Shown piece by piece: positions 1 through 64,000 of a stretch of 64,000 bases of DNA; within the stretch, counting starts at the first letter, position 1; each line of letters starts with the position of its first letter. Position numbers and translations under genes: made by a program. Below the pieces are notes generated by a model. The model searched no databases. It saw nothing but the letters and a program-made list of their open reading frames with translations, and was not told the origin of the DNA. The DNA comes from Hamadaea sp. (GTDB lineage Bacteria; Actinomycetota; Actinomycetes; Mycobacteriales; Micromonosporaceae): contig NZ_JABFVK010000031.1 in NCBI RefSeq assembly GCF_013362815.1, positions 1 to 64,000 on the forward strand, given 5' to 3'.

Positions 1-1068
1 ATGTCGGAGTCGCTGCGCAACGACGGCCGGGTCTGGGTGCCCAAGGCCAAGGGCGACCAGCGGGCGCCGGGCGCGATCCCGGAGGACGAGCGCGACTACT
101 ACCTCGAGCGCATCTACCCGGCGTTCGGCAACCTCGTGCCGCGCGACATCGCGTCGCGGGCCGCGAAGAACGTCTGCGACGAGGGCCGCGGCGTCGGGCC
201 GGGCGGACTCGGCGTCTACCTCGACTTCGCCGACGCGATCCAGCGGCTCGGCCGCGCCGCGGTGGAAGCCAAGTACGGCAACCTCTTCGAGATGTACCAG
301 CGGATCACCGGCGAGGACCCGTACGAGGTCCCGATGCGGATCTACCCCGCGGTGCACTACACGATGGGCGGCCTGTGGGTCGACTACGACCTGCAGTCGA
401 CGATCCCGGGCCTGTTCGTGATCGGCGAGGCGAACTTCTCCGACCACGGCGCGAACCGGCTCGGCGCGTCGGCCCTCATGCAGGGTCTGGCCGACGGCTA
501 CTTCGTGCTGCCCAACACGATCGGCGACTACCTCGCGGCCGGTCCGTTCGAGCCGCTGACCGCCGAGAACGAGCAGGTCGCGGCGGCTCGCCGGCAGGTC
601 GAGGACCGCATCACCCGGCTGCTCGCGATCGACGGCGACCGCACGGTCGACTCGTTCCACCGCGAACTCGGCCGGATCATGTGGGAGTACTGCGGCATGG
701 AGCGTACGGACGAGGGCCTGCGCAAGGCGATCTCCCTCATCCGGGACCTCAAGGCCGAGTTCTGGCAACGCGTACGCGTACCGGGCGACGGCGAGGGCCT
801 CAACCAGTCGCTGGAGAAGGCCGGCCGGGTCGCCGACTTCTTCGAGCTGGCGGAGCTGATGTGCATCGACGCCTTGCACCGCACCGAGTCCTGCGGCGGC
901 CACTTCCGCGCCGAGAGCCAGGACGCCGACGGCGAGGCCAAGCGCAACGACGAGGAGTTCTCCTACGTCGCCGCGTGGGGCTGGGGCGGCGAGGACGCCC
1001 AGCCGGTCCTGCACAAGGAAGACCTGGTCTTCGAATACGTCCACCCGAGCACCCGGAGCTACAAGTGA
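1..1068 (+). CDS. sdhA: Succinate dehydrogenase flavoprotein subunit, C-terminal part
   Basis: This is the C-terminal portion (355 residues) of the flavoprotein subunit of succinate:menaquinone oxidoreductase, which oxidises succinate to fumarate. The family is usually about 640 residues, so the FAD-binding N-terminus lies outside the window and the ATG at base 1 is internal. Seen here are the capping/FAD-domain motif [13 protein letters not shown], the FAD-binding stretch [20 protein letters not shown] and the helical C-terminal domain. The layout follows the non-classical actinobacterial Sdh type. The stop codon overlaps the GTG start of sdhB (GTGA), so the two are translationally coupled. 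Confidence 0.95.
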
Positions 1069-1823
1069 GCGACACCATGCGCCTGAAGCTGCGCGTCTGG
1101 CGGCAGACCGGCCCGGACGACGCCGGCCGGATGGTCACCTACGAGGTGGACGACGTCTCGCCGGACATGTCCTTCCTGGAGCTGCTCGACGTCCTCAACG
1201 AGAAGCTCATCCTCGCGGGGGAACAGCCGATCGCCTTCGACCACGACTGCCGCGAGGGCATCTGCGGCGCGTGCTCATTGGTCATCAACGGCACCCCGCA
1301 CGGACCGCAGAAGGCCACCACCACCTGCCAGCTGCACATGCGTACGTTCTCCGACGGCGACACCATCGACGTCGAGCCGTGGCGGGCGCGCGCCTTCCCG
1401 GTCATCAAGGACCTGGTCGTGGACCGGTCGGCGTTCGACCGGATCATCCAGGCCGGCGGTTACATCACCGCGCCGACCGGCTCGGCCCCCGAGGCGCACT
1501 CGGTGCCGGTGCCCAAGCCGGACGCCGACGCCGCGTTCGAGGCGGCCACCTGCATCGGCTGCGGCGCGTGCGTGGCGGCCTGCCCGAACGGCTCCGGCAT
1601 GCTGTTCACCGCCGCGAAGATCACCCACCTCGGGCTCATGCCGCAGGGCCAGCCGGAACGCGACTCCCGCGTGCTGAACATGGTCCACGCGCACGACGAA
1701 GAGGGCTTCGGCGGCTGCACGAACAGTGGCGAATGCACGGCGGTCTGCCCCAAGGGCATCCCGCTCGCGGCCATCTCGCGGCTCAACTCCGACTTTCTCC
1801 ACGCGGTCCGCGCCAAGTCCTAA
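1065..1823 (+). CDS. sdhB: Succinate dehydrogenase iron-sulfur subunit
   Basis: The 252-residue iron-sulfur subunit carries electrons from the flavoprotein to the membrane anchor and menaquinone. The N-terminal ferredoxin domain has cysteines 62, 67, 70 and 88 for the [2Fe-2S] cluster ([10 protein letters not shown], then TTTCQLH). The C-terminal domain has [15 protein letters not shown] (residues 163-173) and [14 protein letters not shown] (218-228) for the [4Fe-4S] and [3Fe-4S] clusters. The GTG overlapping the sdhA stop is chosen as start because of the coupling; an in-frame ATG lies four codons later. It is the last gene of its operon, since a T-tailed hairpin follows at once. Confidence 0.95.
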
Positions 1824-1840
1824 GCCCAGCTTGTACGCAC

Positions 1841-1872
1841 AACGCCCCGGCCCGGTGCCGGGGCGTTTTCGT
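1841..1872 (+). terminator. Rho-independent terminator after sdhB
   Basis: A 10-bp perfect stem, AACGCCCCGG/CCGGGGCGTT, with a 7-nt loop is followed by a short T run (TTTTC). It starts 17 bases after the sdhB stop codon. Confidence 0.9.
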
Positions 1873-1887
1873 GTCGCCTTCCTCATA

Positions 1888-1903
1888 TGGTTGTGCACAA
1901 CCA
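1888..1903. promoter_or_regulatory. Palindromic operator upstream of ohr
   Basis: This is a perfect 16-bp palindrome, TGGTTGTGCACAACCA, ending seven bases before the TACGCT -10-like box (1911-1916) of ohr. Position and symmetry fit the operator of a MarR/OhrR-type peroxide-sensing repressor. No marR/ohrR gene lies beside it, so the repressor would act from elsewhere. The site is seen; the regulator is inferred. Confidence 0.6.
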
Positions 1904-1922
1904 AATTGGGTACGCTGGCAGC

Positions 1923-2345
1923 ATGATGACGACGCTCTACACCGCCGAGGCCACCGCGACCGGGGAAGGCCGCAACGGCCGGGCGCGTACCGACGACGGA
2001 CAGCTCGACCTGAACCTCGCAGTGCCGAGGGAACTCGGCGGCGCCGGTGGCGCGACCAATCCGGAACAGCTCTTCGCGGCCGGGTACGCCGCCTGCTTCC
2101 ACAGCGCGTTGAAGACCGTCGCGCGACTGACCAAGGTCCAGCTCCCGGAGACCTCGGTGACCGCCCGGGTCGGCCTGGGCAAGCTCGACAACGGCGGCTA
2201 CGGCCTGACCGTCGGCCTGGCGGTGCACCTGCCCGGACTGGACGAGGCCGCCGCTGCCGACCTCGTCGCGAAGGCGCATCAGACCTGCCCGTACTCCAAC
2301 GCCACTCGCGGGAACGTAGACGTGGAGCTGACCACCACGGTCTAA
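1923..2345 (+). CDS. ohr: Organic hydroperoxide resistance protein (Ohr/OsmC family)
   Basis: This 140-residue Ohr-type thiol peroxidase reduces organic hydroperoxides in the cytoplasm. Both redox cysteines are present: Cys58 in the motif AAGYAACFHSALK and Cys122 in AHQTCPYSNATRGN. The whole sequence matches the usual 140-residue Ohr length. The first of two adjacent ATG codons is used. A longer in-frame start would begin inside the upstream palindrome and is rejected. A TACGCT box six bases before the ATG and no Shine-Dalgarno suggest a leaderless mRNA. Regulation is probably by the palindrome just upstream. The next gene follows after 8 bases. Confidence 0.92.
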   Translation: MMTTLYTAEATATGEGRNGRARTDDGQLDLNLAVPRELGGAGGATNPEQLFAAGYAACFHSALKTVARLTKVQLPETSVTARVGLGKLDNGGYGLTVGLAVHLPGLDEAAAADLVAKAHQTCPYSNATRGNVDVELTTTV

Positions 2346-2353
2346 TAGCCGTC

Positions 2354-3181
2354 ATGATCGAGTTTGACGTGCCGGTGGACGGCGGGCAGCTGCACGCGTA
2401 CGACACGGGTGGGGACGGCATCCCGATCGTGTGGCACCACGGCACGCCCAACCTCGGCGCGCCACCCGCGCCGCTGTTCGCGGCGGCCGATCGGCTCGGG
2501 CTGCGCTGGGTCTCCTACGACCGGCCAGGCTACGGCGGGTCGACTCCGGCGCCCGGCCGGGACTTCGCATCGGCCGCCCGATACACCGCCGCCCTCGCCG
2601 ATCACCTGGGACTGGACCGATTCGGCGTCTTCGGCCACTCCGGCGGCGGGCCGCATGCGCTGGCGTGCGCGGCTTTGCTGCCCGCCCGGGTCTTCGGCGC
2701 GGTCAGCGTCTCCGGCCTCGCCCCGATCAGCGCCGACGACCTCGACTGGTACGCCGGAATGGCCGCCGGTTCGGAAGCCACCCTGCGAGCGGCGGCGGCC
2801 GGGCGTACTGCGTTGGAAGGTCACCTGGCGGCGGAGGAGGAGGGCGTCGACATTGGCTTCGCCGACGTGGACTGGGCGGCATTGGAGGGGGAGTGGGGCT
2901 GGTTCGGCAGCGTCGTCGGACCGGCGATCGCAACCGGCCCCGCCGCGCTGATCGACGACGACCTCGCCAACACCGGTGCCTGGGGGTTCGACCCGGCCGC
3001 CATCGCCGTCCCGGTGCTGTTGATGCACGGCGACGCCGACCGGATGGTCCCCAGTACGCACAGCGCCTGGCTGGCCGCGCACATCCCCGGCGCGGAGTAC
3101 CGGCATTGGCCCGCCGACGGGCACATCTCGGTGCTGCACCACGCCGAGCAGGCCCTGGAGTGGCTCCGCAAGTCCGCTTAG
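2354..3181 (+). CDS. Alpha/beta-fold hydrolase
   Basis: This 275-residue cytoplasmic hydrolase has the alpha/beta-hydrolase layout. It has an oxyanion-type HHGTP near residue 30, SYDRPGYGGS at 54-63 and the nucleophile elbow GHSGGG with Ser96. A later HGDADRMVP gives the acid and ADGHISVL near the C-terminus gives the histidine. The cap region between them is about 90 residues. The substrate cannot be told. It starts 8 bases after ohr and may share its transcript, although a TCTAAT box seven bases before the ATG could also drive it. Its last 4 bases overlap the convergent cupin gene. Confidence 0.85.
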   Translation: MIEFDVPVDGGQLHAYDTGGDGIPIVWHHGTPNLGAPPAPLFAAADRLGLRWVSYDRPGYGGSTPAPGRDFASAARYTAALADHLGLDRFGVFGHSGGGPHALACAALLPARVFGAVSVSGLAPISADDLDWYAGMAAGSEATLRAAAAGRTALEGHLAAEEEGVDIGFADVDWAALEGEWGWFGSVVGPAIATGPAALIDDDLANTGAWGFDPAAIAVPVLLMHGDADRMVPSTHSAWLAAHIPGAEYRHWPADGHISVLHHAEQALEWLRKSA

Positions 3182-3522
3182 GACGGACCCAGAACCGTTG
3201 TGCCGGAAGGATTCTGGGTCGAGTGTTTGAGTTCCACGAAGAAGACGTGGGTCGGCGTCTCGCCGGTGTTGTGCCCGGAGTGCCGCTGCGCGCCGACCCA
3301 GCGCGCCTGCGCTGCCGGAAGTTCGAGGTCACGTTGTTCGCCGCCGAGCGACACCCGGCGGCGGAACGCGCTCAACGTGATCATGACGCTGTCGGGGTGG
3401 TCGTGCGGATGCGTCTGCGCCCCGGGTTCGTCGAAATACTCCAGGACGCGTACGCGGTCGTTCTCGAACACCACCCGATAGAGATCGGGATCGGTGACGG
3501 TCGGATCGTCCGTGGGCTTCAT
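3178..3522 (-). CDS. Small cupin-like protein
   Basis: The 114-residue protein has one cupin barrel. The pattern HPHDHPDSVMITLSAF near residue 38 is cupin motif 1 with several possible metal-binding histidines, and VGAQRHSGHNTGETPTHVFFVEL supplies the second motif. Similar short cupins are often annotated as cytoplasmic and of unknown substrate. The minus-strand -10-like TACTGT stands six bases before the ATG with no ribosome-binding site, so the transcript is probably leaderless. It converges on the hydrolase gene with a 4-base overlap. Confidence 0.75.
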   Translation of the reverse strand: MKPTDDPTVTDPDLYRVVFENDRVRVLEYFDEPGAQTHPHDHPDSVMITLSAFRRRVSLGGEQRDLELPAAQARWVGAQRHSGHNTGETPTHVFFVELKHSTQNPSGTTVLGPS

Positions 3523-3587
3523 GGGACTACAGTACCATGAAGGGGGCCAATGGCGGTGGCCCGCGACCGGAGGCCGTGCGGAGTAAG

Positions 3588-4442
3588 CTATTTACGCAGG
3601 TTGTGATACGCCGCGAGCTGCCGTTCGTGGTACGCGTGGTCGTCCGCGCCCAGCTCGTCCCAGCGCGTACGGGCGAGCAAGATCTCGCCTCGCATACGGG
3701 CCCGGGCGTACTGCCGGAAGGTCACGTCGTCGACGACGGGCCCACCGGCCTCGGCATAAGCCGCCAAGAACTCCTGGGCGCCGTCAACGACGCCGGTGTC
3801 CAGGCATCCGCCCCACTCCCAGGCTCCCTCGGCCGCCTCCCGCTCGACCGGCCCGACGACCGCGTCGTCCCAGTCCAGCAGGGCCGTGATCCGGCTGCCG
3901 ACGGCAAGTGTGTTGCCCCTGTAGTAGTCGCCGTGCAGCGCCTGCGTCTTGCCGGCTGCCCGCTCGGCGAGCCAGGCGTCCAGCCACGGGTCCGCCAGGT
4001 CCTCGCCCAGCCCCTGCGGCGTCTGCGTCACCGGCCCGGTCGGCCCCGGCGCGTCGGCCAACGCCGTGTGCAGCCTCGCGAGCAGCTCGGCCGCCTGATG
4101 TCGGACCCCGGTGTCATGCTTGTCGGGCCAGGTTCCGGCGGCGAACGGCCATACGGAAACGGGTCGCTGCGCTGTGCGTATCACATAATCGCCCGAGCGA
4201 GCCTTTCGCGGCGCGATCACCTCCGGCACCGCGGCGCTCGCGTGGGCCGCGAGCCGCGCGAACCAGGTCATCTCTTCGTTCGTGCGCCACGACGGCGCGA
4301 GCCGTACGACGAGGTCCGCGACCCGGTATGCCGCGGACTCCTCGCCGCCGTGCAACCTTTGCGGTTGTTCGTCCGGTATGCCGAAAGCCGCGCGCACAGC
4401 CGCGTGAATCGCGGGGGTGTATGCGATGTCGGCGAAGACCAC
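3588..4442 (-). CDS. Aminoglycoside phosphotransferase-family kinase
   Basis: This 284-residue protein has the APH/choline-kinase fold. The catalytic loop is ALHGDYYRGNTL (HGDxxxxN) and the metal-binding motif is ALLDWDDAVVGP. The N-terminal lobe carries GGEESAAYRVADLVVRLAP, in the place of the nucleotide-binding strands. The family includes antibiotic, fructosamine and homoserine kinases, and nothing here fixes the substrate. The GTG start is chosen because TAGCAT sits exactly six bases upstream, as in a leaderless promoter. It is a lone gene. A drug-resistance role is possible but not shown. Confidence 0.8.
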   Translation of the reverse strand: MVFADIAYTPAIHAAVRAAFGIPDEQPQRLHGGEESAAYRVADLVVRLAPSWRTNEEMTWFARLAAHASAAVPEVIAPRKARSGDYVIRTAQRPVSVWPFAAGTWPDKHDTGVRHQAAELLARLHTALADAPGPTGPVTQTPQGLGEDLADPWLDAWLAERAAGKTQALHGDYYRGNTLAVGSRITALLDWDDAVVGPVEREAAEGAWEWGGCLDTGVVDGAQEFLAAYAEAGGPVVDDVTFRQYARARMRGEILLARTRWDELGADDHAYHERQLAAYHNLRK

Positions 4443-4516
4443 GGCCGGATGCTAGTTCAGAAGCGCCGCCCCATGCCCATGATCATGGAAATCGGGCAGA
4501 TTCCGACGCGCGCAGC

Positions 4517-4969
4517 TCAGCAGACGGGGGCGACGGGAACCGAGGTCCGGCTGGGCAGGCCACCGGGGAGCGTCCCGTCGAAGGCCAGCTGCATCTCGGT
4601 GTAGAAGTCGCGGCCGCACAGCTGCTGAGGCGCGCTCAGCGTGACGGTCACCGGGATCTGCGTGCTTGTGCCGTTGGCGCAGCTCGGGTCGCACAGGTTG
4701 ATCGTCGCGACGCCCGTTCCGGTGGCGTTGTCCGCCCAGCTGGACCACGCCATGCTGGTCAGTTTCAGCGACGAGTCACGGGAGATCGGCGCGGTCTGCG
4801 GCTCCACCGCGGCGGACGAGGCGAGTTTGCCGTTCGCGGCGAGATAAACGCTGGTCGCGGTAGGGGCGGCGGTAGGGGCGGTAGTGGCGGAGGCCGAGAG
4901 CGACCCCGTCAGGATGACAGCGGCAGCCGTCGCGATCGCGATCGATCCGGTGGTCAGCGTGCGGCGCAT
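4517..4969 (-). CDS. Small secreted protein of unknown function
   Basis: The 150-residue protein begins with a Sec signal peptide (MRRTLTTG, then a hydrophobic run ending SLSASATT, cleavage near residue 29). An Ala/Thr/Pro-rich linker follows. The mature part has cysteine pairs in INLCDPSCANG, QQLCGRDF and the very last residue, so it is probably disulfide-bonded. Composition is beta-rich. I do not recognise a family. A good Shine-Dalgarno (AAGGAGAG) precedes the ATG, in contrast to the leaderless neighbours. Confidence 0.7.
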   Translation of the reverse strand: MRRTLTTGSIAIATAAAVILTGSLSASATTAPTAAPTATSVYLAANGKLASSAAVEPQTAPISRDSSLKLTSMAWSSWADNATGTGVATINLCDPSCANGTSTQIPVTVTLSAPQQLCGRDFYTEMQLAFDGTLPGGLPSRTSVPVAPVC

Positions 4970-5214
4970 CGGGCTCTCCTTCGGCCGTCGGTCTGTCTTT
5001 CAGCGTGTCCTCGGTGTTGTCGCAGCTCAGAGGCAACTACGGCGAGTATTCCAGCGGTTACGCGACGTCGTCCACTCTTTCTTTTCGCCCAGATAAGTCG
5101 GTTTAGCCCCGTTCCCGAGGTTCTCCTCGCGAGATGGAATTTGCACGAGACGCAAGTCCTACCGCGCCGGTCGGCGGTTAGGCCCAGCAACGAGGCCGAC
5201 CGTAGGAGGCGGGC

Positions 5215-5496
5215 ATGGCAAATGAGAAGCACGGCAGGCCGGGACCTGGTGGCACGGCGTACGCGCTGGACGACAGACCGTTGTTCCCCCGGCTGAGCAT
5301 CGTGACCACCACGGCGATGGATCTCGTGCAGGCGCACGTGCCCGCCGGGGAATCCGATCCCTGCGAACGGTGCGGCCAACCGTCGCCCTGCCCGACTGCG
5401 GTGCACGCTCGGGAGGTGGTCCGGTTGTCGATGCCACGCCCGGTGGCGGCGACCACGGTTCCGAGCATGTTGGGGCTGCTCGACGAGGAGCCCTGA
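5215..5496 (+). CDS. Small conserved-type actinobacterial protein
   Basis: A 93-residue protein with the cysteine cluster CERCGQPSPCPTAVHAREV near residues 61-79, reminiscent of a small metal-binding or structural site. There is no signal peptide or membrane segment. Its codon use is GC-rich at third positions, and AGGAGG lies six bases before the ATG, so it looks like a real gene. Function is unknown. A 14-bp GC-only palindrome directly follows the stop codon and lies just upstream of the -10 box of the next gene. Confidence 0.65.
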   Translation: MANEKHGRPGPGGTAYALDDRPLFPRLSIVTTTAMDLVQAHVPAGESDPCERCGQPSPCPTAVHAREVVRLSMPRPVAATTVPSMLGLLDEEP

Positions 5497-5529
5497 CGCG
5501 CCGGGCCCGGCGTACGCGACAATGGGCGG

Positions 5530-6195
5530 ATGGCTGATCTGGTTGTCGTGACTGGGGCGCAAGGCGCGCTGGGGCGGGCCGTCGTGGCCGAACTGGCCCG
5601 GCGTACGCGAACGGTGGTGGCGCTGGACCGCGCGAAACCGCAGCACACGCCGGACGGCGTACACGCGTTGCAGGTCGACCTCACCGATCGCAAGGCGGTC
5701 CACGAGGCCTGGGGCCGCATCGACGAACTCGGCGACACTCGGGCGCTGGTCAACATCGCGGGCGGCTACTTCCCCGGCTCGCTGGCCGACGTCACCGAGG
5801 AAGACCTGGCCGCTGCGATGGAGATCAACGTCGCGACCGCGCTGTGGTCCAGCCAGGCGGCCGCGCCCCGGCTGGCCAAACAGGGCGGCGCGATCGTCAA
5901 CGTCGGGTCGCGGTCCGCGGTCACCGGACTCGATCCAGTCGCCTACTCCCTGTCCAAAAGCTCAGTGGTACGCCTCACGGGGCTGGTCGCCGAGCAGCTC
6001 AAGTCTTCGCGCGTACGCGTGAACGCGGTGATGCCGGCGTTGCTGGACACCCCGGCGAACCGGGCCGTCATCCCGGACGGGGCGATGGCGAAGGCCGTCC
6101 CGGTCGAAGACGTCGCCAAGGTGATCGCGTTCCTGTGCTCCGACGAAGCGTGGCCGATCAACGGGGCGATCATCCCGGTGTACGGCTTCGCCTGA
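5530..6195 (+). CDS. Short-chain dehydrogenase/reductase
   Basis: This 221-residue Rossmann-fold NAD(P)-dependent oxidoreductase has the cofactor motif TGAQGALG (residues 8-15), NIAGG (75-79), a serine in VNVGSRS near 127 and the catalytic pair Tyr139/Lys143 in YSLSK. Asp33 after the second beta strand hints at NAD rather than NADP. The substrate is unknown. The start is supported by GACAAT six bases before the ATG, a leaderless-type promoter. It stands alone, and an intergenic palindrome lies about 90 bases downstream. Confidence 0.85.
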   Translation: MADLVVVTGAQGALGRAVVAELARRTRTVVALDRAKPQHTPDGVHALQVDLTDRKAVHEAWGRIDELGDTRALVNIAGGYFPGSLADVTEEDLAAAMEINVATALWSSQAAAPRLAKQGGAIVNVGSRSAVTGLDPVAYSLSKSSVVRLTGLVAEQLKSSRVRVNAVMPALLDTPANRAVIPDGAMAKAVPVEDVAKVIAFLCSDEAWPINGAIIPVYGFA

Positions 6196-6532
6196 CGGCT
6201 GGTCTCACGGCTGCATCCGGCGACGTCGTCGCCCCCGCGACCGGTGCACACCCCGTGCGCGGCCGACCTTCGAGGATGACTCTGGCTCGGGTGGTACGTC
6301 ATGCACGCCATCCGTGGCGCGAGAGGTCGATGGCGTACCACCCGAGCGAGACCTGAACGCGGCCGGTGCGCTCGAGGCGGCAATGCCCGCCGCTGAGGCC
6401 ACGTCCGGAAGGCCAGGTACCCCACCGCCCAGCGATGAGGTACCCAGACACAGGCTCAAGCACGAGGGTGGCCCCCAGCTCGCCCAACCCGAACCCGGCC
6501 TGCTTCCACTGGACCAGCCACAACGGTCGAAC
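6196..6532. other. Intergenic region without a convincing gene
   Basis: Apart from the inverted repeat at 6286-6346, I see nothing functional here. A short open frame on the minus strand (6299-6523) has no clear start signal and runs through the palindrome, so I do not call it. Confidence 0.5.
6286..6346. repeat. Large inverted repeat sharing an arm with the repeat at 24706
   Basis: The 13-bp arms CTCGGGTGGTACG (6286-6298) and CGTACCACCCGAG (6334-6346) are perfect complements, with a nested GCCATC/GATGGC pair inside. The left arm continues as GGTGGTACGTCATGCACGC, which differs by one base from the left arm of the hairpin after the mannosidase gene. That makes this one copy of a dispersed palindromic element. 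Confidence 0.75.
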
Positions 6533-7285
6533 CTACGACGCTTTACCCGAACCGGCGTAATGCCGAGCCGTGCGCACCGCTGTCTCTGGCCGCGAGTTCC
6601 GGAGCCGTTCCACCATGCCCGCATGGGCGCGTGAGACGGCTCGTTGCCGCCAGCGCCGGGGAAGTTTGCCGATTTCGACGACCGGCCCGCGAATCTCGAA
6701 CTCGACGCCGCGTGTGGTCGCCTTGACGGAACGGACGGACGACCAGGGGACCTTGATGTCGCGGTGATGCAAGGTCACCCCTGACTCGTCGAGTGTGGTC
6801 GACACGGCGTTATACGCCACCGGTCCGTTGCGGAGGAAGAAGATCAGCGTGCCGATGGCGAGGATCATGCCCATGAGCCACGTGCCCGTCGAGCTGAAGA
6901 TGGGCAGGACGACGATGGCCACAAGGCTGAGCACGAGGAAGAATCCGGTTGGCACGCGCCAATCGGCGTACCCGAGATGCAGCCGTTGTGGTGGCGTGTA
7001 GCCGTCCTCTTGGAGGTCTGACTCGGCGGTAATGCGAAGCAGGCTCGCGATATGCCGGTCCCGCCGCCGCTGGAACCGGAGGAAGATCAGCAAACCGGCG
7101 AGCATCCCCAACAAACCGAGGATGAAGACTGGCTCTGGATTGCCGAGCCAACCCTGGTCGTCGCCCACGATGGCGACGCCTTCGAGGATCACGAGCCACA
7201 CGAAACCCGTGGCGATCGGCCAGAAGTCTCGGTACCTCTGCCGCCGGACCTGATGGAGCGACGCGGAGGGATCAAGCTCTGGCAT
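6533..7285 (-). CDS. Four-helix membrane protein with C-terminal PH-like region
   Basis: The 250-residue protein has two hydrophobic hairpins: about residues 24-43 with 51-71, and 112-132 with 137-154. A soluble C-terminal region contains SGVTLHHRDIKVPWSSVRSVKATTRGVEFEIRG. This beta-rich pattern resembles bacterial PH-like domains of membrane proteins. A charged loop (RFQRRRDRH) follows the first hairpin. The start chosen is the ATG that lies seven bases after a TATGAT box; the ATG four codons upstream would overlap that box. Function is unknown. Confidence 0.65.
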   Translation of the reverse strand: MPELDPSASLHQVRRQRYRDFWPIATGFVWLVILEGVAIVGDDQGWLGNPEPVFILGLLGMLAGLLIFLRFQRRRDRHIASLLRITAESDLQEDGYTPPQRLHLGYADWRVPTGFFLVLSLVAIVVLPIFSSTGTWLMGMILAIGTLIFFLRNGPVAYNAVSTTLDESGVTLHHRDIKVPWSSVRSVKATTRGVEFEIRGPVVEIGKLPRRWRQRAVSRAHAGMVERLRNSRPETAVRTARHYAGSGKAS

Positions 7286-7347
7286 GGCCGAGATCATACG
7301 GAGGAAAGTGGGCTGCGACGGCGTACGCGCCTCGGTACTTTGAGCGG

Positions 7348-8241
7348 ATGCAGCTGGAGTTCCTGACCGATCCGACCGAGTTCCTCGCCGCGGCCGGCGA
7401 CCACCTCGCGGCGAACCCGGTGATCAGCACCGTCGTTGCCACCCTGGCCCACCGTACGGCGGCGCAGGTTGCCGAGGGCAAGGTGCAGCCGGAGCGCAAC
7501 TGGTGGCTCGTCGTGCGCGACGAGTCCGGCCAGGTCGTCGGGGCCGGGATGCGTACGGCTCCCTTCGAGCCCTATCCGCCGTTCCTGCTCCCGATGCCCG
7601 ATGAGGCGGCGATCGCGTTGGGCAAGTCATTGCACGAGCGGGGCGAGGAGTACGCGGCGATCAACGGAGCTCTCCCGGCAGCACAGTTGTGCGCGACCGA
7701 GCTGGCCCGTCATCAGGGCGGCCGGGTCGAGGTCGGCCAGCACACCCGGTTGCACGAACTCGGGGAGCTGATCCCGCCGAGGCCCGTTCCCGGCGAACTG
7801 CGCCGGGCCACCGAGGCGGACGTGGACCTGGTCCAGGCCTGGTACGAGGCTTTCGGGGCGGATGCCGACGAGCAGGCCGGCCGACCGCGTGGGACCAGTT
7901 TCCACGAAGCGCGTGACCGCGAGGGGACGCTCGAGAACATCGCCACCAAGAACATCTACTTCTGGGTCGACGAGTCGGGCCGGCCGGTTCACCTCACCGG
8001 CGCGAATCCGCCGTCGTTCGGCGTCGCCCGGGTCGGTCCGGTCTACACGCCACCCGAGCAGCGCGGACGCGGCTGGGCGAGCGCCGCCGTCGCCGAGGTC
8101 TCCCGCCGGATCGTCGCCGAGGGCGCCCGGGCCTGCTTGTTCACCGATCAGGCGAATCCGACGTCGAACAAGATCTATGCCGCGCTGGGCTACCGCCCGG
8201 TCGTCGACATGGCCAATCTCGTCATCGTCGACGGATCTTGA
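7348..8241 (+). CDS. GNAT-family N-acetyltransferase
   Basis: This 297-residue protein has a C-terminal GNAT domain. The acetyl-CoA pyrophosphate loop is PPEQRGRGWASAAVAEVSRR around residue 235, followed by CLFTDQANPTSNKIYAALGYRPV, the usual last strand-helix of the fold. The first 150 residues are a degenerate GNAT-like half, a layout common in actinobacterial two-domain acetyltransferases. The acceptor is unknown. TACTTT six bases before the ATG suggests leaderless expression. The stop codon shares its A with the ATG of the next gene, so the two form an operon. Confidence 0.8.
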   Translation: MQLEFLTDPTEFLAAAGDHLAANPVISTVVATLAHRTAAQVAEGKVQPERNWWLVVRDESGQVVGAGMRTAPFEPYPPFLLPMPDEAAIALGKSLHERGEEYAAINGALPAAQLCATELARHQGGRVEVGQHTRLHELGELIPPRPVPGELRRATEADVDLVQAWYEAFGADADEQAGRPRGTSFHEARDREGTLENIATKNIYFWVDESGRPVHLTGANPPSFGVARVGPVYTPPEQRGRGWASAAVAEVSRRIVAEGARACLFTDQANPTSNKIYAALGYRPVVDMANLVIVDGS

Positions 8242-9026
8242 TGCTTCCGCAGGAAGAGCTGATCCAGCGCGTTCGCGAACTCTGCCACGACGACGTACGC
8301 CTCGTCGCCGCGCTCACCTACGGCTCGTTCGCCCAGGGCGCTGGTGATGCGTACAGCGATGTCGAATTCTGGCTCTTCTTCGACCCCGAAAGCCGCGCGG
8401 CGCTCGACGAGGAGCGCTGGCTCGCCGGCATAGCGCCGTTCCGGTACGCGGTCGTGAACGAGTTCGGCAGTCACGTCGTGTTCTTCCCGGGCCTCGTCCG
8501 GGGCGAGTTCCACTTCGCCACCAGCGATGACATCGCCTCTGTAGGGACCTGGCCGGCGCTTAGCGCCCCGGTCGATCAGATGATCGTCGTGGATCACACC
8601 GGTGCGCTGCGCCGCGCCCTCGAAATGTTGCGCGAACAGCCCTCGCTGCCGACGACGGGCGCGGAGATCAACGCGCTGTGCGGCCGTTTCGCGAACTGGC
8701 TCGTCCTCGCTCATCACGTCGCGCGGCGCGGCGAACTGCTGCGCGCCGTCGACGCCCTCACGCACGTGCACCGGCATCTGCTCTGGATGGCCCGGCTGGT
8801 GGAAGGCCGTACCGGCTCTTGGCTGACGCCCTCCCGGCGAGCCGAGAGTGACCTTTCCGCGCAGGTGATCTCCTCGATCACGGCTGCGACCACGAGCGCA
8901 GATGCCGCCGCGGTCGCCAAGGCGATCGCAGCCGCCTGGACCTGCGGCCGCGACCTGTGGGAGCGATTGGCCGAAGACGTTCCGGCCGGACTATTCGCCG
9001 ATCTAGATGCCGCCGTTCAGCGGTAA
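8241..9026 (+). CDS. Lincosamide nucleotidyltransferase-like protein
   Basis: This 261-residue nucleotidyltransferase-fold protein has the active-site motif YGSFAQGAGDAYSDVEFWLF: Gly28-Ser29, with Asp40 and Glu42 as metal ligands. The opening and the SDxEFW pattern resemble Lnu(B)/Lnu(F)-type lincosamide nucleotidyltransferases, which adenylylate lincomycin-type antibiotics. The rest is a helical substrate-binding domain. The ATG overlaps the stop of the acetyltransferase (TGATG), so both are co-translated. Having an acetyltransferase and a nucleotidyltransferase together is suggestive of antibiotic modification, but chromosomal homologues of unknown substrate are common. Confidence 0.7.
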   Translation: MLPQEELIQRVRELCHDDVRLVAALTYGSFAQGAGDAYSDVEFWLFFDPESRAALDEERWLAGIAPFRYAVVNEFGSHVVFFPGLVRGEFHFATSDDIASVGTWPALSAPVDQMIVVDHTGALRRALEMLREQPSLPTTGAEINALCGRFANWLVLAHHVARRGELLRAVDALTHVHRHLLWMARLVEGRTGSWLTPSRRAESDLSAQVISSITAATTSADAAAVAKAIAAAWTCGRDLWERLAEDVPAGLFADLDAAVQR

Positions 9027-9031
9027 GGGAT

Positions 9032-9976
9032 TCAGATGGCGAAGTGTCCGCGCCGCCAGTACCAGTGGCGGCCGGACTTCAGGTGGTCGATGATGGCGCG
9101 CTGGAGCACAGTCCCGCGCGGCAGTTGATCGAGGGGCGTACTCAGGCTGCGGAAGCCGAACCGCAGGACCTCGACGTCCGCGTCCAGCCCCTCCGGCTGC
9201 TCGTACGGCTCGAGCTCGAACCGCTGCTGGAACTTCACGATGTTGGAGTCCGCGGGCAGATATTCCTGCAGCTGCGGGTCGAGCAGCCACGAGCCGCAGG
9301 CGAACGCCGGGTAGTGCTCGTCGGGAAAATGCCGCGGGAAGAACGCGCGTGCCAGGTCGAGCGAGGCGTCGATCGAGTCCGGCGTCAACGGTCCCGACTC
9401 GGGGATGTGCAGATCGAGGGTGGTCGCGCTGCGCTGGTACTGCAGGCGTCCGAGTTCATACAGGCCGCCTCGCGCGTGCAGTGTCAGCCAGCTCTGCATG
9501 ACCGGCCAGCCCTCGCCGTGCATACGGCGGTCGACGGCGAGATTGCGGCCCAGGTCCGCGAGCGTCGTCCAGGTCACGGCCTCCTCGATGCCGTGACTGC
9601 GGTGGTACGCCGAGACGACCTCCAGGAGTGCGAGATACGCGTACGCGTACAGATGCCGCCAGGCCGGTCCCCGGTCGCGGGGCAGTTCGGGGCCGGGCGA
9701 CAGCCAGCCGAAGCCGCCCAAGTCGGCGCGGACGAGCGCGACGGACCGGTCGAGCAGCCAGCGCAGCTCGGGAGTCCACAAGGGAGAGTCCAGAACGGGC
9801 CAGCCCGCCATGATCTCGGCGGCGTCGTCCGGGCCGACCGCGAGGCGGTCGAGGATCGCGGGCGCGTCGACCCGGGCGGGCAGCGGAGCCGACGGCGCGT
9901 CACCGGCGAGCCGGTGTACGCGGTCGACCTCGTCGACGGAAACTCCCAGCCGGGCGGCGATGTCGTCCAGTTCCAC
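9032..9976 (-). CDS. Acyltransferase-type protein (NAT_N / GNAT_C layout)
   Basis: A 314-residue cytoplasmic protein. Its N-terminal half (about 1-150) is helical. The C-terminal half contains FACGSWLLDPQLQEYLP followed by DSNIVKFQQRF, the pattern I associate with the GNAT-like C-terminal domain of actinobacterial acyltransferase-domain proteins. The start chosen is the GTG seven bases after TACTGT (9984-9989), a leaderless-type promoter; an ATG 12 codons upstream lacks such a signal. The substrate is unknown. It is convergent with the nucleotidyltransferase gene, 5 bases apart. Confidence 0.7.
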   Translation of the reverse strand: MELDDIAARLGVSVDEVDRVHRLAGDAPSAPLPARVDAPAILDRLAVGPDDAAEIMAGWPVLDSPLWTPELRWLLDRSVALVRADLGGFGWLSPGPELPRDRGPAWRHLYAYAYLALLEVVSAYHRSHGIEEAVTWTTLADLGRNLAVDRRMHGEGWPVMQSWLTLHARGGLYELGRLQYQRSATTLDLHIPESGPLTPDSIDASLDLARAFFPRHFPDEHYPAFACGSWLLDPQLQEYLPADSNIVKFQQRFELEPYEQPEGLDADVEVLRFGFRSLSTPLDQLPRGTVLQRAIIDHLKSGRHWYWRRGHFAI

Positions 9977-10028
9977 GCCGACGACAGTACCGCCCGGTGG
10001 GAGCGATCCCATAGCCTGGGTCGGGCGG

Positions 10029-10967
10029 CTAGGCGACGTACCCGTTGAACGAGTGGACGCCGTCAGCCGAACCGTCCGCGTTCGACCGGTTCGTGTTGAA
10101 GTAGAGAATGCCGCCGCTCACCCCGACGCCTTCGATCTCGAACGTCGTGTACGCCGACGACGTGATCCGGAACGAAAGATCGCTGGCCGCCGGTGCGGTG
10201 CCGGTCGTCGTCGGCGAGATGTTCCGATAGACGAGGACGATGCTGCGGTTCTCCTTGGTCAGCGGGTAGTAGAGGACCTTCTTGGTGGAGTCGTAGAAGA
10301 AACCCTGGTTGAGGAAGGTCGTGATGTCCGAGACCGGAGCGCCGTTGACGAGGGCGCCCTCGACCTGCAGGTCGAACGCCTTGGTCAGGTCGATGGTCCC
10401 GGTGTTGGCACGCAGCGGAATGCTGCCGTTGTAGACCGTCCGGCCGCTCTTGAACATGAAGTTGATCGTCGTGCTGTCCTGGGAGACCCGGCTGACGCCG
10501 GACGGTGCCGACACCGCGCCGTTGAGCCGGATCTGGAACGACCCCGCGTAGTAGTACGTGGTGCCGTCGTAGCGCAGCTTCACCAGCTGCGCGCCGGTGG
10601 ATTCCAGGGTGACGACGAACAGGTGATGCTGGCTGTCGATGTCGACGATCGTCATGTCGTTGGCGTGCCCGAGCCAGGTGTTCGTGGTCCCGCCGTTGGT
10701 GCCGTTGGTCATGAGCACCCGGTCGCCGGTGTTCTTGTTGACCCGATAGATCACGGCGAGGTCGTCGTAGTTCGTGTGGTTCTTCACCGAGTACAGATAG
10801 GTCGCGCCGGCGGCGAAGCCCTGTACGCCGGTGCAGCAGCTCGTGTTCGGCAAGCCCGCGATGGTGGTGTAGGTGTTGTAGTACGCGGCGTTGGCCGGCT
10901 GTGCCACGAAGGCCAGCAGGCTGAGCACCAGCCCGGCAACCAGCGCCAATCGTCTACCGAATCGCAT
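10029..10967 (-). CDS. Secreted beta-propeller-like protein
   Basis: The 312-residue protein has a Sec signal peptide (MRFGRRLALVAG... ending QPANAA, cleavage near residue 28). The mature region is rich in Tyr, Thr and Asn. It shows repeated strand-like units such as TYLYSVKNHTNYDDLAVIYR and KVLYYPLTKENRSIVLVYR, consistent with a beta-propeller or other all-beta extracellular fold. No catalytic motif is evident and I do not recognise the family. GGGGAGGA lies 5 bases before the ATG, a strong ribosome-binding site. It is monocistronic. Confidence 0.65.
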   Translation of the reverse strand: MRFGRRLALVAGLVLSLLAFVAQPANAAYYNTYTTIAGLPNTSCCTGVQGFAAGATYLYSVKNHTNYDDLAVIYRVNKNTGDRVLMTNGTNGGTTNTWLGHANDMTIVDIDSQHHLFVVTLESTGAQLVKLRYDGTTYYYAGSFQIRLNGAVSAPSGVSRVSQDSTTINFMFKSGRTVYNGSIPLRANTGTIDLTKAFDLQVEGALVNGAPVSDITTFLNQGFFYDSTKKVLYYPLTKENRSIVLVYRNISPTTTGTAPAASDLSFRITSSAYTTFEIEGVGVSGGILYFNTNRSNADGSADGVHSFNGYVA

Positions 10968-11026
10968 GTATTCCTCCCCAGAAGTCGACGACTCGGGCAC
11001 CGTTGCCCAAGGTCATCGACTGGAGG

Positions 11027-11524
11027 CTATTGCCCAACACGAGACCGGTCAACGCCTCGATGGCGGCGGCCGACGACGATCAGCGCCACCCCGCACAACG
11101 TCAGCATGACGACGGAGGTCGGCCCGAGCAGCAGGTGCGACCGGGGGATGACGATTGCGGCTCGGCCGTCCAGCCGGGCGAAATAGGTTCCGGCGTAGTC
11201 ACCGGGAAGCGTGCCGTCGCTGTCGATCACGCCGGCGGTCGGGTCGACGTCGAGGCCGATCACAGGTCCCGAGCCGACGTGGCTGATGTTCGTGCCGCCC
11301 TCGCTCTGGTCGTGCCGCCAGTCGCCGACGCACTCGGCGTACCGGCTCTCGTTCCATCCGTAGGCCACGTGACAGGAGTGGACGGTTGCACTGACGGTGT
11401 CGCCGAGCGTCCAGGCGACCATCCAGCCGCCGAAGTATCCGGCCCCAACGGCGGCGAGGAGTGCGATGATCCGAATCGCGCTCACAAGCTTGAACATTTT
11501 GGCAGGCATCTGTGTCGCCCTCAT
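11027..11524 (-). CDS. Two-helix membrane protein of unknown function
   Basis: About 165 residues with one hydrophobic segment near the N-terminus (IRIIALLAAVGAGYFGGWMVAW) and another near the C-terminus (HLLLGPTSVVMLTLCGVALIVVG). Between them is an extracytoplasmic loop of about 80 residues with two cysteines (SCHVAYGW and AECVGDW). The N-terminal boundary is uncertain: ATG codons at 11524 and 11509 and an upstream GTG are all possible, none with a strong Shine-Dalgarno. Function is unknown. Confidence 0.5.
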   Translation of the reverse strand: MRATQMPAKMFKLVSAIRIIALLAAVGAGYFGGWMVAWTLGDTVSATVHSCHVAYGWNESRYAECVGDWRHDQSEGGTNISHVGSGPVIGLDVDPTAGVIDSDGTLPGDYAGTYFARLDGRAAIVIPRSHLLLGPTSVVMLTLCGVALIVVGRRHRGVDRSRVGQ

Positions 11525-11631
11525 CTCCGGCTGCGGCGGCACCGCCCGGGCCACGGCAAGCAGCCCGGGCGGATACTGGATCTAGCTGCTGTGACCGGTA
11601 TAGCCGGTCACACCTGATTTGACCAGGGTCA

Positions 11632-13257
11632 TCAGCCGCCAGACGACGTGATGACCCGGAAGGTGGCGCCTCCGGTGTAGCCGTTGTCGCGCCAAAGGTC
11701 CATTTGCTCATAGATCTTGCTCAACGGCGAGTAGTTGTTCAGCTCACCGGCATAGCAGGAACCTTTGCGTGATTGCTGGTTGCCCTCGAGAATTCCGTAC
11801 GCTGTGTGGTCGATCTGACTGAACAGCGGGCCGCCGCTGTCCCCTGGCCGGGCGCATAGGTCAGTATTGATTCCGACATCGGTGGACAACACCTTGCCGC
11901 ATCGGGTCCCGACGTAGTAGTCGGCGTTGTCGAGGTCGTTGTGGGCAGTGAAGTAGGACTCGGGATAGTTCTTCGTGCTGCTCGCGGTTCCGGAGGCACA
12001 CACAACCCAGTCCTTTTTGATCTCGCTCAGAGTGTGGTATCCCGTCAGGTATTCGGTGTCGGTTACCGCCTGGGTGCCGCAAGGCGTGTCCGAATCACTG
12101 TCCTGGCCGCCGTTCCGGCAATATTTCATGACCTTGTTGTGTCCGCTCTGGTTTTCCAGCCACGTTCCGGACTGGGTCCCGTCGATATAGCTCAAAAACG
12201 CGAAGTCGTAGGGATACGCGTTGCGCTCCATGAGGTAGCCGCCCGCCGACCCGTGCTGGTTCAAAATGTTGTAGCCGTTGTGATGCACCCAGGTGTAATT
12301 GGTCTTGCCGACCACACAATGGCCTGCGGTCAAGACCCAGGCCCAGCCGTTGACCGAACCGCCGCCGGAGCGGGCGTTGAAGCCGGCGGTGCAGCCGCCC
12401 CAGCTGCCATCGTCTCGCTTGATGTTGAGGCGGAGGCCGCCGCGCATACCGCCGTAAACCGCCTTGCAGTACAGCGGGTGACAGAAGCCCCAGTCCTGGT
12501 AAGGCGAGTACAGCGGATTCGGCTGGTGCAACACCCGCCGTTCCACTGGGATGGCAGTAGCCGCGATGGCGGAATCGGCGATCGCGTGCTCGTTGGCGGC
12601 GGCGTGGCGATTCTGGTCGGCTGACGCGACCATGGGCGCACGGGACCCTGATTGCTCGGTCCAGGTGCCGCTGGCTTTGGCTTCTGCTACCCAGTCACGT
12701 TCCCACAGAACCACCGAATTGTTGGGCTCGTCGATCGCCGTGAGGAATGTCGAGTCGGCGCTTTCGTCGATGTTCCTGGCGAGCTCCTGACGAGTCCGCT
12801 CCAGCCTGTCCAACGAGTACTTGACCTGCCGGACTTTGACATGCGCTCGATCCGGCAGGGCTGTGATGTAGCGCTGGGCGTCGGTGGGCCGGGTCATCTG
12901 GAGAATTAGGCGCCCTCCGCCGTCTTGGTCCATCTGCATGCCGCCGTAGGTCTCCGGCCGTTCGGCGGTCAGTAGTGCATCCAGTTTCTGTGCGTCGTTC
13001 TGGAGTTCCAGGCGCCGTAGGGCCTCGGCCGGGGAGACCTTGTAGGTGTCGATGATGTACTGCATCGATTCACGGACCGCGTCCGGGTCCAGCGATGTGT
13101 GAAACGAGGGAACGGCGGCGTACGAGGGCACCGCCGGCGTGCCGAGCAGAGCACCGGATTGAACGGCGCAGATGGCGATGACGAGGCCGAACGTCGTGCG
13201 ACCCCACCGACGAGAGTGCCGTCGGGGTCGCGGGTAGACTTCGTTTCTGAGCAGCAT
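11632..13257 (-). CDS. Secreted trypsin-like serine protease with pro-region
   Basis: The 541-residue S1-fold protease has a signal sequence (hydrophobic 22-48, cleavage near SYAA) and a pro-region of roughly 190 residues. The catalytic domain then begins near residue 240. The triad is visible: His313 in LTAGHC, Asp351 in YPYDFAFL and Ser474 in ARPGDSGGP. Several cysteine pairs suggest disulfides. The family is akin to streptogrisin-type secreted proteases that mature by removing the pro-region, though this catalytic domain is longer. The ribosome-binding site GGAGGATCC directly precedes the ATG. It probably releases amino acids from external protein. Confidence 0.85.
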   Translation of the reverse strand: MLLRNEVYPRPRRHSRRWGRTTFGLVIAICAVQSGALLGTPAVPSYAAVPSFHTSLDPDAVRESMQYIIDTYKVSPAEALRRLELQNDAQKLDALLTAERPETYGGMQMDQDGGGRLILQMTRPTDAQRYITALPDRAHVKVRQVKYSLDRLERTRQELARNIDESADSTFLTAIDEPNNSVVLWERDWVAEAKASGTWTEQSGSRAPMVASADQNRHAAANEHAIADSAIAATAIPVERRVLHQPNPLYSPYQDWGFCHPLYCKAVYGGMRGGLRLNIKRDDGSWGGCTAGFNARSGGGSVNGWAWVLTAGHCVVGKTNYTWVHHNGYNILNQHGSAGGYLMERNAYPYDFAFLSYIDGTQSGTWLENQSGHNKVMKYCRNGGQDSDSDTPCGTQAVTDTEYLTGYHTLSEIKKDWVVCASGTASSTKNYPESYFTAHNDLDNADYYVGTRCGKVLSTDVGINTDLCARPGDSGGPLFSQIDHTAYGILEGNQQSRKGSCYAGELNNYSPLSKIYEQMDLWRDNGYTGGATFRVITSSGG

Positions 13258-13660
13258 GGATCCTCCACAGGGGTCGGCGGCTCATCGGGGCGTCGCGGTG
13301 CGAACGCGGCGCCCCGGCCTTGGGACACGGCATCGGGAACATGATCATGAGTCCCGAGTCATTGCTGAATCGACGCTATCAAGGTGATGGCCGCAGCGAT
13401 GTCCCTCACTTCTCTATCGTTGATACGCGTCAATGGCGGACGCAGTCTCGTCGGGCTGGAATTCACGGTGTGTGAGGTGACTCTGACGCGCCTTGCTCGC
13501 TGGCCTGCACAATTCGGTCCCGCATGTCCGCTGGCCGACAGAGTGCATCTGCTTCCGGTGACGTAGCGCATCTGTGGGCACATTGCGTAACGCTTCGGCA
13601 ACGGAGGTTGTTAGGCGGTGCCTCTCTTGGCATTGCGGACGACGTGAGTAGCGTGAGCCG
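13258..13660. other. Promoter region of the protease gene; no gene seen
   Basis: The 400 bases hold no convincing coding frame. An imperfect palindrome, TCGGGA (13333-13338) and TCCCGA (13352-13357) around ATGATCAT, lies about 80 bases before the protease start and could be an operator. Short frames on both strands have poor third-position bias. Confidence 0.45.
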
Positions 13661-14404
13661 TTAGCGCGACAGCAGCGTCAGCTCGAACGAGTAATGCGAC
13701 GCCCGGTATACGTGGTCGCCGTATTCGACGGCGTGCCCGGCCGGGTCGTACGCCGTCCGCGACATCGTGAGCAGGGGAGCGCCCCGGACTTCGCCGAGGA
13801 GCCGGGCCTCGGCCGCGCTGGCTTTGCGGGCGCCGATCGTCTGGTCGGCGATGCGCATCTGGATGCCGCTGTCGCGCAGCACCTGGTACAGACCCCGTTC
13901 GGCGAGCGCCTGCCGATCGATTTCGGCCAGCCCGGCGGGCAGGTAGTTGCGCAGGACCGCGAGGGGTTCGTCTTCGGCGTACCGGAGTCGTTCGATGTGG
14001 AGCACTTCCGAACCGGTCGGCAGATGGAGCGCGGCGATCGCGGCGGGCGGCCCCGGGATCACTTCGAACGCGAGCACCTCCGTACGCGGGCGGCGGCGGG
14101 CCCGGTCGAGGTCGTCGTAGAGGCTGGTCAACTCGACCTGGCGGCTCACCCGGCGTTGGGCGACCTGGGTGCCGACGCCGCGTTTGCGGACCAGCAGTCC
14201 CTTGTCGACGAGGTGGCCGATTGCCTGCCGCATGGTCGGCCGGGACAGGCCGAGCTGGTCGGCGAGCGCGATCTCGTTGTCCAGCCGGGAACCCGGCGGC
14301 AGCTGAGCGGACTCGATGAGTTCCTGCATGCGCTGCGCGACCTGGTAGTACAGGGGGACCGGGCTGGACCGGTCGATCCGGATGAGTTGCGCGAGGCCGT
14401 CCAC
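13661..14404 (-). CDS. GntR-family regulator with UTRA domain (HutC type)
   Basis: This 247-residue DNA-binding regulator has an N-terminal winged helix (PLYYQVAQRMQELIESAQLP, then NEIALADQLGLSRPTMRQAI) over about residues 12-75. The C-terminal UTRA effector domain (residues 90-240) senses sugars or related ligands. The GTG start stands six bases after CATAAT. This agrees with family N-termini better than an ATG 18 codons upstream. It diverges from the transporter/mannosidase operon and is the obvious candidate repressor of that operon, released by the transported glycoside or a breakdown product. Confidence 0.85.
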   Translation of the reverse strand: MDGLAQLIRIDRSSPVPLYYQVAQRMQELIESAQLPPGSRLDNEIALADQLGLSRPTMRQAIGHLVDKGLLVRKRGVGTQVAQRRVSRQVELTSLYDDLDRARRRPRTEVLAFEVIPGPPAAIAALHLPTGSEVLHIERLRYAEDEPLAVLRNYLPAGLAEIDRQALAERGLYQVLRDSGIQMRIADQTIGARKASAAEARLLGEVRGAPLLTMSRTAYDPAGHAVEYGDHVYRASHYSFELTLLSR

Positions 14405-14516
14405 GCCGTCATTATGCGGTACTGAGATGATCATCTGTACGTCCGGATGTCCGGACAACGAGTGGCGTCCGATCTGTTACGTGAAGATTTCCCGCCAGTC
14501 ATTTACGTCGGCAGGT

Positions 14517-14526
14517 TGTCATGACA
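14517..14526. promoter_or_regulatory. Candidate operator of the GntR/UTRA regulator
   Basis: The palindrome TGTCATGACA lies about 55 bases before the binding-protein ATG. Its GTCATGAC core resembles operators of HutC/DasR-type regulators. Two other palindromes in the same divergent region, GATGATCATC (14426-14435) and TGTCCGGACA (14448-14457), are alternatives. Assignment is inference from position and symmetry. Confidence 0.4.
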
Positions 14527-14579
14527 TTCTGAGCAACGCGAGCCTCTTCGAGTCCCCCTGTCGCCGAAGGGAAGCACCA

Positions 14580-15974
14580 ATGTCAGTTCAGCGCAGAACG
14601 ACGACGGGCGCGCTCGCCGCGCTCACCGCTCTCGCTCTCACCATGGCCGGCTGCGGCTCGGACGAGCCGTCCGGCGCGGATGCCAAGAACATCACGCTCA
14701 CCATCGCAGCCAATTCCATCGTCGGCGGGAAGAACGCCGCCGGCGCCCAGTGGATCCAAGACTGGGTCATCCCCAAGTTCATCGAGGCCCAGAAGGCCAA
14801 GGGCGTCACCGCCAAGGTGACGTTCGTGCCGAGCGGCGTCGACGACGAGCAGTACAAGACCAAGCTGGCGTTGGACCTGCGCAGCAAGGCCGGTCCCGAC
14901 GTCATCGCGATCGACGGCATCTGGGTCGGCGAGTTCGCCCAGGCCGGATACATCAAGCCGCTGGCCGACGTGGCCGGGTCCGGTGTGGACTCGTGGGAGG
15001 GCTGGAGCCAGATCCCGCAGTCCGTGCAGGGCCTCGGCACCTTCGAGGGCAAGAAGTACGGTGTACCGCAGGGCACCGACGGCCGGGTGCTCTACTTCAA
15101 CAAGAAGCTGTTCGCTCAGGCGGGCCTGCCGGCCGACTGGCAGCCCAAGTCCTGGCAGGACATCCTCGACGCGGGGGCCAAGCTCAAGACCATCCCCGGC
15201 GTCACCCCGATCCAGATCAACGCGGGCACCGCCATGGGCGAGGCCACCTCCATGCAGGGCGCGTTGCCGCTGCTCGTGGGCGCGGGCGGGGAGATCTGGA
15301 AGGACGGCAAGTGGTCCGGCGCGACCCAGCCCGTCAAGGACACGCTCGAGTTCTACTCCAAGGTGTATGGCGGCGGCCTCGGCGACCCGAAGCTGCAGCA
15401 GGAGGCCAAGGGCCGGGACAAGTCCTTCGAGATGTTCGCCGCGGGCAAGATCGGCATCCTCGGCGAAGGCGACTACTTCTGGCGCAGCGTCGTCGAGCCC
15501 ACGAAGGGCATCGCGAAGATGGCCGACCGCGACGCCACCGTCGGGTACGCGATGATCCCCGCCAAGCAGCCCGGGGCGGGTATCCGGGGCCAGGACTTCG
15601 TCAGCATGTCCGGCGGCGGCGTACGCGTCGTGAACCCCAACAGCAAGTACCCGGCGCAGGCCTGGGAACTGCTGTCGTTCATGAGCTCGGCCGAGGCGGT
15701 CAAGTCCGAGCTGGCCGGGGCCGCCCGGATCACCGCCCGGATGGACGTCAACAAAGACGTACTCTCCGCCGACCCGATGCTCAGCTTCGTGTCGCAGAAG
15801 GTGCTGCCGGTGACGGCGTACCGGCCGCCGCTGGCGGTGTATCCGCAGGTGTCGGTGGCGTTGCAGGAGGCGACCGCCGCGGTCGTGTCCGGCAAGAGCC
15901 CGGCCGACGCCGCAGCGGAATATCAGAAGAAGGTTGAGGGGATCGTCGGTGGTGCAGGCAACGTCCAGTCCTGA
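14580..15974 (+). CDS. ABC transporter sugar-binding lipoprotein (CUT1)
   Basis: A 464-residue extracytoplasmic solute-binding protein, anchored as a lipoprotein: the signal ends LTMAGC with Cys23. The body shows family-1 sugar-binding features such as GPDVIAIDGIWVGEFAQAGYIKPL, GKKYGVPQGTDGRVLYFNKKLFAQAGL and the C-terminal YPAQAWELLSFMSS. It captures a sugar or glycoside for the permease pair encoded next. It is the first gene of an eight-gene operon with overlaps at nearly every junction. GAAGGGA precedes the ATG as ribosome-binding site. The operon's GH38 gene suggests a mannoside ligand. Confidence 0.92.
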   Translation: MSVQRRTTTGALAALTALALTMAGCGSDEPSGADAKNITLTIAANSIVGGKNAAGAQWIQDWVIPKFIEAQKAKGVTAKVTFVPSGVDDEQYKTKLALDLRSKAGPDVIAIDGIWVGEFAQAGYIKPLADVAGSGVDSWEGWSQIPQSVQGLGTFEGKKYGVPQGTDGRVLYFNKKLFAQAGLPADWQPKSWQDILDAGAKLKTIPGVTPIQINAGTAMGEATSMQGALPLLVGAGGEIWKDGKWSGATQPVKDTLEFYSKVYGGGLGDPKLQQEAKGRDKSFEMFAAGKIGILGEGDYFWRSVVEPTKGIAKMADRDATVGYAMIPAKQPGAGIRGQDFVSMSGGGVRVVNPNSKYPAQAWELLSFMSSAEAVKSELAGAARITARMDVNKDVLSADPMLSFVSQKVLPVTAYRPPLAVYPQVSVALQEATAAVVSGKSPADAAAEYQKKVEGIVGGAGNVQS

Positions 15975-16908
15975 CACGACCTCCGACGTCGGCACCGAAG
16001 CAGTTCCGGGGGCGCGCCACGACGGCGCGTCCCCGGACGCCGCCGGGCTCGGCCGCGCCCGTGCCGCCGCGTTCGTGGTGCCCAGCATGGTGCTCATCGT
16101 GCTGTTCCTCGTTCTACCGGCGGCCTGGACGATCTATCTCGGCGTTACGAACTACCGGCTGACCGGGCTCGCCGCCGCGCATCCGGAGATCGTCGGCCTC
16201 GACAATTACACGACCGCGCTGGGCGACGACCGGTTCCTGACCTCGCTGGGCCTGACCTTGCAGTTCGTCCTCGGCTCGGCGGTGATCGGGCAGGCCTTCC
16301 TCGGCTTCGCCATCGCCTGGACGCTGCGCGACCGCCGTGGCCCGATGCGGCGCGTCGTCGAGGCGTTCGTGCTGCTGGCCTGGATCCTGCCGGGTTCAGT
16401 GGTGGCGTTCCTGTGGATCGCGCTGCTCGACCGCGACGCCGGCACGCTCAACGCCGTGCTGCATACGCCGGGCGCGGCTTGGCTGCTGGATCATCCGATG
16501 CTGTCGATCATCGTGTTCAACACCTGGCGGGGCACCGCGTTCTCGATGATGCTCTACAGCGCCGCGCTCGGGAACGTCCCGCCGTCACATCTGGAGACCG
16601 CGAAACTGGCCGGGGCCAACACCTGGCAACAACTGCGGGACGTGGTGTTCCCGCGTATTCGCGGGCACATCCTGACCAACCTGCTGCTGATCAGCCTGTG
16701 GACGTTCAACGACTTCTCGCCGTATCTGATCACCGCGGGCGGGCCGGAGCAGAAGTCGGAGATCCTCGCGGTCTACGTCTACAAGGTGGCCCTGTCCGGT
16801 GGTCAGCTCGGCTTCGGGTCGGCGATCTCGTTCCTGATGTTGCTGATCAACCTCGTCCTCGCCCTGGTCTACCTGCGGATGTTGGGACGCCGGAAGGAGG
16901 AGGCGTGA
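15949..16908 (+). CDS. Sugar ABC transporter permease, MalF type
   Basis: This inner-membrane permease of about 319 residues has six predicted helices. The conserved cytoplasmic loop LETAKLAGANTWQQLRDVVFPRIR (EAA-type motif) is where the ATPase docks. The N-terminus is a long hydrophilic lead. The GTG start is chosen because GAGGGG lies eight bases upstream; it overlaps the binding-protein gene by 26 bases. The last codons overlap the next permease by GTGA. It forms the channel with that second permease. Confidence 0.9.
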   Translation: MVQATSSPDTTSDVGTEAVPGARHDGASPDAAGLGRARAAAFVVPSMVLIVLFLVLPAAWTIYLGVTNYRLTGLAAAHPEIVGLDNYTTALGDDRFLTSLGLTLQFVLGSAVIGQAFLGFAIAWTLRDRRGPMRRVVEAFVLLAWILPGSVVAFLWIALLDRDAGTLNAVLHTPGAAWLLDHPMLSIIVFNTWRGTAFSMMLYSAALGNVPPSHLETAKLAGANTWQQLRDVVFPRIRGHILTNLLLISLWTFNDFSPYLITAGGPEQKSEILAVYVYKVALSGGQLGFGSAISFLMLLINLVLALVYLRMLGRRKEEA

Positions 16909-17732
16909 ACACCACCGTCAGCCACCTGCTCGGCCGGATCGGCCGCTACGTCTTCCTCAGCGCGGTCCTCGGGTTCTTCGCGATTCCGTTGCTGTGGCTG
17001 GCGACCGCGCCGTTCGACAGCACGCCGAAGATCACGACGTCGATGCCCGACTTCGCGCTGGACAACTTCCGGGCGTTGCTGGACAACCCCTATGCCGTGG
17101 AGTCACTGCTGAACTCGGTCTGGCTGGCCGGTGGCACGGCGATCCTGGTCGTCGTGTTCGCCGCCCTGGCCGCGTACGCGTTGAGCCGGGTCCGCATCCC
17201 CGGCCGGGACGCCCTGCTCTACGGCCTGCTGCTGCTCTCGTCGATCGTGACGGGGACGGCGACCATGGTGCCGCTGTTCGAGCTGGCGTTCCGGCTGAAC
17301 CTGATCGACTCCCGGCTCGGCGTCATCCTGATCATGTCAGGTGGGCTGCTCCCGGCGGCGATCTTCATCCTCAAGGACTTCATGGACTCCACGCCGACCT
17401 CGTACGAGGAGTCGGCGCGCGTGTTCGGGGCCAGCCCGCTGCAGATCGTGCGGCACATCGTGGTGCCCGTCGTCCGGCCGGGCCTAGCCACCGTCGCGGT
17501 GTGGGCGGTCGCCAACGTGTGGGGCAACTTCCTGGTGCCGTACCTGCTGCTGCGCAGCCCGGACAAGGCTCCGGCGGCGGTCATCATGTACACCCTCTAC
17601 ACCGAGGGCGGGCAGGCCGACCTGCGGCTGCTCTCGACGTTCTCGCTGCTCTACTCGCTGCCGGTCGTGCTCATGTTCATCTTCGTGAGCACCCGCTACG
17701 GCTTCCGCTTCCACGGAGGGATCAAACGCTGA
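16905..17732 (+). CDS. Sugar ABC transporter permease, MalG type
   Basis: The second permease (275 residues) has six predicted helices, with the EAA loop SYEESARVFGASPLQIVRHIVVPVVRPG near residue 165. The GTG start overlaps the previous stop (GTGA) and is preceded by AAGGAGG. The stop shares a base with the ATG of the ATPase gene. With the preceding subunit it makes the transmembrane pore of a CUT1-type importer. Confidence 0.92.
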   Translation: MNTTVSHLLGRIGRYVFLSAVLGFFAIPLLWLATAPFDSTPKITTSMPDFALDNFRALLDNPYAVESLLNSVWLAGGTAILVVVFAALAAYALSRVRIPGRDALLYGLLLLSSIVTGTATMVPLFELAFRLNLIDSRLGVILIMSGGLLPAAIFILKDFMDSTPTSYEESARVFGASPLQIVRHIVVPVVRPGLATVAVWAVANVWGNFLVPYLLLRSPDKAPAAVIMYTLYTEGGQADLRLLSTFSLLYSLPVVLMFIFVSTRYGFRFHGGIKR

Positions 17733-18838
17733 TGGCCGCCATCACCATGAGCGGGCTGACCAAGGTCTACCCCAACGGCGTACGCGCGCTGAACGCCCTC
17801 GATCTGCAGATCGCCGACGGCGAGTTCTTCGCCCTGCTCGGCCCGTCCGGCTGCGGCAAGACGACGTTGCTGCGCACCATCGCCGGGCTGGAGGTCGCCT
17901 CCGGCGGCACCGTCCAGATCGGAGACACCGACGTCACCGGCCTACCGCCCGGCCGGCGCGACGTCGCGATGGTGTTCCAGGATTACGCCCTCTTCCCGCA
18001 CATGAGCGTCCGCGACAACATCGCGTACCCGTTGCGCATCAAGAAGGTGGATCGGCGGACCCGGCACGGCAAGGCGGCCGAGACGGCCGACGGCCTGGGC
18101 CTGGCCGAGCTGCTGGAGCGGCGGCCGGCGCAACTGTCCGGCGGGCAGCAGCAGCGGGTCGCGCTCGCGCGAGCGATGGCCTACACGCCGCAGGTGTTCC
18201 TGCTGGACGAGCCGCTGTCGAACCTGGACGCGCGACTGCGGCTGGAGGCTCGGACGTTCCTCAAGCGCTTGCAGCGTGACCTCGGCGTGACGACGGTGTT
18301 CGTCACCCACGACCAGGCCGAGGCGCTCGCGTTGGCCGACCGGATCGCCGTGATGCAGGGCGGGCGCATCCGCCAGGTGGGTACGCCTGTCGAAGTCTTC
18401 CGCCGCCCGGCGAACACCTTCGTGGCGGGGTTCATCGGCTCGACCCCGATGAACCTGATCCCCGCGACCGTCCGCGACGGCGGCATCGACGTTGCGGGGG
18501 CGGTGCTGCCGATCCCGGAGACGGCCGGTGAAGTGACCCCAGGGGAGAGCATCACCTACGGCGTACGCCCGGAGTATCTCGACTATTCGCCGGCCGAACG
18601 CGCAGGCGCGCTGTCGGGCGAAGTCGTCGTGGTGGAGAATCTCGGCAGTTCGTCCCTGGTCAGCCTCGATCTGCCCGGTGACGCCGGTACGGTGCAAGTC
18701 GTGGTGCCCGAAGGTGACGAACCGCAGCCCGGCGACCGCGGCTGGGTCGTGCCCAAGGCTGGACGAGCCCTGCTGTACCGCGACGACGAGCTGGTCGCCG
18801 CGCCGATTCCCGCCCAGCCCGCCGGTGCGAACCGATGA
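17732..18838 (+). CDS. Sugar ABC transporter ATP-binding protein (MalK/UgpC type)
   Basis: The 368-residue ATPase energises the importer. Walker A is GPSGCGKTT (37-45), the Q-loop VFQDYALFPHMSV, the signature LSGGQQQRVALARA, Walker B VFLLDEPLSNLD and the switch histidine FVTHDQAEA. After residue 240 a TOBE/OB regulatory domain contains YGVRPEYLD, the MalK/UgpC pattern. Having a dedicated ATPase is notable because many actinobacterial CUT1 systems rely on a shared one, as the second transporter in this window appears to do. Confidence 0.95.
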   Translation: MAAITMSGLTKVYPNGVRALNALDLQIADGEFFALLGPSGCGKTTLLRTIAGLEVASGGTVQIGDTDVTGLPPGRRDVAMVFQDYALFPHMSVRDNIAYPLRIKKVDRRTRHGKAAETADGLGLAELLERRPAQLSGGQQQRVALARAMAYTPQVFLLDEPLSNLDARLRLEARTFLKRLQRDLGVTTVFVTHDQAEALALADRIAVMQGGRIRQVGTPVEVFRRPANTFVAGFIGSTPMNLIPATVRDGGIDVAGAVLPIPETAGEVTPGESITYGVRPEYLDYSPAERAGALSGEVVVVENLGSSSLVSLDLPGDAGTVQVVVPEGDEPQPGDRGWVVPKAGRALLYRDDELVAAPIPAQPAGANR

Positions 18839-20025
18839 CGGTGCAACGCGGGCGCTGGACGATGGAGGACCGCGCCGAGCAGATCATGCGCTCGGTCCCC
18901 GTCGAGGTTCCGCCCGGCGCCGCGGAGTTGACCGTCGAGTTGGCGTACGACCGAAGCCGGGGGGTGCTCGACCTCGGGTGTGAGGGACCGAACGGCTTCC
19001 GCGGCTGGTCGGGCGGGGCGCGGGAGCGCTACACGATCACCCCCGGCTGGGCCACGCCGGGATACCTGCCCGGTGACCTCGAACCCGGGGTGTGGCACGT
19101 TCTCCTTCGGCTGCATCGCGTACCGGTGGACGGGCTCGACTTCACCGTTACCGCCACGACATCGGACAAATCGCCGCCCGCGACGAAACAAGAAGGCCCG
19201 CCGAGAGCCGAGCGAGGCCCGCGCAGGGAACTTCCAACCGTGGACGGACAGCAGTGGCTGGCAGGCGATCTGCACTCGCACACCGTCCACAGTGACGGGA
19301 TCTCGACCGTCCCCGAGCTGGCGGCGCTCGCGGTCACCAGGGGACTGGACTTCCTCGCGATCACCGACCACAACACGGTCAGCCACCATCCGGAGCTGAC
19401 CGCTGCGGGCGCGTACCACGGGATCGCCCTGATTCCGGGGCAGGAGGTCACCACCGACCGCGGGCACGCCAACGCCTGGGGCGCCATCGGCTGGGTCGAC
19501 TTCCGGCAGCCGGTCGACGAGTGGATCGCCGCAGTCGAGCGCGACGGCGGCATTCTGTCGATCAACCATCCGCTCGGCGGCGACTGCGCGTGGCGTCAGC
19601 CCGTCAGCGCGCGGCCCCGGCACGCGGAGGTCTGGCACTCGGGCTGGTTCGACCGGACGTGGGGCGCCCCACTGGCCTGGGCCGACGCCTGGCGGCCGGA
19701 CGTCATCCCGGTCGGCGGGAGCGACTATCACCGGCCCGGCAACGACGGGCTGCCGGGCAACCCCACCACGTGGGTGCTCGCTGACGAGGGTGACGTCCTC
19801 GGTGGGCTCAAGGCGGGGCGCGTCGCGATCAACGCCGGTCCCGCCGAGCCGCTGCTGATCCGGCTCGGCGACGAACTGCTCGCCCTCGATGCCGACGGCA
19901 CAGTCCTGATCTGCCCCAGCGGCGCGCGGACAGTGATCCGCGGCGACCGCGCGCTACTCAAGGCCGAGGACGGCCTGCACATCCTCGAAACCGCCACAAC
20001 GGAGGTCGTCGCGCTGTGTCTCTGA
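18835..20025 (+). CDS. PHP-domain metal-dependent phosphoesterase (CehA/McbA type)
   Basis: This 396-residue protein has an N-terminal beta-sandwich-like region (about 20-135) and a PHP domain. Metal-ligand motifs are visible: GDLHSHTVHSDG (His147, His149), LDFLAITDHN, SINHP and GGSDYH. CehA/McbA-type proteins hydrolyse phosphoester or ester bonds, and such genes often accompany glycan transport loci. Here the role may be to remove a phosphate or acyl group from the imported glycoside. The ATG overlaps the ATPase stop (ATGA) and the 3' end overlaps the next gene by 10 bases. Confidence 0.8.
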   Translation: MTVQRGRWTMEDRAEQIMRSVPVEVPPGAAELTVELAYDRSRGVLDLGCEGPNGFRGWSGGARERYTITPGWATPGYLPGDLEPGVWHVLLRLHRVPVDGLDFTVTATTSDKSPPATKQEGPPRAERGPRRELPTVDGQQWLAGDLHSHTVHSDGISTVPELAALAVTRGLDFLAITDHNTVSHHPELTAAGAYHGIALIPGQEVTTDRGHANAWGAIGWVDFRQPVDEWIAAVERDGGILSINHPLGGDCAWRQPVSARPRHAEVWHSGWFDRTWGAPLAWADAWRPDVIPVGGSDYHRPGNDGLPGNPTTWVLADEGDVLGGLKAGRVAINAGPAEPLLIRLGDELLALDADGTVLICPSGARTVIRGDRALLKAEDGLHILETATTEVVALCL

Positions 20026-20948
20026 ACAGCCAGTCGGTGAGGATCGCCAACGCACCCTGCAACTTCGGGATCTACTCCCTCGACTCGCCGATCGTCGACC
20101 CGGACACGCTGCTCGCCGAGCTTTCGGCGGCCGGGTACACCGGGATCGACTCCGGTCCGATCGGCTATCTCGGCACCGGCTCGGACCTCGTAGAGCGGCT
20201 GGCCCGGCACGGCATGCAGCTCGCCGGCGGCTGGGTCGACCTGCGCTACGGCGACGCCGACGGCTTCGCGGCCGATCTGTCCAACTTGGACGCCGCGCTC
20301 GACGTGTTCGCTGCTGCCGCGCAGGTCAATTCAGCCGGCGACGACGACCGGTTCGCTCCCCGGCCGACGCTCGCCTGCCCCGCCAATCCCATCCGGTTCG
20401 CTGCTCCCGGCGTACCCGTGGCAGACGACGCGGCCTTGCCCGAATCGGCCTGGACCGCCTTCGCGGACCGGGTCCAGCAGGCCGCGGACCGATGCCGGGC
20501 GCGCGGTCTGGAGCCGGTCTTCCACTATCACCTCGGCACGGACATCGAGACGGGCGACGAGGCCGATCGATTGCTCGCGCTGACCGACATCTCGATCTGC
20601 CTGGACACCGGCCATCTCACCCTCGCCGGCGGCGACGCGGTGGCCGCGGTCCGCCACTGGGGTCCGCGCATCAAACAGGTCCACGTCAAAGACGCGGACC
20701 GTCTCGTTCATCATCGGGTACGCGAAGAAGGGGCGGACTTGTCAGCGATGGTGAGAGCCGGTGGATTCCCGGCGATCGGCCAGGGCGACGTCGATCTCCC
20801 GGCGGTGCTGGCCGAACTGACCGAGATCGGTTACACCGGTTGGCTCGTCGTGGAGCAGGACGCGCCCGGAACCGGTCAGGATCTCGATCGCATCCTCGCC
20901 GACCAGCGCGCCAACCGGGCTCAGCTCGCCGCGTGGGGGCTGCGATGA
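20016..20948 (+). CDS. Sugar phosphate isomerase/epimerase-type TIM barrel
   Basis: The 310-residue protein belongs to the xylose-isomerase-like TIM-barrel superfamily (IolE/hydroxypyruvate-isomerase-like). The motifs FHYHLGTDIETGDE, DISICLDTGHLTLAGGD, IKQVHVKDA and GWLVVEQDAP carry the metal-binding Glu, Asp, His and Glu residues. It probably isomerises or dehydrates a keto-sugar or inositol-like intermediate. The GTG start has GGAGG ten bases upstream inside the preceding gene; another GTG seven codons later is possible. The ATG of the following oxidoreductase overlaps its stop. Confidence 0.8.
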   Translation: MSLNSQSVRIANAPCNFGIYSLDSPIVDPDTLLAELSAAGYTGIDSGPIGYLGTGSDLVERLARHGMQLAGGWVDLRYGDADGFAADLSNLDAALDVFAAAAQVNSAGDDDRFAPRPTLACPANPIRFAAPGVPVADDAALPESAWTAFADRVQQAADRCRARGLEPVFHYHLGTDIETGDEADRLLALTDISICLDTGHLTLAGGDAVAAVRHWGPRIKQVHVKDADRLVHHRVREEGADLSAMVRAGGFPAIGQGDVDLPAVLAELTEIGYTGWLVVEQDAPGTGQDLDRILADQRANRAQLAAWGLR

Positions 20949-22009
20949 TCCGGGTTGCCGTCGCCGGGCTGGGCGCGATCGCGCGTACGGCGCATCTGCC
21001 GATGCTGGCCCGGCGGTCCGACCTGTTCTCCGTCGCCGCCGTCAGTGATCTGTCGCCGACCGCGCTCGCCGAGTTCGACGTTCCTGCGTACGCCGACGCA
21101 GCGGACATGATCGCCGCAGGCGGGTTCGACGCGATCCTGCTGCTGACCTCGGGTTCGCACGGAGAGCTGGCCGGTCAGGCGCTCGCGGCCGGGCTGCCGG
21201 TGTTCTGTGAGAAGCCGCTCGCGCTCACCCGCGCCGAAGTGGCGCAGTTACCCGAGGCGGATCGGCTCATGGTCGGCTACATGAAGCAGTACGACCCAGC
21301 GGTGGAACGGGCGCTCGAAGAGCTGGACCGGATCGGCGGACCGGCGGCGGTGCACCACGTCGACGTGAGCGTCCTGCACCCGAGCGGCGATTCGCAGCTC
21401 GCCTTCGCTCACCTGCCCACGTTCTCGGACGTCCCGGCTTCGGCGGTCGCCTTGCTCCGGGCCCGCGATGGCGACCTCGTACGCGCGGCCGTCGGCGACG
21501 ATCCAGGTGCACAGGGTCTCTATCGCATCCTCGTCAACAGCCTCAGTCACGACCTGTCCCTGCTGCGGCTGTTCACCGGCGCGCCCGCGACCGTCGACCA
21601 CGCCACGACCTGGGTACGCAAAGACGTGCCCGAGCCGTCCGTCGAGGTCACCGGCGACCTGCCCGAAGGCGGGCGCTTCACGCTGCACTGGCACTACCTG
21701 CCGGACTATCCGGCGTACCGGGAGACCGTGACGCTGCACCACGAACGCGGCTCGCTCGAACTCGTCTTCCCGTCGCCGTACCTGATGAACGCGCCGACTC
21801 AGCTGACCATTGTGGACGGAGCGTTCCGGTCGGTCTTCACGAGCGTCGACGAAGCCTTCGAACGGGAACTCGTCGCCTTCCACTCGCTCGTGACCTCCGG
21901 TACGCCACCGAGGACCGGCGCCGAGGGCGGCCTGTCCGACCTGATCACCAGCCAGCGCATCGTCCGCGCGTCCGCCCATCCCGTCTCCGGAGAGGCCACT
22001 TCCGCATGA
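20945..22009 (+). CDS. Gfo/Idh/MocA-family oxidoreductase
   Basis: The 354-residue NAD(P)-dependent sugar dehydrogenase has an N-terminal Rossmann fold (MIRVAVAGLGAIARTAHLPML) and the family's EKPLALT motif (FCEKPLAL near residue 85). The C-terminal alpha/beta substrate domain contains NSLSHDLSLLRL, supplying the conserved histidine. It likely oxidises or reduces the sugar released by the mannosidase, together with the TIM-barrel enzyme encoded just upstream. ATGA overlaps join it to both neighbours. Confidence 0.85.
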   Translation: MIRVAVAGLGAIARTAHLPMLARRSDLFSVAAVSDLSPTALAEFDVPAYADAADMIAAGGFDAILLLTSGSHGELAGQALAAGLPVFCEKPLALTRAEVAQLPEADRLMVGYMKQYDPAVERALEELDRIGGPAAVHHVDVSVLHPSGDSQLAFAHLPTFSDVPASAVALLRARDGDLVRAAVGDDPGAQGLYRILVNSLSHDLSLLRLFTGAPATVDHATTWVRKDVPEPSVEVTGDLPEGGRFTLHWHYLPDYPAYRETVTLHHERGSLELVFPSPYLMNAPTQLTIVDGAFRSVFTSVDEAFERELVAFHSLVTSGTPPRTGAEGGLSDLITSQRIVRASAHPVSGEATSA

Positions 22010-24699
22010 CGCCCACTTCCTCGACGACGCAGATCATCGTCGTGCCGCATACGCATTGGGATCGTGAGTGGTACGAGCCGTTCCAGCGGTTCCGGCTGCG
22101 CCTGGTGGCGTTGCTCGACGACGTGTTCGACCGGATGGCCGCCGACCCTCGGCAACGATTCACTCTGGACGGGCAGATGGCCGCCGTCGACGACTACCTC
22201 GAAGTACGCCCTGATCGTAAAGAGCAGGTGCGCGCGCTGGTCGAGAACGGGCAACTGTCGGTCGGCCCGTGGCAGATCCTGCTCGACGAGTTCCTCTGCT
22301 CCGGCGAGAACATCGTCCGCAACCTCGAACGGGGTCTCAACCGCGCCGAAGAACTCGGCGCAGCGCTGCCGGTCGGCTACCTGCCCGACATGTTCGGCCA
22401 CATCGCGCAGATGCCGCAGATCCTGGCCGGCGCCGGGCTCGCCCACGCCTGTGTCTTCCGGGGCGTACCGGGGTCGCTGGAGCAGCACGCGTTCGGCTGG
22501 GAGGCCCCGGACGGCACGGTCATCCGCACCGAGTACCTCCCCGGCGGCTACGGCAACGCCGCTTCGCTCACCGCCTCGCCGCCGCTCGTCGCCGCGCGGG
22601 CGGAGGAACTCGCTTCGTATTTGCGCGCCTGGTGGCCGGAAAACGGGCCGATGCTGGGCATGTACGGAACTGACCATGCAGCCCCGGCTGCCGACGTCGC
22701 CGACCTGCTCGCCCGGGCATCCAAGGAGACGGGGATCGACCTGCGCCTCGGTACGCTGGCCGAGTACTTCGCCACGCAGTCCACCCGGTTCGAAGGGCTG
22801 CCCCGGATCACCGGCGAGCTGCGGTCCCACTCCCGCGCGAACATCCTGCCCGGGGTCATCTCTGTGCGTACCCCTCTGAAACGGGCGATGGGACGCGCGG
22901 AGCGGGCGGTGGAGCGCCACGCCGAGCCGCTCGCGGCGTTGTGGCACGACGGGCCGCCAGTGCAGGGTTTCCTGGACATGGCCTGGAGCCGGCTGATCGA
23001 CGCGTCGTGCCACGACTCGGTGACCGGCTGCGGCTGCGACGAGACCGCGGTGCAGGTGGCCGCGCGGCTTGCCGAGGCCGATCAGCTGGCCCGGGCGGTC
23101 GTGGATCTGGCCGGGGCGAGCCTGGCCGCGGCCGTCCCGAACGACGGATACGCCATCTGGAACCCCTCGCCGTTCCCACGGACGTCCTTGGTTTCGCTCG
23201 ACATTCCGTCGTCTTCCTCACTGGTGACCGGCGACGGTACGCCGGTGCCGATCCAGGTTCTCGCCGACGGGCCGTCCGTGCTCGCTTCGGATGACCTCGA
23301 CGGCCCTTCCGAGATCGCGAAGGGCTTGCGGCGCATCCACGGCATCGAGCTGTACGGGCAGGAGATCACCAAGTGGGAGCTGGTCGGCGACGAGCTGACC
23401 TTCCACGTGGCCCGGCATGGCGATCCGTCGTTCAGCCTCGACGCCGTGTGGGCCGCCATTTCCGGCCTGGCCTCGGTCCGGATGCGGATCGTCGCCGCTC
23501 CGCGTTCCGTTGTCGCCGCCTGTGTCACCGTTCCGGCCCTTGGGCATGTCTCGGTGCGGCCCTCCTCATCGGCTGCCGTTGCAGATGCGCCGGTGTCGGT
23601 CGATGGGTCCATTCTGGACAACGGGCTGCTGCGGTTCAACGTCGCCGACATCGGGCTGATCGTCGACGGCGGGGATGTCGGGGACAGTTACAACTACTCG
23701 CCGCCCGCGTCTGACCTGCTGGTCTCGTCGCCGGCTTCCACTTCGGTCTCGGTGGAATCGGCCGGACCATTGGCTGCAGTGGCTCTTGTGACCAGGGTCT
23801 ACGAGTGGCCCGTCGCCGCGTCGTCACCCACTCCGGTCAGCCCGGTCGTGGTCGCCGCCGCGCCACCGGCCCCCGCCCGGTCCGCCACGCTGGTCCCGGT
23901 GACGGTGGTGACCCGGGTCGAACTCCGGGTCGGCGAAACGTTCGTGCGCCTGACGATCAGCTTCGACAACCCGTGCTCGGATCATCGCGTACGCCTTCAC
24001 CTGCCCTTCTTCGGCGCGTCGGATTCGCACGCGGAGGGGCAGTTCGCGGTGGTCTCCCGCTCTTCCGACTCAGTCGAGGGCGGTGGTGGGGAGTATCCGT
24101 TGCCGACGTTCCCCGCGTCGGGCTTCGTCGTGGCGGGCTCGACCGCCGCGCTGTTGACTCAGCCCACGGAGTACGAAGTAGTCGACGGCCACCTCGCGAT
24201 CACGCTGCTGCGTTCGGTCGGCATGCTGTCCCGGAACATCGTCGCGTTGCGGGACGAGCCGGCCGGGCCGCAGTTGCCTGCGCCGCAAGCCCAATGCCAT
24301 GGGCCTATCACGTTCGACCTGGCGGTCATGCCCATCCGGGAGTCGTGGGACCGGGCGGGCGTGGCCACGGCGGCCGAGGTCTATCGGCATTCGCTGCTCG
24401 CGTTCCCGGGGACCGCTGCGTCGTCCGCTTCGCTGCCTCCTTCGGCTACCGGGTTGTCCTTGTCCGGCGACGGCGTTGTCATGACCTCGCTTCGCTCGCG
24501 CTCCTCTTGTGTCGAGGTACGCGTCGTGTGCCTGCGGCCCTCGCCGTCCACCGCTGTCGTGTCCTTGCCTGGTCTGTCGGCGGCCTGGCTGGCTGACCTG
24601 CGGGGGCGGCGGGGGTCGGCATTGGACGTCGGCGCGGACGGCTCGGTTCGGGTGGACTTGCGGGGGTTCGAGATCGCTACGCTTCAGCTTTCGGTCTGA
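22006..24699 (+). CDS. GH38 alpha-mannosidase (MngB-like)
   Basis: An 897-residue glycoside hydrolase family 38 enzyme with no signal peptide, so it acts in the cytoplasm on imported substrate. The zinc-site motif is HTHWDREWY (His17, Asp19) and the nucleophile is Asp128 in YLPDMFGHIAQMP. Further landmarks are MYGTDHAAP and SCHDSVTGCGCDE. The HTHWDREWY form is that of MngB-like enzymes, which include mannosylglycerate hydrolases, so mannosylglycerate or another alpha-mannoside is possible. The C-terminal 250 residues form the beta-domains. It ends the operon 6 bases before a large hairpin. Confidence 0.92.
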   Translation: MTPTSSTTQIIVVPHTHWDREWYEPFQRFRLRLVALLDDVFDRMAADPRQRFTLDGQMAAVDDYLEVRPDRKEQVRALVENGQLSVGPWQILLDEFLCSGENIVRNLERGLNRAEELGAALPVGYLPDMFGHIAQMPQILAGAGLAHACVFRGVPGSLEQHAFGWEAPDGTVIRTEYLPGGYGNAASLTASPPLVAARAEELASYLRAWWPENGPMLGMYGTDHAAPAADVADLLARASKETGIDLRLGTLAEYFATQSTRFEGLPRITGELRSHSRANILPGVISVRTPLKRAMGRAERAVERHAEPLAALWHDGPPVQGFLDMAWSRLIDASCHDSVTGCGCDETAVQVAARLAEADQLARAVVDLAGASLAAAVPNDGYAIWNPSPFPRTSLVSLDIPSSSSLVTGDGTPVPIQVLADGPSVLASDDLDGPSEIAKGLRRIHGIELYGQEITKWELVGDELTFHVARHGDPSFSLDAVWAAISGLASVRMRIVAAPRSVVAACVTVPALGHVSVRPSSSAAVADAPVSVDGSILDNGLLRFNVADIGLIVDGGDVGDSYNYSPPASDLLVSSPASTSVSVESAGPLAAVALVTRVYEWPVAASSPTPVSPVVVAAAPPAPARSATLVPVTVVTRVELRVGETFVRLTISFDNPCSDHRVRLHLPFFGASDSHAEGQFAVVSRSSDSVEGGGGEYPLPTFPASGFVVAGSTAALLTQPTEYEVVDGHLAITLLRSVGMLSRNIVALRDEPAGPQLPAPQAQCHGPITFDLAVMPIRESWDRAGVATAAEVYRHSLLAFPGTAASSASLPPSATGLSLSGDGVVMTSLRSRSSCVEVRVVCLRPSPSTAVVSLPGLSAAWLADLRGRRGSALDVGADGSVRVDLRGFEIATLQLSV

Positions 24700-24705
24700 C
24701 GGTTC

Positions 24706-24758
24706 GGTGGTACGCCATGCACGCTTCCTGTCATCGGAAGGGTGCACGGCGTACCACC
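24706..24758. repeat. Long hairpin after the mannosidase gene
   Basis: The 17-bp arms GGTGGTACGCCATGCAC and GTGCACGGCGTACCACC pair with one mismatch, and an inner CTTCC/GGAAG pair extends the stem. There is no T tract. It could act as a transcript-end or RNA-stabilising hairpin for the operon. The left arm is shared with the repeat at 6286-6346. Confidence 0.75.
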
Positions 24759-24825
24759 CGTTGTGGCCTCACACTTGACCCTCACGCTTGACCCTCACGC
24801 GACGTGAGTCCCTACCGTCGTACGC

Positions 24826-25671
24826 ATGAAGATCACGGTTATGGATACGCCCCGGGCGATGCTGGAGATCCTGGCCCGCCCGCTTTCTGAGCGCGCCGAA
24901 GAACTTCGGCGGCTCGTCGCTGCGATGTACGAGCACGTCCCGATGCCGGGCGATCCGGTCGACCTGCACCACCAGGGTGGCGGCTTCCGCGTCGACACCG
25001 ACGACCCACGCTACGTTCCGGCGCTGGAGCGACTCGTCACCGACGACGTCGTCGGGCAGATCACCGTGGCGCTGGAGCAAGCGAGTGCGGCGCTGGGCGA
25101 ATGGAAGCAGCCCGACGAGGTCAAGGTCCTGTTCATGCTGGGCAACCCCGACGACGAGCACCTGATGAAGGTCACCGGCGGGTACTACGGCATGGGTGGC
25201 GCGCCCGGTTGGCTCTACCTCATCGGCTGGCCCTCCGACGACGTCATCGGGCGGATCGCGTACTGCGCGGTTCACGAGCTGCACCACCAGATTCGCTACC
25301 AGAACGTTCCGTGGGTGCCGATGGTCGGCGAACACGTCGTCTCCGAAGGACTGGCCGAGGCGTTCGTCCGCGAAGTCTTCGGCCCGGCGGCGATGGGTCC
25401 CTGGTCGACGATGGTGTCCGGCTCTCCACTGGACGCTGCGTATGCGAAGACGATCGCGGCGTTCGACCTCACCGGTTACGACAAGACCGCCGCGTACGTG
25501 CTCGGCGACACGACGGCGCAGAAGTTCGGCTCCGAGCCGGTCGGCATCCCCGACATGGCCGGGTACGCAGTCGGCCTCCGCATCGTGGACGCGCACCTGG
25601 CGGCTACCGGCCTGACGGTGGCGCAGAGCACCGGCCTCACCGGCTCCGAAATCCTCGCTCGCGCCACGTGA
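24826..25671 (+). CDS. DUF2268-type putative zinc protease
   Basis: A 281-residue cytoplasmic protein with the metalloprotease motif HELHHQIRYQN (HExxH) near residue 150, followed by the downstream EGLAEAFVREVFG, whose glutamate is a likely third zinc ligand. This arrangement matches the predicted zinc-dependent protease family DUF2268. The substrate is unknown. The start lies seven bases after TACCGT with no Shine-Dalgarno, so the mRNA is probably leaderless. It is flanked by palindromes on both sides and stands alone. Confidence 0.75.
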   Translation: MKITVMDTPRAMLEILARPLSERAEELRRLVAAMYEHVPMPGDPVDLHHQGGGFRVDTDDPRYVPALERLVTDDVVGQITVALEQASAALGEWKQPDEVKVLFMLGNPDDEHLMKVTGGYYGMGGAPGWLYLIGWPSDDVIGRIAYCAVHELHHQIRYQNVPWVPMVGEHVVSEGLAEAFVREVFGPAAMGPWSTMVSGSPLDAAYAKTIAAFDLTGYDKTAAYVLGDTTAQKFGSEPVGIPDMAGYAVGLRIVDAHLAATGLTVAQSTGLTGSEILARAT

Positions 25672-25686
25672 GAACGGTACCCGCAT

Positions 25687-25737
25687 GATCATGGTCATTT
25701 CTGCGTTGTGATAGCGACCCAGAAAATGACCATGATC
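25687..25737. repeat. GATCA-ended hairpin between genes
   Basis: The arms GATCATGGTCATTTCTG (25687-25703) and CAGAAAATGACCATGATC (25720-25737) pair with one bulged base around a 16-base loop. It sits 16 bases after the DUF2268 stop and may end that transcript. No T run follows. Confidence 0.7.
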
Positions 25738-25804
25738 TTGCTGGTGCCGGATCGGCGGGTCATCCGTTAACGCCATGGGCTTGACTGGCTGTACCCTGCC
25801 CCGC

Positions 25805-26404
25805 GTGGCCGACCCGAATAGCTCGACGCAGAGCCCGCTGGAGCGCGAGGCGCTGCGCTGGAATCCGCTGGCGATAGCCGCCCTAGTCGTTGCAGTTTGT
25901 GGGGCACCCGGCGGGATCGCGGCTCTGATCATGGGTGCGATGGCGTTGCGCCGCAGTAAGCGTCAACAGCAGCGCGGCAACGTTCTAGCGGTGGTGGGGA
26001 TGCTGCTGGGCCTCGTCTCGATCACCCTCTCGGCCGGAGTGGTGGCGATCTGGATCAACGATCGTTCGACGGTCGTGACCGATTTGCGGCCGGGCGACTG
26101 CCTTCCGGAGATGCCTGGGATCTTGTCGATGGCCGAGTTCGAGGTCGTTTCCTGCACGGAGCTGCACGCCATGCAGGTGTACGCCGTGGCCCGGGTTCCC
26201 GACGGCAGCGAGGAGGTGGTCGCTAGCCGGGCAGAGGTGGAGTGCGTCTTCGGCCGTGAGAATCTGACGTCGCAGGCGCGCGACAACTCGCAGCTGACCT
26301 TCATGTACTTGCGAAGCGAGTTCGCGGAGAACGGCCAGGTCGCGATCTATTGTCTGGCTGGACTGGGCCGGTGGCACAAGACGGCGGAGTCCATCGTGCG
26401 CTGA
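25805..26404 (+). CDS. Membrane protein with DUF4190-like and septum-formation-like parts
   Basis: A 199-residue protein. After a short polar lead, two hydrophobic helices (LAIAALVVAVCGAPGGIAAL and VLAVVGMLLGLVSITLSAGV) flank ALRRSKRQQQRG, the DUF4190 pattern. The extracytoplasmic C-terminal half has LRPGDCLPE, VSCTELHAMQVYAV and AIYCLAG, typical of actinobacterial septum-formation-like lipoprotein/membrane domains with paired cysteines. The GTG start follows TACCCT by seven bases, while an ATG ten codons earlier would overlap the promoter box. A precise role is unknown. Confidence 0.7.
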   Translation: MADPNSSTQSPLEREALRWNPLAIAALVVAVCGAPGGIAALIMGAMALRRSKRQQQRGNVLAVVGMLLGLVSITLSAGVVAIWINDRSTVVTDLRPGDCLPEMPGILSMAEFEVVSCTELHAMQVYAVARVPDGSEEVVASRAEVECVFGRENLTSQARDNSQLTFMYLRSEFAENGQVAIYCLAGLGRWHKTAESIVR

Positions 26405-26417
26405 CGCGTGATAGGCG

Positions 26418-27701
26418 TCAGTAGCGCCAAAGCGTACGAGCGACGATCTCCTCCTCGGAAGCACCGTCGAAAACGGCAACCTCCCCGCGGCGTACGGCGA
26501 GAACGGTGTCGACCAGCTCAACCCCCAGCGCGGAAGCGAAAAGCGGATCGCGTTCCAAAGCGTCAGCGGCAGCGGAAAGAGAGGTGGGGAGCCGAGGAGG
26601 CGGAGAAGCGAGCGAAGCGGGATCAACCTCGACCGGCTCCGGAAGCGAAGCGCCGTCGGTAACCCCGACAATGCCCGCGGACAACAACGCGGCCAGGGCG
26701 AGGTAAGGATTGGCGGTAGCGTCGAAGCACTTGACCTCGATGTTGGCAGCCGACTCGCGTTCGCCCGGCGAACCGGTGACGAACCGCAGTGCGGCTTCCC
26801 GGTTCTCGTGCCCCCAGCACGCGTACGCCCCGGCCCAATGGGAAGGCACGAGCCGTAGGTAACTCGCGACCGACGGAGCGCCGAAAGCGAGCAGCGCCGG
26901 AAGGCGCGCGAGGATTCCCGCCACGAACGAAGAACCGACGTCGGAGAGCATCAGGTTCGCCGAGTCGCGCCACAGACTCAGGTGGATGTGGCCGCCGTTG
27001 CCGACACCGCCCGCAACCACGCGAGGCGCGAACGAAGCGCGCCGCCCGAAAGAAGCACTTACCGCACGGATCGTTTCGCGTACCAGCACCAGCATGTCGG
27101 CTGCGCCGACCGGGTCCAGCGGCGAGAAGGACACCTCGAACTGGCCGGGCGAGTACTCCGGGTGCAGCTGCTCGACCAGGACGTTCTCCGCGATCAACGC
27201 CTCCATCAGCGTACGCAGATAGTCGGAGTGCTCGACGACCCGAGCCATCCCATAGGCCGGGAGCGAATCGGACGGAGTGACGCACCACTCGACCTCGAAC
27301 CCCGCCCGCACGGTGAACCCCTGATCAGCGAGCTTCCCGACAACCCTCTCGAGTACGCCACGCGCGTCCTGCGGATGCCGGTCGCGGTTCTGGTCGTACC
27401 GATCGGCCGGTGCCCACGCCCACCCCGGCTGCCCCGCGAGAACGGTCAGTTTCCGCAGGTCCGGGACGAGCCGCAGGTCGCCGACCGGCCCTCCGGCGTA
27501 CTGTCCGAGCACGGACGAGTCGTCGACGAGGAACGTGTCGAAGACCGGCGACGCGCCGACGCCCCACTGCGCCGCATGCGCCAGCCGCCCGACCGGAATG
27601 CCCTTCATCCGCGTGATGCCGCTGTTGTCCACCCAGGTCAACGCGACAACGGCGACATTGCGCGCAGTCAGCTCGGCGGCCAGGTCGTCCGGATTGGTCA
27701 C
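26418..27701 (-). CDS. Glutamine synthetase-like ligase (FluG C-terminal type)
   Basis: The 427-residue protein has the glutamine synthetase fold: an N-terminal beta-grasp (VALTWVDNSGITRMKGIPV) and a catalytic domain with FEVEWCVTP, GQFEVSF, GNGGHIHLSL, GHENREAALRFVTG and the C-terminal NPYLALAALLSAG. These correspond to the metal and ATP sites of GS-like gamma-glutamyl ligases. It is shorter than GlnA and lacks the adenylylation loop, so the acceptor is probably an amine or other amino compound. The GTG start follows TAGGTT by seven bases. It diverges from an amidohydrolase, and the pair equals a split FluG. Confidence 0.85.
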   Translation of the reverse strand: MTNPDDLAAELTARNVAVVALTWVDNSGITRMKGIPVGRLAHAAQWGVGASPVFDTFLVDDSSVLGQYAGGPVGDLRLVPDLRKLTVLAGQPGWAWAPADRYDQNRDRHPQDARGVLERVVGKLADQGFTVRAGFEVEWCVTPSDSLPAYGMARVVEHSDYLRTLMEALIAENVLVEQLHPEYSPGQFEVSFSPLDPVGAADMLVLVRETIRAVSASFGRRASFAPRVVAGGVGNGGHIHLSLWRDSANLMLSDVGSSFVAGILARLPALLAFGAPSVASYLRLVPSHWAGAYACWGHENREAALRFVTGSPGERESAANIEVKCFDATANPYLALAALLSAGIVGVTDGASLPEPVEVDPASLASPPPRLPTSLSAAADALERDPLFASALGVELVDTVLAVRRGEVAVFDGASEEEIVARTLWRY

Positions 27702-27750
27702 AGAAGCGAACCTACCGGCAAATCGCCGGACCTTCCGGCAAGCTAGTGAG

Positions 27751-28842
27751 GTGCGCGAATCCGTGGCGGCTCTGCCGCTGACCGATCACCATTGTCACGG
27801 CGTCGTCCGGCGCGATCTCGACGCCGCCGAGTTCGCCGGCCGCCTCACCGAAGGCCCGCGCGGCGCATGGGACTCGCTGCTCGGCTTCGCGGTGCGCGAC
27901 CATTGCGCCCCGCTGCTCGACCTGCCCGCGCATGCCCCGGCCGCGGACTACCTCGATCGCCGCGCCTCGCTCGGCCACGCCGAGGTCACGGCCCGCTTCC
28001 TGGCCGCGGCGAACCTCGGCGCCCTCTGCATCGACACCGGCTACACGCCCGAACCCCTGCTCACCCCGCAAGAGCTCGGCGCCGCGGCGGGTGCGGCCGC
28101 TCATGAAGTGGTACGCCTAGAGCAGCTCGCGGAGCAGCTGCTCACAAGCGGGGTGGATGCGATGGGTTTCGCGACGGCGGTCCGGGAGAAGCTCGCCGGC
28201 CGCGCCCGGGATGCCGTCGCAGCCAAATCCGTCGTCGCGTACCGCATGGGCTTGTCGATGAATCCCCAGCGCCCCACGGACAGCGAGGTGACCGCGGCGG
28301 CCGGCCTGATGCTGGCCACCATCGGCCGGGGCGGACCCGCGCGGATTGCCGACGAGACGCTGCACCGCTTCCTGATCTGGACCGCCGTCGACCTCGGTAT
28401 GCCCCTGCAGCTCCACACTGGATTCGGCGACCCGGACCTGAACCTGCACCAGACCAACCCGGCGCTGCTCACGTCGCTGCTCCGCGCGATCGAACCGACC
28501 GGCGTGCCGGTACTTTTGCTGCACACCTACCCGTACCACCGGGAGGCCGGCTACCTGACGCAAGCGTTCGACAACGTCTACTTCGACGTCGGACTCGCCC
28601 TGCACAACGTCGGCTCCCGAGCGACCGCCGTACTAGCCGAAGCGCTCGAACTCGCCCCCTTCACGAAGATGCTCTACTCCTCCGACGCGTACGCCCTCCC
28701 CGAGCACTACTACCTCGCCGCGACGATGTTCCGCCAAGCGCTGTCGGCATTCCTCGCCGAGTTCTCCGACACCGACGCGACCCGCATCGCGCACCTCATC
28801 GGCGTCGACAACGCCACCCGCGTCTACAACCTCCCCCATTAG
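27751..28842 (+). CDS. Amidohydrolase (FluG N-terminal type)
   Basis: The 363-residue metal-dependent amidohydrolase has a TIM barrel. LTDHHCHG near residue 11 gives the HxH metal motif. LQLHTGFGDPD, LLLHTYPYHREAGYL and MLYSSDAYALPEHYY carry the later His and Asp ligands. In fungal FluG and some bacteria this domain is fused in front of a glutamine synthetase domain; here the two are separate, divergent genes 49 bases apart. It probably hydrolyses a gamma-glutamyl amide made or used by the partner. A GTG start is used. Its 3' end is followed by a hairpin. Confidence 0.8.
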   Translation: MRESVAALPLTDHHCHGVVRRDLDAAEFAGRLTEGPRGAWDSLLGFAVRDHCAPLLDLPAHAPAADYLDRRASLGHAEVTARFLAAANLGALCIDTGYTPEPLLTPQELGAAAGAAAHEVVRLEQLAEQLLTSGVDAMGFATAVREKLAGRARDAVAAKSVVAYRMGLSMNPQRPTDSEVTAAAGLMLATIGRGGPARIADETLHRFLIWTAVDLGMPLQLHTGFGDPDLNLHQTNPALLTSLLRAIEPTGVPVLLLHTYPYHREAGYLTQAFDNVYFDVGLALHNVGSRATAVLAEALELAPFTKMLYSSDAYALPEHYYLAATMFRQALSAFLAEFSDTDATRIAHLIGVDNATRVYNLPH

Positions 28843-28847
28843 CACCA

Positions 28848-28900
28848 GATCACGGTTACGCATGTCATCCCGCCCGGGTTTAGCCTGCGTAACCCTGATC
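28848..28900. repeat. GATCA-ended inverted repeat
   Basis: The 15-base arms GATCACGGTTACGCA (28848-28862) and TGCGTAACCCTGATC (28886-28900) pair with one mismatch. It begins 6 bases after the amidohydrolase stop. It could terminate that gene or belong to the dispersed hairpin family. Confidence 0.65.
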
Positions 28901-28957
28901 CGCAGGGTTGGGCGGAGCCAGCCGTCCCAGGAGAGCCCCGCGTCATACCCTGTCCCC

Positions 28958-29548
28958 ATGCGGGAGCCAATCTTGACCGTCACCTTCAGCCATGACCAGG
29001 CTCTCGTCCTGTCGGACTGGCTGTATCGCGTCATCGGGAGCCCAGCCTTCGACTCGTTCGTCGCCGACGATCCATCAGTCTGGTCCAGCCTCTATCAGCT
29101 CGACGGCGCGCTTGAGACGACGGTGCCGGAGATCTTCGCGGCGGACTACGGCGAGCGTCTGGGGGCAGCGCGTCGACGTCTGCTCGACGGCCCGTCACGA
29201 CCGATACGCCGTCCGCGGCCGACGAGCATGGTGGCCGACGCGACCGAGTCCACCGAGCGCACGATCGAGAACTGGATCCGCGAGGACAATGTGATGGCGA
29301 CGTTGGAGCACCTCAGCTCTCTCATCGGCTACCCGTACGACGGGGCTGACGAAGATGCCCTGATCGGCGCGCTCGACGAGACTGACGACGAGACTGACCG
29401 GTGGTTTGAGTACCCGCTGTGCGGCTCGCAGGTCCTGACCGTACGACTGGCTCAGGCTGTCGGAGGCGCAGTGGTGTCGATTCAGGTCTCCGGAGTGATG
29501 GACGAGGTTCTGGCCGCCCGAGTCGAGACGGTGCTCGATCTGTTGTAG
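28958..29548 (+). CDS. Hypothetical protein, 196 residues
   Basis: I do not recognise this protein. It is acidic, soluble, and has two parts. The first, helical, part (about 1-75) includes HDQALVLSDWLYRVIGS and the second, mixed alpha/beta, part ends in a repeat-like SVQVSGVMDEVLAARVETVLDLL pattern. The linker is rich in Arg and Pro. Codon use is normal for the window. A perfect leaderless-type signal, TACCCT six bases before the ATG, supports both the start and its reality as a gene. Confidence 0.55.
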   Translation: MREPILTVTFSHDQALVLSDWLYRVIGSPAFDSFVADDPSVWSSLYQLDGALETTVPEIFAADYGERLGAARRRLLDGPSRPIRRPRPTSMVADATESTERTIENWIREDNVMATLEHLSSLIGYPYDGADEDALIGALDETDDETDRWFEYPLCGSQVLTVRLAQAVGGAVVSIQVSGVMDEVLAARVETVLDLL

Positions 29549-29611
29549 CCCGTACGCGCGGTGGCCCGCTCGGGGGATGCCTCGAACGCGGCGATAGGGC
29601 ACAGTGAATCC

Positions 29612-30454
29612 ATGGTGATCCCGATCTACGACGTGAACCCCGTCCGGCGTACGCCGTGGGTCACCTACGGGTTGATCGCCGCCAACCTGCTGGCGCTGCT
29701 GTTCACGCCGTTGTTCGCCAACATGGGGCTCGGCGGCGAGGCGGTGGCCGACCTGTGCCACCAGACGGCGTTCTTCCAGCACTATGCGGCCATTCCCAAA
29801 GAGCTGGTCACGAACATGCAACTGCCGCTCGTCGCGACGGGCGCAGTGGGCCGGGGTGCGAACGGGATCGGCTGCGTCATCGACGCGCCTACGTACACCA
29901 AGGTGCCTGCGCTATCGGTGCTGACCTCGATGTTCCTGCACGGTGGCTGGCTGCACCTGCTCGGCAACATGCTGTTCCTCTGGGTCTTCGGCAACAACAT
30001 CGAGGACCGGTTCGGCCGGATCGGCTACCTGCTGGTCTACCTGGCCGCCGGGTACGCCGCCGCGTACGGGTTCGCGTTGGCCAACCCGGACACGGCCGAG
30101 CCGCTCATCGGGGCGTCCGGAGCGGTGTCCGGCATCCTCGGGGCGTACTTGGTGCTGTTTCCGCGCGCCCGCGTATGGAGTCTGGTGCCGATCCTGTTCT
30201 TCATCCCGTTGCGCCTGCCGGCCTGGATCGTGCTCGGCACCTGGTTCGTGCTGCAGTGGCTCTACTCGGCCGGGTTGGCCGTCTCGGGCGGGGGAGAGGT
30301 GGCGTACCTCGCGCACGTGCTCGGCTTCGTCGTCGGCGTGCTCGCCGCGCTGCCGTTCCGCGGCCGCGGTCGCCCGCCGGTGCCTCGCCAGGTCGCCAGG
30401 TACGCCGAACCCCAAGTCATGTGGCGCAAGACCGACCGCGGCGGCTGGCGCTAA
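29612..30454 (+). CDS. Rhomboid-family intramembrane serine protease
   Basis: A 280-residue polytopic membrane protein with about six or seven helices. The rhomboid signature is complete: HGGWLHLLGNMLFLWVFG (Asn119 in the oxyanion region), the catalytic serine Ser169 in IGASGAVSG and the partner His235 in AYLAHVLGF. A long loop between the first two helices (about 35-100) contains two cysteines. It cleaves membrane-spanning substrates within the bilayer; targets are unknown. CACAGT six bases before the ATG suggests leaderless expression. A short perfect hairpin follows the stop. Confidence 0.9.
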   Translation: MVIPIYDVNPVRRTPWVTYGLIAANLLALLFTPLFANMGLGGEAVADLCHQTAFFQHYAAIPKELVTNMQLPLVATGAVGRGANGIGCVIDAPTYTKVPALSVLTSMFLHGGWLHLLGNMLFLWVFGNNIEDRFGRIGYLLVYLAAGYAAAYGFALANPDTAEPLIGASGAVSGILGAYLVLFPRARVWSLVPILFFIPLRLPAWIVLGTWFVLQWLYSAGLAVSGGGEVAYLAHVLGFVVGVLAALPFRGRGRPPVPRQVARYAEPQVMWRKTDRGGWR

Positions 30455-30462
30455 GACACCAT

Positions 30463-30483
30463 GATCGTCGGCACCCGACGATC
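30463..30483. repeat. Short perfect hairpin after the rhomboid gene
   Basis: GATCGTCGG and CCGACGATC pair perfectly around a 3-base loop, 8 bases after the stop codon. It ends in GATC like the neighbouring intergenic hairpins. No T tract follows; it may act as a weak terminator. Confidence 0.6.
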
Positions 30484-30671
30484 AAGACGCCCCGCGCGGA
30501 CTTGGCCGAGGCCGGGCCCGGCGACAGGCAAGGTCATGTGCCCGTCGTCTGCGCAGAAACGCCCATTCTCGTGATCAAGTGCCGGTCATCTGCGGAGAAC
30601 GGACCCTCAGCGCAAACCATGGGAACTCGATCTTCGAAACGGTCGCGATTTCGCAAGCCACCGGCACTGGA

Positions 30672-30950
30672 TCATGCAGTGTCCCCGTCCAGCAGTCCGA
30701 AGTTCTCGGCGAAAGATTCCAGGAACTCCCGCTCCGGACCGGGACGTGCCTCGGCGGCGAGTTCGGCCATGACCCCGACAAGGCGCAGCCGCTGCTCGGG
30801 CGGCAGCTGACCGCAGACGTACGCGATCCACTCCAACGCCTTGACGGCCCAGCGCTCGTCGACGAGCTCTTCATCGGAGCCGTCCAGACGGAACGCCAGC
30901 TCGGCGACGAGCCCGACCAGCGCGCGTACCAGGGGATCGGGCTCGGTCAT
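30672..30950 (-). CDS. Small acidic helical protein
   Basis: The 92-residue protein is almost entirely helical and acidic (VRALVGLVAELAFRLDGSDEE; ERLRL-type segments). It has no signal, membrane segment or known motif that I can name. The ATG overlaps the stop codon of the upstream acetyltransferase gene (ATGA), so the two are translated together. A TACTGT also lies six bases before it, but inside the acetyltransferase reading frame. Confidence 0.6.
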   Translation of the reverse strand: MTEPDPLVRALVGLVAELAFRLDGSDEELVDERWAVKALEWIAYVCGQLPPEQRLRLVGVMAELAAEARPGPEREFLESFAENFGLLDGDTA

Positions 30951-31381
30951 GACCCGACAGTAGACCGGACCATCACCACGTCCACCGGGTCCTGAGCCTC
31001 CACCGTGAACCCAAGCCGCTCGTACAGCCGTCGCGCCGGGCTCCCCTGCAAAACGATGAGCCGGACAACGGTGCATCCCAGCAGCAGGTGCGAAAGTACA
31101 GCCGATCCGATGCCGTGACCTTGGAAAGTGGGGGAGAGGTAGAAGTGCTCCAGCCAGTGCCCGTCGTCAGCGGGGCGGAGCGCCACGCAACCCGCGAGGT
31201 CGCCGCCGACCTCGATCACCCAGCTGTTGGCCGGCACGAAACCGTCGCGCAGCCGCTGCCGTACGCGATGCTCGTCGAACCGGCCCAGCCGTTCAAGGTC
31301 GGGCCGCATCACCACCGCTCGCAGCTCGACGAGAGCCTCGATGTCGGCGACGGTCGCCGGACGCAGTGACCAGTCTCCCAT
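30947..31381 (-). CDS. GNAT-family N-acetyltransferase, small
   Basis: A single-domain 144-residue acetyltransferase. WSLRPATVADIEALVELR is the first strand-helix of the fold. The acetyl-CoA loop is YLSPTFQGHGIGSAVLSHLL near residue 85, and SPARRLYERLGFTVEA is the final motif. The acceptor is unknown. The ATG used is the second of two: it lies seven bases after TACGAT, whereas the upstream ATG overlaps that box. It forms an operon with the small helical protein through an ATGA overlap. Confidence 0.8.
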   Translation of the reverse strand: MGDWSLRPATVADIEALVELRAVVMRPDLERLGRFDEHRVRQRLRDGFVPANSWVIEVGGDLAGCVALRPADDGHWLEHFYLSPTFQGHGIGSAVLSHLLLGCTVVRLIVLQGSPARRLYERLGFTVEAQDPVDVVMVRSTVGS

Positions 31382-31413
31382 GATCACCATCGTACGGCGT
31401 GCCCGATGAGCTC

Positions 31414-31923
31414 CTACCGCAGGTCAGCCTCGTACTGGTCGTGCCGCGCCCACAGCGCCACCCACTCGTCATGAGTCAGTTCGCGCCCGCGGGCCGCGAT
31501 GTCGGCCAGCTCCTCGAAGTAGCCCTCGCGCGGGCCGCCCGGCGCGAACAGGATCAACATCGAAGCCGGTTCGCCGGACGTGTTCGCGAACGAGTGGATG
31601 CCACCCGGCGGCACGTACAGGTAGTCACCCGGCGACGTGTCGACCCATTTGTCGCCGTCATACAGCGCAACGGTGCCGCTCAGGATGTAGAACGACTCCG
31701 CCATCGTCCGATGGAAATGCCCACCAGGCATGCTTCCCGGCGGCGGCACGGCCTGCAGCTCCCAGCGATACAGCCCGAACAGGCCGTTCGTGGTCTCGCC
31801 CGTGGCCAGGTAACTGACCTTCGATCGCTCGCCGATCGCCAGGTCCACGGGCGCCTCGCCACCGCGCAAAGTCGCGCTGACCTCGGGCGACTCGACGGTG
31901 TACTGCTGCGGTGGATAAGACAT
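31414..31923 (-). CDS. Cupin-domain protein
   Basis: This 169-residue cytoplasmic protein has a classic cupin. Motif 1 is GGHFHRTMAESFYILSGTVALYDG, with His, His and Glu as metal ligands. Motif 2 is GDYLYVPPGGIHSFANTSGEPASML, with the final His. The C-terminal 35 residues are helical. Its reaction is not evident; such proteins include dioxygenases and sugar-binding or isomerase enzymes. TAGGGT stands six bases before the ATG, a leaderless-type promoter. It is a lone gene next to the tRNA region. Confidence 0.8.
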   Translation of the reverse strand: MSYPPQQYTVESPEVSATLRGGEAPVDLAIGERSKVSYLATGETTNGLFGLYRWELQAVPPPGSMPGGHFHRTMAESFYILSGTVALYDGDKWVDTSPGDYLYVPPGGIHSFANTSGEPASMLILFAPGGPREGYFEELADIAARGRELTHDEWVALWARHDQYEADLR

Positions 31924-32159
31924 CCACTCACCCTAGACCGTGATCGTCGCCAGGTCCGCGCTTGCTCCTGCTCCCCAGCCAACGTGTACGCACGACTGAG
32001 CGCGTACTGCCCTCCGCAGCCATATACCGCCCGGTGTCGCGTACACCCGCTTAGTAACCGGACAAAACGCCCGAGCCGGTGGTGAGGGGCCTGCGCGCAA
32101 ACCAGTGGGCGAGTGCGCTACGCTGTACGGGCTGCCGCGCGGAGAGATCCGGGCGGCAA

Positions 32160-32233
<74 letters not shown>

Positions 32234-32243
32234 CAAGACGAAG

Positions 32244-32265
32244 TGCCCGCTCAGCGGGCATTTTT
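32244..32265 (+). terminator. Terminator after tRNA-Pro
   Basis: TGCCCG and CGGGCA pair around CTCAG, followed directly by TTTTT. It is a compact rho-independent terminator. Confidence 0.85.
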
Positions 32266-32317
32266 CATTTCTGCTCTTCGATGGTCGGCGCTCTGGCCTT
32301 CGCCCGGTTTCGTTAGC

Positions 32318-32995
32318 TCATCGTCGGCCATGGTGCCGCGTCGTGCCAGCGGCCATGCGAGCTGGGGGCTCAAGGCCGTGGCGTGCCGCGGCCAGCACCC
32401 GGTCCGCCTGCGCCGCGGCGTCGCGCGGGTCCAACGGTGCGTGACCGACCAGCAACCGATACCAGAACGGGCCGAACACCAGATCCGCGACCACGGCATG
32501 ATCCACCGTGGATGGCAGCTCGCCGCGGTTGACGGCGCGGTCCAACAGTTCCGCAACGATGGCACGCCGGGTTTCTATCCAGTTCCGGAAGGCTTCGGCG
32601 AACTCGGGGTCGAGCTGCGCCTCTGCCATGAGACCGCGCAGCGCCCGAACCCGCGCTGGATGTTCGCCGACGCGGTACAGATCGGTGAGTAGCGCGGTCA
32701 GGTCGCCGGCCACGGTGCCGGTATCAGGTTCGGGTACCCGGTGCGTAACGGCGTACCCGTAAGCGTCCATGACGAGTGCCGGCTTGGAGGTCCACCACCG
32801 GTAAATGGTCGACTTCGCCACGTCGGCCTTCGCGGCCACCCCCTCGATTGTCAACCGGCCGTAGCCGACTTCTTCGAGCAAGTCCACGGTGGCTCGCAGC
32901 ACGGCCTGCTCGGCGTCCCGACTGCGGTGCCTGCCGCCGGCGCGGCGCGTTGGAACGTGTTGAGGCACAAGGGCCAGCGTACTGGACTCTTGCAT
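32318..32995 (-). CDS. TetR-family transcriptional regulator
   Basis: A 225-residue repressor. The N-terminal TetR helix-turn-helix is AVLRATVDLLEEVGYGRLTIEGVAAKADVAKSTIYRWWTSK, at residues 31-71. The helical ligand domain ends with the pattern VADLVFGPFWYRLLVGHAPLD, typical of TetR_C-type regulators. It diverges from an alpha/beta hydrolase gene 110 bases away. A near-perfect 28-bp inverted repeat starts 3 bases upstream of its ATG. The simplest reading is autoregulation plus control of the hydrolase gene. Confidence 0.88.
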   Translation of the reverse strand: MQESSTLALVPQHVPTRRAGGRHRSRDAEQAVLRATVDLLEEVGYGRLTIEGVAAKADVAKSTIYRWWTSKPALVMDAYGYAVTHRVPEPDTGTVAGDLTALLTDLYRVGEHPARVRALRGLMAEAQLDPEFAEAFRNWIETRRAIVAELLDRAVNRGELPSTVDHAVVADLVFGPFWYRLLVGHAPLDPRDAAAQADRVLAAARHGLEPPARMAAGTTRHHGRR

Positions 32996-32997
32996 TT

Positions 32998-33025
32998 AAT
33001 CAAATCGCGACGTAGCGTTTTGATT
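32998..33025. promoter_or_regulatory. Candidate TetR operator
   Basis: This is a 28-bp inverted repeat with 24 of 28 symmetric positions. The outer arms are AATCAAA and TTTGATT, the inner ones CGC and GCG around ACGT. It touches the tetR start and lies about 80 bases before the hydrolase start. Its size and symmetry are typical for TetR dimers. Confidence 0.65.
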
Positions 33026-33105
33026 TCGGGGCGGCAGCCGCGACTGCGGACGGTCGCCGCGGTGGGCGTCGTCGCGCTTCACCCCTTGGATCATCTGGAG
33101 GATTG

Positions 33106-33693
33106 ATGAGCACCGTCGTACTCGCTCATGCGTTCAACGCTGGACCGAGCGACCTTTGGTACCTAGACCTGGCGGATCGCCTGACCGCGCGGGGACACGC
33201 GGTGCTGGCCCCGGAGTTGCCCGACGCGACCGCCCCCGACCCGATGGCTTGGCGGCACGTGCTCGACTCCACCGTCGCCCCGCTCGACCCCACAAAGACC
33301 GTCCTGGTGGGACACAGCCTCGGCGGCGTCGCTCTGCTTGATCTGCTGGCCCGCCATGGCAACGATCCACGCGGTCGTTACAGCGGCGCGGTGCTTGTCT
33401 CGACGATGGCCGGCCCGGTCGGGTACGAAGCGGTCGCCGGCTTCTTTCCGGAGACCGGCTTCGACTGGCCGCAGATCCGATCCGCCGTACAGCGGATACG
33501 GCTACTCGTCGCGCTCGACGACACCGTGCTCAGCCCAGACCCGCTCGAACATGTTCGCCGGTTCGCAATTCACGCCGGTGCTACCACGACCGTGCTGCCA
33601 ACCGGTGGCCACCTGCCGAACTGGACTCCAGACGTGCGGCCGGCCGACCCGCTACCGCAGGCGTTCCAACTGGTCCTCGAATGCTTGCAGTGA
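33106..33693 (+). CDS. Alpha/beta hydrolase, RBBP9/YdeN-like
   Basis: A compact 195-residue alpha/beta hydrolase. It shows VLAHAFNAGPSDLWYLDLADRL at the N-terminus, the nucleophile elbow LVGHSLGGVALLDLL (Ser near 67), VALDDTVLSP for the acid and PTGGHLPNW for the catalytic histidine. The short length and the DP-rich first loop resemble serine hydrolases of the RBBP9/YdeN group. GGAGG is 4 bases before the ATG. It is probably repressed by the divergent TetR protein. Confidence 0.8.
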   Translation: MSTVVLAHAFNAGPSDLWYLDLADRLTARGHAVLAPELPDATAPDPMAWRHVLDSTVAPLDPTKTVLVGHSLGGVALLDLLARHGNDPRGRYSGAVLVSTMAGPVGYEAVAGFFPETGFDWPQIRSAVQRIRLLVALDDTVLSPDPLEHVRRFAIHAGATTTVLPTGGHLPNWTPDVRPADPLPQAFQLVLECLQ

Positions 33694-33703
33694 TGAATGC
33701 GGG

Positions 33704-33851
33704 TTACGCGAACGGATCGTGCCGGTCGTAGCGGTCGATCAACGCCGTCCATCCACTCGGGACGGTGCAGCTGAAGCCCGTACGCCGCGGCCATTTCCAT
33801 CACCTTCGGCGTCGGAGGGGGTCCGGCTGCGACGAGTTCGGTCATGGCGTG
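33704..33851 (-). pseudogene. Frameshifted C-terminal remnant of a cupin gene
   Basis: The sequence repeats the 3' end of the cupin gene at 37161-37682, with roughly nine in ten bases equal by eye. It encodes MTELVAAGPPPTPKVMEMAA followed by YGLQLHRPEWMDG, then one extra base shifts the frame. Removing that base restores LIDRYDRHDPFA and the stop. Similarity ends abruptly at 33851, so only about 48 of 173 codons remain. It has no promoter or start of its own. Confidence 0.8.
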
Positions 33852-33882
33852 ACGTGGTTGAGCAGTTCGATGTCTCCGCCTG

Positions 33883-34608
33883 TCAGGCTGTCGGCGTTAC
33901 CAAGCAACTTATGGTCAATGTGGCCGGCGCCGGACCGGCCCCGACGTAGCCGAAGGACGCCTCCCCGGCTGGCTGGAGTGTGCCGTTCCAGTCGGCGCTC
34001 GTCACTGTCACGGTGCCGAGCTTGGACGCGGGGGTGCCGTTCCAGTACTCGCGCATCACCTGCTGACCCGGCCAGTCCCAGACCGCCTGCCAACCGTGGA
34101 TCGGGGTCGTCAGATTGTTGTGCACGATCACGCGGGCCACGAAGCCGGTGTCCCAGGCGCTGTCGAGCACGTACGTCGCCGTGCAGTCCTGCGGTGCGGC
34201 GGCCGTTAACGTCGGCCCCATGGCCAACGAATCGAAGTTGGAACCGCCGCCCGAGAAGCGGTACCAGTAGGGCGTGCCCGGCTTCAGGCCGGACACGGTG
34301 AGCGCCTGAGCGGCCTCGGCTGTGGCGGCGGTGGAACTGATGGCCGACAGATGGGCGCTGGCGTCCTCGAAGCTGCGGTAGACCGAAACCGTGACGGGCG
34401 CGTACCCGCAGCCACCGTTCGCCGAAACCACGAACGTCAGGTGCGTCGGCCCTGCCTCCACGACCGATCCGCTCGCTGGGGGTCGCAGGCACGTGGGGCT
34501 CGGGCTGGCGCTCGGGGTCGCGCTCGTCGCGTCGGCCAGCGCGGGTACGCCGACTGCCAGGACGATCAATGCGCCGGCTGCCGCTAAGGCAACTCGACCA
34601 AGCTTCAT
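33883..34608 (-). CDS. Secreted CBM2 carbohydrate-binding protein without catalytic domain
   Basis: A 241-residue secreted protein with a signal peptide (MKLGRVALAAAGALIVLAVG, cleavage near ALA-DA), a Ser/Pro linker and a fibronectin-III-like domain (about 50-140; GLKPGTPYWYRF). The C-terminal CBM2-type module (about 145-241) has CTATYVLDSAWDTGFVARV, GWQAVWDWPGQQ and LTISC. The end cysteines and the exposed tryptophans are those of cellulose/chitin-binding CBM2. There is no hydrolase domain, so it may be an adhesin or helper of polysaccharide breakdown. GGAGACG precedes the ATG. Confidence 0.8.
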   Translation of the reverse strand: MKLGRVALAAAGALIVLAVGVPALADATSATPSASPSPTCLRPPASGSVVEAGPTHLTFVVSANGGCGYAPVTVSVYRSFEDASAHLSAISSTAATAEAAQALTVSGLKPGTPYWYRFSGGGSNFDSLAMGPTLTAAAPQDCTATYVLDSAWDTGFVARVIVHNNLTTPIHGWQAVWDWPGQQVMREYWNGTPASKLGTVTVTSADWNGTLQPAGEASFGYVGAGPAPATLTISCLVTPTA

Positions 34609-34757
34609 ATCGTCTCCACAACTCGGGTCGCGGGACCGGGCCGACGCCATTCAAGATCTTGACTGTCAACTGTAGCGGTCGGCGTCGATCCACGGAATAC
34701 GGCAACGGCTCGCCGCGGTCGGCGTTGCGGTGGCCTACGCGGACGCGCCCTTCGGGA

Positions 34758-35225
34758 TCAAGGATGCAGAGTGCCGTCGGCCGTTGCTTCACGCTCGAAC
34801 CGCAAGATATGGCGCAGCTGCCAGGCGATCACCGCGCCGCATACGACGAACGAGATGGCGGCTGCATAGATCGCGATGCCCAGAACCCCCCAGCTGTCCG
34901 CCTGCCGCACATCGACAAGTGACACCGCCGGTCCCACGACGATCATTCCGACAGCACAACGCAAGGCCCACCGGATCGCCGATCGGGCGGACTCCGGCGA
35001 GCCGGCCGACAGTCGCACCGACGACCAGGTGGCTAACGCGAGTGCCACCGTGGCCACGGCCAAGATCACTGGAAAGCTCCACGCTTCCACTGGGCGTCCG
35101 GCTTCGACCTCGACCGACCGATCCGAGGACGCTCCTACCGCCCCGTACGCGAAGACGAGCGTCAGCAGCGATGAAACGATGACGTGGACGATGAACGAGG
35201 GGTGTACGCCGGCCTTCATCGTCAT
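34758..35225 (-). CDS. Four-helix membrane protein of the type VII-like cassette
   Basis: The 155-residue protein has four predicted membrane helices (HVIVSSLLTLVFAYGAVG; FPVILAVATVALALAT; GMIVVGPAVSLVD; GIAIYAAAISFVVCGAVIAW) and short loops. It has no enzymatic motif. The ATG overlaps the stop of the WxG-like gene (ATGA), making it the last gene of a four-gene operon. It may assist membrane insertion or export of its upstream neighbour, but this is only inferred from linkage. Confidence 0.6.
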   Translation of the reverse strand: MTMKAGVHPSFIVHVIVSSLLTLVFAYGAVGASSDRSVEVEAGRPVEAWSFPVILAVATVALALATWSSVRLSAGSPESARSAIRWALRCAVGMIVVGPAVSLVDVRQADSWGVLGIAIYAAAISFVVCGAVIAWQLRHILRFEREATADGTLHP

Positions 35226-36016
35226 CCCTTCAGGTTCCAGTCGGAGGGGTCGCCGTCGGACGATCGCCCATCGGCGAGGTCCACGGTCGGTCGCGGCCAG
35301 TGACCGCCGGGATAGGCCGCGTTGTCGTGCAGGTCCTGCTCCAGGTCCTTGATCTTCGGCACAGTGTTGACCATGATGAATGTGTAGAACGCGCTGAGAA
35401 TGGCCAACGTAACGCCGACGAACTTGGCCACCGCTGCGGCGGCGCCACCGGCCCCGGCCGGTGCGCCCACACCCGTCGAGGCGGCCGCGACACATGCCAT
35501 GATGATCAGGACCACCTCGACCAGCGCGGCGAGAAACGCCAGCCAGAATGCGCCGATGGCAATCGCCATGCTGGTCAGCACGTCGTCAATGGTTCGTGCG
35601 GAGGCCGCCAGCGCAGACATCGCCTCCTTCTGCCGGGGCAGGCTGTTCTTGTACGCGTCCGCGGCCACGCCGGTCCAGAAGTCGTCGACCCGCATCTCGT
35701 CCAGCGTCGCCCGGGAGATCTGGCTGCTGATCTGGCCCGCGATCGGCGGTCCCGCCCAGTCGCTGCCGTGGCTCCAGAGTGTCCATGGGACGCCAGGGTT
35801 CATGAAGAACTCGGTTACCAGGTTTCCGGTCTGGTTGATCTGACTGTCGATCTTCGACAGCATGGCGTCGAGCCCTGCGCCCTGGGGCCCGAGCGCGACG
35901 GTCCAACGCCGGACGACCGCAATGAGACGGCGGCCCTCGCGCTGCATCTGCTCAGTGCGATCGCGCGCATCCGCCACGACCCTTTCGAACTCTGCCGCAC
36001 TCATGATGGTCGCCAC
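35222..36016 (-). CDS. WxG-like large protein with membrane segments
   Basis: This 264-residue protein has a long N-terminal helical region (about 1-65). A second helical hairpin follows with the turn FWTGVAADAYKNSLPRQKEAM (Trp114-x-Gly116), like the WxG turn of ESX-type substrates. Next come two hydrophobic helices (about 153-179 and 198-220) and a polar tail of about 40 residues. Such large WxG proteins occur beside type VII secretion genes. The GTG start follows AGGAGG; an ATG four codons later is the alternative. No toxin motif is visible in the tail. Confidence 0.6.
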   Translation of the reverse strand: MATIMSAAEFERVVADARDRTEQMQREGRRLIAVVRRWTVALGPQGAGLDAMLSKIDSQINQTGNLVTEFFMNPGVPWTLWSHGSDWAGPPIAGQISSQISRATLDEMRVDDFWTGVAADAYKNSLPRQKEAMSALAASARTIDDVLTSMAIAIGAFWLAFLAALVEVVLIIMACVAAASTGVGAPAGAGGAAAAVAKFVGVTLAILSAFYTFIMVNTVPKIKDLEQDLHDNAAYPGGHWPRPTVDLADGRSSDGDPSDWNLKG

Positions 36017-36035
36017 GACGCACCTCCTCGCGGGC

Positions 36036-36356
36036 TCACTGGGTGCCCTGCATGCGATGTAGAGCGGCCGCATCATCGGCCGCGTAGCCGTCAGCGGCGG
36101 TCTCCAATGACGCTGCCATGAGTTCATGGGACTGTACGGCCTCGCCGATCAGGGCAATCATGCGATCTTGAACGGAGCGATAAAGCTCGACCATGCCCAG
36201 TTTGTCGGCAATGAAAGACAGTTGCAGCTCACCGAGATCCAGCCGCTCAGCGACTTGTCCGGCGCTTCTGAACGCGGCCGCCATGTCGCGCCACTCCACC
36301 GCGTCATGCCGCATCGCCGCAAGCGAGGCCGTGAGCTGTGACTCCGGTGAACTCAT
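36036..36356 (-). CDS. EspC-like type VII secretion target protein
   Basis: A 106-residue all-helical protein resembling the EspC-type family of ESX substrates. It has paired amphipathic helices with EWRDMAAAFRSAG in the first half. The C-terminal YAADD (Tyr91 to Asp95) fits the general YxxxD/E type VII export signal. The ATG overlaps the stop of the YbaB-like gene (ATGA) and the WxG-like gene begins 19 bases downstream. No ATPase or membrane core of a secretion system is encoded nearby. Confidence 0.65.
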   Translation of the reverse strand: MSSPESQLTASLAAMRHDAVEWRDMAAAFRSAGQVAERLDLGELQLSFIADKLGMVELYRSVQDRMIALIGEAVQSHELMAASLETAADGYAADDAAALHRMQGTQ

Positions 36357-37069
36357 GGTGCGCTCCGGTCGGCTAGGCCCAGATTGGCGAGAAGCTGCGA
36401 AGGATCGGCCATCAGCGTGCGGAACTCCGCCACCCGTCCGACAGCGTCCATCTCGGTGACGGCGCTGACGATCCCGCCGGGCAACAACCGCCTCAGTACG
36501 CGGGTCAGCTCGCGGCCGGCTTCTTTGTGGTCGGCTCGTCGCAGCCACGAGAGATCCACGTCCACGTGGACTAGGCGGCCTGCTTGAGCCGTCGCGACGA
36601 CCGCGCTGTCAGCCCCAGTCTCCGTCCGTTCCTCGCGGGCGGCGTGAAACGCTCGCGCCTCAGCTTCTGGCAGCACGCTCTGGACGTCGGCGAGCAAGGA
36701 CCGCAGGTATGACGCGAAGGCAACCGGGTCGGCATCGGCGCTCGTGGTGGCAGCTTCCGCTGGACCGGCTGTGGTCGCTTTGTCATGAGTGGTCCGCCGC
36801 GTCATGACCTGCCGAATCGCCGTCCGGTGTGCCGCGGTTACGGCCGAGACGACGGCTGCGCCGAAGTCGTCGCCAGCCAGGCGCCGCTGCCAGTCGGGGT
36901 GCACCTGCAGTTCGCGTATGGCGCCGTCGAAGCTCACGACGGCCGCGACCGGTCCGTCTACACCGGCAGTGGCCGTCTCAGCTGGGTTCCACTGTGCAGC
37001 CGTGTCAGCAGCCTCGCCGTGCTGCTCACGCAGCCGTGCCAGTTGTTCGTCCATCCCCCGCACCCTCAT
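36353..37069 (-). CDS. YbaB/EbfC-like protein heading the type VII-like cassette
   Basis: The 238-residue protein starts with a helix (MDEQLARLREQHGEAADTAAQ) followed by TATAGVDGPVAAVVSFDGAIRELQVHPDWQRR, the YbaB/EbfC nucleoid-protein pattern. The C-terminal part (about 110-238) has a second alpha/beta region. YbaB-like proteins are frequent partners of EspC-like and WxG proteins in actinobacteria. A TAGGCT box 15 bases upstream would give a very short leader. An ATG five codons later is a possible start. It overlaps the EspC-like gene by ATGA. Confidence 0.65.
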   Translation of the reverse strand: MRVRGMDEQLARLREQHGEAADTAAQWNPAETATAGVDGPVAAVVSFDGAIRELQVHPDWQRRLAGDDFGAAVVSAVTAAHRTAIRQVMTRRTTHDKATTAGPAEAATTSADADPVAFASYLRSLLADVQSVLPEAEARAFHAAREERTETGADSAVVATAQAGRLVHVDVDLSWLRRADHKEAGRELTRVLRRLLPGGIVSAVTEMDAVGRVAEFRTLMADPSQLLANLGLADRSAP

Positions 37070-37160
37070 CGACGAATGCCGAGAGCCTAGCGGTCGCCAC
37101 TCCGGCCTGCCAAGGGCCGGAAGCGGTGAGACCTGGGAGTCGGGCTGTTGCGACGCCGGG

Positions 37161-37682
37161 TCACGCGAACGGATCGCGCAGGCCGTAACGGTCGATCAAG
37201 CCGTCCATCCACTCGGGACGGTGCAGCTCGAGCCCGTACGCCTCGGCCAGTTCCATCACCTTCGGCGTCGGCGGCGGTCCGGCCGCGACCAGTTCGGTCA
37301 TGGCGTGGAAAAACTCCTCGAATCCAGCCGGGGTGATGACCTCGATCATGCGCGCGGGTTCCTTGCCGGCGTTCCACATCGTGTGGACCTCACCGCGCGG
37401 TTTCGTGATGTATCCGCCTGGGCCGAGCACGACCTCCCGGTCGCCGGAACGGAACCCGATCTCGCCCTCCGTGACGATCGAGTACTCGTCCTCGCGGGTG
37501 TGCAGGTGGGCGGGGACGATCGCGCCGACTGGGAACGGATGCTCCACGATCGCGACCTGCCCGCCGGTGTCACGGCCCCACAACTTGAACTCCACGCCGA
37601 TCGTGCCCAGGTCGCCTACCTGGCCCTGGCCAGGGGGCACGACGGTCAGCGCGGGCACCTCGATCCCGGTCATGATGATCAC
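37161..37682 (-). CDS. Cupin-domain protein (quercetin-dioxygenase-like)
   Basis: The 173-residue protein has a single cupin. Motif 1 is PAHLHTREDEYSIVTEGEIGFRSGD with His, His and Glu; motif 2 is GGYITKPRGEVHTMWNAGKEPARMIEV. A helical tail of 50 residues follows. The reaction is unknown. The GTG start has GAGGGG four bases upstream; an ATG three codons later is possible. It is divergent from a TetR gene 50 bases away and so is likely regulated by it. A broken second copy of its 3' end lies at 33704-33851. Confidence 0.75.
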   Translation of the reverse strand: MIIMTGIEVPALTVVPPGQGQVGDLGTIGVEFKLWGRDTGGQVAIVEHPFPVGAIVPAHLHTREDEYSIVTEGEIGFRSGDREVVLGPGGYITKPRGEVHTMWNAGKEPARMIEVITPAGFEEFFHAMTELVAAGPPPTPKVMELAEAYGLELHRPEWMDGLIDRYGLRDPFA

Positions 37683-37732
37683 CCGTCCCCTCTATTCCGA
37701 GATACAATGCTGTTTAGTGAAATCATCTACCT

Positions 37733-38362
37733 GTGCCACCGGGGTGTCAAGAGTTGAGTGAACAGCAGCGTTCTCCGAAATCGCGTGCGTACCGGATGAC
37801 CAAGCGGGCCGAGCAGGTCGACGAGACCCGGCAGCGCATCGTCGAGGCCGCCGTCGAGGTGCACGGCACGCTCGGCCCGGCTGCGGGCAGCATTTCGGCC
37901 ATCGCGGAACGGGCCGGGGTCACCCGGCTGACGGTCTACCGCCACTTCGCCGACGACGAGGCGCTGTTCGCGGCTTGCTCCCAGCATTGGCTGGCTCGTC
38001 AGATTCCGCCGAATCCAGGCATCTGGGCCGCCATCGAGGATCCGGAGCTGCGGCTGCGTACCGGATTGGCTGATCTCTATCGGTTCTACGCCGACGGAGA
38101 ATCGATGCTCACCAACATCTACCGGGACAAGGCATTCGTGCCCGCCGCTCATCGCGACTCCCTGGATCAGCGAGACGCGGCGTTCGCGGATCTGCTCGCG
38201 GAGCCGTTCGCCCCGTCCGCCGATCGCCGCCCGGTCCGCGCGCTCATCGGTCACGCAGCGTCGTTCTGGACGTGGCGGTCGCTCTGCGTGACTCACGGTC
38301 TCACCCAAGATCAGGCGGTACGCGCGATGACCACCCTGGTGCTCAGCCAAGCCGAGCAATGA
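37733..38362 (+). CDS. TetR-family transcriptional regulator
   Basis: About 209 residues, with the TetR helix-turn-helix RQRIVEAAVEVHGTLGPAAGSISAIAERAGVTRLTVYRHFADDEALF at roughly residues 33-80 and a helical effector domain after it. The shared 50-base gap with the divergent cupin gene suggests that it regulates that gene and itself. The start is uncertain: the GTG used gives a long polar lead, and an in-frame TTG seven codons later (37754) is an alternative. A TACAAT box lies in the gap. Confidence 0.82.
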   Translation: MPPGCQELSEQQRSPKSRAYRMTKRAEQVDETRQRIVEAAVEVHGTLGPAAGSISAIAERAGVTRLTVYRHFADDEALFAACSQHWLARQIPPNPGIWAAIEDPELRLRTGLADLYRFYADGESMLTNIYRDKAFVPAAHRDSLDQRDAAFADLLAEPFAPSADRRPVRALIGHAASFWTWRSLCVTHGLTQDQAVRAMTTLVLSQAEQ

Positions 38363-38471
38363 GGCGGGTCGTACACGTAGGACGAATGCTTCCCCGGGAC
38401 GGTCTTGTCAGCCGATAACGCGCACCGTTAGATGGGCTGACGACAATCTCCCATCGCGAGAGGCAGACCAC

Positions 38472-39266
38472 ATGCGACGACGGCAGGTAGTGATGAACGC
38501 CGCGGCCGGGCTGGGCGGAGTTGCGGCCGGGGCGTTCGGCTCACCAGGGATCGGGCTCGACCGGCTGCGGCCGGTGTTCCTCTCGCATGTCAACGACCCG
38601 GCGGTCACCCCCGTCTTTCCCGGCGATCCGGAGTTCACGGTCGAGACGGTGGCGACCATCCCGCAGGACGGCTTCTACATGCAGTACGTCCGGGAGGCCG
38701 AGCACACCGGGACCCACTGGGGCTCGCCCAATCATTTCCTGGAAGGCGGGCGTACGGCCGACCAGCTCGACGCGCGCGACCTGTTCCTGCCGGCCGTGAA
38801 GATCGACGTCCGGCAGCAGGCGGCGGCTGACGCGGACTACGCGGTGACCGTCGACGATCTGCGAGCCTGGGAACGCCGGCACGGGAAGATCCCACCGTGC
38901 TCGGCGGTGATCCTGTGGACCGGGTGGGAAGACAAGTGGGGCACCGACGCGTACGCGAACTTCGACGCCGACGGCCACCTGCACCAGCCGGGGTTCAGCA
39001 CCGAAGCCGTGCAGTGGCTCCTCGACACCGGGAAGCTGGGCGTACGCGGAGCGCTGGGCACCGACACCTTCGGTCCCGATCTGGGCATCGACGAGACGTT
39101 CCCGGTTTCGGTGCTGCTCTACGGTGAACGGCGGATCAGCCTGGAGAACCTGGCCAACCTCGGCCAGCTTCCGGCGACCGGCGCCTGGATTCTGGTCGGC
39201 GGTCCCCGCAACCGCAACGGCTCCGGATCCACCGCGACGATCTACGGGTTGATCCTCGACAAGTGA
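38472..39266 (+). CDS. Cyclase-family protein (kynurenine-formamidase-like fold)
   Basis: A 264-residue protein with a twin-arginine-like lead (MRRRQVVMNAAAGLGG), suggesting export by the Tat route. The metal-site region is EHTGTHWGSPNHF, where the family usually has HxGTHxDxPxH; the aspartate is replaced by glycine. Later landmarks are SAVILWTGWEDKWG and GALGTDTFGPDLG, typical of the cyclase family PF04199. The substrate is unknown. A weak GAGAGG ribosome-binding site precedes the ATG. Function may differ from formamidases because of the altered motif. Confidence 0.75.
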   Translation: MRRRQVVMNAAAGLGGVAAGAFGSPGIGLDRLRPVFLSHVNDPAVTPVFPGDPEFTVETVATIPQDGFYMQYVREAEHTGTHWGSPNHFLEGGRTADQLDARDLFLPAVKIDVRQQAAADADYAVTVDDLRAWERRHGKIPPCSAVILWTGWEDKWGTDAYANFDADGHLHQPGFSTEAVQWLLDTGKLGVRGALGTDTFGPDLGIDETFPVSVLLYGERRISLENLANLGQLPATGAWILVGGPRNRNGSGSTATIYGLILDK

Positions 39267-39295
39267 CCTTCCGGCGGCTGACCGTCCGGCTGTTC

Positions 39296-41608
39296 CTAGC
39301 CGGACGGCGTGCCGGCCAGCGGGTTCGGATAGCCGAAGAGGTAGCCCTGGCCCAGGTCGCAGCCCCAGCTCGTGAGCCGGCGGACCTGGGCGTCGGACTC
39401 TATCCCTTCGGCGATGACCTGGACGCCCAAGTCGTGCGCGATCCCGACGAGGGAGCGGCCGAGCGCCGACGACCGATCCTCGTCACCGTCCAACGTGGTC
39501 AGTACGCGATCCAGCTTGACGACGTCGACCGGCAGTGCATGCAGGTGGCTGAGTGCTTGATAGCCGGCCCCGAAGTCGTCGAGCGCCAGGCTGACACCCA
39601 TGTCCTGAATTCGGCGTACGGCCTGGGCGGCAGCCCCGAGATCGGCCAGCCGCCGAGTCTCGGTGATCTCCACGACAAGGCGGTCACCCGGCAGGTGGTG
39701 CCGCGCCAGCGCCGCCCGGATCGCCCCTTCGAGGGTCGGGCAGCCGATCCGGGTCGCTGAGACGTTGACGTGAAAGCGCAGCGGTTCGCCGTCGGAGTTG
39801 GCCGGAAGCGATGTCGCGTCACGACAGGCCAGGTCGAGGATCAAGTCGTCGAGCTCCGAGATCAGCCCGGCTCGTTCGGCGGCGGCCACGAACACCTGTG
39901 GCGGCACCGCCCCGAAGACGGGACTCGCCCAGCGCGCCAACGCCTCCAGGGCGACCACCGCTCCGTCGGCCATGCGTACGATCGGCTGATAATTGACCTC
40001 GATCGAGCCCGCCTGGGTGTCGCCCTGCAGAGCGGCCGCGAGCAGGGTGAGCAGATCGGCGTGATTGACGTCGAGCCGGTCGGCGGGGTGCATCCGCAGG
40101 ATGCCTTTTCCGGCCTGCTTCCCCCCATACATCGCGGTGTCGACGCGGCGCAGGAAGGCGTCCGGCGTCAGGTCGGGTTCGACCCCGACCGTCGCGGCAG
40201 CGCCGACGCTCGCACTGACCAGGACGCTGCGTCCGGCGACGTGGACCGGGTTGCGTAAGGCGTCGAGGATTCGTTGGCCGACCTGCTGCGGATCGCCGGC
40301 ACCAGCCAGGAGCACGGCGAACTCGTCGCCGCCGAGCCGGGCCACCATGTCGGCGTCGTGGGCACAGTCGCGTAGACGTTGGGCCACCATGCAGAGCACC
40401 ATGTCACCGGCCTCGTGACCGAGGCTGTCGTTGACGAGTTTGAAGTCGTCGAGATCGACGAACAACAGACCGAGCGGTCGCCCGTCATGGCGATGCCGCT
40501 CGACCGCGGTGGAGAGTCGTTCGTGGAACAGCGCCCGGTTGGCCAGCCCCGTGAGCGAATCGTGGAACGCCTGGTAATGAAGCCGGGCCTGGCTGTCGCG
40601 GACCTTCTCCAGCAGAAGAGTGTTCTCCAGGAGGATGGTCAGCTGCCGGGCGATCGCCAGGGTGATGACCACGGCTCCGGCGGTCTGTTCGATCGCGTCG
40701 ATCGGCAGATCTCCGAGGACCTGCGTCAACAGGAGCAAACCGGTCGCGGCCAACGGCGTATAAGGCAGGAACAAGTACGCGAGCTGGACTGCCCGGGCGC
40801 GGCCGGGCGGCTTCGGCACCGGCCTGTCGGCGGTCCGGTCGGCCGCCGCGAGCGCGATGAGCGCCGGACCCGCGATGAACCCGACGTCGAAGATCGGCGC
40901 CATGTCGGCTGCGCCCCGGCTGACCAGGTACGCGAAGAAACTGTCCGACAACGACAACGCGACCATGCCGAGACCCAGGACCAGTAGCCGGCGTCGATTG
41001 CCGACCCGGCGCAGCACGATCAGCAGCACCACAATGGTCACGAGAACCAGATCGGACGCCGGGTACGCGATCGCGACCGCGAGCTCCAACGGAGTCGGTG
41101 CGCCCGCCTTGACCACCGCGCCGAGGGCGGTGGCCCAGGTCAGGATGAACAGCGAGCAGACCACCATCAGACCGTCGAGCACCAGCACGACCCGGGGAAG
41201 AGACCGGGGCGTGGCGGGTTCGGCGGGTTCGCGCGACGGCAGGTTCGTCGCCAGGACAAGAAGCCCGACGAGCCCGAAGACCGGCAGCGTCAGGAAGCCG
41301 ACGTCAGCGAGGGACGGCGACGGCAACGCGATCCCACCGAACTCGCGATACCACGCCCACACGGCCATACCCGCGGTCCAGCCGAGGAAGCCCGCGCCGA
41401 CGAACCACCGCCAGACGCGTTCCGGCCCAGTCTCACGCCACCCGAACCAGACACAGCTGAGCACCGCCAGTACGCCCGCGACGAGTTGCGCGCCATCGTC
41501 GATAACGGTGGCGGCCAATGGATGATCGGCGTACAGCGATTGGGCAGCCAACCCGGTGATGGTCGCCGCAGCAACCACTACCAGCACCCGCACTCGTGTG
41601 GTGATCAT
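39296..41608 (-). CDS. Membrane GGDEF-EAL protein for cyclic di-GMP turnover
   Basis: A 770-residue protein with an N-terminal integral-membrane sensor of about nine or ten helices (1-310), a short coiled segment, a GGDEF domain (about 345-505) and an EAL domain (about 520-770). The cyclase site RLGGDEFAVLL is intact. The phosphodiesterase site keeps EALARW, FHVNVSA, VEITETRRL, DDFGAGYQAL, VVKLDRVL and IAEGIES, so both activities look possible. Cyclic di-GMP controls development in actinomycetes. It is monocistronic and convergent with the cyclase gene. Confidence 0.92.
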   Translation of the reverse strand: MITTRVRVLVVVAAATITGLAAQSLYADHPLAATVIDDGAQLVAGVLAVLSCVWFGWRETGPERVWRWFVGAGFLGWTAGMAVWAWYREFGGIALPSPSLADVGFLTLPVFGLVGLLVLATNLPSREPAEPATPRSLPRVVLVLDGLMVVCSLFILTWATALGAVVKAGAPTPLELAVAIAYPASDLVLVTIVVLLIVLRRVGNRRRLLVLGLGMVALSLSDSFFAYLVSRGAADMAPIFDVGFIAGPALIALAAADRTADRPVPKPPGRARAVQLAYLFLPYTPLAATGLLLLTQVLGDLPIDAIEQTAGAVVITLAIARQLTILLENTLLLEKVRDSQARLHYQAFHDSLTGLANRALFHERLSTAVERHRHDGRPLGLLFVDLDDFKLVNDSLGHEAGDMVLCMVAQRLRDCAHDADMVARLGGDEFAVLLAGAGDPQQVGQRILDALRNPVHVAGRSVLVSASVGAAATVGVEPDLTPDAFLRRVDTAMYGGKQAGKGILRMHPADRLDVNHADLLTLLAAALQGDTQAGSIEVNYQPIVRMADGAVVALEALARWASPVFGAVPPQVFVAAAERAGLISELDDLILDLACRDATSLPANSDGEPLRFHVNVSATRIGCPTLEGAIRAALARHHLPGDRLVVEITETRRLADLGAAAQAVRRIQDMGVSLALDDFGAGYQALSHLHALPVDVVKLDRVLTTLDGDEDRSSALGRSLVGIAHDLGVQVIAEGIESDAQVRRLTSWGCDLGQGYLFGYPNPLAGTPSG

Positions 41609-41741
41609 TGACCTTCGTGGGTTTCCCGCCGACTTCCCCCGCAGCGCTCACACCGTACCGCCCGGGAATGTCGGTGGCAAAGACTGCACCGGCGGCCACC
41701 TCTCCCAGCGGGGGAGGTGGCCTTCCTATGAGGAATGTCGA

Positions 41742-42146
41742 TCAGGTCGTGACGACTGCCGGCCTCCTGGTGCGGTGAAGCCGGCCGCCGCACCATGCCA
41801 GCGGCAACGCGAAGACGACCAGGGCGAGCGTGAACCACGCCGGGGCGAGATTCAACTGCCAGGTGGCCACCGCGCCGACGACGTTCAGGGCGAGCGAGAT
41901 CAGTCCGAGGGCGACCGAGTGCCGGATGGGGTGGACGGGTGCGAAGCGGGCGGTGACATAGCCGCCGATCACCGCGTAAATGCTACGGTAGGCGACTTCC
42001 AAAAGGTGCAGCCCGAAGACGGTGTGCGGTCCCCGTGGCAGCAGGCCGACGTGTTCGAGCAGAGCGTCGGTGCTGACGGTGAGGATCACACCCGCGCCGA
42101 GTCCGGCAAGGACGGCGGCGATGCTGATGAGAGGTCTCGTGTTCAC
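41742..42146 (-). CDS. Small four-helix membrane protein
   Basis: A 134-residue protein with four predicted helices (ISIAAVLAGLGAGVILTVS; AYRSIYAVIGGYVTARF; HSVALGLISLALNVVGAVA; WFTLALVVFALPLAWCGG). No catalytic motif is seen. The GTG start overlaps the stop of the DinB-type gene and has AGGAGACC upstream. Co-transcription with that gene is likely, so it may share control by the nearby ArsR-type operator. Function unknown. Confidence 0.65.
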   Translation of the reverse strand: MNTRPLISIAAVLAGLGAGVILTVSTDALLEHVGLLPRGPHTVFGLHLLEVAYRSIYAVIGGYVTARFAPVHPIRHSVALGLISLALNVVGAVATWQLNLAPAWFTLALVVFALPLAWCGGRLHRTRRPAVVTT

Positions 42147-42760
42147 GATGTGGTCTCCTGTTCGAGAGGCTGGCCGGGTGCGTACGGGTCACGACCGCTG
42201 AATGCGGCGAGCCGGTCGTAGAGTGGTGCGTCGTCGGCAACGGCCAGTGCGATGCCGATGTGGAATCCCGCTGCTTCGTCGCCTCGAAACTCCGGCTCGA
42301 CGTTCTCGGCGGCCCAGTCGAGCGCGAACCGGGCGAGGCGGGGGTCCAGATCGGTCTGTTGGCCGGTGGCCTTCGCTATGTCCCAGCCGTGGATGACGAT
42401 CTCGGTGATGTGCTGACCGACCGTCCAGTCGGCGGTGAGCTCGCCCCCCGGCAGGCGATGCGTTCGGTCGGAGGAACCGGGCTGTCGCCACGCCGTCAGC
42501 AGTGCGCGGGCCGCGTCTTCGTACGCGGTCGTCCAGTCGTCGCCGATGACGTTGGCGCCCAGGTGCTGGCGCCTTCCACCGTCGGCCAGAAAGGCGAACT
42601 GGTGCACCTCGTCCACCAGGTGGTTGACCAGGGCTCGCACATTCCAGGAGCGGCACGGCGTCGGGAGCGTCGCCTGCTCGGGCCGTACGCGGTCGATGAC
42701 TCCACCCGTCTGGGCGAGAGCACGGGCGAGTACTGCGAGGTGATCGTCGAATTGCGTCAT
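42143..42760 (-). CDS. TIGR03086-type DinB-superfamily protein
   Basis: The 205-residue helical-bundle protein matches the actinobacterial DinB/maleylpyruvate-isomerase-like group. LPTPCRSWNVRALVNHLVDEVHQFA gives the first metal histidine and TVGQHITEIVIHGWDIAKATGQ the other two. Members often use mycothiol or are metal-binding proteins of unknown role. The gene diverges from an ArsR-type regulator, with a TTTAGC/GCTAAA inverted repeat in the gap. It overlaps the downstream membrane-protein gene by 4 bases. Confidence 0.75.
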   Translation of the reverse strand: MTQFDDHLAVLARALAQTGGVIDRVRPEQATLPTPCRSWNVRALVNHLVDEVHQFAFLADGGRRQHLGANVIGDDWTTAYEDAARALLTAWRQPGSSDRTHRLPGGELTADWTVGQHITEIVIHGWDIAKATGQQTDLDPRLARFALDWAAENVEPEFRGDEAAGFHIGIALAVADDAPLYDRLAAFSGRDPYAPGQPLEQETTS

Positions 42761-42799
42761 GAGTTCACTCTCAACGCGGGCGCGGTCACGGCCCAGAGG

Positions 42800-42815
42800 T
42801 TTAGCCACCGCTAAA
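42800..42815. promoter_or_regulatory. Candidate ArsR-family operator
   Basis: TTTAGC and GCTAAA pair perfectly around CACC, in the 69-base gap between the DinB-type gene and the ArsR-type gene. The TACGAT box of the regulator starts 3 bases after it, so binding would block that promoter. Confidence 0.55.
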
Positions 42816-42829
42816 GATACGATTGCCCG

Positions 42830-43825
42830 GTGATCGAGTGGCGGTTCACGCCGGAGGACGTCGCGCGGGTCAGGTTGGCCTTCTCCCCGCTGTGGGAGCT
42901 CGTGCTGAGCCTCGTCGTGCTGCGCGCACCCGGGCGGCACTCGCTGCATCTGCCCTGGATCCGGGTGACCCGGCAGCGGATCGCCGCACTCGACCTGGCC
43001 GAGCTGTTCGCGCTGGCACCGGTGGTCGGGCCGACCGCAGACTTCCTCACTCCGCCGCCTGCCACTCCGCTACCGAACTTCGCCGATGAACTCGATCTCG
43101 TCCGCCACACCCCAGCCGAACGGGTCGCTGCGGACGTGGCTGAGGTCCGCGGCGTACCAGCGCCGATGATGCGCCGCATCATCGAAGACCCGGCGGCGGC
43201 CGCCGGCCGTATCGCGGACGCGTTACAGGCGTACTGGGAGGCGTGTTTCGCCGAGCACTGGCCACGCGTGCGGACGCTGCTGGAGGCCGACGTGCTGTGG
43301 CGCGCCGGCAAGCTGGCCGTCGGCGGTGCCCAGGCGATGTTCGAAGACCTCCACGAATCGGTGACCTGGCGCGGGGATCGGCTGTTCGCCGCGGGTGCGT
43401 ACGAGTTCGCCGGTGGCCTCTCGGGTGACGGATTGCTGTTGGTGCCGAGCGCGATGTGCTGGCCGGAAGTACGCAAGATGATCGAGCCTTACCAGCCGAC
43501 GATCATGTATCCCGCCCGCGGAATCGCGACGCTGTGGGAGAGCGGGCAACCGGCGACGCCCGGCGCACTCGACGCGTTGCTCGGGCGTACCCGGGCGGCG
43601 ATGCTAGTGGCGTTGGCGGAGCCGATCTCCACGACCGTTCTCGCCCGCCGCCTCGCGATCACGCCCGGCGGGGCGAGCCAGCATCTGGCGGTCCTCCTCG
43701 GCAGTGGCCTGGTCGTCCGATCACGGGTCGGCCGATCCGTGCTGTATCGGCGTACGCGCTCAGGTGACCTGTTGGTCGCATCGCCGTCGACCGACGCGGC
43801 ATCCCTAGATACCGGGGAAAACTGA
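42830..43825 (+). CDS. ArsR-family regulator with DUF5937-like N-terminus
   Basis: A 331-residue protein. The long N-terminal part (1-245), starting IEWRFTPEDVARVRLAFSPL, resembles the DUF5937 region of actinobacterial regulators. The C-terminal winged helix (about 250-315) is RAAMLVALAEPISTTVLARRLAITPGGASQHLAVLLGSGLVVRSRVGRSVLY, the ArsR type. The GTG start stands six bases after TACGAT, supporting leaderless expression. It probably represses itself and the divergent DinB-type operon. Confidence 0.82.
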   Translation: MIEWRFTPEDVARVRLAFSPLWELVLSLVVLRAPGRHSLHLPWIRVTRQRIAALDLAELFALAPVVGPTADFLTPPPATPLPNFADELDLVRHTPAERVAADVAEVRGVPAPMMRRIIEDPAAAAGRIADALQAYWEACFAEHWPRVRTLLEADVLWRAGKLAVGGAQAMFEDLHESVTWRGDRLFAAGAYEFAGGLSGDGLLLVPSAMCWPEVRKMIEPYQPTIMYPARGIATLWESGQPATPGALDALLGRTRAAMLVALAEPISTTVLARRLAITPGGASQHLAVLLGSGLVVRSRVGRSVLYRRTRSGDLLVASPSTDAASLDTGEN

Positions 43826-43910
43826 CGCGCCGCGAGCATGCTCGGCAACGTTCTGACGGGCGTCGCCCGCAGTCCTCCTGAGCGTCAGGTGATCTTCGTA
43901 GCCTGCGGCC

Positions 43911-44370
43911 ATGCGGGTAGCGATCATCACCGAGTCCTATGCCCCCGATGTCAACGGCGTCGCGAACTCGGTGCTGCGAGTCTGCGACCACCTCGTCACG
44001 CGTGGCCACGAGCCGATGGTCATCGCGCCCCGGCCGCGCCGCCGGCTCCTGCCGCACGCGCCGGTTCCGGCGTACGGGGTCCACCGGGTGCCGTCGATGC
44101 CGTTCCCGGGATATCGCAACGTACGCCTGGCCGCGCCGAGCGGAGTCATCTCAGCAGCTTTGCGCGAGTTCCAGCCGGACGTGGTGCACCTGGCGAGCCC
44201 GTTCGTCCTCGGTGCATGGGGTGCGCGGGCGGCCGAGTCGCTCGGGATTCCCGTGGTCGCCGTCTACCAGACCGACGTGCCGGGATACGCCGAGGCATAC
44301 GGCGTACGGCCGATGCAGGACGCTGCGTGGCGCTGATCGTCGGGTACGTCGGGCGACTGGCCCGGGCGTG
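43911..44370 (+). pseudogene. Truncated MgtA-like glycosyltransferase (GT4)
   Basis: The reading frame encodes only 141 residues: the N-terminal Rossmann half of a GDP-mannose-dependent alpha-mannosyltransferase-like GT4 enzyme (MRVAIITESYAPDVNGVANS, then PDVVHLASPFVLG and VAVYQTDVPGYAEAYG). Full-length relatives have about 375 residues. The frame stops right after AAWR. In another frame, LIVGYVGRLA follows immediately, which looks like the start of the second domain, so about 60 codons seem deleted and the rest is lost. TAGCCT six bases before the ATG is still intact. Confidence 0.75.
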
Positions 44371-44495
44371 CGTTGGCCGCCGACACGGCAGCGCGTAGCG
44401 AGACGTTGGCTGGACTCGGGTTGTAGGTCTCGATTCCGTCGATCTCATACCCGGCGCTGAGCAGACCCTCGCGCCGCGTGTCTATCCGGACGTGC

Positions 44496-44524
44496 AGCCC
44501 CGCCGCCGATGCAGCGGCGGGGCT
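44496..44524. terminator. Hairpin after the GH28 gene
   Basis: An 11-bp perfect stem, AGCCCCGCCGC/GCGGCGGGGCT, with a 7-base loop lies 9 bases beyond the stop codon of the GH28 gene (minus strand). No T tract follows, so termination is inferred from position and strength. Confidence 0.7.
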
Positions 44525-44533
44525 TGGTGCGGC

Positions 44534-46801
44534 TTAGACGTCTAGGTAGTCGAGGTTGGCGCAGCCACCGGAGGTGGTGGCGGTCACGCGTACGGTGTTC
44601 GCACCGGCGGCAAGGGTGACGGGCACCGAGGCGATTACCCAGGTGTCCCAGTTCGTCGTCACGGCGAACGACGGTGTGGCGACGACGGTCCCGTTGACCG
44701 AGACTGCAGCGGGCCGGCTGGCGGTGGTTCCGTTCGCGTACGCGATTCGCAATGTCGCCGGTCCGGCGGTGGCCGCGTTCACCGTCCACTCGACGTAGCT
44801 GCCCGTGATGTTGTCGGTGTTCACGAAGCCGGTGCCGCTGAAGCCGAGATGGTTGGCCTCCACGACCCCCTGGGAGATGACGGCGTTCTCGGCCTCGTAT
44901 CGGGTCGGTGGGGGAGCGGCGATCGCGACGTCCACGTAGTCGAGGTTGGGATCGCCGCCGGCGGTGGTCGCCGAGGCCCGGACGGTGTTGGCCCCGGCCG
45001 TCAGCGCCGTGGTGACCGTGATAGTCGCCCAGGTGTCCCAATTCGCGGTCGGCGGGAAGGCGACCGCTGTGGCGACGGTGGTGCCGTTGACCGTGATGTC
45101 CATCGGCCGGTCCGCTGTCGTGCCGTTGGCGTAGCGGAACTTCAGGGTGTGCGGTCCCGCCGCATCGGCTTGGACGTTCCATTGCACGTACGCCCCGAGC
45201 ACGTTGTCGCTGTTGACATAGCCCGTGCCGCTGTAACCGGTGTGGGTGTTCTCGAAGACGCCTGGCGAGTAGGTCGCGTCCTCGGCCTCGTAACGGCCCG
45301 GCGGCGGCGTGGTCACGCAGTTCTCCGTCGAGCCGGCGGCGTTGACCCGCAGCGTGCCGCCCGTCGTGTTCTGGCCGGTCACGCAGTAGCCGCCGACGCT
45401 CTGGAAACCGACGTCGTAGGCCGAGCCGGTGCCGCGTTCGGCGGTGAAGTTGGTGAATTTCAGGTTGCTCGCGGTATTGGCGATGACGGCCGGGCGGTTG
45501 TCGTTGCTTTGGAAGTCGACGGAGCTGTCGATGAACGAGATGTTGTTCGCGTTGTGGACATACCACCCGTACGCCGGCCGCGTGCCGATGCTGTTCGGGT
45601 TGTAGTTGGTCGGGTCGTTGCTCGGTACGCCGGTCGACACGGCCGCACTGCCACCCGGAACGGTCAGGTGCACGTTGGTGAAGGTGACGTCGCTGATCTG
45701 GTTGCCGCCGGCCTCGCCCCACAAGGTCGGGCTGAAGACGGGGCTGCTCTTGCCGACGCCGGTCACGTTCTCGTAGGTGATGTTGCTGATATGGCCGATG
45801 CCGGGGCTGTTGCCGCAGCGTCTGCGGGTGCCGATCTTCTGCATGATGGGCGAGCTGACTCCGCTCATCGTGATGTCCTTGTAGTGGACGTCGCTGATGT
45901 TCGCCCCGTCCATGCTCACCATGCCTAGCCCGGACTTGTTCGCGCCGGTGATGGAGATCCGCTCGAAGACGTAGTCGGTGAAGTCGCCGCACGTCTCGGA
46001 ACCGAACATCAGCGCGTTGCAGCAGCCCGCACTGGCGTGGGTGTCCGTCACGCGTACGTGGCCGTTGGGCAGCTTCGCGCCCAGCGCGTAGTCGCTCTTG
46101 AAGACGATCGCGTCGTCGTTGCCGTTGATGTCGCCGTTGGTGATGGTCACGTTCGTCGCGCTGATGATGTTCCAGGCGTCCCGGTCGGTGGCGGTGAAGA
46201 TCTTCAGATGGTCGGAGGTGATGTTGTTGCAGTTGTTGGTGAGGATCGCGAAATGCCCACCCCGCCGCAGCGTGATGTCGTTCAAGACGAGCCCGTCACA
46301 GCGGGTCAAGGAGATGATCTTGTCGGCTTCGCCGGAGGCGGGGTTGCCCGTGATCAGGTTCCCGCCGCCGTCGAGCGTGCCGGTGCCGGTGAAGCCGATG
46401 TTCGTCAGCCGGTCGCCGTAGAACATCGCGTTGTGGAAATGGCTGTGCCCGTAGTCCTGGTACGCGTCCCATTGGTTCGGCTCGGGCGGGTCGTAGGTGT
46501 CGGCGCTGGAGCCGACGACAGTGGAGCCGGCGTCCAGCTGGACGGTGATGTTGCTCTTCAGATGGATGGTGTTGGCCGATTTGTAGGTGCCCGAAGGGAA
46601 CTGCACGATCCCGCCGCCCGCCGCGGCGGCGGCGTCGACCGCCTTCTGGATCGCGGCGGAGTCGTTGGTCGAGCCGTTGCCGGTCGCGCCGTAGTTCTTG
46701 ACGTTGTAGGTGGCGGCGAACGCGGGTTGGCCGACCGCGCCCGCCAGCAGTACGCCCGTTGTGATGGCCAGAGCTGCGTGAAGCAGCCGTCTCGGTCTCA
46801 T
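44534..46801 (-). CDS. Secreted GH28 polygalacturonase-like enzyme with two CBM35 modules
   Basis: A 755-residue secreted enzyme: signal peptide 1-29 (ending PAFAA), then a GH28 right-handed beta-helix (about 31-495) and two CBM35-like modules (about 503-632 and 633-755). The active-site region shows DRDAWN (206-211), the paired Asp229-Asp230 in INGNDDAIVF, and GSE (267-269) where fungal polygalacturonases have GHG; bacterial exo-acting GH28s often have GSE. It should cleave galacturonan or rhamnogalacturonan outside the cell. GGAGG precedes the ATG. A CCAAT/ATTGG-type half-site lies in its promoter region. Confidence 0.9.
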   Translation of the reverse strand: MRPRRLLHAALAITTGVLLAGAVGQPAFAATYNVKNYGATGNGSTNDSAAIQKAVDAAAAAGGGIVQFPSGTYKSANTIHLKSNITVQLDAGSTVVGSSADTYDPPEPNQWDAYQDYGHSHFHNAMFYGDRLTNIGFTGTGTLDGGGNLITGNPASGEADKIISLTRCDGLVLNDITLRRGGHFAILTNNCNNITSDHLKIFTATDRDAWNIISATNVTITNGDINGNDDAIVFKSDYALGAKLPNGHVRVTDTHASAGCCNALMFGSETCGDFTDYVFERISITGANKSGLGMVSMDGANISDVHYKDITMSGVSSPIMQKIGTRRRCGNSPGIGHISNITYENVTGVGKSSPVFSPTLWGEAGGNQISDVTFTNVHLTVPGGSAAVSTGVPSNDPTNYNPNSIGTRPAYGWYVHNANNISFIDSSVDFQSNDNRPAVIANTASNLKFTNFTAERGTGSAYDVGFQSVGGYCVTGQNTTGGTLRVNAAGSTENCVTTPPPGRYEAEDATYSPGVFENTHTGYSGTGYVNSDNVLGAYVQWNVQADAAGPHTLKFRYANGTTADRPMDITVNGTTVATAVAFPPTANWDTWATITVTTALTAGANTVRASATTAGGDPNLDYVDVAIAAPPPTRYEAENAVISQGVVEANHLGFSGTGFVNTDNITGSYVEWTVNAATAGPATLRIAYANGTTASRPAAVSVNGTVVATPSFAVTTNWDTWVIASVPVTLAAGANTVRVTATTSGGCANLDYLDV

Positions 46802-46830
46802 CTCCGACCTCCGGAGGGAAGGGTCCAGAC

Positions 46831-46844
46831 ATTGGATGAATGAC
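46831..46844. promoter_or_regulatory. FCD-regulator half-site upstream of GH28
   Basis: ATTGGATGAATGAC shares ATTGGATGA with the palindromic site at 49972-49987. It lies 30 bases before the GH28 start. A second similar piece, GATTGGTCCGATG, is at 46891-46903. Confidence 0.45.
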
Positions 46845-46916
46845 GGTGGACTTTCCCGCATGGCGCGGATATGCGGCCTGTTGAATGTATGATTGGTCCG
46901 ATGTCCCGTCAAGGCT

Positions 46917-47723
46917 CTAGCCCTTGGTGGCACCTCCGGTGAGGCCTTTGACGAAGTGCCGCTGCAACAGCAGGAAGAAGATCAGCACCGGCAACGTGGC
47001 GAGGAACATCATGGCGAACATCGCGCCGAAGTCGACCTGGTACTGGCCGATGGAGCGGTAGATGCCCGTAGTCACCGTCGTGCCCTGGCTCGGACCCAGG
47101 ATGATCAGCGGATCGATGAAGTCGTTCCAGATCCAGACCCCGAGGAAGATGAGTACGCTGGCGGTCGCCGGGCGCATCAGCGGGAACACGATCCGCCAGA
47201 ACGTCTGACCCCGGCCGGCTCCGTCGAGGGCCGCCGACTCCTCCAGCTCGACCGGAATGGCCCGCACGAAGCCGGTGAACACGAAGACTCCGAAGGGCAC
47301 GTAGTAACCGACGTTGAACAGGACCAGGCCGGGCACGGTCGTCATCAGCCCGACGGCGCGAAGCACCTGCGTCACCGGCATCAGGATCACCTGCGGCGGG
47401 ATCATCAGGCCGCTGAGCAGCAAGAGCGTCAGCGCACGAGTCCAGCGGCCGCGCGTACGCGCGAGGTAATGGCCGAGCATCGCCGACAGCACGGTGAGCA
47501 CGGCGATCGACAGCGACGTGACGATGACGCTGTTGGTGAGGCTCACCCAGAAGAGCCGGTCGGAGCGGCCGAGCGCGGACCGGATGTTGTCCAGCGTCGG
47601 CGGGATCGGCAGCGACGCGGGCGACTTCGAGATCTGCGGCCCGTCCTTGAAGACGTTCACCACCGCGACGTAGAGCGGAACGGCGAAGACTGCTGCGACC
47701 AGCAGGGCGAACAGCTTCCTCAC
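46917..47723 (-). CDS. Sugar ABC transporter permease, MalG type (pectin locus)
   Basis: A 268-residue permease with six predicted helices and the EAA loop VELEESAALDGAGRGQTFWRIVFPLMRP near residue 165. It forms the membrane channel with the upstream permease. The GTG start overlaps the previous stop (GTGA) with GGAGG upstream. It is the last gene of the three-gene transporter operon; no ATPase gene follows, so a shared MsiK-type ATPase encoded elsewhere probably energises it. Confidence 0.92.
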   Translation of the reverse strand: MRKLFALLVAAVFAVPLYVAVVNVFKDGPQISKSPASLPIPPTLDNIRSALGRSDRLFWVSLTNSVIVTSLSIAVLTVLSAMLGHYLARTRGRWTRALTLLLLSGLMIPPQVILMPVTQVLRAVGLMTTVPGLVLFNVGYYVPFGVFVFTGFVRAIPVELEESAALDGAGRGQTFWRIVFPLMRPATASVLIFLGVWIWNDFIDPLIILGPSQGTTVTTGIYRSIGQYQVDFGAMFAMMFLATLPVLIFFLLLQRHFVKGLTGGATKG

Positions 47724-48622
47724 AGATCGACCTCCCGGCGCTGGAGCAGCTTGAGCGCGACGCCGGACAGCACGGCGATGATGACGAGCATCAGGATGGC
47801 CATCGCGGACGCGAAGCCTTGCCGGTTGGCGACGAAGCCGGTCTGCAACACGTTGTACGCGATGGTGGCGGTGGTTCCCGTACCCGGTCCGCCCCGCGTG
47901 ATGATCTGGACGTGGTCGAAGATCTTGAACGCCGAGATCAGCAGGATCACCGTGTTGATGGTCAGCGCCGGGGCGAGCAGGGGCCAGGTGATCCGGCTGA
48001 AGCGGCGTACCGGGCCGGCTCCGTCGATCGAGGCGGCTTCGAGTAGCTCCTGTGGGACGTGCTGCAATCCGGCCAGGTAGATGACGACACAGAAGCCGAG
48101 CATCTGCCACGACAGGATGGCGCCGAGCGAATAGAGGGCATAGTCCGGATCGGACAGCCAGCCGGGCGGCTCGTCGACGCCGAGTGCACGGAGGGTCTGG
48201 TTGATCAGCCCGTCGTTGTCCAGCAGCCGGGTCCAGATGACGCTGACGACGACGGAGCTGAGCACGACCGGGACGAAGAACACGGTACGCAGACTGGAGA
48301 AGAACCAGCTCTGGCGATCCAGCAGCACGGCGATGGCCAGGCCGGCCACGTTCGGGACGATCACCACGATGGCGGTGAGGATGCTGGTCACCTTCAAAGA
48401 GGTGAGGAACTCCTCGTCGGTCAGCAGCACCCGGTAGTTGTCCAGGCCGACGAAATGGGTCTCGCCGCGGAACGGGTTGTAGTTGGTCAGGCTGTACCCG
48501 AGGCTGATCAGGATCGGGGCCAGCACGAAGCACACGTAGACGGCGGTGCCGGGGCCGCCGAACGACAGGAAGTGCCAGGCCCGCCGCCCGAAGACCGGAC
48601 GGCGGGACACGGATGCGCTCAT
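47720..48622 (-). CDS. Sugar ABC transporter permease, MalF type (pectin locus)
   Basis: A 300-residue permease with six predicted helices and the EAA loop QELLEAASIDGAGPVRRFSRITWPLLAPAL. The motif GGPGTGTTATIAYNVLQTGF is usual in CUT1 MalF-like subunits. The ATG lies 2 bases after the stop of the binding-protein gene and the 3' end overlaps the second permease. Together the three genes encode an importer, most likely for pectin-derived oligosaccharides given the surrounding enzymes. Confidence 0.92.
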   Translation of the reverse strand: MSASVSRRPVFGRRAWHFLSFGGPGTAVYVCFVLAPILISLGYSLTNYNPFRGETHFVGLDNYRVLLTDEEFLTSLKVTSILTAIVVIVPNVAGLAIAVLLDRQSWFFSSLRTVFFVPVVLSSVVVSVIWTRLLDNDGLINQTLRALGVDEPPGWLSDPDYALYSLGAILSWQMLGFCVVIYLAGLQHVPQELLEAASIDGAGPVRRFSRITWPLLAPALTINTVILLISAFKIFDHVQIITRGGPGTGTTATIAYNVLQTGFVANRQGFASAMAILMLVIIAVLSGVALKLLQRREVDL

Positions 48623-48624
48623 GA

Positions 48625-49902
48625 TCAGGTTGCCGCCTTCGCCCATTCGGCGTCGAGGAACGCGCAGACCTGGTCGGGGGTCTTCTTCCCGGTGACGAGG
48701 TCGACCGCGGACGAGTCCCATTTCGCGGTCACGCCCGGCAGCATGCCGTCGTCGCCGGCCTCGAAGCCGAACGCCGGGACTACGGCGTTGGCCGCGACGC
48801 CTTGTGCGTACAAGTCGTAGCCGAGTTTGTAGGCCGCGCCGACGTCGGACGGCGGGCTGTAGCCCTTGATCGCCGGGAAGAGCCCGTCGGCCTTGGCCGA
48901 GTTGTCGAGGTTGCCCTTGTCGAGCTGGAAGCCCAGCGCGAAGGTCTTCGCCGCCTCGAGGTTCTTGGCCTTGGCGCTGACGAGCAGCCCGCCGCCGGTG
49001 AAGGCCGGGATCACGGCCTTGCCGTCGTCCGCGGGCCAGGCGAACTGGCCGACGTGCAGCTTCGTGGTGGGTTTGTCGACCTCGCCGGCGAGCCAGTTGC
49101 CCATCGCGTACATCGCGCCCTTGCCGTCCAGGAACGCCTGTTGCCCGGCTGCGTAGTCGCGCGAGACGTCCTTGGGATCGAGGTAGCCCTGCCGGGCAAG
49201 CTCGGCCAGCTTCGCCGCGCCGGACTTGAACTCCGGGTCGCAGAACTTCACCTTGCCGGCCCGCCGGTCGTGCATCCAGTTCGGATTCTTGGCGTAGACC
49301 TCCGTGGCGAGGATGCCGGCCCACAGTGGGCCGATCGAGTCGTGCACTCCGGCGGTGACGAACGGCGTGATCCCGTTGGCCTTGAGCTTCTGGGCGGCCG
49401 ACAGCAGGTCGGCGTAGGTCTTCGGCTCGCCGGTGATGCCCGCCTTGGCGAACAGGGCCTTGTTGTAGTAGACGACCGGGATCGTCTGAGTGTTGGCGGG
49501 CAGCTGGTAGACCTTGCCCTTGATGGCGCCGTTGGTGGGGAACTGGAAGTCCTTGAGCTCCTCGGTCGTCCAGGCGTAGAGGTTGCCGCCTTCGGCGAAA
49601 CCGGCCGGCGAGACGGCGATCATGACGTCGGGGAACTGCCCGGAACTCAGCAGTTGCTTGGCGTACGTGGTGCGGTCCTGGTCCGGCGAGACCAGTTTCT
49701 TCACGGTGATGTCGGGATGCTTGTCGGTCACCCGCTTGATGGCGGCATCCCAATATTGCGGCGTTAGGTTGGGTGTTTCGAAGACCAGGAAGGTGATCTC
49801 CTTCTTACCGGCGGACGTGGTCGGTTCGCCGACTTCGCAGGCGGCCAGGGTTGGGGCGGCGAGGAGCACCGCCATCCCCAGCGTGAGCAATCGTCTCCTC
49901 AT
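48625..49902 (-). CDS. Sugar-binding lipoprotein of CUT1 transporter (pectin locus)
   Basis: A 425-residue family-1 solute-binding lipoprotein. The signal MRRRLLTLGMAVLLAAPTLA is followed by the lipobox cysteine (LAAC). The body has FPDVMIAVSPAGFAEGGNLYAW, YQLPANTQTIPVVYYNKALFAKAGI and a C-terminal domain ending in PDQVCAFLDAEWAKAAT. It probably binds uronate-containing oligosaccharides from GH28 and GH105 action. The start has only a weak ribosome-binding site. Its promoter region contains the palindrome CCAATGATTGG. Confidence 0.9.
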   Translation of the reverse strand: MRRRLLTLGMAVLLAAPTLAACEVGEPTTSAGKKEITFLVFETPNLTPQYWDAAIKRVTDKHPDITVKKLVSPDQDRTTYAKQLLSSGQFPDVMIAVSPAGFAEGGNLYAWTTEELKDFQFPTNGAIKGKVYQLPANTQTIPVVYYNKALFAKAGITGEPKTYADLLSAAQKLKANGITPFVTAGVHDSIGPLWAGILATEVYAKNPNWMHDRRAGKVKFCDPEFKSGAAKLAELARQGYLDPKDVSRDYAAGQQAFLDGKGAMYAMGNWLAGEVDKPTTKLHVGQFAWPADDGKAVIPAFTGGGLLVSAKAKNLEAAKTFALGFQLDKGNLDNSAKADGLFPAIKGYSPPSDVGAAYKLGYDLYAQGVAANAVVPAFGFEAGDDGMLPGVTAKWDSSAVDLVTGKKTPDQVCAFLDAEWAKAAT

Positions 49903-49971
49903 CGGGGGATTACATCCGATGTTTCGGCGGAGTGTCAAGGTCTTAGATATGCATATCGGGCGCTGCCTGCG

Positions 49972-49987
49972 CCAATGATTGGATGAC
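49972..49987. promoter_or_regulatory. Candidate FCD-regulator operator upstream of the transporter operon
   Basis: CCAATGATTGGATGAC contains the perfect 11-bp palindrome CCAATGATTGG, about 70 bases before the binding-protein start. It is the best-formed copy of the sequence repeated in this locus. Confidence 0.6.
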
Positions 49988-50195
49988 TCCGGTGTCGCCC
50001 CTGCGCCCGGTCCGATCTCGACTCCGGTGGCCGGTCGCTCCGATCGTTCCGTGGTACCGGTCGCTCCGTCGCAGAGCGTGACGGAGCTTCGGTGTTGCGA
50101 CCTCCCTGTCATCCGACGTTTGTAAACTAACTGGCCTATCAGTAAGACGCAACAGTGTGGCTATCCGGGTATGGATCAAGCGGCGGCGTGGCAGA

Positions 50196-50209
50196 CATCC
50201 AATGATTTG
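50196..50209. promoter_or_regulatory. Candidate operator upstream of the FCD regulator gene
   Basis: CATCCAATGATTTG matches the neighbouring site in all but one position of the palindromic core. It lies 50 bases before the regulator start, near its -35 region, which suggests autoregulation. Confidence 0.55.
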
Positions 50210-50259
50210 CCGTAACGGACGGTACGGAGAGTGCACTCGGCCGCCCTATCCTTGGCCGC

Positions 50260-50931
50260 ATGGCCCTTACCGATGAGGCGATCGAGCGCATCAAGGAGAT
50301 GATCGTTTCGGGCGAGCTGCGCCCGGGCGGGCGGCTGCCCAAGGAGGCCGACCTCGCCGAGCGGCTCGGCCTGTCCCGCAACTCGCTGCGTGAGGCGGTC
50401 AAGGCGCTGTCGCTGATCCGGGTGCTGGATGTCCGCCAGGGCGACGGCACCTATGTGACCAGCCTGCAGCCCGCCGTGCTGCTCGACACGGTCGGGTTCA
50501 TCATCGACTTCCACCGCGACGACAGTGTGCTCGATCTGCTGGAGGTGCGCCGCATCCTGGAGTCCGAGGCCACCGCGCTCGCGGCTCGGCACATGACCGA
50601 CGAACAGCTGGCCGAGCTCGGCGAGGTGATCGAGGGTATGGAATCGGCGGCCGACATCAACGAGCTCATCGAGGCCGACCTGGACTTTCATCGGCGGATC
50701 GCCCAAGGCGCAGGCAATCCGGTGCTGGCGTCGCTCATCGAGAGCCTGTCGGCGCCGACCCTGCGCGCTCGGGTGTGGCGCGGGCTGACCCAGGCCGACG
50801 CCGCCGACAGCACCCGCGAGCAGCATCGAGCGATCTTTGCGGCGTTGCGTACGCGGGACGCCAACGTCGCCCGTTCCTGGGCCGCCGTCCACGTCGCCGG
50901 TGTCGAGGAATGGCTGCGTAAGGCGCTCTGA
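50260..50931 (+). CDS. GntR-family regulator with FCD domain (FadR type)
   Basis: A 223-residue regulator. The winged helix is ERIKEMIVSGELRPGGRLPKEADLAERLGLSRNSLREAVKALSLIRVLDVRQGDGTYV, residues 8-66. The FCD domain (about 75-220) has the metal/ligand helices DLLEVRRILESEATALAA, LDFHRRIAQGAGNP and REQHRAIFAALRTRD, with likely histidine and aspartate ligands. FCD regulators often sense uronates or other acids, fitting the pectin enzymes around it. TATCCT seven bases before the ATG indicates a leaderless mRNA. A strong hairpin follows. Confidence 0.9.
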   Translation: MALTDEAIERIKEMIVSGELRPGGRLPKEADLAERLGLSRNSLREAVKALSLIRVLDVRQGDGTYVTSLQPAVLLDTVGFIIDFHRDDSVLDLLEVRRILESEATALAARHMTDEQLAELGEVIEGMESAADINELIEADLDFHRRIAQGAGNPVLASLIESLSAPTLRARVWRGLTQADAADSTREQHRAIFAALRTRDANVARSWAAVHVAGVEEWLRKAL

Positions 50932-50939
50932 AGCCGTTC

Positions 50940-50973
50940 GCGGGGTGCGAGGCTGGACCGCCTCGCACCCCGC
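50940..50973. terminator. Strong bidirectional hairpin between convergent genes
   Basis: The 14-bp perfect stem GCGGGGTGCGAGGC/GCCTCGCACCCCGC with a 6-base loop lies between the ends of the FCD regulator and the convergent GH105 gene. No T tract is present on either side. Confidence 0.8.
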
Positions 50974-51046
50974 TCGGTCGCCCCCTCCCGCGCCTGGCCG
51001 GGGCGGCCGCCGCTCCGGGTGGAACCGGAGAGGTCGTGCTGACGCG

Positions 51047-52987
51047 TCAGGTACGCGTCTGCTCGTACATGATCAGGAATGCGCCGAGACCGTGGAAGTC
51101 GTTGGTGGCTCGCGTACGCCCGACGTAGTAGGCGTAGTCCCCGACGTTCGTGCCGATGGAGATGTCGGTGAGGTTGGTCCGGCCGTCGGAGCCGAGCGAG
51201 ATCCGGTTCAGGACACCGGTGACGCCCCGGTCGGCATTGCTCTGGTAGGTGGCCGCCACGTATCCGTCCGCCACCGCCTTGTCGATCGTGTACGCGTACA
51301 TCGAGGAGCAGGAGGTCTCGGTCCAGTTGTCGGACCGGGTTCCCTTGTCGACGACCTGGAACCAGCGGCCGCTGGCCGGGTCCTGATAGGTCGCGAAGCC
51401 GCGCACCATGTTCTGCGCGATCGTGATCAGCTGCGCCCGTCGCGGATGGTCCGGGGGAAGGACGTCGAGGATCTGCAAGGTCGCCATACCGAACCAGCCG
51501 ATCGCCCGGCACCAGTACTCCGGGGACAGTCCGGTGACGTTGTCGGACCACGTCTCGTCCCGCGGCTCGTCATAGGCGTGCTTGAGCAGCCCGCTCGGTT
51601 GCTGCAGGTGGCTGGCGTACACGACGATCTGCTTGGTCGCCTCGTCCCAGGCGTACGTGCTGTCGCCGACGACCTTGCCGTACTCGGCCAGGAACGGCAT
51701 CGACATGAACGCGCCGTCGGCCCACAGCTGGCCGGCCCGGCTGTCGCTCGTGGCATGCCAGAACCCGCCGTCACTGGTACGCGGATAGGTGGCGAACCGG
51801 TCGTGGATCTTCTGCGCGGCGATCCGGTACTTGGCCTGCCCGGTCTCCCGGTAGAGGATGAGCAGCACTCGTCCGGGCAGCATGCTGTCGAGGTTGCTGT
51901 AGCTCTGTGAGACGTTGCCGCTGCTGTCGACGAACCGGTCCATCCAGTTCTTGATGTAGTCGAAGTAGCGGCGGTCGCCGGTGCGCAGGTAGACGAGGTA
52001 CTGCCCGTACATGTACAGCCCGACCGGATAACTCCAGCCGCCGATGGTGCCCGGGGTGTATCGGGCCATCGTCGACTCCACCATCGCGACCGCCCAATCC
52101 GTGCCGGACGGTGGACCGGGGTCGCCGCCGACGGTGAGCGAGTCCAGATTCGCCGGTCCGCTCGCGGTGGTGGCCGTGAGGCGTACGACGTTCGTCCCGG
52201 CGTTCAGCGTGGCCTGCACCGTCACCGACTGCCACGCCGACCACGCTCCGGTGGGGCCGAACACCGGCGTGCCGACGATCGTCCCGTTCACGGCCAGGGC
52301 GGCCGGCCGGTTCGTGGTGTTGCCATTGGCGTACCGGACGGTCAGGTTCGTCGGGCCGGCCTGCTGCGCGGTGACGGTCCACTCCACGCCGCTGCCGGTG
52401 ACGTTGTCGCAGTTGGCGAAGCCGGTGCCGGTGTAGCCGGGCCAGTTGCTCTCCACGACACAGCCGACGACGAACGTCGCGTTCTCGGCTTCGAGAACCT
52501 GGGGTGGAGCGGTCGCGTCGACGTCGAGGAAGTCCACGTTGGGCCCGCCGTTGGCGGTCGTTGCCGTCGCCTTGACGAGGTTGCCGCCGGTTGCCAGCGT
52601 CACCGGGATGGTCATCGACTGCCACGCGTCCCAGGAGCCGGTGCCGGGGAACGCGGCGTCGGTGACGATCGGCTGTCCATTGAGGGTGATGGTCATCGGC
52701 CGGTTCGTCGTCGTGCCGTTGGCGTACCGGAGGACGAGTTTGACCGGCGTGGCCGCGGCGGCGTCGACGCTCCACTGCACGGATGAGCCCGTGACGTTGT
52801 CGTAGTTGACGAATCCGGTGCCCGAGTAGCCGAGATGGTTCGCCTCCACGACGCCTTGCGAGATCGTGGCGGCTTCGGCTTCGTACCGAGTCGTGGCCGC
52901 CGACGCGGGTGCGCCGAGCGCGGCGAAGGACGTGGCGACCAGGACGATGCTGACGGACGCCGAGACGAACCGTCTGACGAAACGCAT
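51047..52987 (-). CDS. Secreted GH105 unsaturated-uronyl hydrolase with two CBM35 modules
   Basis: A 646-residue enzyme with a signal peptide (1-31), two N-terminal CBM35-like modules (about 33-157 and 161-285) and a C-terminal GH105 (alpha/alpha)6 barrel (about 290-646). Barrel landmarks are GHATSD-like FWHATSDSRAGQLWADGAF, SMPFLAEYG, EYWCRAIGWFGMATL and NWTETSCSSMYAYTI. GH105 enzymes remove the 4,5-unsaturated uronate from lyase products of rhamnogalacturonan. Most are cytoplasmic, so export with CBM35s is unusual. The first CBM35 closely resembles the last one of the GH28 enzyme. Confidence 0.88.
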   Translation of the reverse strand: MRFVRRFVSASVSIVLVATSFAALGAPASAATTRYEAEAATISQGVVEANHLGYSGTGFVNYDNVTGSSVQWSVDAAAATPVKLVLRYANGTTTNRPMTITLNGQPIVTDAAFPGTGSWDAWQSMTIPVTLATGGNLVKATATTANGGPNVDFLDVDATAPPQVLEAENATFVVGCVVESNWPGYTGTGFANCDNVTGSGVEWTVTAQQAGPTNLTVRYANGNTTNRPAALAVNGTIVGTPVFGPTGAWSAWQSVTVQATLNAGTNVVRLTATTASGPANLDSLTVGGDPGPPSGTDWAVAMVESTMARYTPGTIGGWSYPVGLYMYGQYLVYLRTGDRRYFDYIKNWMDRFVDSSGNVSQSYSNLDSMLPGRVLLILYRETGQAKYRIAAQKIHDRFATYPRTSDGGFWHATSDSRAGQLWADGAFMSMPFLAEYGKVVGDSTYAWDEATKQIVVYASHLQQPSGLLKHAYDEPRDETWSDNVTGLSPEYWCRAIGWFGMATLQILDVLPPDHPRRAQLITIAQNMVRGFATYQDPASGRWFQVVDKGTRSDNWTETSCSSMYAYTIDKAVADGYVAATYQSNADRGVTGVLNRISLGSDGRTNLTDISIGTNVGDYAYYVGRTRATNDFHGLGAFLIMYEQTRT

Positions 52988-53110
52988 GCGGGGTTCCTCT
53001 TCTCGGTTCACATATGTGGACGGATGGCGATGGGTCGATCGTGGCTCACGTGAAGATATCCACGAGATTGAGCGCCGGTCAATATTTGTTAACCAACCTG
53101 CCCATCTAAA

Positions 53111-53127
53111 GATCCAATCAATCTTGG
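53111..53127. promoter_or_regulatory. Candidate operator in the GH105/GH29-like divergent promoter (copy 1)
   Basis: GATCCAATCAATCTTGG lies midway between the divergent GH105 and GH29-like genes. It shares ATCCAAT with the sites at 49972 and 50196 and is the inverted counterpart of the copy at 53178. Confidence 0.5.
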
Positions 53128-53177
53128 GTCTTCCATTGATCTATGCGGCGTACGTATGCTCTCGGCACCTTGCCGCC

Positions 53178-53194
53178 CCATGATTGATCGGATC
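53178..53194. promoter_or_regulatory. Candidate operator in the GH105/GH29-like divergent promoter (copy 2)
   Basis: CCATGATTGATCGGATC is, on the opposite strand, GATCCGATCAATCATGG, differing from copy 1 at two of 17 positions. It ends 19 bases before the GH29-like start codon, next to the GGAGGG ribosome-binding site. Confidence 0.5.
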
Positions 53195-53212
53195 TTTTGA
53201 CGGAGGGTTCCG

Positions 53213-55744
53213 ATGACCCGTCTCCTTGCCCGGCTGTGCGCGGTACTTCTCGTGGCGAGCATGCTCGTCACCGGTGGGACCTCTCCCGCGCAGGCTGATC
53301 TCCAACATCCCCGGCAGGCGTTCCTGCGCGACTCGGTCGGCGGGCTGTTCCTCCACTGGGGAATGCGTACGTCGCCCGGCTACACCAGTTGCAGCAGCTG
53401 GGAAAACGCCGTCGTCAGCGGTGGCTGGGACCCGAACTACTGGGTCGCCGAGGCCAAGAAGCTGCACACGCAGTACCTCGTGCTGGCCACGTTCCACAGC
53501 CGGCTCGGGTATGCCCGGCCCTGGCCGTCGGCGATCCCCGGCAGCTGCCGACTGACCAGCCACGACTTCCTGCGGGATCTCATCGACGCCACCAACGCCG
53601 CCGGGATGAAGACCATCCTCTACATGACCGACGATCCCCAGTGGAACACCGAAGGACTGCCGTCCGGGCAGAGCTGGCTCAACAGCTCGGCGTACTCCGC
53701 GTACAAGGGACACTCCGTCGACCTGACCACCCGGGACGGCTTCGGCGAGTTCAGCTACGACAACTTCTTCGAGGTCATGAACCGCTATCCCGACCTCGGC
53801 GGGTTCTGGATCGACAACGACAACGCGTACTGGGAGAGCCACAACCTCTACGCGCAGGTCTACCAGCAGCGGCCGAACTACACGATCAGCAACAACAACG
53901 AAGACACGCCGATCATGGACATGATCAGCAACGAGCAGAAGACCGGCATGACGCCGAGTTACGACTACCCGCAGGCGGTCTACACGGCCCAGCCCCGGTT
54001 GACCGAGGCGGACTTCAAGCTGCCGACCAGCGGGTCGTGGTGGTACACCGGCACCGACAACTCGGTCGACTACAAGCTCACCCTGGGCCGGCTGATCACC
54101 AACGCCGGATCCTCCATCAAGGCGCTCATGGCCGAGACCGCGATGGTCAACGGGAAGTTCCCAGCCGCCCAAGCCACGTTCAACAACTTCGCCAATACGT
54201 ACCTGAACGGCATCTGGGAGTCGATAGGCGGCACCGAGGGCGGCGGCTACATGTACGGCGGACTGGATCCCGGGTTCTGGAACGACGGCGCGCACGGCGT
54301 GACCACCGTCAGCAAGACCAACCCGGACCTGCACTACATCCACGTCCTGACCGCCCCGACGACGTCGACGCTGCGGCTGCGCGACAACGCGTACAAGATC
54401 GCGCAAGTCACCAATCTGCGTACCGGCGCGCCGATCTCCTTCACGCAGAGCGGCGGCTGGCTCACGCTGACCGGACTGTCCGGGTGGGACCAGTACGACA
54501 CCGTGTTCAAGGTCGTGACGAGCGGCCGGGAAGGCATCATCCCGCCCTCCTCGTACGCGATGAGCGCCTCGTCGTCAGCCTCCGGCCACCCCGCCTCAGC
54601 TGCGGCCGACGGTGATTACCTCACCTACTGGGACAACAACAACGCCGCGACGGTGTCACTGCGCTTCGACCTCGGCACCGCCAAGCCGGTGCAGTACATC
54701 GGGATCAACCAGCGCGAGGACTCCACCGTCTACCCGGCCTCCGGCTCGGCTCGCATCAACGCGTACAAGGTGTACACCTCCAGCGACGGCAGCACCTGGA
54801 CCCAGGTGAAGAGCGGCACCCTGCCGAACGCCCGTGGTGTGCAGATCATCGATCTGACCCGGGTCACGACGAGGCACATCCGGCTGGAGAAGACCAGTAC
54901 GCAGGGCATCGATCGGCTGCGGGTCGACGAAGCCTGGATCGGCTCGGACTACGCCAGCTCCGGCACGGTCGTCGTGCCCGGCCCCGGCCGTCTCGAAGCC
55001 GAGAACCCGCCTGCTGTCTGCGACGGCACGATCGACTCCAACCAGCCACCGTTCTCCGGGACGGGTTTCTGCAACACCGCCAACGCCATCGGTGGCTACG
55101 CCGAGTGGAAGGTGGACGCCCCAGCAGCCGGTCCGTACACGCTCACCTTCGGCTGGGCGAACGGCACCACCGCCGACCGCACCTCGACGGTGACGGTGAA
55201 CGGGGCGACCGTCGCCACTCCGGCGTTCGCTCCGACGGGAGCGTGGACCACCTGGACCACGACCTCCGTCAGCGCGACTCTTGCGGCTGGTGTCAACACG
55301 ATCCGGGTGGCCGGCACCACCTCCGGCGGCGCACCGAACCTCGACTACGTCGACGTCGTCTCCGCCGGTCCCGCCCCGGTGGACTACCAGGCGGAAGACT
55401 GCGTGATCCTGCAGGGCGTCGTCGAGTCCAACTGGACCGGTTACACCGGCGCGGGATTCGTCAACGGCGACAACATCGTGGGCTCCGGCATCGAATGCAC
55501 CGTCACCGGACCGGCCACGACGCTGACCGTGCGGTACGCCAACGGAACGACGACCGACCGCCCGATGACGGTGACCGTCGACGGGATCGCCGGCGCGACG
55601 GTCTCGTTCGCGGGGACGGGCGCGTGGACCACCTGGGCGAGCGGTTCGACGCCGATCTCGCTGAGCGCCGGCAGCCACACGGTCCGGATGACCTCCACCA
55701 CCGCCAACGGGGGACCGAACCTGGACCGGATCTCGATCAGCTGA
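53213..55744 (+). CDS. Secreted GH29-like glycosidase with F5/8-type and two CBM35 modules
   Basis: An 843-residue secreted protein: signal peptide 1-28 and an alpha-L-fucosidase-like catalytic region (about 30-435). It has GGLFLHWGMRTSPGY at the start and a candidate nucleophile Asp201 in GGFWIDNDNAYW. A discoidin/F5-8-type beta-sandwich (about 448-585; SGHPASAAADGDYLTYW, HIRLEKTS) and two CBM35-like modules (592-722 and 723-843) with extra cysteines follow. It may remove fucose or a related sugar from pectin side chains; the low similarity to classical GH29 makes specificity uncertain. GGAGGG precedes the ATG. Confidence 0.75.
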   Translation: MTRLLARLCAVLLVASMLVTGGTSPAQADLQHPRQAFLRDSVGGLFLHWGMRTSPGYTSCSSWENAVVSGGWDPNYWVAEAKKLHTQYLVLATFHSRLGYARPWPSAIPGSCRLTSHDFLRDLIDATNAAGMKTILYMTDDPQWNTEGLPSGQSWLNSSAYSAYKGHSVDLTTRDGFGEFSYDNFFEVMNRYPDLGGFWIDNDNAYWESHNLYAQVYQQRPNYTISNNNEDTPIMDMISNEQKTGMTPSYDYPQAVYTAQPRLTEADFKLPTSGSWWYTGTDNSVDYKLTLGRLITNAGSSIKALMAETAMVNGKFPAAQATFNNFANTYLNGIWESIGGTEGGGYMYGGLDPGFWNDGAHGVTTVSKTNPDLHYIHVLTAPTTSTLRLRDNAYKIAQVTNLRTGAPISFTQSGGWLTLTGLSGWDQYDTVFKVVTSGREGIIPPSSYAMSASSSASGHPASAAADGDYLTYWDNNNAATVSLRFDLGTAKPVQYIGINQREDSTVYPASGSARINAYKVYTSSDGSTWTQVKSGTLPNARGVQIIDLTRVTTRHIRLEKTSTQGIDRLRVDEAWIGSDYASSGTVVVPGPGRLEAENPPAVCDGTIDSNQPPFSGTGFCNTANAIGGYAEWKVDAPAAGPYTLTFGWANGTTADRTSTVTVNGATVATPAFAPTGAWTTWTTTSVSATLAAGVNTIRVAGTTSGGAPNLDYVDVVSAGPAPVDYQAEDCVILQGVVESNWTGYTGAGFVNGDNIVGSGIECTVTGPATTLTVRYANGTTTDRPMTVTVDGIAGATVSFAGTGAWTTWASGSTPISLSAGSHTVRMTSTTANGGPNLDRISIS

Positions 55745-55759
55745 GCCATCCCATCGTGT

Positions 55760-55821
55760 GTTGATCATGAACCTGAGGGCGGCGACACGCCGTCAACGGG
55801 GACCTTGGGTTCATGATCAAC
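55760..55821. repeat. Long inverted repeat between two pectin-locus genes
   Basis: The perfect 14-bp arms GTTGATCATGAACC (55760-55773) and GGTTCATGATCAAC (55808-55821) enclose a smaller CGGCG/CGCCG hairpin. The right arm ends two bases before the ribosome-binding region of the following gene, so it could terminate upstream transcription or limit downstream translation. Confidence 0.75.
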
Positions 55822-55834
55822 CGAAAGGAAAGAC

Positions 55835-57421
55835 ATGCGTAGGAGAACTGTGCTGGTGGCGGGAGCCGCCGCGATAGGCGCAGCCGCGGGCGTTCCAGCG
55901 GTCGCGGGCGTTCCAGCGGGAGCGGTGGCGGGCGCTGCGGAGAGCATCGCTGCGACCTGGCAGCTCCGCTGGGCGCCGGAGGCGAGTACGCACGGGCTCG
56001 CGGCGTTCGAAGGAGTCGAAGACGACCGGGCGAACTCGCATCCGGCCGGTCAGCCGCACATCTACGTCTCCGGCAACGACTACCGCTTCAACATGCACCT
56101 CGTCGACCGCGACACGATGACCGACCGGCAACGGCAAGAGGTCAAGGGCATGGTGTGGGACGGCGCGGATCTCATCCTGGCCAAGGGGGAGACCTGGAAG
56201 CTCGCCCATCGGATGTTCATCCCGGGCTCGCTCAAGGCGACGACGACCTTCACCCACATCATGCAGACCAAGGCGCCGGGCACCGACACCCTGCCCATGA
56301 TCACCATGTCGTTGCGGCGGCACGACGGCGTACAGAAGATCGAGCTCGTCGCCGGGGGAGTCACCGTCGGCCTGACCGACCTGGTTCCACTGCAGAACAA
56401 GTGGATCGACGTCGAGCTGGAGATGACGATCGGCGACAGCGACACCGGCCGCGTCCGTTGGGTGCTGCGCGACGGTGCTACGACCGTGATCGACGTGACC
56501 CGCAGCGGCGTCGACACCTGGCTGCAGGACCGGGTGCGGCCGAAGTGGGGGATCTACCGCTCGCTCGGCGACACCTCCGGCAGTCTCCAGGACTGCTACC
56601 TGCTGATCAACACGATGCGGGCGTACAAGTGGGGCGCGGGCGACCCGCCGCCGGTGGGCACTCGGTACGAGGCGGAGAACGCCGTCATCAGCCAGGGAGT
56701 GGTGGAGAACAACCACACCGGCTACACCGGAACCGGATTCGTCAACCTCGACAACGTCGTCGGCTCCTATCTGCAATGGACGGTCAGCGCACCGACCGCG
56801 AGCGTCGCCACCCTCACCTTCCGGTACGCCAACGGCACGACGGCCAACCGCCCGATGGACGTTACGGTCAACGGTTCGCTGGTCGCCGACGAGCTGGCTT
56901 TCGCACCCACGGTGAACTGGGACGACTGGGACACCCAGACGATCGGCGGAATCCGGTTGCCGGCCGGAAGCAGTGCCGTCCGGGTGACCTCGACGACCGC
57001 GAACGGCGGCCCCAACCTCGACCACCTCGAGGTTCAGGTCGTCCCGCTGACACCGGTGGACTACCAGGCCGAGGACGCCACGATCTCGCAGGGCGTCGTG
57101 GAAAGCGATCACACCGGATTCACCGGGGCCGGCTACGTCAACACCGACAACGTCGCCGGATGCTACGTGCAGTTCGCCGTCACCGGACCCGCGACCACCC
57201 TGGTCGTCCGGTACGCCAACGGCACCACGGCGGACCGGCCGATGACGCTGTCGGCAGACGGCGTGTCCCTCGGCTCGGTCAGCTTCCCGCCGACTGGCGC
57301 GTGGACGACCTGGGCCACCGTCACGAAGACGATCAGCGTCGGCTCGGGCGCGCACTCACTGCGCCTGACGGCGAGCACCGCCAACGGCGGGCCCAACCTC
57401 GACCGGATCACCCTCTCGTAG
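55835..57421 (+). CDS. Secreted lyase-like protein of unknown family with two CBM35 modules
   Basis: A 528-residue protein with a twin-arginine-type lead (MRRRTVLVAGAAAIGAAAG) indicating export. The N-terminal domain (about 40-275) is beta-rich and resembles the jelly-roll fold of polysaccharide lyases. It includes MVWDGADLILAKGETWKLA, TFTHIMQTKAPG, LPMITMSLRRHDG and VRWVLRDGATTVIDVTRSG. Two CBM35-like modules follow (279-407 and 408-528). I cannot assign a lyase family. Given the GH105 gene, which needs unsaturated products, a pectin/rhamnogalacturonan lyase is the natural guess. AAAGGAAAG precedes the ATG. Confidence 0.65.
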   Translation: MRRRTVLVAGAAAIGAAAGVPAVAGVPAGAVAGAAESIAATWQLRWAPEASTHGLAAFEGVEDDRANSHPAGQPHIYVSGNDYRFNMHLVDRDTMTDRQRQEVKGMVWDGADLILAKGETWKLAHRMFIPGSLKATTTFTHIMQTKAPGTDTLPMITMSLRRHDGVQKIELVAGGVTVGLTDLVPLQNKWIDVELEMTIGDSDTGRVRWVLRDGATTVIDVTRSGVDTWLQDRVRPKWGIYRSLGDTSGSLQDCYLLINTMRAYKWGAGDPPPVGTRYEAENAVISQGVVENNHTGYTGTGFVNLDNVVGSYLQWTVSAPTASVATLTFRYANGTTANRPMDVTVNGSLVADELAFAPTVNWDDWDTQTIGGIRLPAGSSAVRVTSTTANGGPNLDHLEVQVVPLTPVDYQAEDATISQGVVESDHTGFTGAGYVNTDNVAGCYVQFAVTGPATTLVVRYANGTTADRPMTLSADGVSLGSVSFPPTGAWTTWATVTKTISVGSGAHSLRLTASTANGGPNLDRITLS

Positions 57422-57430
57422 GAGTGCGTT

Positions 57431-59419
57431 GTGCGTACCAAGAAGATTGCACGGGCCTTGGTCGCAGCGGCCGTGACCGTCGCCGCCACCGTGCTTGTGG
57501 TGATCGGCGGACCGCAACCGGCGACGGCGCTGGAGAACGGCCTGGCGCGGACGCCGCCGATGGGCTTCAACAACTGGAATTCGACCGCGTGCCGCGCCGA
57601 GTTCAACGAGAGCATGGTGCTCGGCATCATGGACATCTTCGTGAATCAGGGCCTGCGCGAGGCTGGATACACCTACGTCAACCTCGACGACTGCTGGGCC
57701 GTGCCCGCGCCGAACTCGCGTGACGCCAATGGGAATCTGATCCCTGACCCGACGCGGTTTCCGCACGGTATCAAGTACCTGGCGGATTACGCGCACGCGC
57801 GCGGGCTCAAACTCGGGATCTACACCAGTGCCGGTACGAAGACCTGCAACACGCTGGGCTTCTCCGGCGGCCTGGGCCATGAGCAGCAGGACGCGGCGAC
57901 CTTCGCCTCCTGGGGCGTGGACTACCTGAAGTACGACAACTGCAACAACCAGGGCGTGGACCCGGTGCAGCGGTACACGACCATGCGCGACGCGTTGCTG
58001 GCGACCGGGCGGCCGATCGTCTATTCGATCTGCGAATGGGGACGTAGCGATCCGAAGGTGTGGACGTGGGGCGCCGACGTCGGCAACCTGTGGCGCACCA
58101 CCGGCGACATCAGCGACAACTGGACCAGCATGATCGGCAAGGCGCAGGCCAACCGAGTGCTGCCACAATACGCCGGGCCCGGCCACTGGAACGATCCCGA
58201 CATGCTGGAGGTCGGCAACGGCGGCATGACCGCGACGGAGTACCGCAGCCACTTCAGCCTGTGGGCGATCATGGCGGCTCCGCTGCTGATCGGCTCCGAC
58301 CTGCGCAAGGCGACGGCCGAAACGTTCGGCATCCTCAAGAACGCCGACGTCATCGCCGTCGACCAGGACCCGCTCGGCCGCCAGGGCACGGTGGTCAGCA
58401 ACGACGGGGCCGGCCACGTCGTCTACGCGCGTACGTTGGCCAACGGCGATCGCGCGGTCGCCCTGTCCAACGAGACGACGACGACCGCGACCATCGCGAC
58501 GTCGGCAGCGGCGATCGGCATCGGTGGCTCGTCCTCCTACACGCTCAAAGATCTGTGGTCGAAGGCGACGTCGACGTCGAGTGGGTCGATCAGCGCGTCG
58601 GTCGGCGCGCACGCCACGACGCTCTACCGCGTTTCGCGGGCCGGGACGACGACCCGATTCGAGGCCGAGAACGCCTCCTACACAAGCGGTTCCACCGTCG
58701 ACGCGAACTGGTCTGGGTACTCCGGAACCGGGTTCGTCAACACGCCCAACAGCGCCGGGAGTTACGTCGAGTTCACCGTGACCGCCGCGCAGGCGGGGCA
58801 GGCCCGGCTCACCTTCGACTACGGCAACGGCTCGACCGCGGACCGCCCCTCGACGCTGACCGTCAACGGCGGCGGCTCGACTTCGCTCGCCTTCCCGGCG
58901 ACCGGCGCCTGGTCGCTGTGGAAGACGCAGGTCGCCACGGTCAGCCTCGCGGCCGGCACCAACACGATCCGGCTCACCGCCACCGGCAGCGGCGGCGTCG
59001 CCAACCTCGACTACCTCGACGTCACCGTCACACCCACCACACCAGTGCAGAACTACGAGGCCGAAGACGCCACGATCGTCCAGGGCGTCGTCGAGTCCAA
59101 CCACACCGGCTACTTCGGCACCGGATTCGTCAACGGCGACAACCTCGCCGGGCCCTATGTCGAGTGGGCCGTCACACCCTCCGCCGCCGGTCCGGGCACT
59201 ATCACCATCCGGTACGCCAACGGCACCGCCGGGACGCGTACGGCGGATGTCCGGGTGAACGGGGCGCTTGTGCAGAACCTGTCGTTCCCCAGTACGGGCA
59301 ACTGGGACACCTGGGCGACGGCGACCTTCACTGCGTCGCTCGTGGGCGGGGCGAACACGGTCCGGGTCACCGCGACCGGGACGGACGGCAATCCCAACCT
59401 CGACCGGCTCTCGATCTGA
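57431..59419 (+). CDS. Secreted GH27 alpha-galactosidase-like enzyme with two CBM35 modules
   Basis: A 662-residue enzyme: signal peptide 1-33, then the GH27 TIM barrel with C-terminal beta-domain (about 35-405) and two CBM35-like modules (411-540 and 541-662). It has TPPMGFNNWN, VNLDDCW, the nucleophile Asp169 in YLKYDNCNN and the acid/base Asp226 in WRTTGDISDNW. GH27 contains alpha-galactosidases and beta-L-arabinopyranosidases, both plausible for pectin side chains. The GTG start lies 9 bases after the previous stop, so both belong to one operon. Confidence 0.9.
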   Translation: MRTKKIARALVAAAVTVAATVLVVIGGPQPATALENGLARTPPMGFNNWNSTACRAEFNESMVLGIMDIFVNQGLREAGYTYVNLDDCWAVPAPNSRDANGNLIPDPTRFPHGIKYLADYAHARGLKLGIYTSAGTKTCNTLGFSGGLGHEQQDAATFASWGVDYLKYDNCNNQGVDPVQRYTTMRDALLATGRPIVYSICEWGRSDPKVWTWGADVGNLWRTTGDISDNWTSMIGKAQANRVLPQYAGPGHWNDPDMLEVGNGGMTATEYRSHFSLWAIMAAPLLIGSDLRKATAETFGILKNADVIAVDQDPLGRQGTVVSNDGAGHVVYARTLANGDRAVALSNETTTTATIATSAAAIGIGGSSSYTLKDLWSKATSTSSGSISASVGAHATTLYRVSRAGTTTRFEAENASYTSGSTVDANWSGYSGTGFVNTPNSAGSYVEFTVTAAQAGQARLTFDYGNGSTADRPSTLTVNGGGSTSLAFPATGAWSLWKTQVATVSLAAGTNTIRLTATGSGGVANLDYLDVTVTPTTPVQNYEAEDATIVQGVVESNHTGYFGTGFVNGDNLAGPYVEWAVTPSAAGPGTITIRYANGTAGTRTADVRVNGALVQNLSFPSTGNWDTWATATFTASLVGGANTVRVTATGTDGNPNLDRLSI

Positions 59420-59457
59420 CCTCCCGAGGAATACCTCCCAAGGAATGAGGTGAACAA

Positions 59458-61908
59458 ATGAGAAAGGCAAGGATCATCGGTGCGCTGGCCGCCGCCGCGC
59501 TCGTGATGACAGCGCTGGCCGGGACGCCGGCGTCGGCCGCGCCCACCCGATATGAGGCGGAGAACTCGCCGGCCGTGTGCGACGGCACGATCGACTCGAA
59601 CTGGACCGGATTCTCGGGGACCGGATTCTGCAACACCGCCAACGCCGTCGGCGGCTCGGTGACCTGGACGGTCACCGCGGCCAACGCTGGCACCGCAACA
59701 CTGGGCATCCGGTACGCCAACGGCACCACCACCGACCGCCCGGCCGACGTCATCGTGAACGGTGCGACTGCGGTGGCGGCGGTGTCGTTCGCCGGCACCG
59801 GAGCGTGGACGACCTGGGTCACCAAGACCGTCACGGTCCCGGTGAACGCCGGATCCAACACGATCAAGCTGGCCGCGACGACGGCCAACGGCGACGCGAA
59901 CATCGACTTCCTCGACTTCGAGGTGGCGCCGCCGCAGAACTACACCGACTATCAGGCGGAGAACTGCACGATCACGCAGGGCGTCGTCGAGTCGAACCAC
60001 ACCGGATACACCGGCACCGGATTCGTCAACGGCGACAACGCGGTCGGCAGCGGCATCGCCTGCACGGTGACCTCGGCTGCGGCCGGGACCTACTCGGTGG
60101 AGATCCGGTTCTCCAACGGCACCACGACGGTCCGGCCGATGGACGTCTTCGCCAACAACACCCTCGTGACGAACATCGTCTTCCAGGGCACCACGAACTG
60201 GGACACCTGGGCCACCCAGACCGTCAACGTCGCCCTCAACGCCGGAAGCAACACGATACGGCTGACCTCGACCACGGTCAACGGCGGGCCGAACCTCGAC
60301 CGGCTCCGCGTCGCCGCGCCCCTGGACACCCAGGCCCCGACTACTCCCGGCCAACCCGTCTGTGACCCGATCGTGCAGGACACGATCACCCTGACCTGGC
60401 CGACCTCTACCGACGACGTCGGGGTGGTGGCGTACGACATCTACCACGACGGCACTCTGCTGGCCTCGCCCGCGTCGTCGCCCTACACGCTGACCGACCT
60501 GAACTTCAACTTCACCTACCGGCTGTCCATCTTCGCGCGGGACGCCGCCGGCAACGTGTCGGCCACCAGTCCGCTGGCGACCAAACCGGACGGCAGCGGC
60601 TGTGTCACCGGGGCCAGCTCCGACGTCAGCCCGCCGACGGCTCCGACCAACCTCGCCTCCAGCAACGTCACCCAAACCTCGGTGAATCTGAGCTGGACTG
60701 CGTCGGCCGACAACGTCGGCGTCCGGCAGTACGTCGTGCAGAACGCGGCGAACGCCAACCTGTTCACCCTCAGCGGCAACCCGCCCGCCACCTCGGCCAC
60801 CGTGACCGGATTGACCTGCGGCACCTCGTACACCCTGCACGTGGTCGCCAAGGACAAGGCGGGCAACACCTCGCCGTCGAGCAACACCGTAGGCCCGTTC
60901 ACCACGAGCGCCTGCAGCCGCGGCACACCGCAGAGCCCCACCACGATCGCGGGCAGCTGGGACATCCCCTGGGACATCTGCTGGAACCCCCAAGGCACCT
61001 ACGCCCTGGTCACCCAGCGCGACACGCTCCAGGTCTACAAGCTGACGCCAAGTGGGACCAAGACCCTGATCGGCACGGTGCCCAACAGTGTCACCACCGA
61101 CGGCGAGGGCGGCCTGATGGGCTGCGCGGCCTCGCCCACGTGGAACGGAACCACCGACACCGACTGGTTCTTCATGCATACGTCGAACGACGGCGGCACC
61201 ACCCAGAACCGGGTGGTGAAGATGACCTTCAACGGGTCGACGCTGACGAACCGGACCGTCGTGCTCGGCGGCATCCGGTCTAGCCGGTATCACAACGGCG
61301 GCCGGATCCGGTTCGGCCCGGACGGCTACCTCTACGTCACCACCGGCGACTCGCAGCAGCAGGACCTCGCCCAGGACGTCAACTCCCTGAACGGCAAGAT
61401 CCTGCGCATCACCAAGACCGGCGCGGCCGCGCCCGGCAACCCGTTCGGGACGCGGATCTACAGCTACGGCCACCGCAATCCGCAGGGCCTCGCCTGGGAT
61501 TCGGCGGGCAACCTGTGGGAGGCCGAGTTCGGCAACGCCACCTGGGACGAGGTCAACCTCATCCAGTCCGGCAAGAACTACGGCTGGCCGATCTGTGAGG
61601 GCAGCTGCAGCACCTCCGGCATGACCAACCCCAAGTGGCAGAAGGGCGTCTCGTCCTGCTCGTGCAGCGGCATGGCGATCGTGAACGACACGATCTACCT
61701 CGGAGCGCTGCGCGGGCAGCGGATGTGGCGGCTGGAGATCACCGGCACCAGCATCGCCAACGAGTCCAGCTACTGGGTCAGCACCTACGGCCGGATCCGT
61801 TCCATCACCAAGGTGCCGTCGGACAACGCGATCTGGTTCGGCACCTCGAACGAGGACAACAACGGCGACGGCACCCCGGACGTCATCCGGCAGTCGCTGA
61901 TCAGGTAA
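59458..61908 (+). CDS. Secreted PQQ-type sugar dehydrogenase with CBM35 and FN3 modules
   Basis: An 816-residue protein: signal peptide 1-27, two CBM35-like modules (about 30-160 and 163-288), two fibronectin-III domains (about 294-385 and 395-482) and a glucose/sorbosone-dehydrogenase beta-propeller (485-816). The propeller shows DGEGGLMGCAASP, YHNGGRIRFGPDGYLYVTTGD, NSLNGKILRI, GHRNPQGLAWD and EAEFGNATWDEVNLI, the known PQQ-enzyme pattern. It would oxidise a sugar outside the cell while held on pectin by the CBMs. GAGGTGA precedes the ATG. Confidence 0.88.
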   Translation: MRKARIIGALAAAALVMTALAGTPASAAPTRYEAENSPAVCDGTIDSNWTGFSGTGFCNTANAVGGSVTWTVTAANAGTATLGIRYANGTTTDRPADVIVNGATAVAAVSFAGTGAWTTWVTKTVTVPVNAGSNTIKLAATTANGDANIDFLDFEVAPPQNYTDYQAENCTITQGVVESNHTGYTGTGFVNGDNAVGSGIACTVTSAAAGTYSVEIRFSNGTTTVRPMDVFANNTLVTNIVFQGTTNWDTWATQTVNVALNAGSNTIRLTSTTVNGGPNLDRLRVAAPLDTQAPTTPGQPVCDPIVQDTITLTWPTSTDDVGVVAYDIYHDGTLLASPASSPYTLTDLNFNFTYRLSIFARDAAGNVSATSPLATKPDGSGCVTGASSDVSPPTAPTNLASSNVTQTSVNLSWTASADNVGVRQYVVQNAANANLFTLSGNPPATSATVTGLTCGTSYTLHVVAKDKAGNTSPSSNTVGPFTTSACSRGTPQSPTTIAGSWDIPWDICWNPQGTYALVTQRDTLQVYKLTPSGTKTLIGTVPNSVTTDGEGGLMGCAASPTWNGTTDTDWFFMHTSNDGGTTQNRVVKMTFNGSTLTNRTVVLGGIRSSRYHNGGRIRFGPDGYLYVTTGDSQQQDLAQDVNSLNGKILRITKTGAAAPGNPFGTRIYSYGHRNPQGLAWDSAGNLWEAEFGNATWDEVNLIQSGKNYGWPICEGSCSTSGMTNPKWQKGVSSCSCSGMAIVNDTIYLGALRGQRMWRLEITGTSIANESSYWVSTYGRIRSITKVPSDNAIWFGTSNEDNNGDGTPDVIRQSLIR

Positions 61909-61980
61909 CCCATCGACCGCGGCCGTCCGTGCGCCGGCACGGGCGGCCGCCTGACGTCCGACAAGGAAGGAGACGGCCCG

Positions 61981-63009
61981 ATGTCCCTGAAGCCTCGTGC
62001 CGCCATCGCTACGGCGCTACTGCTCGTGCTCAGTGCGGCCGCCTGTGATTCCGGCAAGGAGACTCCCGCCGGAGGCGGACCGCAGAACGGTCCCGTCAAG
62101 ATCTATTACCTGCAGAAACAGGCCACTCAGGACTACTTCATCGGCGAGGCGGCCGGGGCCAAGAAGAAGGCCGCCGATCTCGGCATCGAGCTGGTCCTGG
62201 TCGACCTCGGCAACGACACGAGCAAGACGCTGGATTCGGTGAACGCCGCCATTGCACAGAAGGCGAGCGGCATCGTCATCGTCGTGCCCGATCCGTCGGT
62301 CGGCCCGGCCGTGGTCAGCGCGGCCAAGGCCGCCGGGATTCCGCTGCTGACCTCCGACGACCAGATCTGCGTCAACAAGCCCAGTCCGGCCGATTGCGCG
62401 AAGGCCGACGTGGTCCCGCGGATCGGGTTCAGCGGTACGCAGATGGGCGAGGAGGTCGGCAAGAAGGCCGCCGAGCTCTACCTCGCCTCGGGCTGGAAGC
62501 CGGAGGAGACCCGGATCATCGCGGCTTGGAAGCAGGACGTGAGCGTTTGCGGTGACCGGGTCAAGGCGGCTCTACCGGCGTTCAAGGCGGCCGGGGGACC
62601 GGACATCAAGGTCATCGAGGTCGGCACCGACAACACCCCGACCGACGCGGCGAACAAGGTGGCGGCGACGGTGACCGCGAACAAGGCGGTCAAGAACTGG
62701 ATCGTCTGGGGCTGCAACGACGAGAACGTCACGGGTGGGGTGACCGCGCTGGAGAACGCGGGCTACCGGCCGGACAACCTCATCGGCGTCGGGATCAACG
62801 GCGACCTGGCCTGCAAGGCGTGGAGCGCGGGCAAGGCCACCGGCACCAAGGCGACCCTGTGGCTCAACGGCGGTGAAGTCGGCGCGCTGGCCGTGCAGAG
62901 CATGTACGACAAGATAAAGAACGGCAAGGAGTTCGCCGCCGAGGCGTTCGCCAAGACCACCATGGTCACGCCGGACACCTACAAGTCGGCCGGGCTCGCA
63001 TGCGGCTGA
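61981..63009 (+). CDS. Sugar-binding lipoprotein of a CUT2 transporter
   Basis: A 342-residue periplasmic-binding-protein-like lipoprotein (signal ending LSAAAC, Cys22) of the ribose/arabinose-binding class. It shows KASGIVIVVPDPSVGPAVVSAAKAAGIPLLTSDD, IVWGCNDENVTGGVTALENAGY and GVGINGDLACKAWSAG. Similarity to AraF-like proteins suggests a pentose, or another pectin side-chain monosaccharide. AAGGAGG precedes the ATG. The stop overlaps the start of the ATPase gene by 10 bases. Confidence 0.9.
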   Translation: MSLKPRAAIATALLLVLSAAACDSGKETPAGGGPQNGPVKIYYLQKQATQDYFIGEAAGAKKKAADLGIELVLVDLGNDTSKTLDSVNAAIAQKASGIVIVVPDPSVGPAVVSAAKAAGIPLLTSDDQICVNKPSPADCAKADVVPRIGFSGTQMGEEVGKKAAELYLASGWKPEETRIIAAWKQDVSVCGDRVKAALPAFKAAGGPDIKVIEVGTDNTPTDAANKVAATVTANKAVKNWIVWGCNDENVTGGVTALENAGYRPDNLIGVGINGDLACKAWSAGKATGTKATLWLNGGEVGALAVQSMYDKIKNGKEFAAEAFAKTTMVTPDTYKSAGLACG

Positions 63010-64000
63010 CCGATCCCGTCCGCTCCGGCGACCCGGCCGGGGCGGACGGCCTCCGGGTCGAGGGGATCGGCAAAAGGTTCGGCCCGGTGCAGGCGCTCAC
63101 CGACGTCAGCATCGACTTCCCGGCGGGCAGCGTCACCGCGTTGCTCGGCGAGAACGGAGCCGGCAAGTCCACTCTGGTACGCGTCATCGACGGTCAGCAC
63201 GTGCCGGACGAGGGCCGAATCCTGCTCGACGGCGTCCCGCTCCGGCTGCGCTCGCCAGGCGACGCTCGCCGGGCGGGCATCCGGGTCATCCCGCAGGAGC
63301 CGGACATCGTGCCGCACGTCAGCGTCGCCGAGAACGTCTACCTCGGCTCCCTGCCCCGGCACGCGGGCCGGCTGGTCGACCGCGGGCGACTGCACCGCCG
63401 AGTAGCCGAGGATCTGGCGTCAATCGGCTTCGCCCATCTGATCGACCCTTCGGCGCTGGGCCGTGATCTGACCCCCGCTCAGCGGCAGCTCGTCGAGATC
63501 CTGCGGGCGTTGACCACCGACGCGCGCGTACTGGCCTTCGACGAGCCGACGTCATCGCTGTCCGAGCAGGAGACCGAGGCGCTGTTCGCGCTCATCCGAA
63601 GGCTCGCTGCGGACGGACGGTCGATCATCTACGTCTCGCATCGGCTCGCCGAGATCTTCCGGATCGCCGACCGGGTGGCGGTCCTGCGTGATGGCGCGCT
63701 CGTCGGCGTACACGGCGTCGAGCAGCTCGACGAGGCGGCGGTCGTGCGGATGATGGTCGGCCGCGATCTGGGTGCGATGTTCGCCCGCGGGCATGTCTTC
63801 ACCCAGGAGGTGGTCCTGGACGTCGATCAGGTCAGCACCGACGTGGTCACCGACGTCTCTCTGCGCGTACGCGCGGGGGAGGTGGTCGCGCTGGCCGGTC
63901 TGGTCGGGGCGGGCCGCTCGGAGCTGTGCCGGGCGATGGCCGGGGATCTGCCGATCCGTTCCGGGCAGGTGTCGGTCGACGGCCGGCCGGTCGGGCTGCG
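63000..64000 (+). CDS. Sugar ABC transporter ATPase (CUT2, AraG/RbsA type), 5' part
   Basis: An open frame running off the window end (333 codons seen of about 500). The first nucleotide-binding half has Walker A GENGAGKST near residue 46, signature region LTPAQRQLVEILRAL, Walker B VLAFDEPTSSL and switch VSHRLAEIF. A second half begins with the degenerate LAGLVGAGRSEL, the tandem layout of AraG/RbsA/MglA proteins. The ATG overlaps the binding-protein gene. A permease gene should follow beyond the window. Confidence 0.92.
   Translation, partial: MRLTDPVRSGDPAGADGLRVEGIGKRFGPVQALTDVSIDFPAGSVTALLGENGAGKSTLVRVIDGQHVPDEGRILLDGVPLRLRSPGDARRAGIRVIPQEPDIVPHVSVAENVYLGSLPRHAGRLVDRGRLHRRVAEDLASIGFAHLIDPSALGRDLTPAQRQLVEILRALTTDARVLAFDEPTSSLSEQETEALFALIRRLAADGRSIIYVSHRLAEIFRIADRVAVLRDGALVGVHGVEQLDEAAVVRMMVGRDLGAMFARGHVFTQEVVLDVDQVSTDVVTDVSLRVRAGEVVALAGLVGAGRSELCRAMAGDLPIRSGQVSVDGRPVGL

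Follow-up and report, generated by a model that had tools for sequence, protein, structure and literature searches.

A group of genes for polysaccharide breakdown and sugar import surrounds a GntR/FCD regulator gene in the 64-kb stretch of DNA analysed here (the window), which is part of a 7.45-Mb draft genome, G000. The locus raises the question of whether these genes form one regulon under the regulator in their midst, and through which DNA element such control would be exerted. The genes are ordered as GH28 and CUT1 operon (minus strand), FCD regulator (plus), GH105 (minus) and GH29-like, lyase-like, GH27 and GSDH (plus), the last four probably being one operon (Table 1). The regulator combines a GntR winged helix with an FCD domain, both with Pfam scores above the cut-off, as in members of the FCD (FadR) group of the GntR superfamily, and is 99% identical to a protein of a Hamadaea MAG (Micromonosporaceae). 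Six secreted proteins of the locus (encoded at 44534-46801, 51047-52987 and 53213-61908) have a pair of CBM35/CBM6-like modules in common, with 42-57% mutual identity; the pair sits at either protein end, which looks like the copying of one targeting tag from protein to protein. Comparisons were made with a genome of the same genus as the window (G061) and with genomes of two other genera (G017 and G019); gene calls in related loci are rough.

Table 1. Genes, promoter-like sequences, operators and repeated elements of the locus. Distances are given between operator centres; bits and ranks of operators refer to the scan of the window with the held-out matrix.
Feature	Coordinates	Strand	Details
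GH28 enzyme, two CBM35/CBM6-like modules	44534..46801	-	nearest NCBIfam model rhamnogalacturonidase, 297.6 bits, below cut-off 500
CUT1 sugar ABC operon: permease G, permease F, binding protein	46920..49902	-	
GntR/FCD regulator, predicted binder	50260..50931	+	Pfam GntR PF00392 64.5 bits, FCD PF07729 97.8 bits
GH88/GH105-type unsaturated uronyl hydrolase, two CBM modules	51047..52987	-	Pfam Glyco_hydro_88 292.5 bits
Distant GH29 alpha-L-fucosidase-like protein, F5/8 type C and CBM modules	53213..55744	+	Pfam Alpha_L_fucos 38 bits; PDB fucosidase 9eu1, E 8e-9
Downstream genes: polysaccharide-lyase-like, GH27, GSDH	55835..61908	+	gaps 90, 9, 38 bp
GH28 promoter-like TTGACG-17-TACATT	46884..46912	-	conserved in G061
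CUT1 operon promoter-like TTGACA-18-TGTAAT	49909..49938	-	same layout in G061 and G017
GH28 operator, downstream half of pair, TTCATCCAATGTCTG, centre 46834	46825..46843	-	17.7 bits, rank 3; conserved in G061
Weak operator within GH28 promoter spacer, centre 46899, 65 bp from 46834	46890..46908	-	7.1 bits, rank 11; same position and 65-bp spacing in G061
Strongest operator, ACATCCGATGT at 49912-49922, centre 49917, over -10/spacer of CUT1 binding-protein gene	49908..49926	.	24.1 bits, rank 1
Second CUT1 operator, centre 49981, 64 bp from 49917	49972..49990	-	10.9 bits, rank 8; spacing 64 in G061, 65 in G017
FCD gene upstream operator, centre 50114	50105..50123	.	12.5 bits, rank 6
FCD gene downstream operator, centre 50200, 86 bp from 50114	50191..50209	.	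18.7 bits, rank 2
GH105/GH29-like intergenic operator, centre 53115	53106..53124	.	13.1 bits, rank 5
GH105/GH29-like intergenic operator, centre 53190, 75 bp from 53115	53181..53199	.	15.8 bits, rank 4
22-bp element TTTGTWAACYAACYKGCCYATC, copy 1	50119..50140	+	
22-bp element TTTGTWAACYAACYKGCCYATC, copy 2	53085..53106	+	

A preliminary description of the locus had proposed that the FCD protein binds a CCAAT/ATTGG operator, represented by CCAATGATTGG and variants of it. All six strings on which it was based lie within a few bases of where they had been placed (46831, 46891, 49972, 50196, 53111 and 53178), and CCAATGATTGG at 49972-49982 is indeed perfectly palindromic; its ATTGG..CCAAT boxes are also similar to those of E. 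coli UxuR/ExuR sites. The motif itself, however, behaves as a chance sequence. With up to two mismatches, CCAATNATTGG has 8 matches in the window versus 8.8 expected from shuffles; with up to one mismatch it occurs 0.32 times per 100 kb at FCD loci versus 0.25 at random loci, and in FCD loci of other families no such match was found. It was dropped as a motif for its chance frequency in the window and its lack of enrichment at FCD loci. The palindrome at 49972 is broken in close relatives, reading CCAATGATGGG in G061 and TCAATGATGGG in the Hamadaea MAG, and the statement that no further variants occur in the window fails, with CCAATSA also present near 1275, 36104 and 38728.

The real element is an odd palindrome, ANACATC-N-GATGTNT, whose core ACATC-N-GATGT recurs upstream of FCD orthologues in other genera. 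A symmetric matrix of 19 columns was built from loci outside the window's genus and seeded on the 11-base core only; the outer A/T (72%), which had not been seeded, emerged in it, and this would not be expected of a chance motif. When the window was scanned with this held-out matrix, the six best sites all fell in the three promoter regions of the locus, where enrichment had been predicted; together with the sites ranking 8 and 11 they lie within 700 bp of intergenic DNA, or 1.1% of the window. Provided that placements are independent, the probability of finding six of six there by chance is approximately 2e-12. The eight sites form four pairs, before the GH28, CUT1, FCD and GH105/GH29-like genes. 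The exact sequence ACATCNGATGT occurs only twice in the 7.45-Mb genome, one of the two occurrences being that at 49917.

These sites account for the earlier motif. The six strings coincide with real operators, but CCAAT/ATTGG is a shifted fragment of them in the wrong register, CCAATGATTGG overlapping the operator centred at 49981. The A of CCAAT is an off-consensus base that stands in place of a consensus G, and the strongest site had been overlooked because it carries the consensus G there and hence contains no CCAAT. The inverted orientation assigned to the variants at 53111 and 53178 is meaningless for a site that is palindromic. Since the best site lacks the CCAAT box altogether, and given the chance-level counts above, it is scarcely credible that the FCD protein recognises CCAATGATTGG and its variants. 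The correction of this plausible call shows that a perfect 11-bp palindrome can arise as a by-product of overlapping a true site.

Several lines of evidence connect ACATC-N-GATGT to the FCD regulator. The 40 held-out FCD loci contain 42 sites of at least 18 bits, and 20 loci drawn at random from the same family contain none. In a strict form, ANACATCNGATGTNT, the motif is present in 86/175 genomes with an FCD relative (E <= 1e-30) versus 1/126 without one (Fisher 1.8e-24 over 301 genomes, where, as for other E-values and p-values given here except those reduced per genus, loci are treated as independent), and the contrast holds within two large genera (37/67 vs 1/39; 13/27 vs 0/41). About half of the FCD-positive genomes have no exact match to ANACATCNGATGTNT, a form so strict that G000 also has none. 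The comparison also covered 64 loci of other actinobacterial families (among them Streptomyces, Amycolatopsis, Nonomuraea and Herbidospora), and in 56 of these the best site of the locus precedes the FCD start by no more than 150 bp (median 28 bp), as would be expected of a repressor that regulates its own gene.

The same sites might belong to a different regulator encoded elsewhere, which would simply count the FCD gene among its targets. In favour of this, sites also precede the FCD gene, and the genome holds several FCD paralogues, one of them with similar sites. Against this, co-occurrence with FCD relatives is near absolute (the single exception among 126 FCD-negative genomes) and in the majority of the other actinobacterial families the sites directly precede the FCD gene, which leaves this explanation very improbable. 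Cross-binding by paralogues in the same genome, one of which has similar GACATCCYATGTC sites, is possible. Around the FCD paralogue of region L094 (G000:C124; 31-32% identity), GGACATCCYATGTCC sites are found at 9341-9440 and 7192, approximately 83 bp apart, and could constitute a sister operator with cross-talk. It is very likely that ACATC-N-GATGT is the operator of this regulator group, and the earlier proposal of one local regulon with several promoters and the FCD protein as predicted binder thereby gains computational support.

Elsewhere in the genome of the window, no core match was both clearly intergenic and above 12 bits among the approximately 35 scored with their flanks out of the matches listed (about 50 of some 60-65); the one-mismatch cores in this scored set were mostly intragenic or weak. 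A genome scan with GACATCCRATGTC (up to two mismatches) gave a 5-fold excess over a reversed control but was rejected as evidence for a wider regulon, coding matches being dominant. At 14108-17732 the window also contains a GntR-type gene together with another sugar ABC system, whose permeases are CUT1-like; this region is without strong ACATC-N-GATGT sites.

The FadR/FCD subfamily consensus is a TKGT/ACMA palindrome with GT on the left and AC on the right (PMC4494728). The operator derived from the held-out motif is not of this type, its half-sites being reversed as ACATC-N-GATGT. The GT..AC arrangement is common and not universal, BioR and NanR deviating from it (PMC4494728), so that domain content decides family membership. 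In domain composition (GntR and FCD), location beside carbohydrate genes and autoregulatory divergent sites, the present system resembles those of NanR, LldR, PdhR, UxuR and ExuR. The FCD protein reached none of the NCBIfam equivalog cut-offs, scoring 64.5 and 63 bits with the UxuR and ExuR models versus cut-offs of 442 and 396.

The arrangement of the sites in pairs follows the pitch of the DNA helix, a feature that the preliminary description had not picked up. Centre to centre, the members of the pairs in the window are 65 (GH28), 64 (CUT1), 86 (FCD) and 75 bp (GH105/GH29-like) apart. Over 80 FCD loci plus the window, pair distances in the Micromonosporaceae cluster at 63-65, 74-77, 84-88, 95-96 and 107-108, i.e. 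spacings of 64, 75, 86, 96 and 107 bp that make up a ladder of approximately 10.6 bp. When each combination of genus and distance was counted once, the resulting 36 pairs gave a mean cosine of 0.66 at 10.6 bp (p < 1e-5), and the 25 pairs left after removal of the 64-bp class gave a p of 1e-5. Two strict genome-wide pair scans that were not anchored on FCD genes returned the same classes (64, 74-76, 86-87, 95-96 and 107-108), with 32/54 pairs in phase versus 23% expected, and 20/38 when collapsed per genus (p ~0.005 at 10.6 bp); strict pairs with gaps of 15-45 bp were set aside, being mixed with hairpins and tandem repeats. The FCD promoter pair measures 86 bp in the window versus 96 bp in G061 of the same genus, and 85 bp in G017 versus 96 bp in G019, so that the spacings of relatives are one helical turn apart. 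The GH105/GH29-like spacing is 75 bp in the window, G061 and G017, three genomes that represent two genera. Outside the Micromonosporaceae the ladder was not significant (7 genus-distance combinations, p ~0.1), and pairing is therefore no general property of the regulator.

In repression systems of the lac, gal and deo type, a loop between two operators is recognised by their helical phasing. The pairs described here share this phasing, with same-face operators in steps of ~10.5 bp within the Micromonosporaceae; the lac, gal and deo repressors are unrelated, and loops here would be short (64-107 bp). The simplest cause suggested by the ladder is that two dimers bound to the same side of the helix touch each other, and such contact or looping is, judging from these spacings, rather probable. 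FCD dimers could instead bind independently, each pair acting as two roadblocks or serving two promoters, with neither contact nor loop. Suvorova et al. 2015 (PMC4494728) found independence to be frequent among the double sites of FadR-type divergons, and outside the Micromonosporaceae the FCD start is usually accompanied by a single site. Independent binding has no need of helical phase, yet the distances follow the ~10.6 bp ladder and related promoters differ by one turn, which makes it unlikely that the dimers act separately. One-turn steps between related promoters would preserve an evolutionary trace of GntR-type dimers touching on the same face of the DNA.

The clearest case of looping by a GntR-type protein that we found in the literature, within a limited coverage, is a single Agrobacterium tetramer. 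Atu1419 of Agrobacterium fabrum, an FCD protein of the VanR group, was seen by electron microscopy to loop DNA as a tetramer (PMC7797058). Like the predicted repressor of the present locus, it is an FCD repressor with two palindromes per promoter region; unlike it, it has the palindrome ATGTATACAT, its sites are 190 and 109 bp apart and, in the parts of that report available to us, the work concerns one organism and describes no phased ladder across species (PMC7797058).

Operator placement in two of the promoters fits a role in repression. The operator at 49917 covers the spacer and -10 of the CUT1 promoter, and the spacer of the GH28 promoter holds one operator (46899). The start codon of the CUT1 binding-protein gene comes 6 bases past the -10, a layout conserved in G061 and G017, and the mRNA is hence probably leaderless.

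A hint about the signal comes from the gene neighbourhoods of the regulator's relatives. An L-fuconate dehydratase gene (identified through PDB 1yey/2hxt, E 7e-191) is present in 41/80 FCD loci versus 0/20 random loci, and some FCD loci also encode a protein closest to the L-fucono-lactonase model. The FCD loci of G017 and G019 show this link to L-fuconate dehydratase and lactonase genes. That of G017 also has GH28, GH105, GH29-like and CUT1 genes, and there an 85-bp operator pair separates the FCD gene from the divergently oriented dehydratase gene. Neither an L-fuconate dehydratase nor a lactonase gene was found in the 64-kb window. The L-fuconate dehydratase of the same genome, at L093 (G000:C68), adjoins a second FCD paralogue with 48% identity to the window regulator.

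The position of the dehydratase next to the regulator's relatives points to L-fuconate, or a sugar acid resembling it, as the probable signal, although for an L-fuconate-like inducer as such we would put the odds at about even. Within the FCD domain, the segments DLDFHRR, REQHRA and AAVHVAG are, by eye, consistent with the D-H-H-H metal-binding set for carboxylate ligands. The substrate would be a fucosylated rhamnogalacturonan, since the GH28 enzyme is nearest to rhamnogalacturonidases and the GH29-like protein is a distant fucosidase. The preliminary description had spoken of a pectin regulon; the term needs refining in view of the ties of the regulator's relatives to L-fuconate dehydratase and L-fucono-lactonase, and the locus seems to serve the use of a fucose-bearing rhamnogalacturonan. 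We infer that a fucose-pathway regulator was moved to, or extended over, a locus for fucosylated rhamnogalacturonan.

Predicted FucR sites lie near fucose-pathway genes, L-fuconate dehydratase included, in Halomonas, Algoriphagus and a Rhodobacteraceae bin (PMC5507952). This regulation is similar to that of the present FCD subfamily in its link to L-fuconate dehydratase, and differs in that the portion of the work at hand gives neither an ACATC-N-GATGT motif nor an actinobacterial pectin locus (PMC5507952).

Taken as a whole, our reading is that of an FCD repressor acting through paired, phased operators and released by a sugar acid, to which we give a probability of roughly 0.72 on computational grounds. 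The protein encoded at 50260-50931 would bind ANACATC-N-GATGTNT as a dimer, and would control five transcription units through the four operator pairs: its own gene, GH28, GH105, the CUT1 importer, and the GH29-like gene plus those downstream. With the members of each pair on one face of the helix (64-65, 75 or 86 bp), two bound dimers probably touch, forming either a tetramer that closes a small DNA loop over the promoter or a phased array; at CUT1 and GH28, one member of the pair would cover the -35/-10 region. The repressor would come off the DNA in response to a sugar acid formed as the polymer is broken down, with L-fuconate or a close analogue as the likeliest candidate, and this would turn on import and extracellular hydrolysis of a fucosylated rhamnogalacturonan-type pectin.

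A literature search of limited coverage found no description of the motif, of the phase ladder or of an actinobacterial GntR fucose regulator. On balance, we slightly favour the view that a widespread actinobacterial FCD regulator with reversed half-sites evolved phase-locked pairs (64, 75, 86, 96 and 107 bp) in the Micromonosporaceae, amounting to short-loop repression retained across genera, and that in the present case it has come to serve a fucosylated pectin locus, having moved there from L-fucose catabolism. The motif provides a testable operator for a large and apparently uncharacterised group of regulators in Streptomyces, Amycolatopsis, Nonomuraea and the Micromonosporaceae.

A second shared sequence accompanies the operators. 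The 22-bp element TTTGTWAACYAACYKGCCYATC occurs in two same-orientation copies in the locus, where 0 are expected, and elsewhere in the genome only one weak match with 3 mismatches was found. It is conserved in G061 and absent from other genera. As a site for the FCD protein it was rejected, being confined to the genus and not found in other FCD loci; it is possibly the site of another factor, such as a second regulator.
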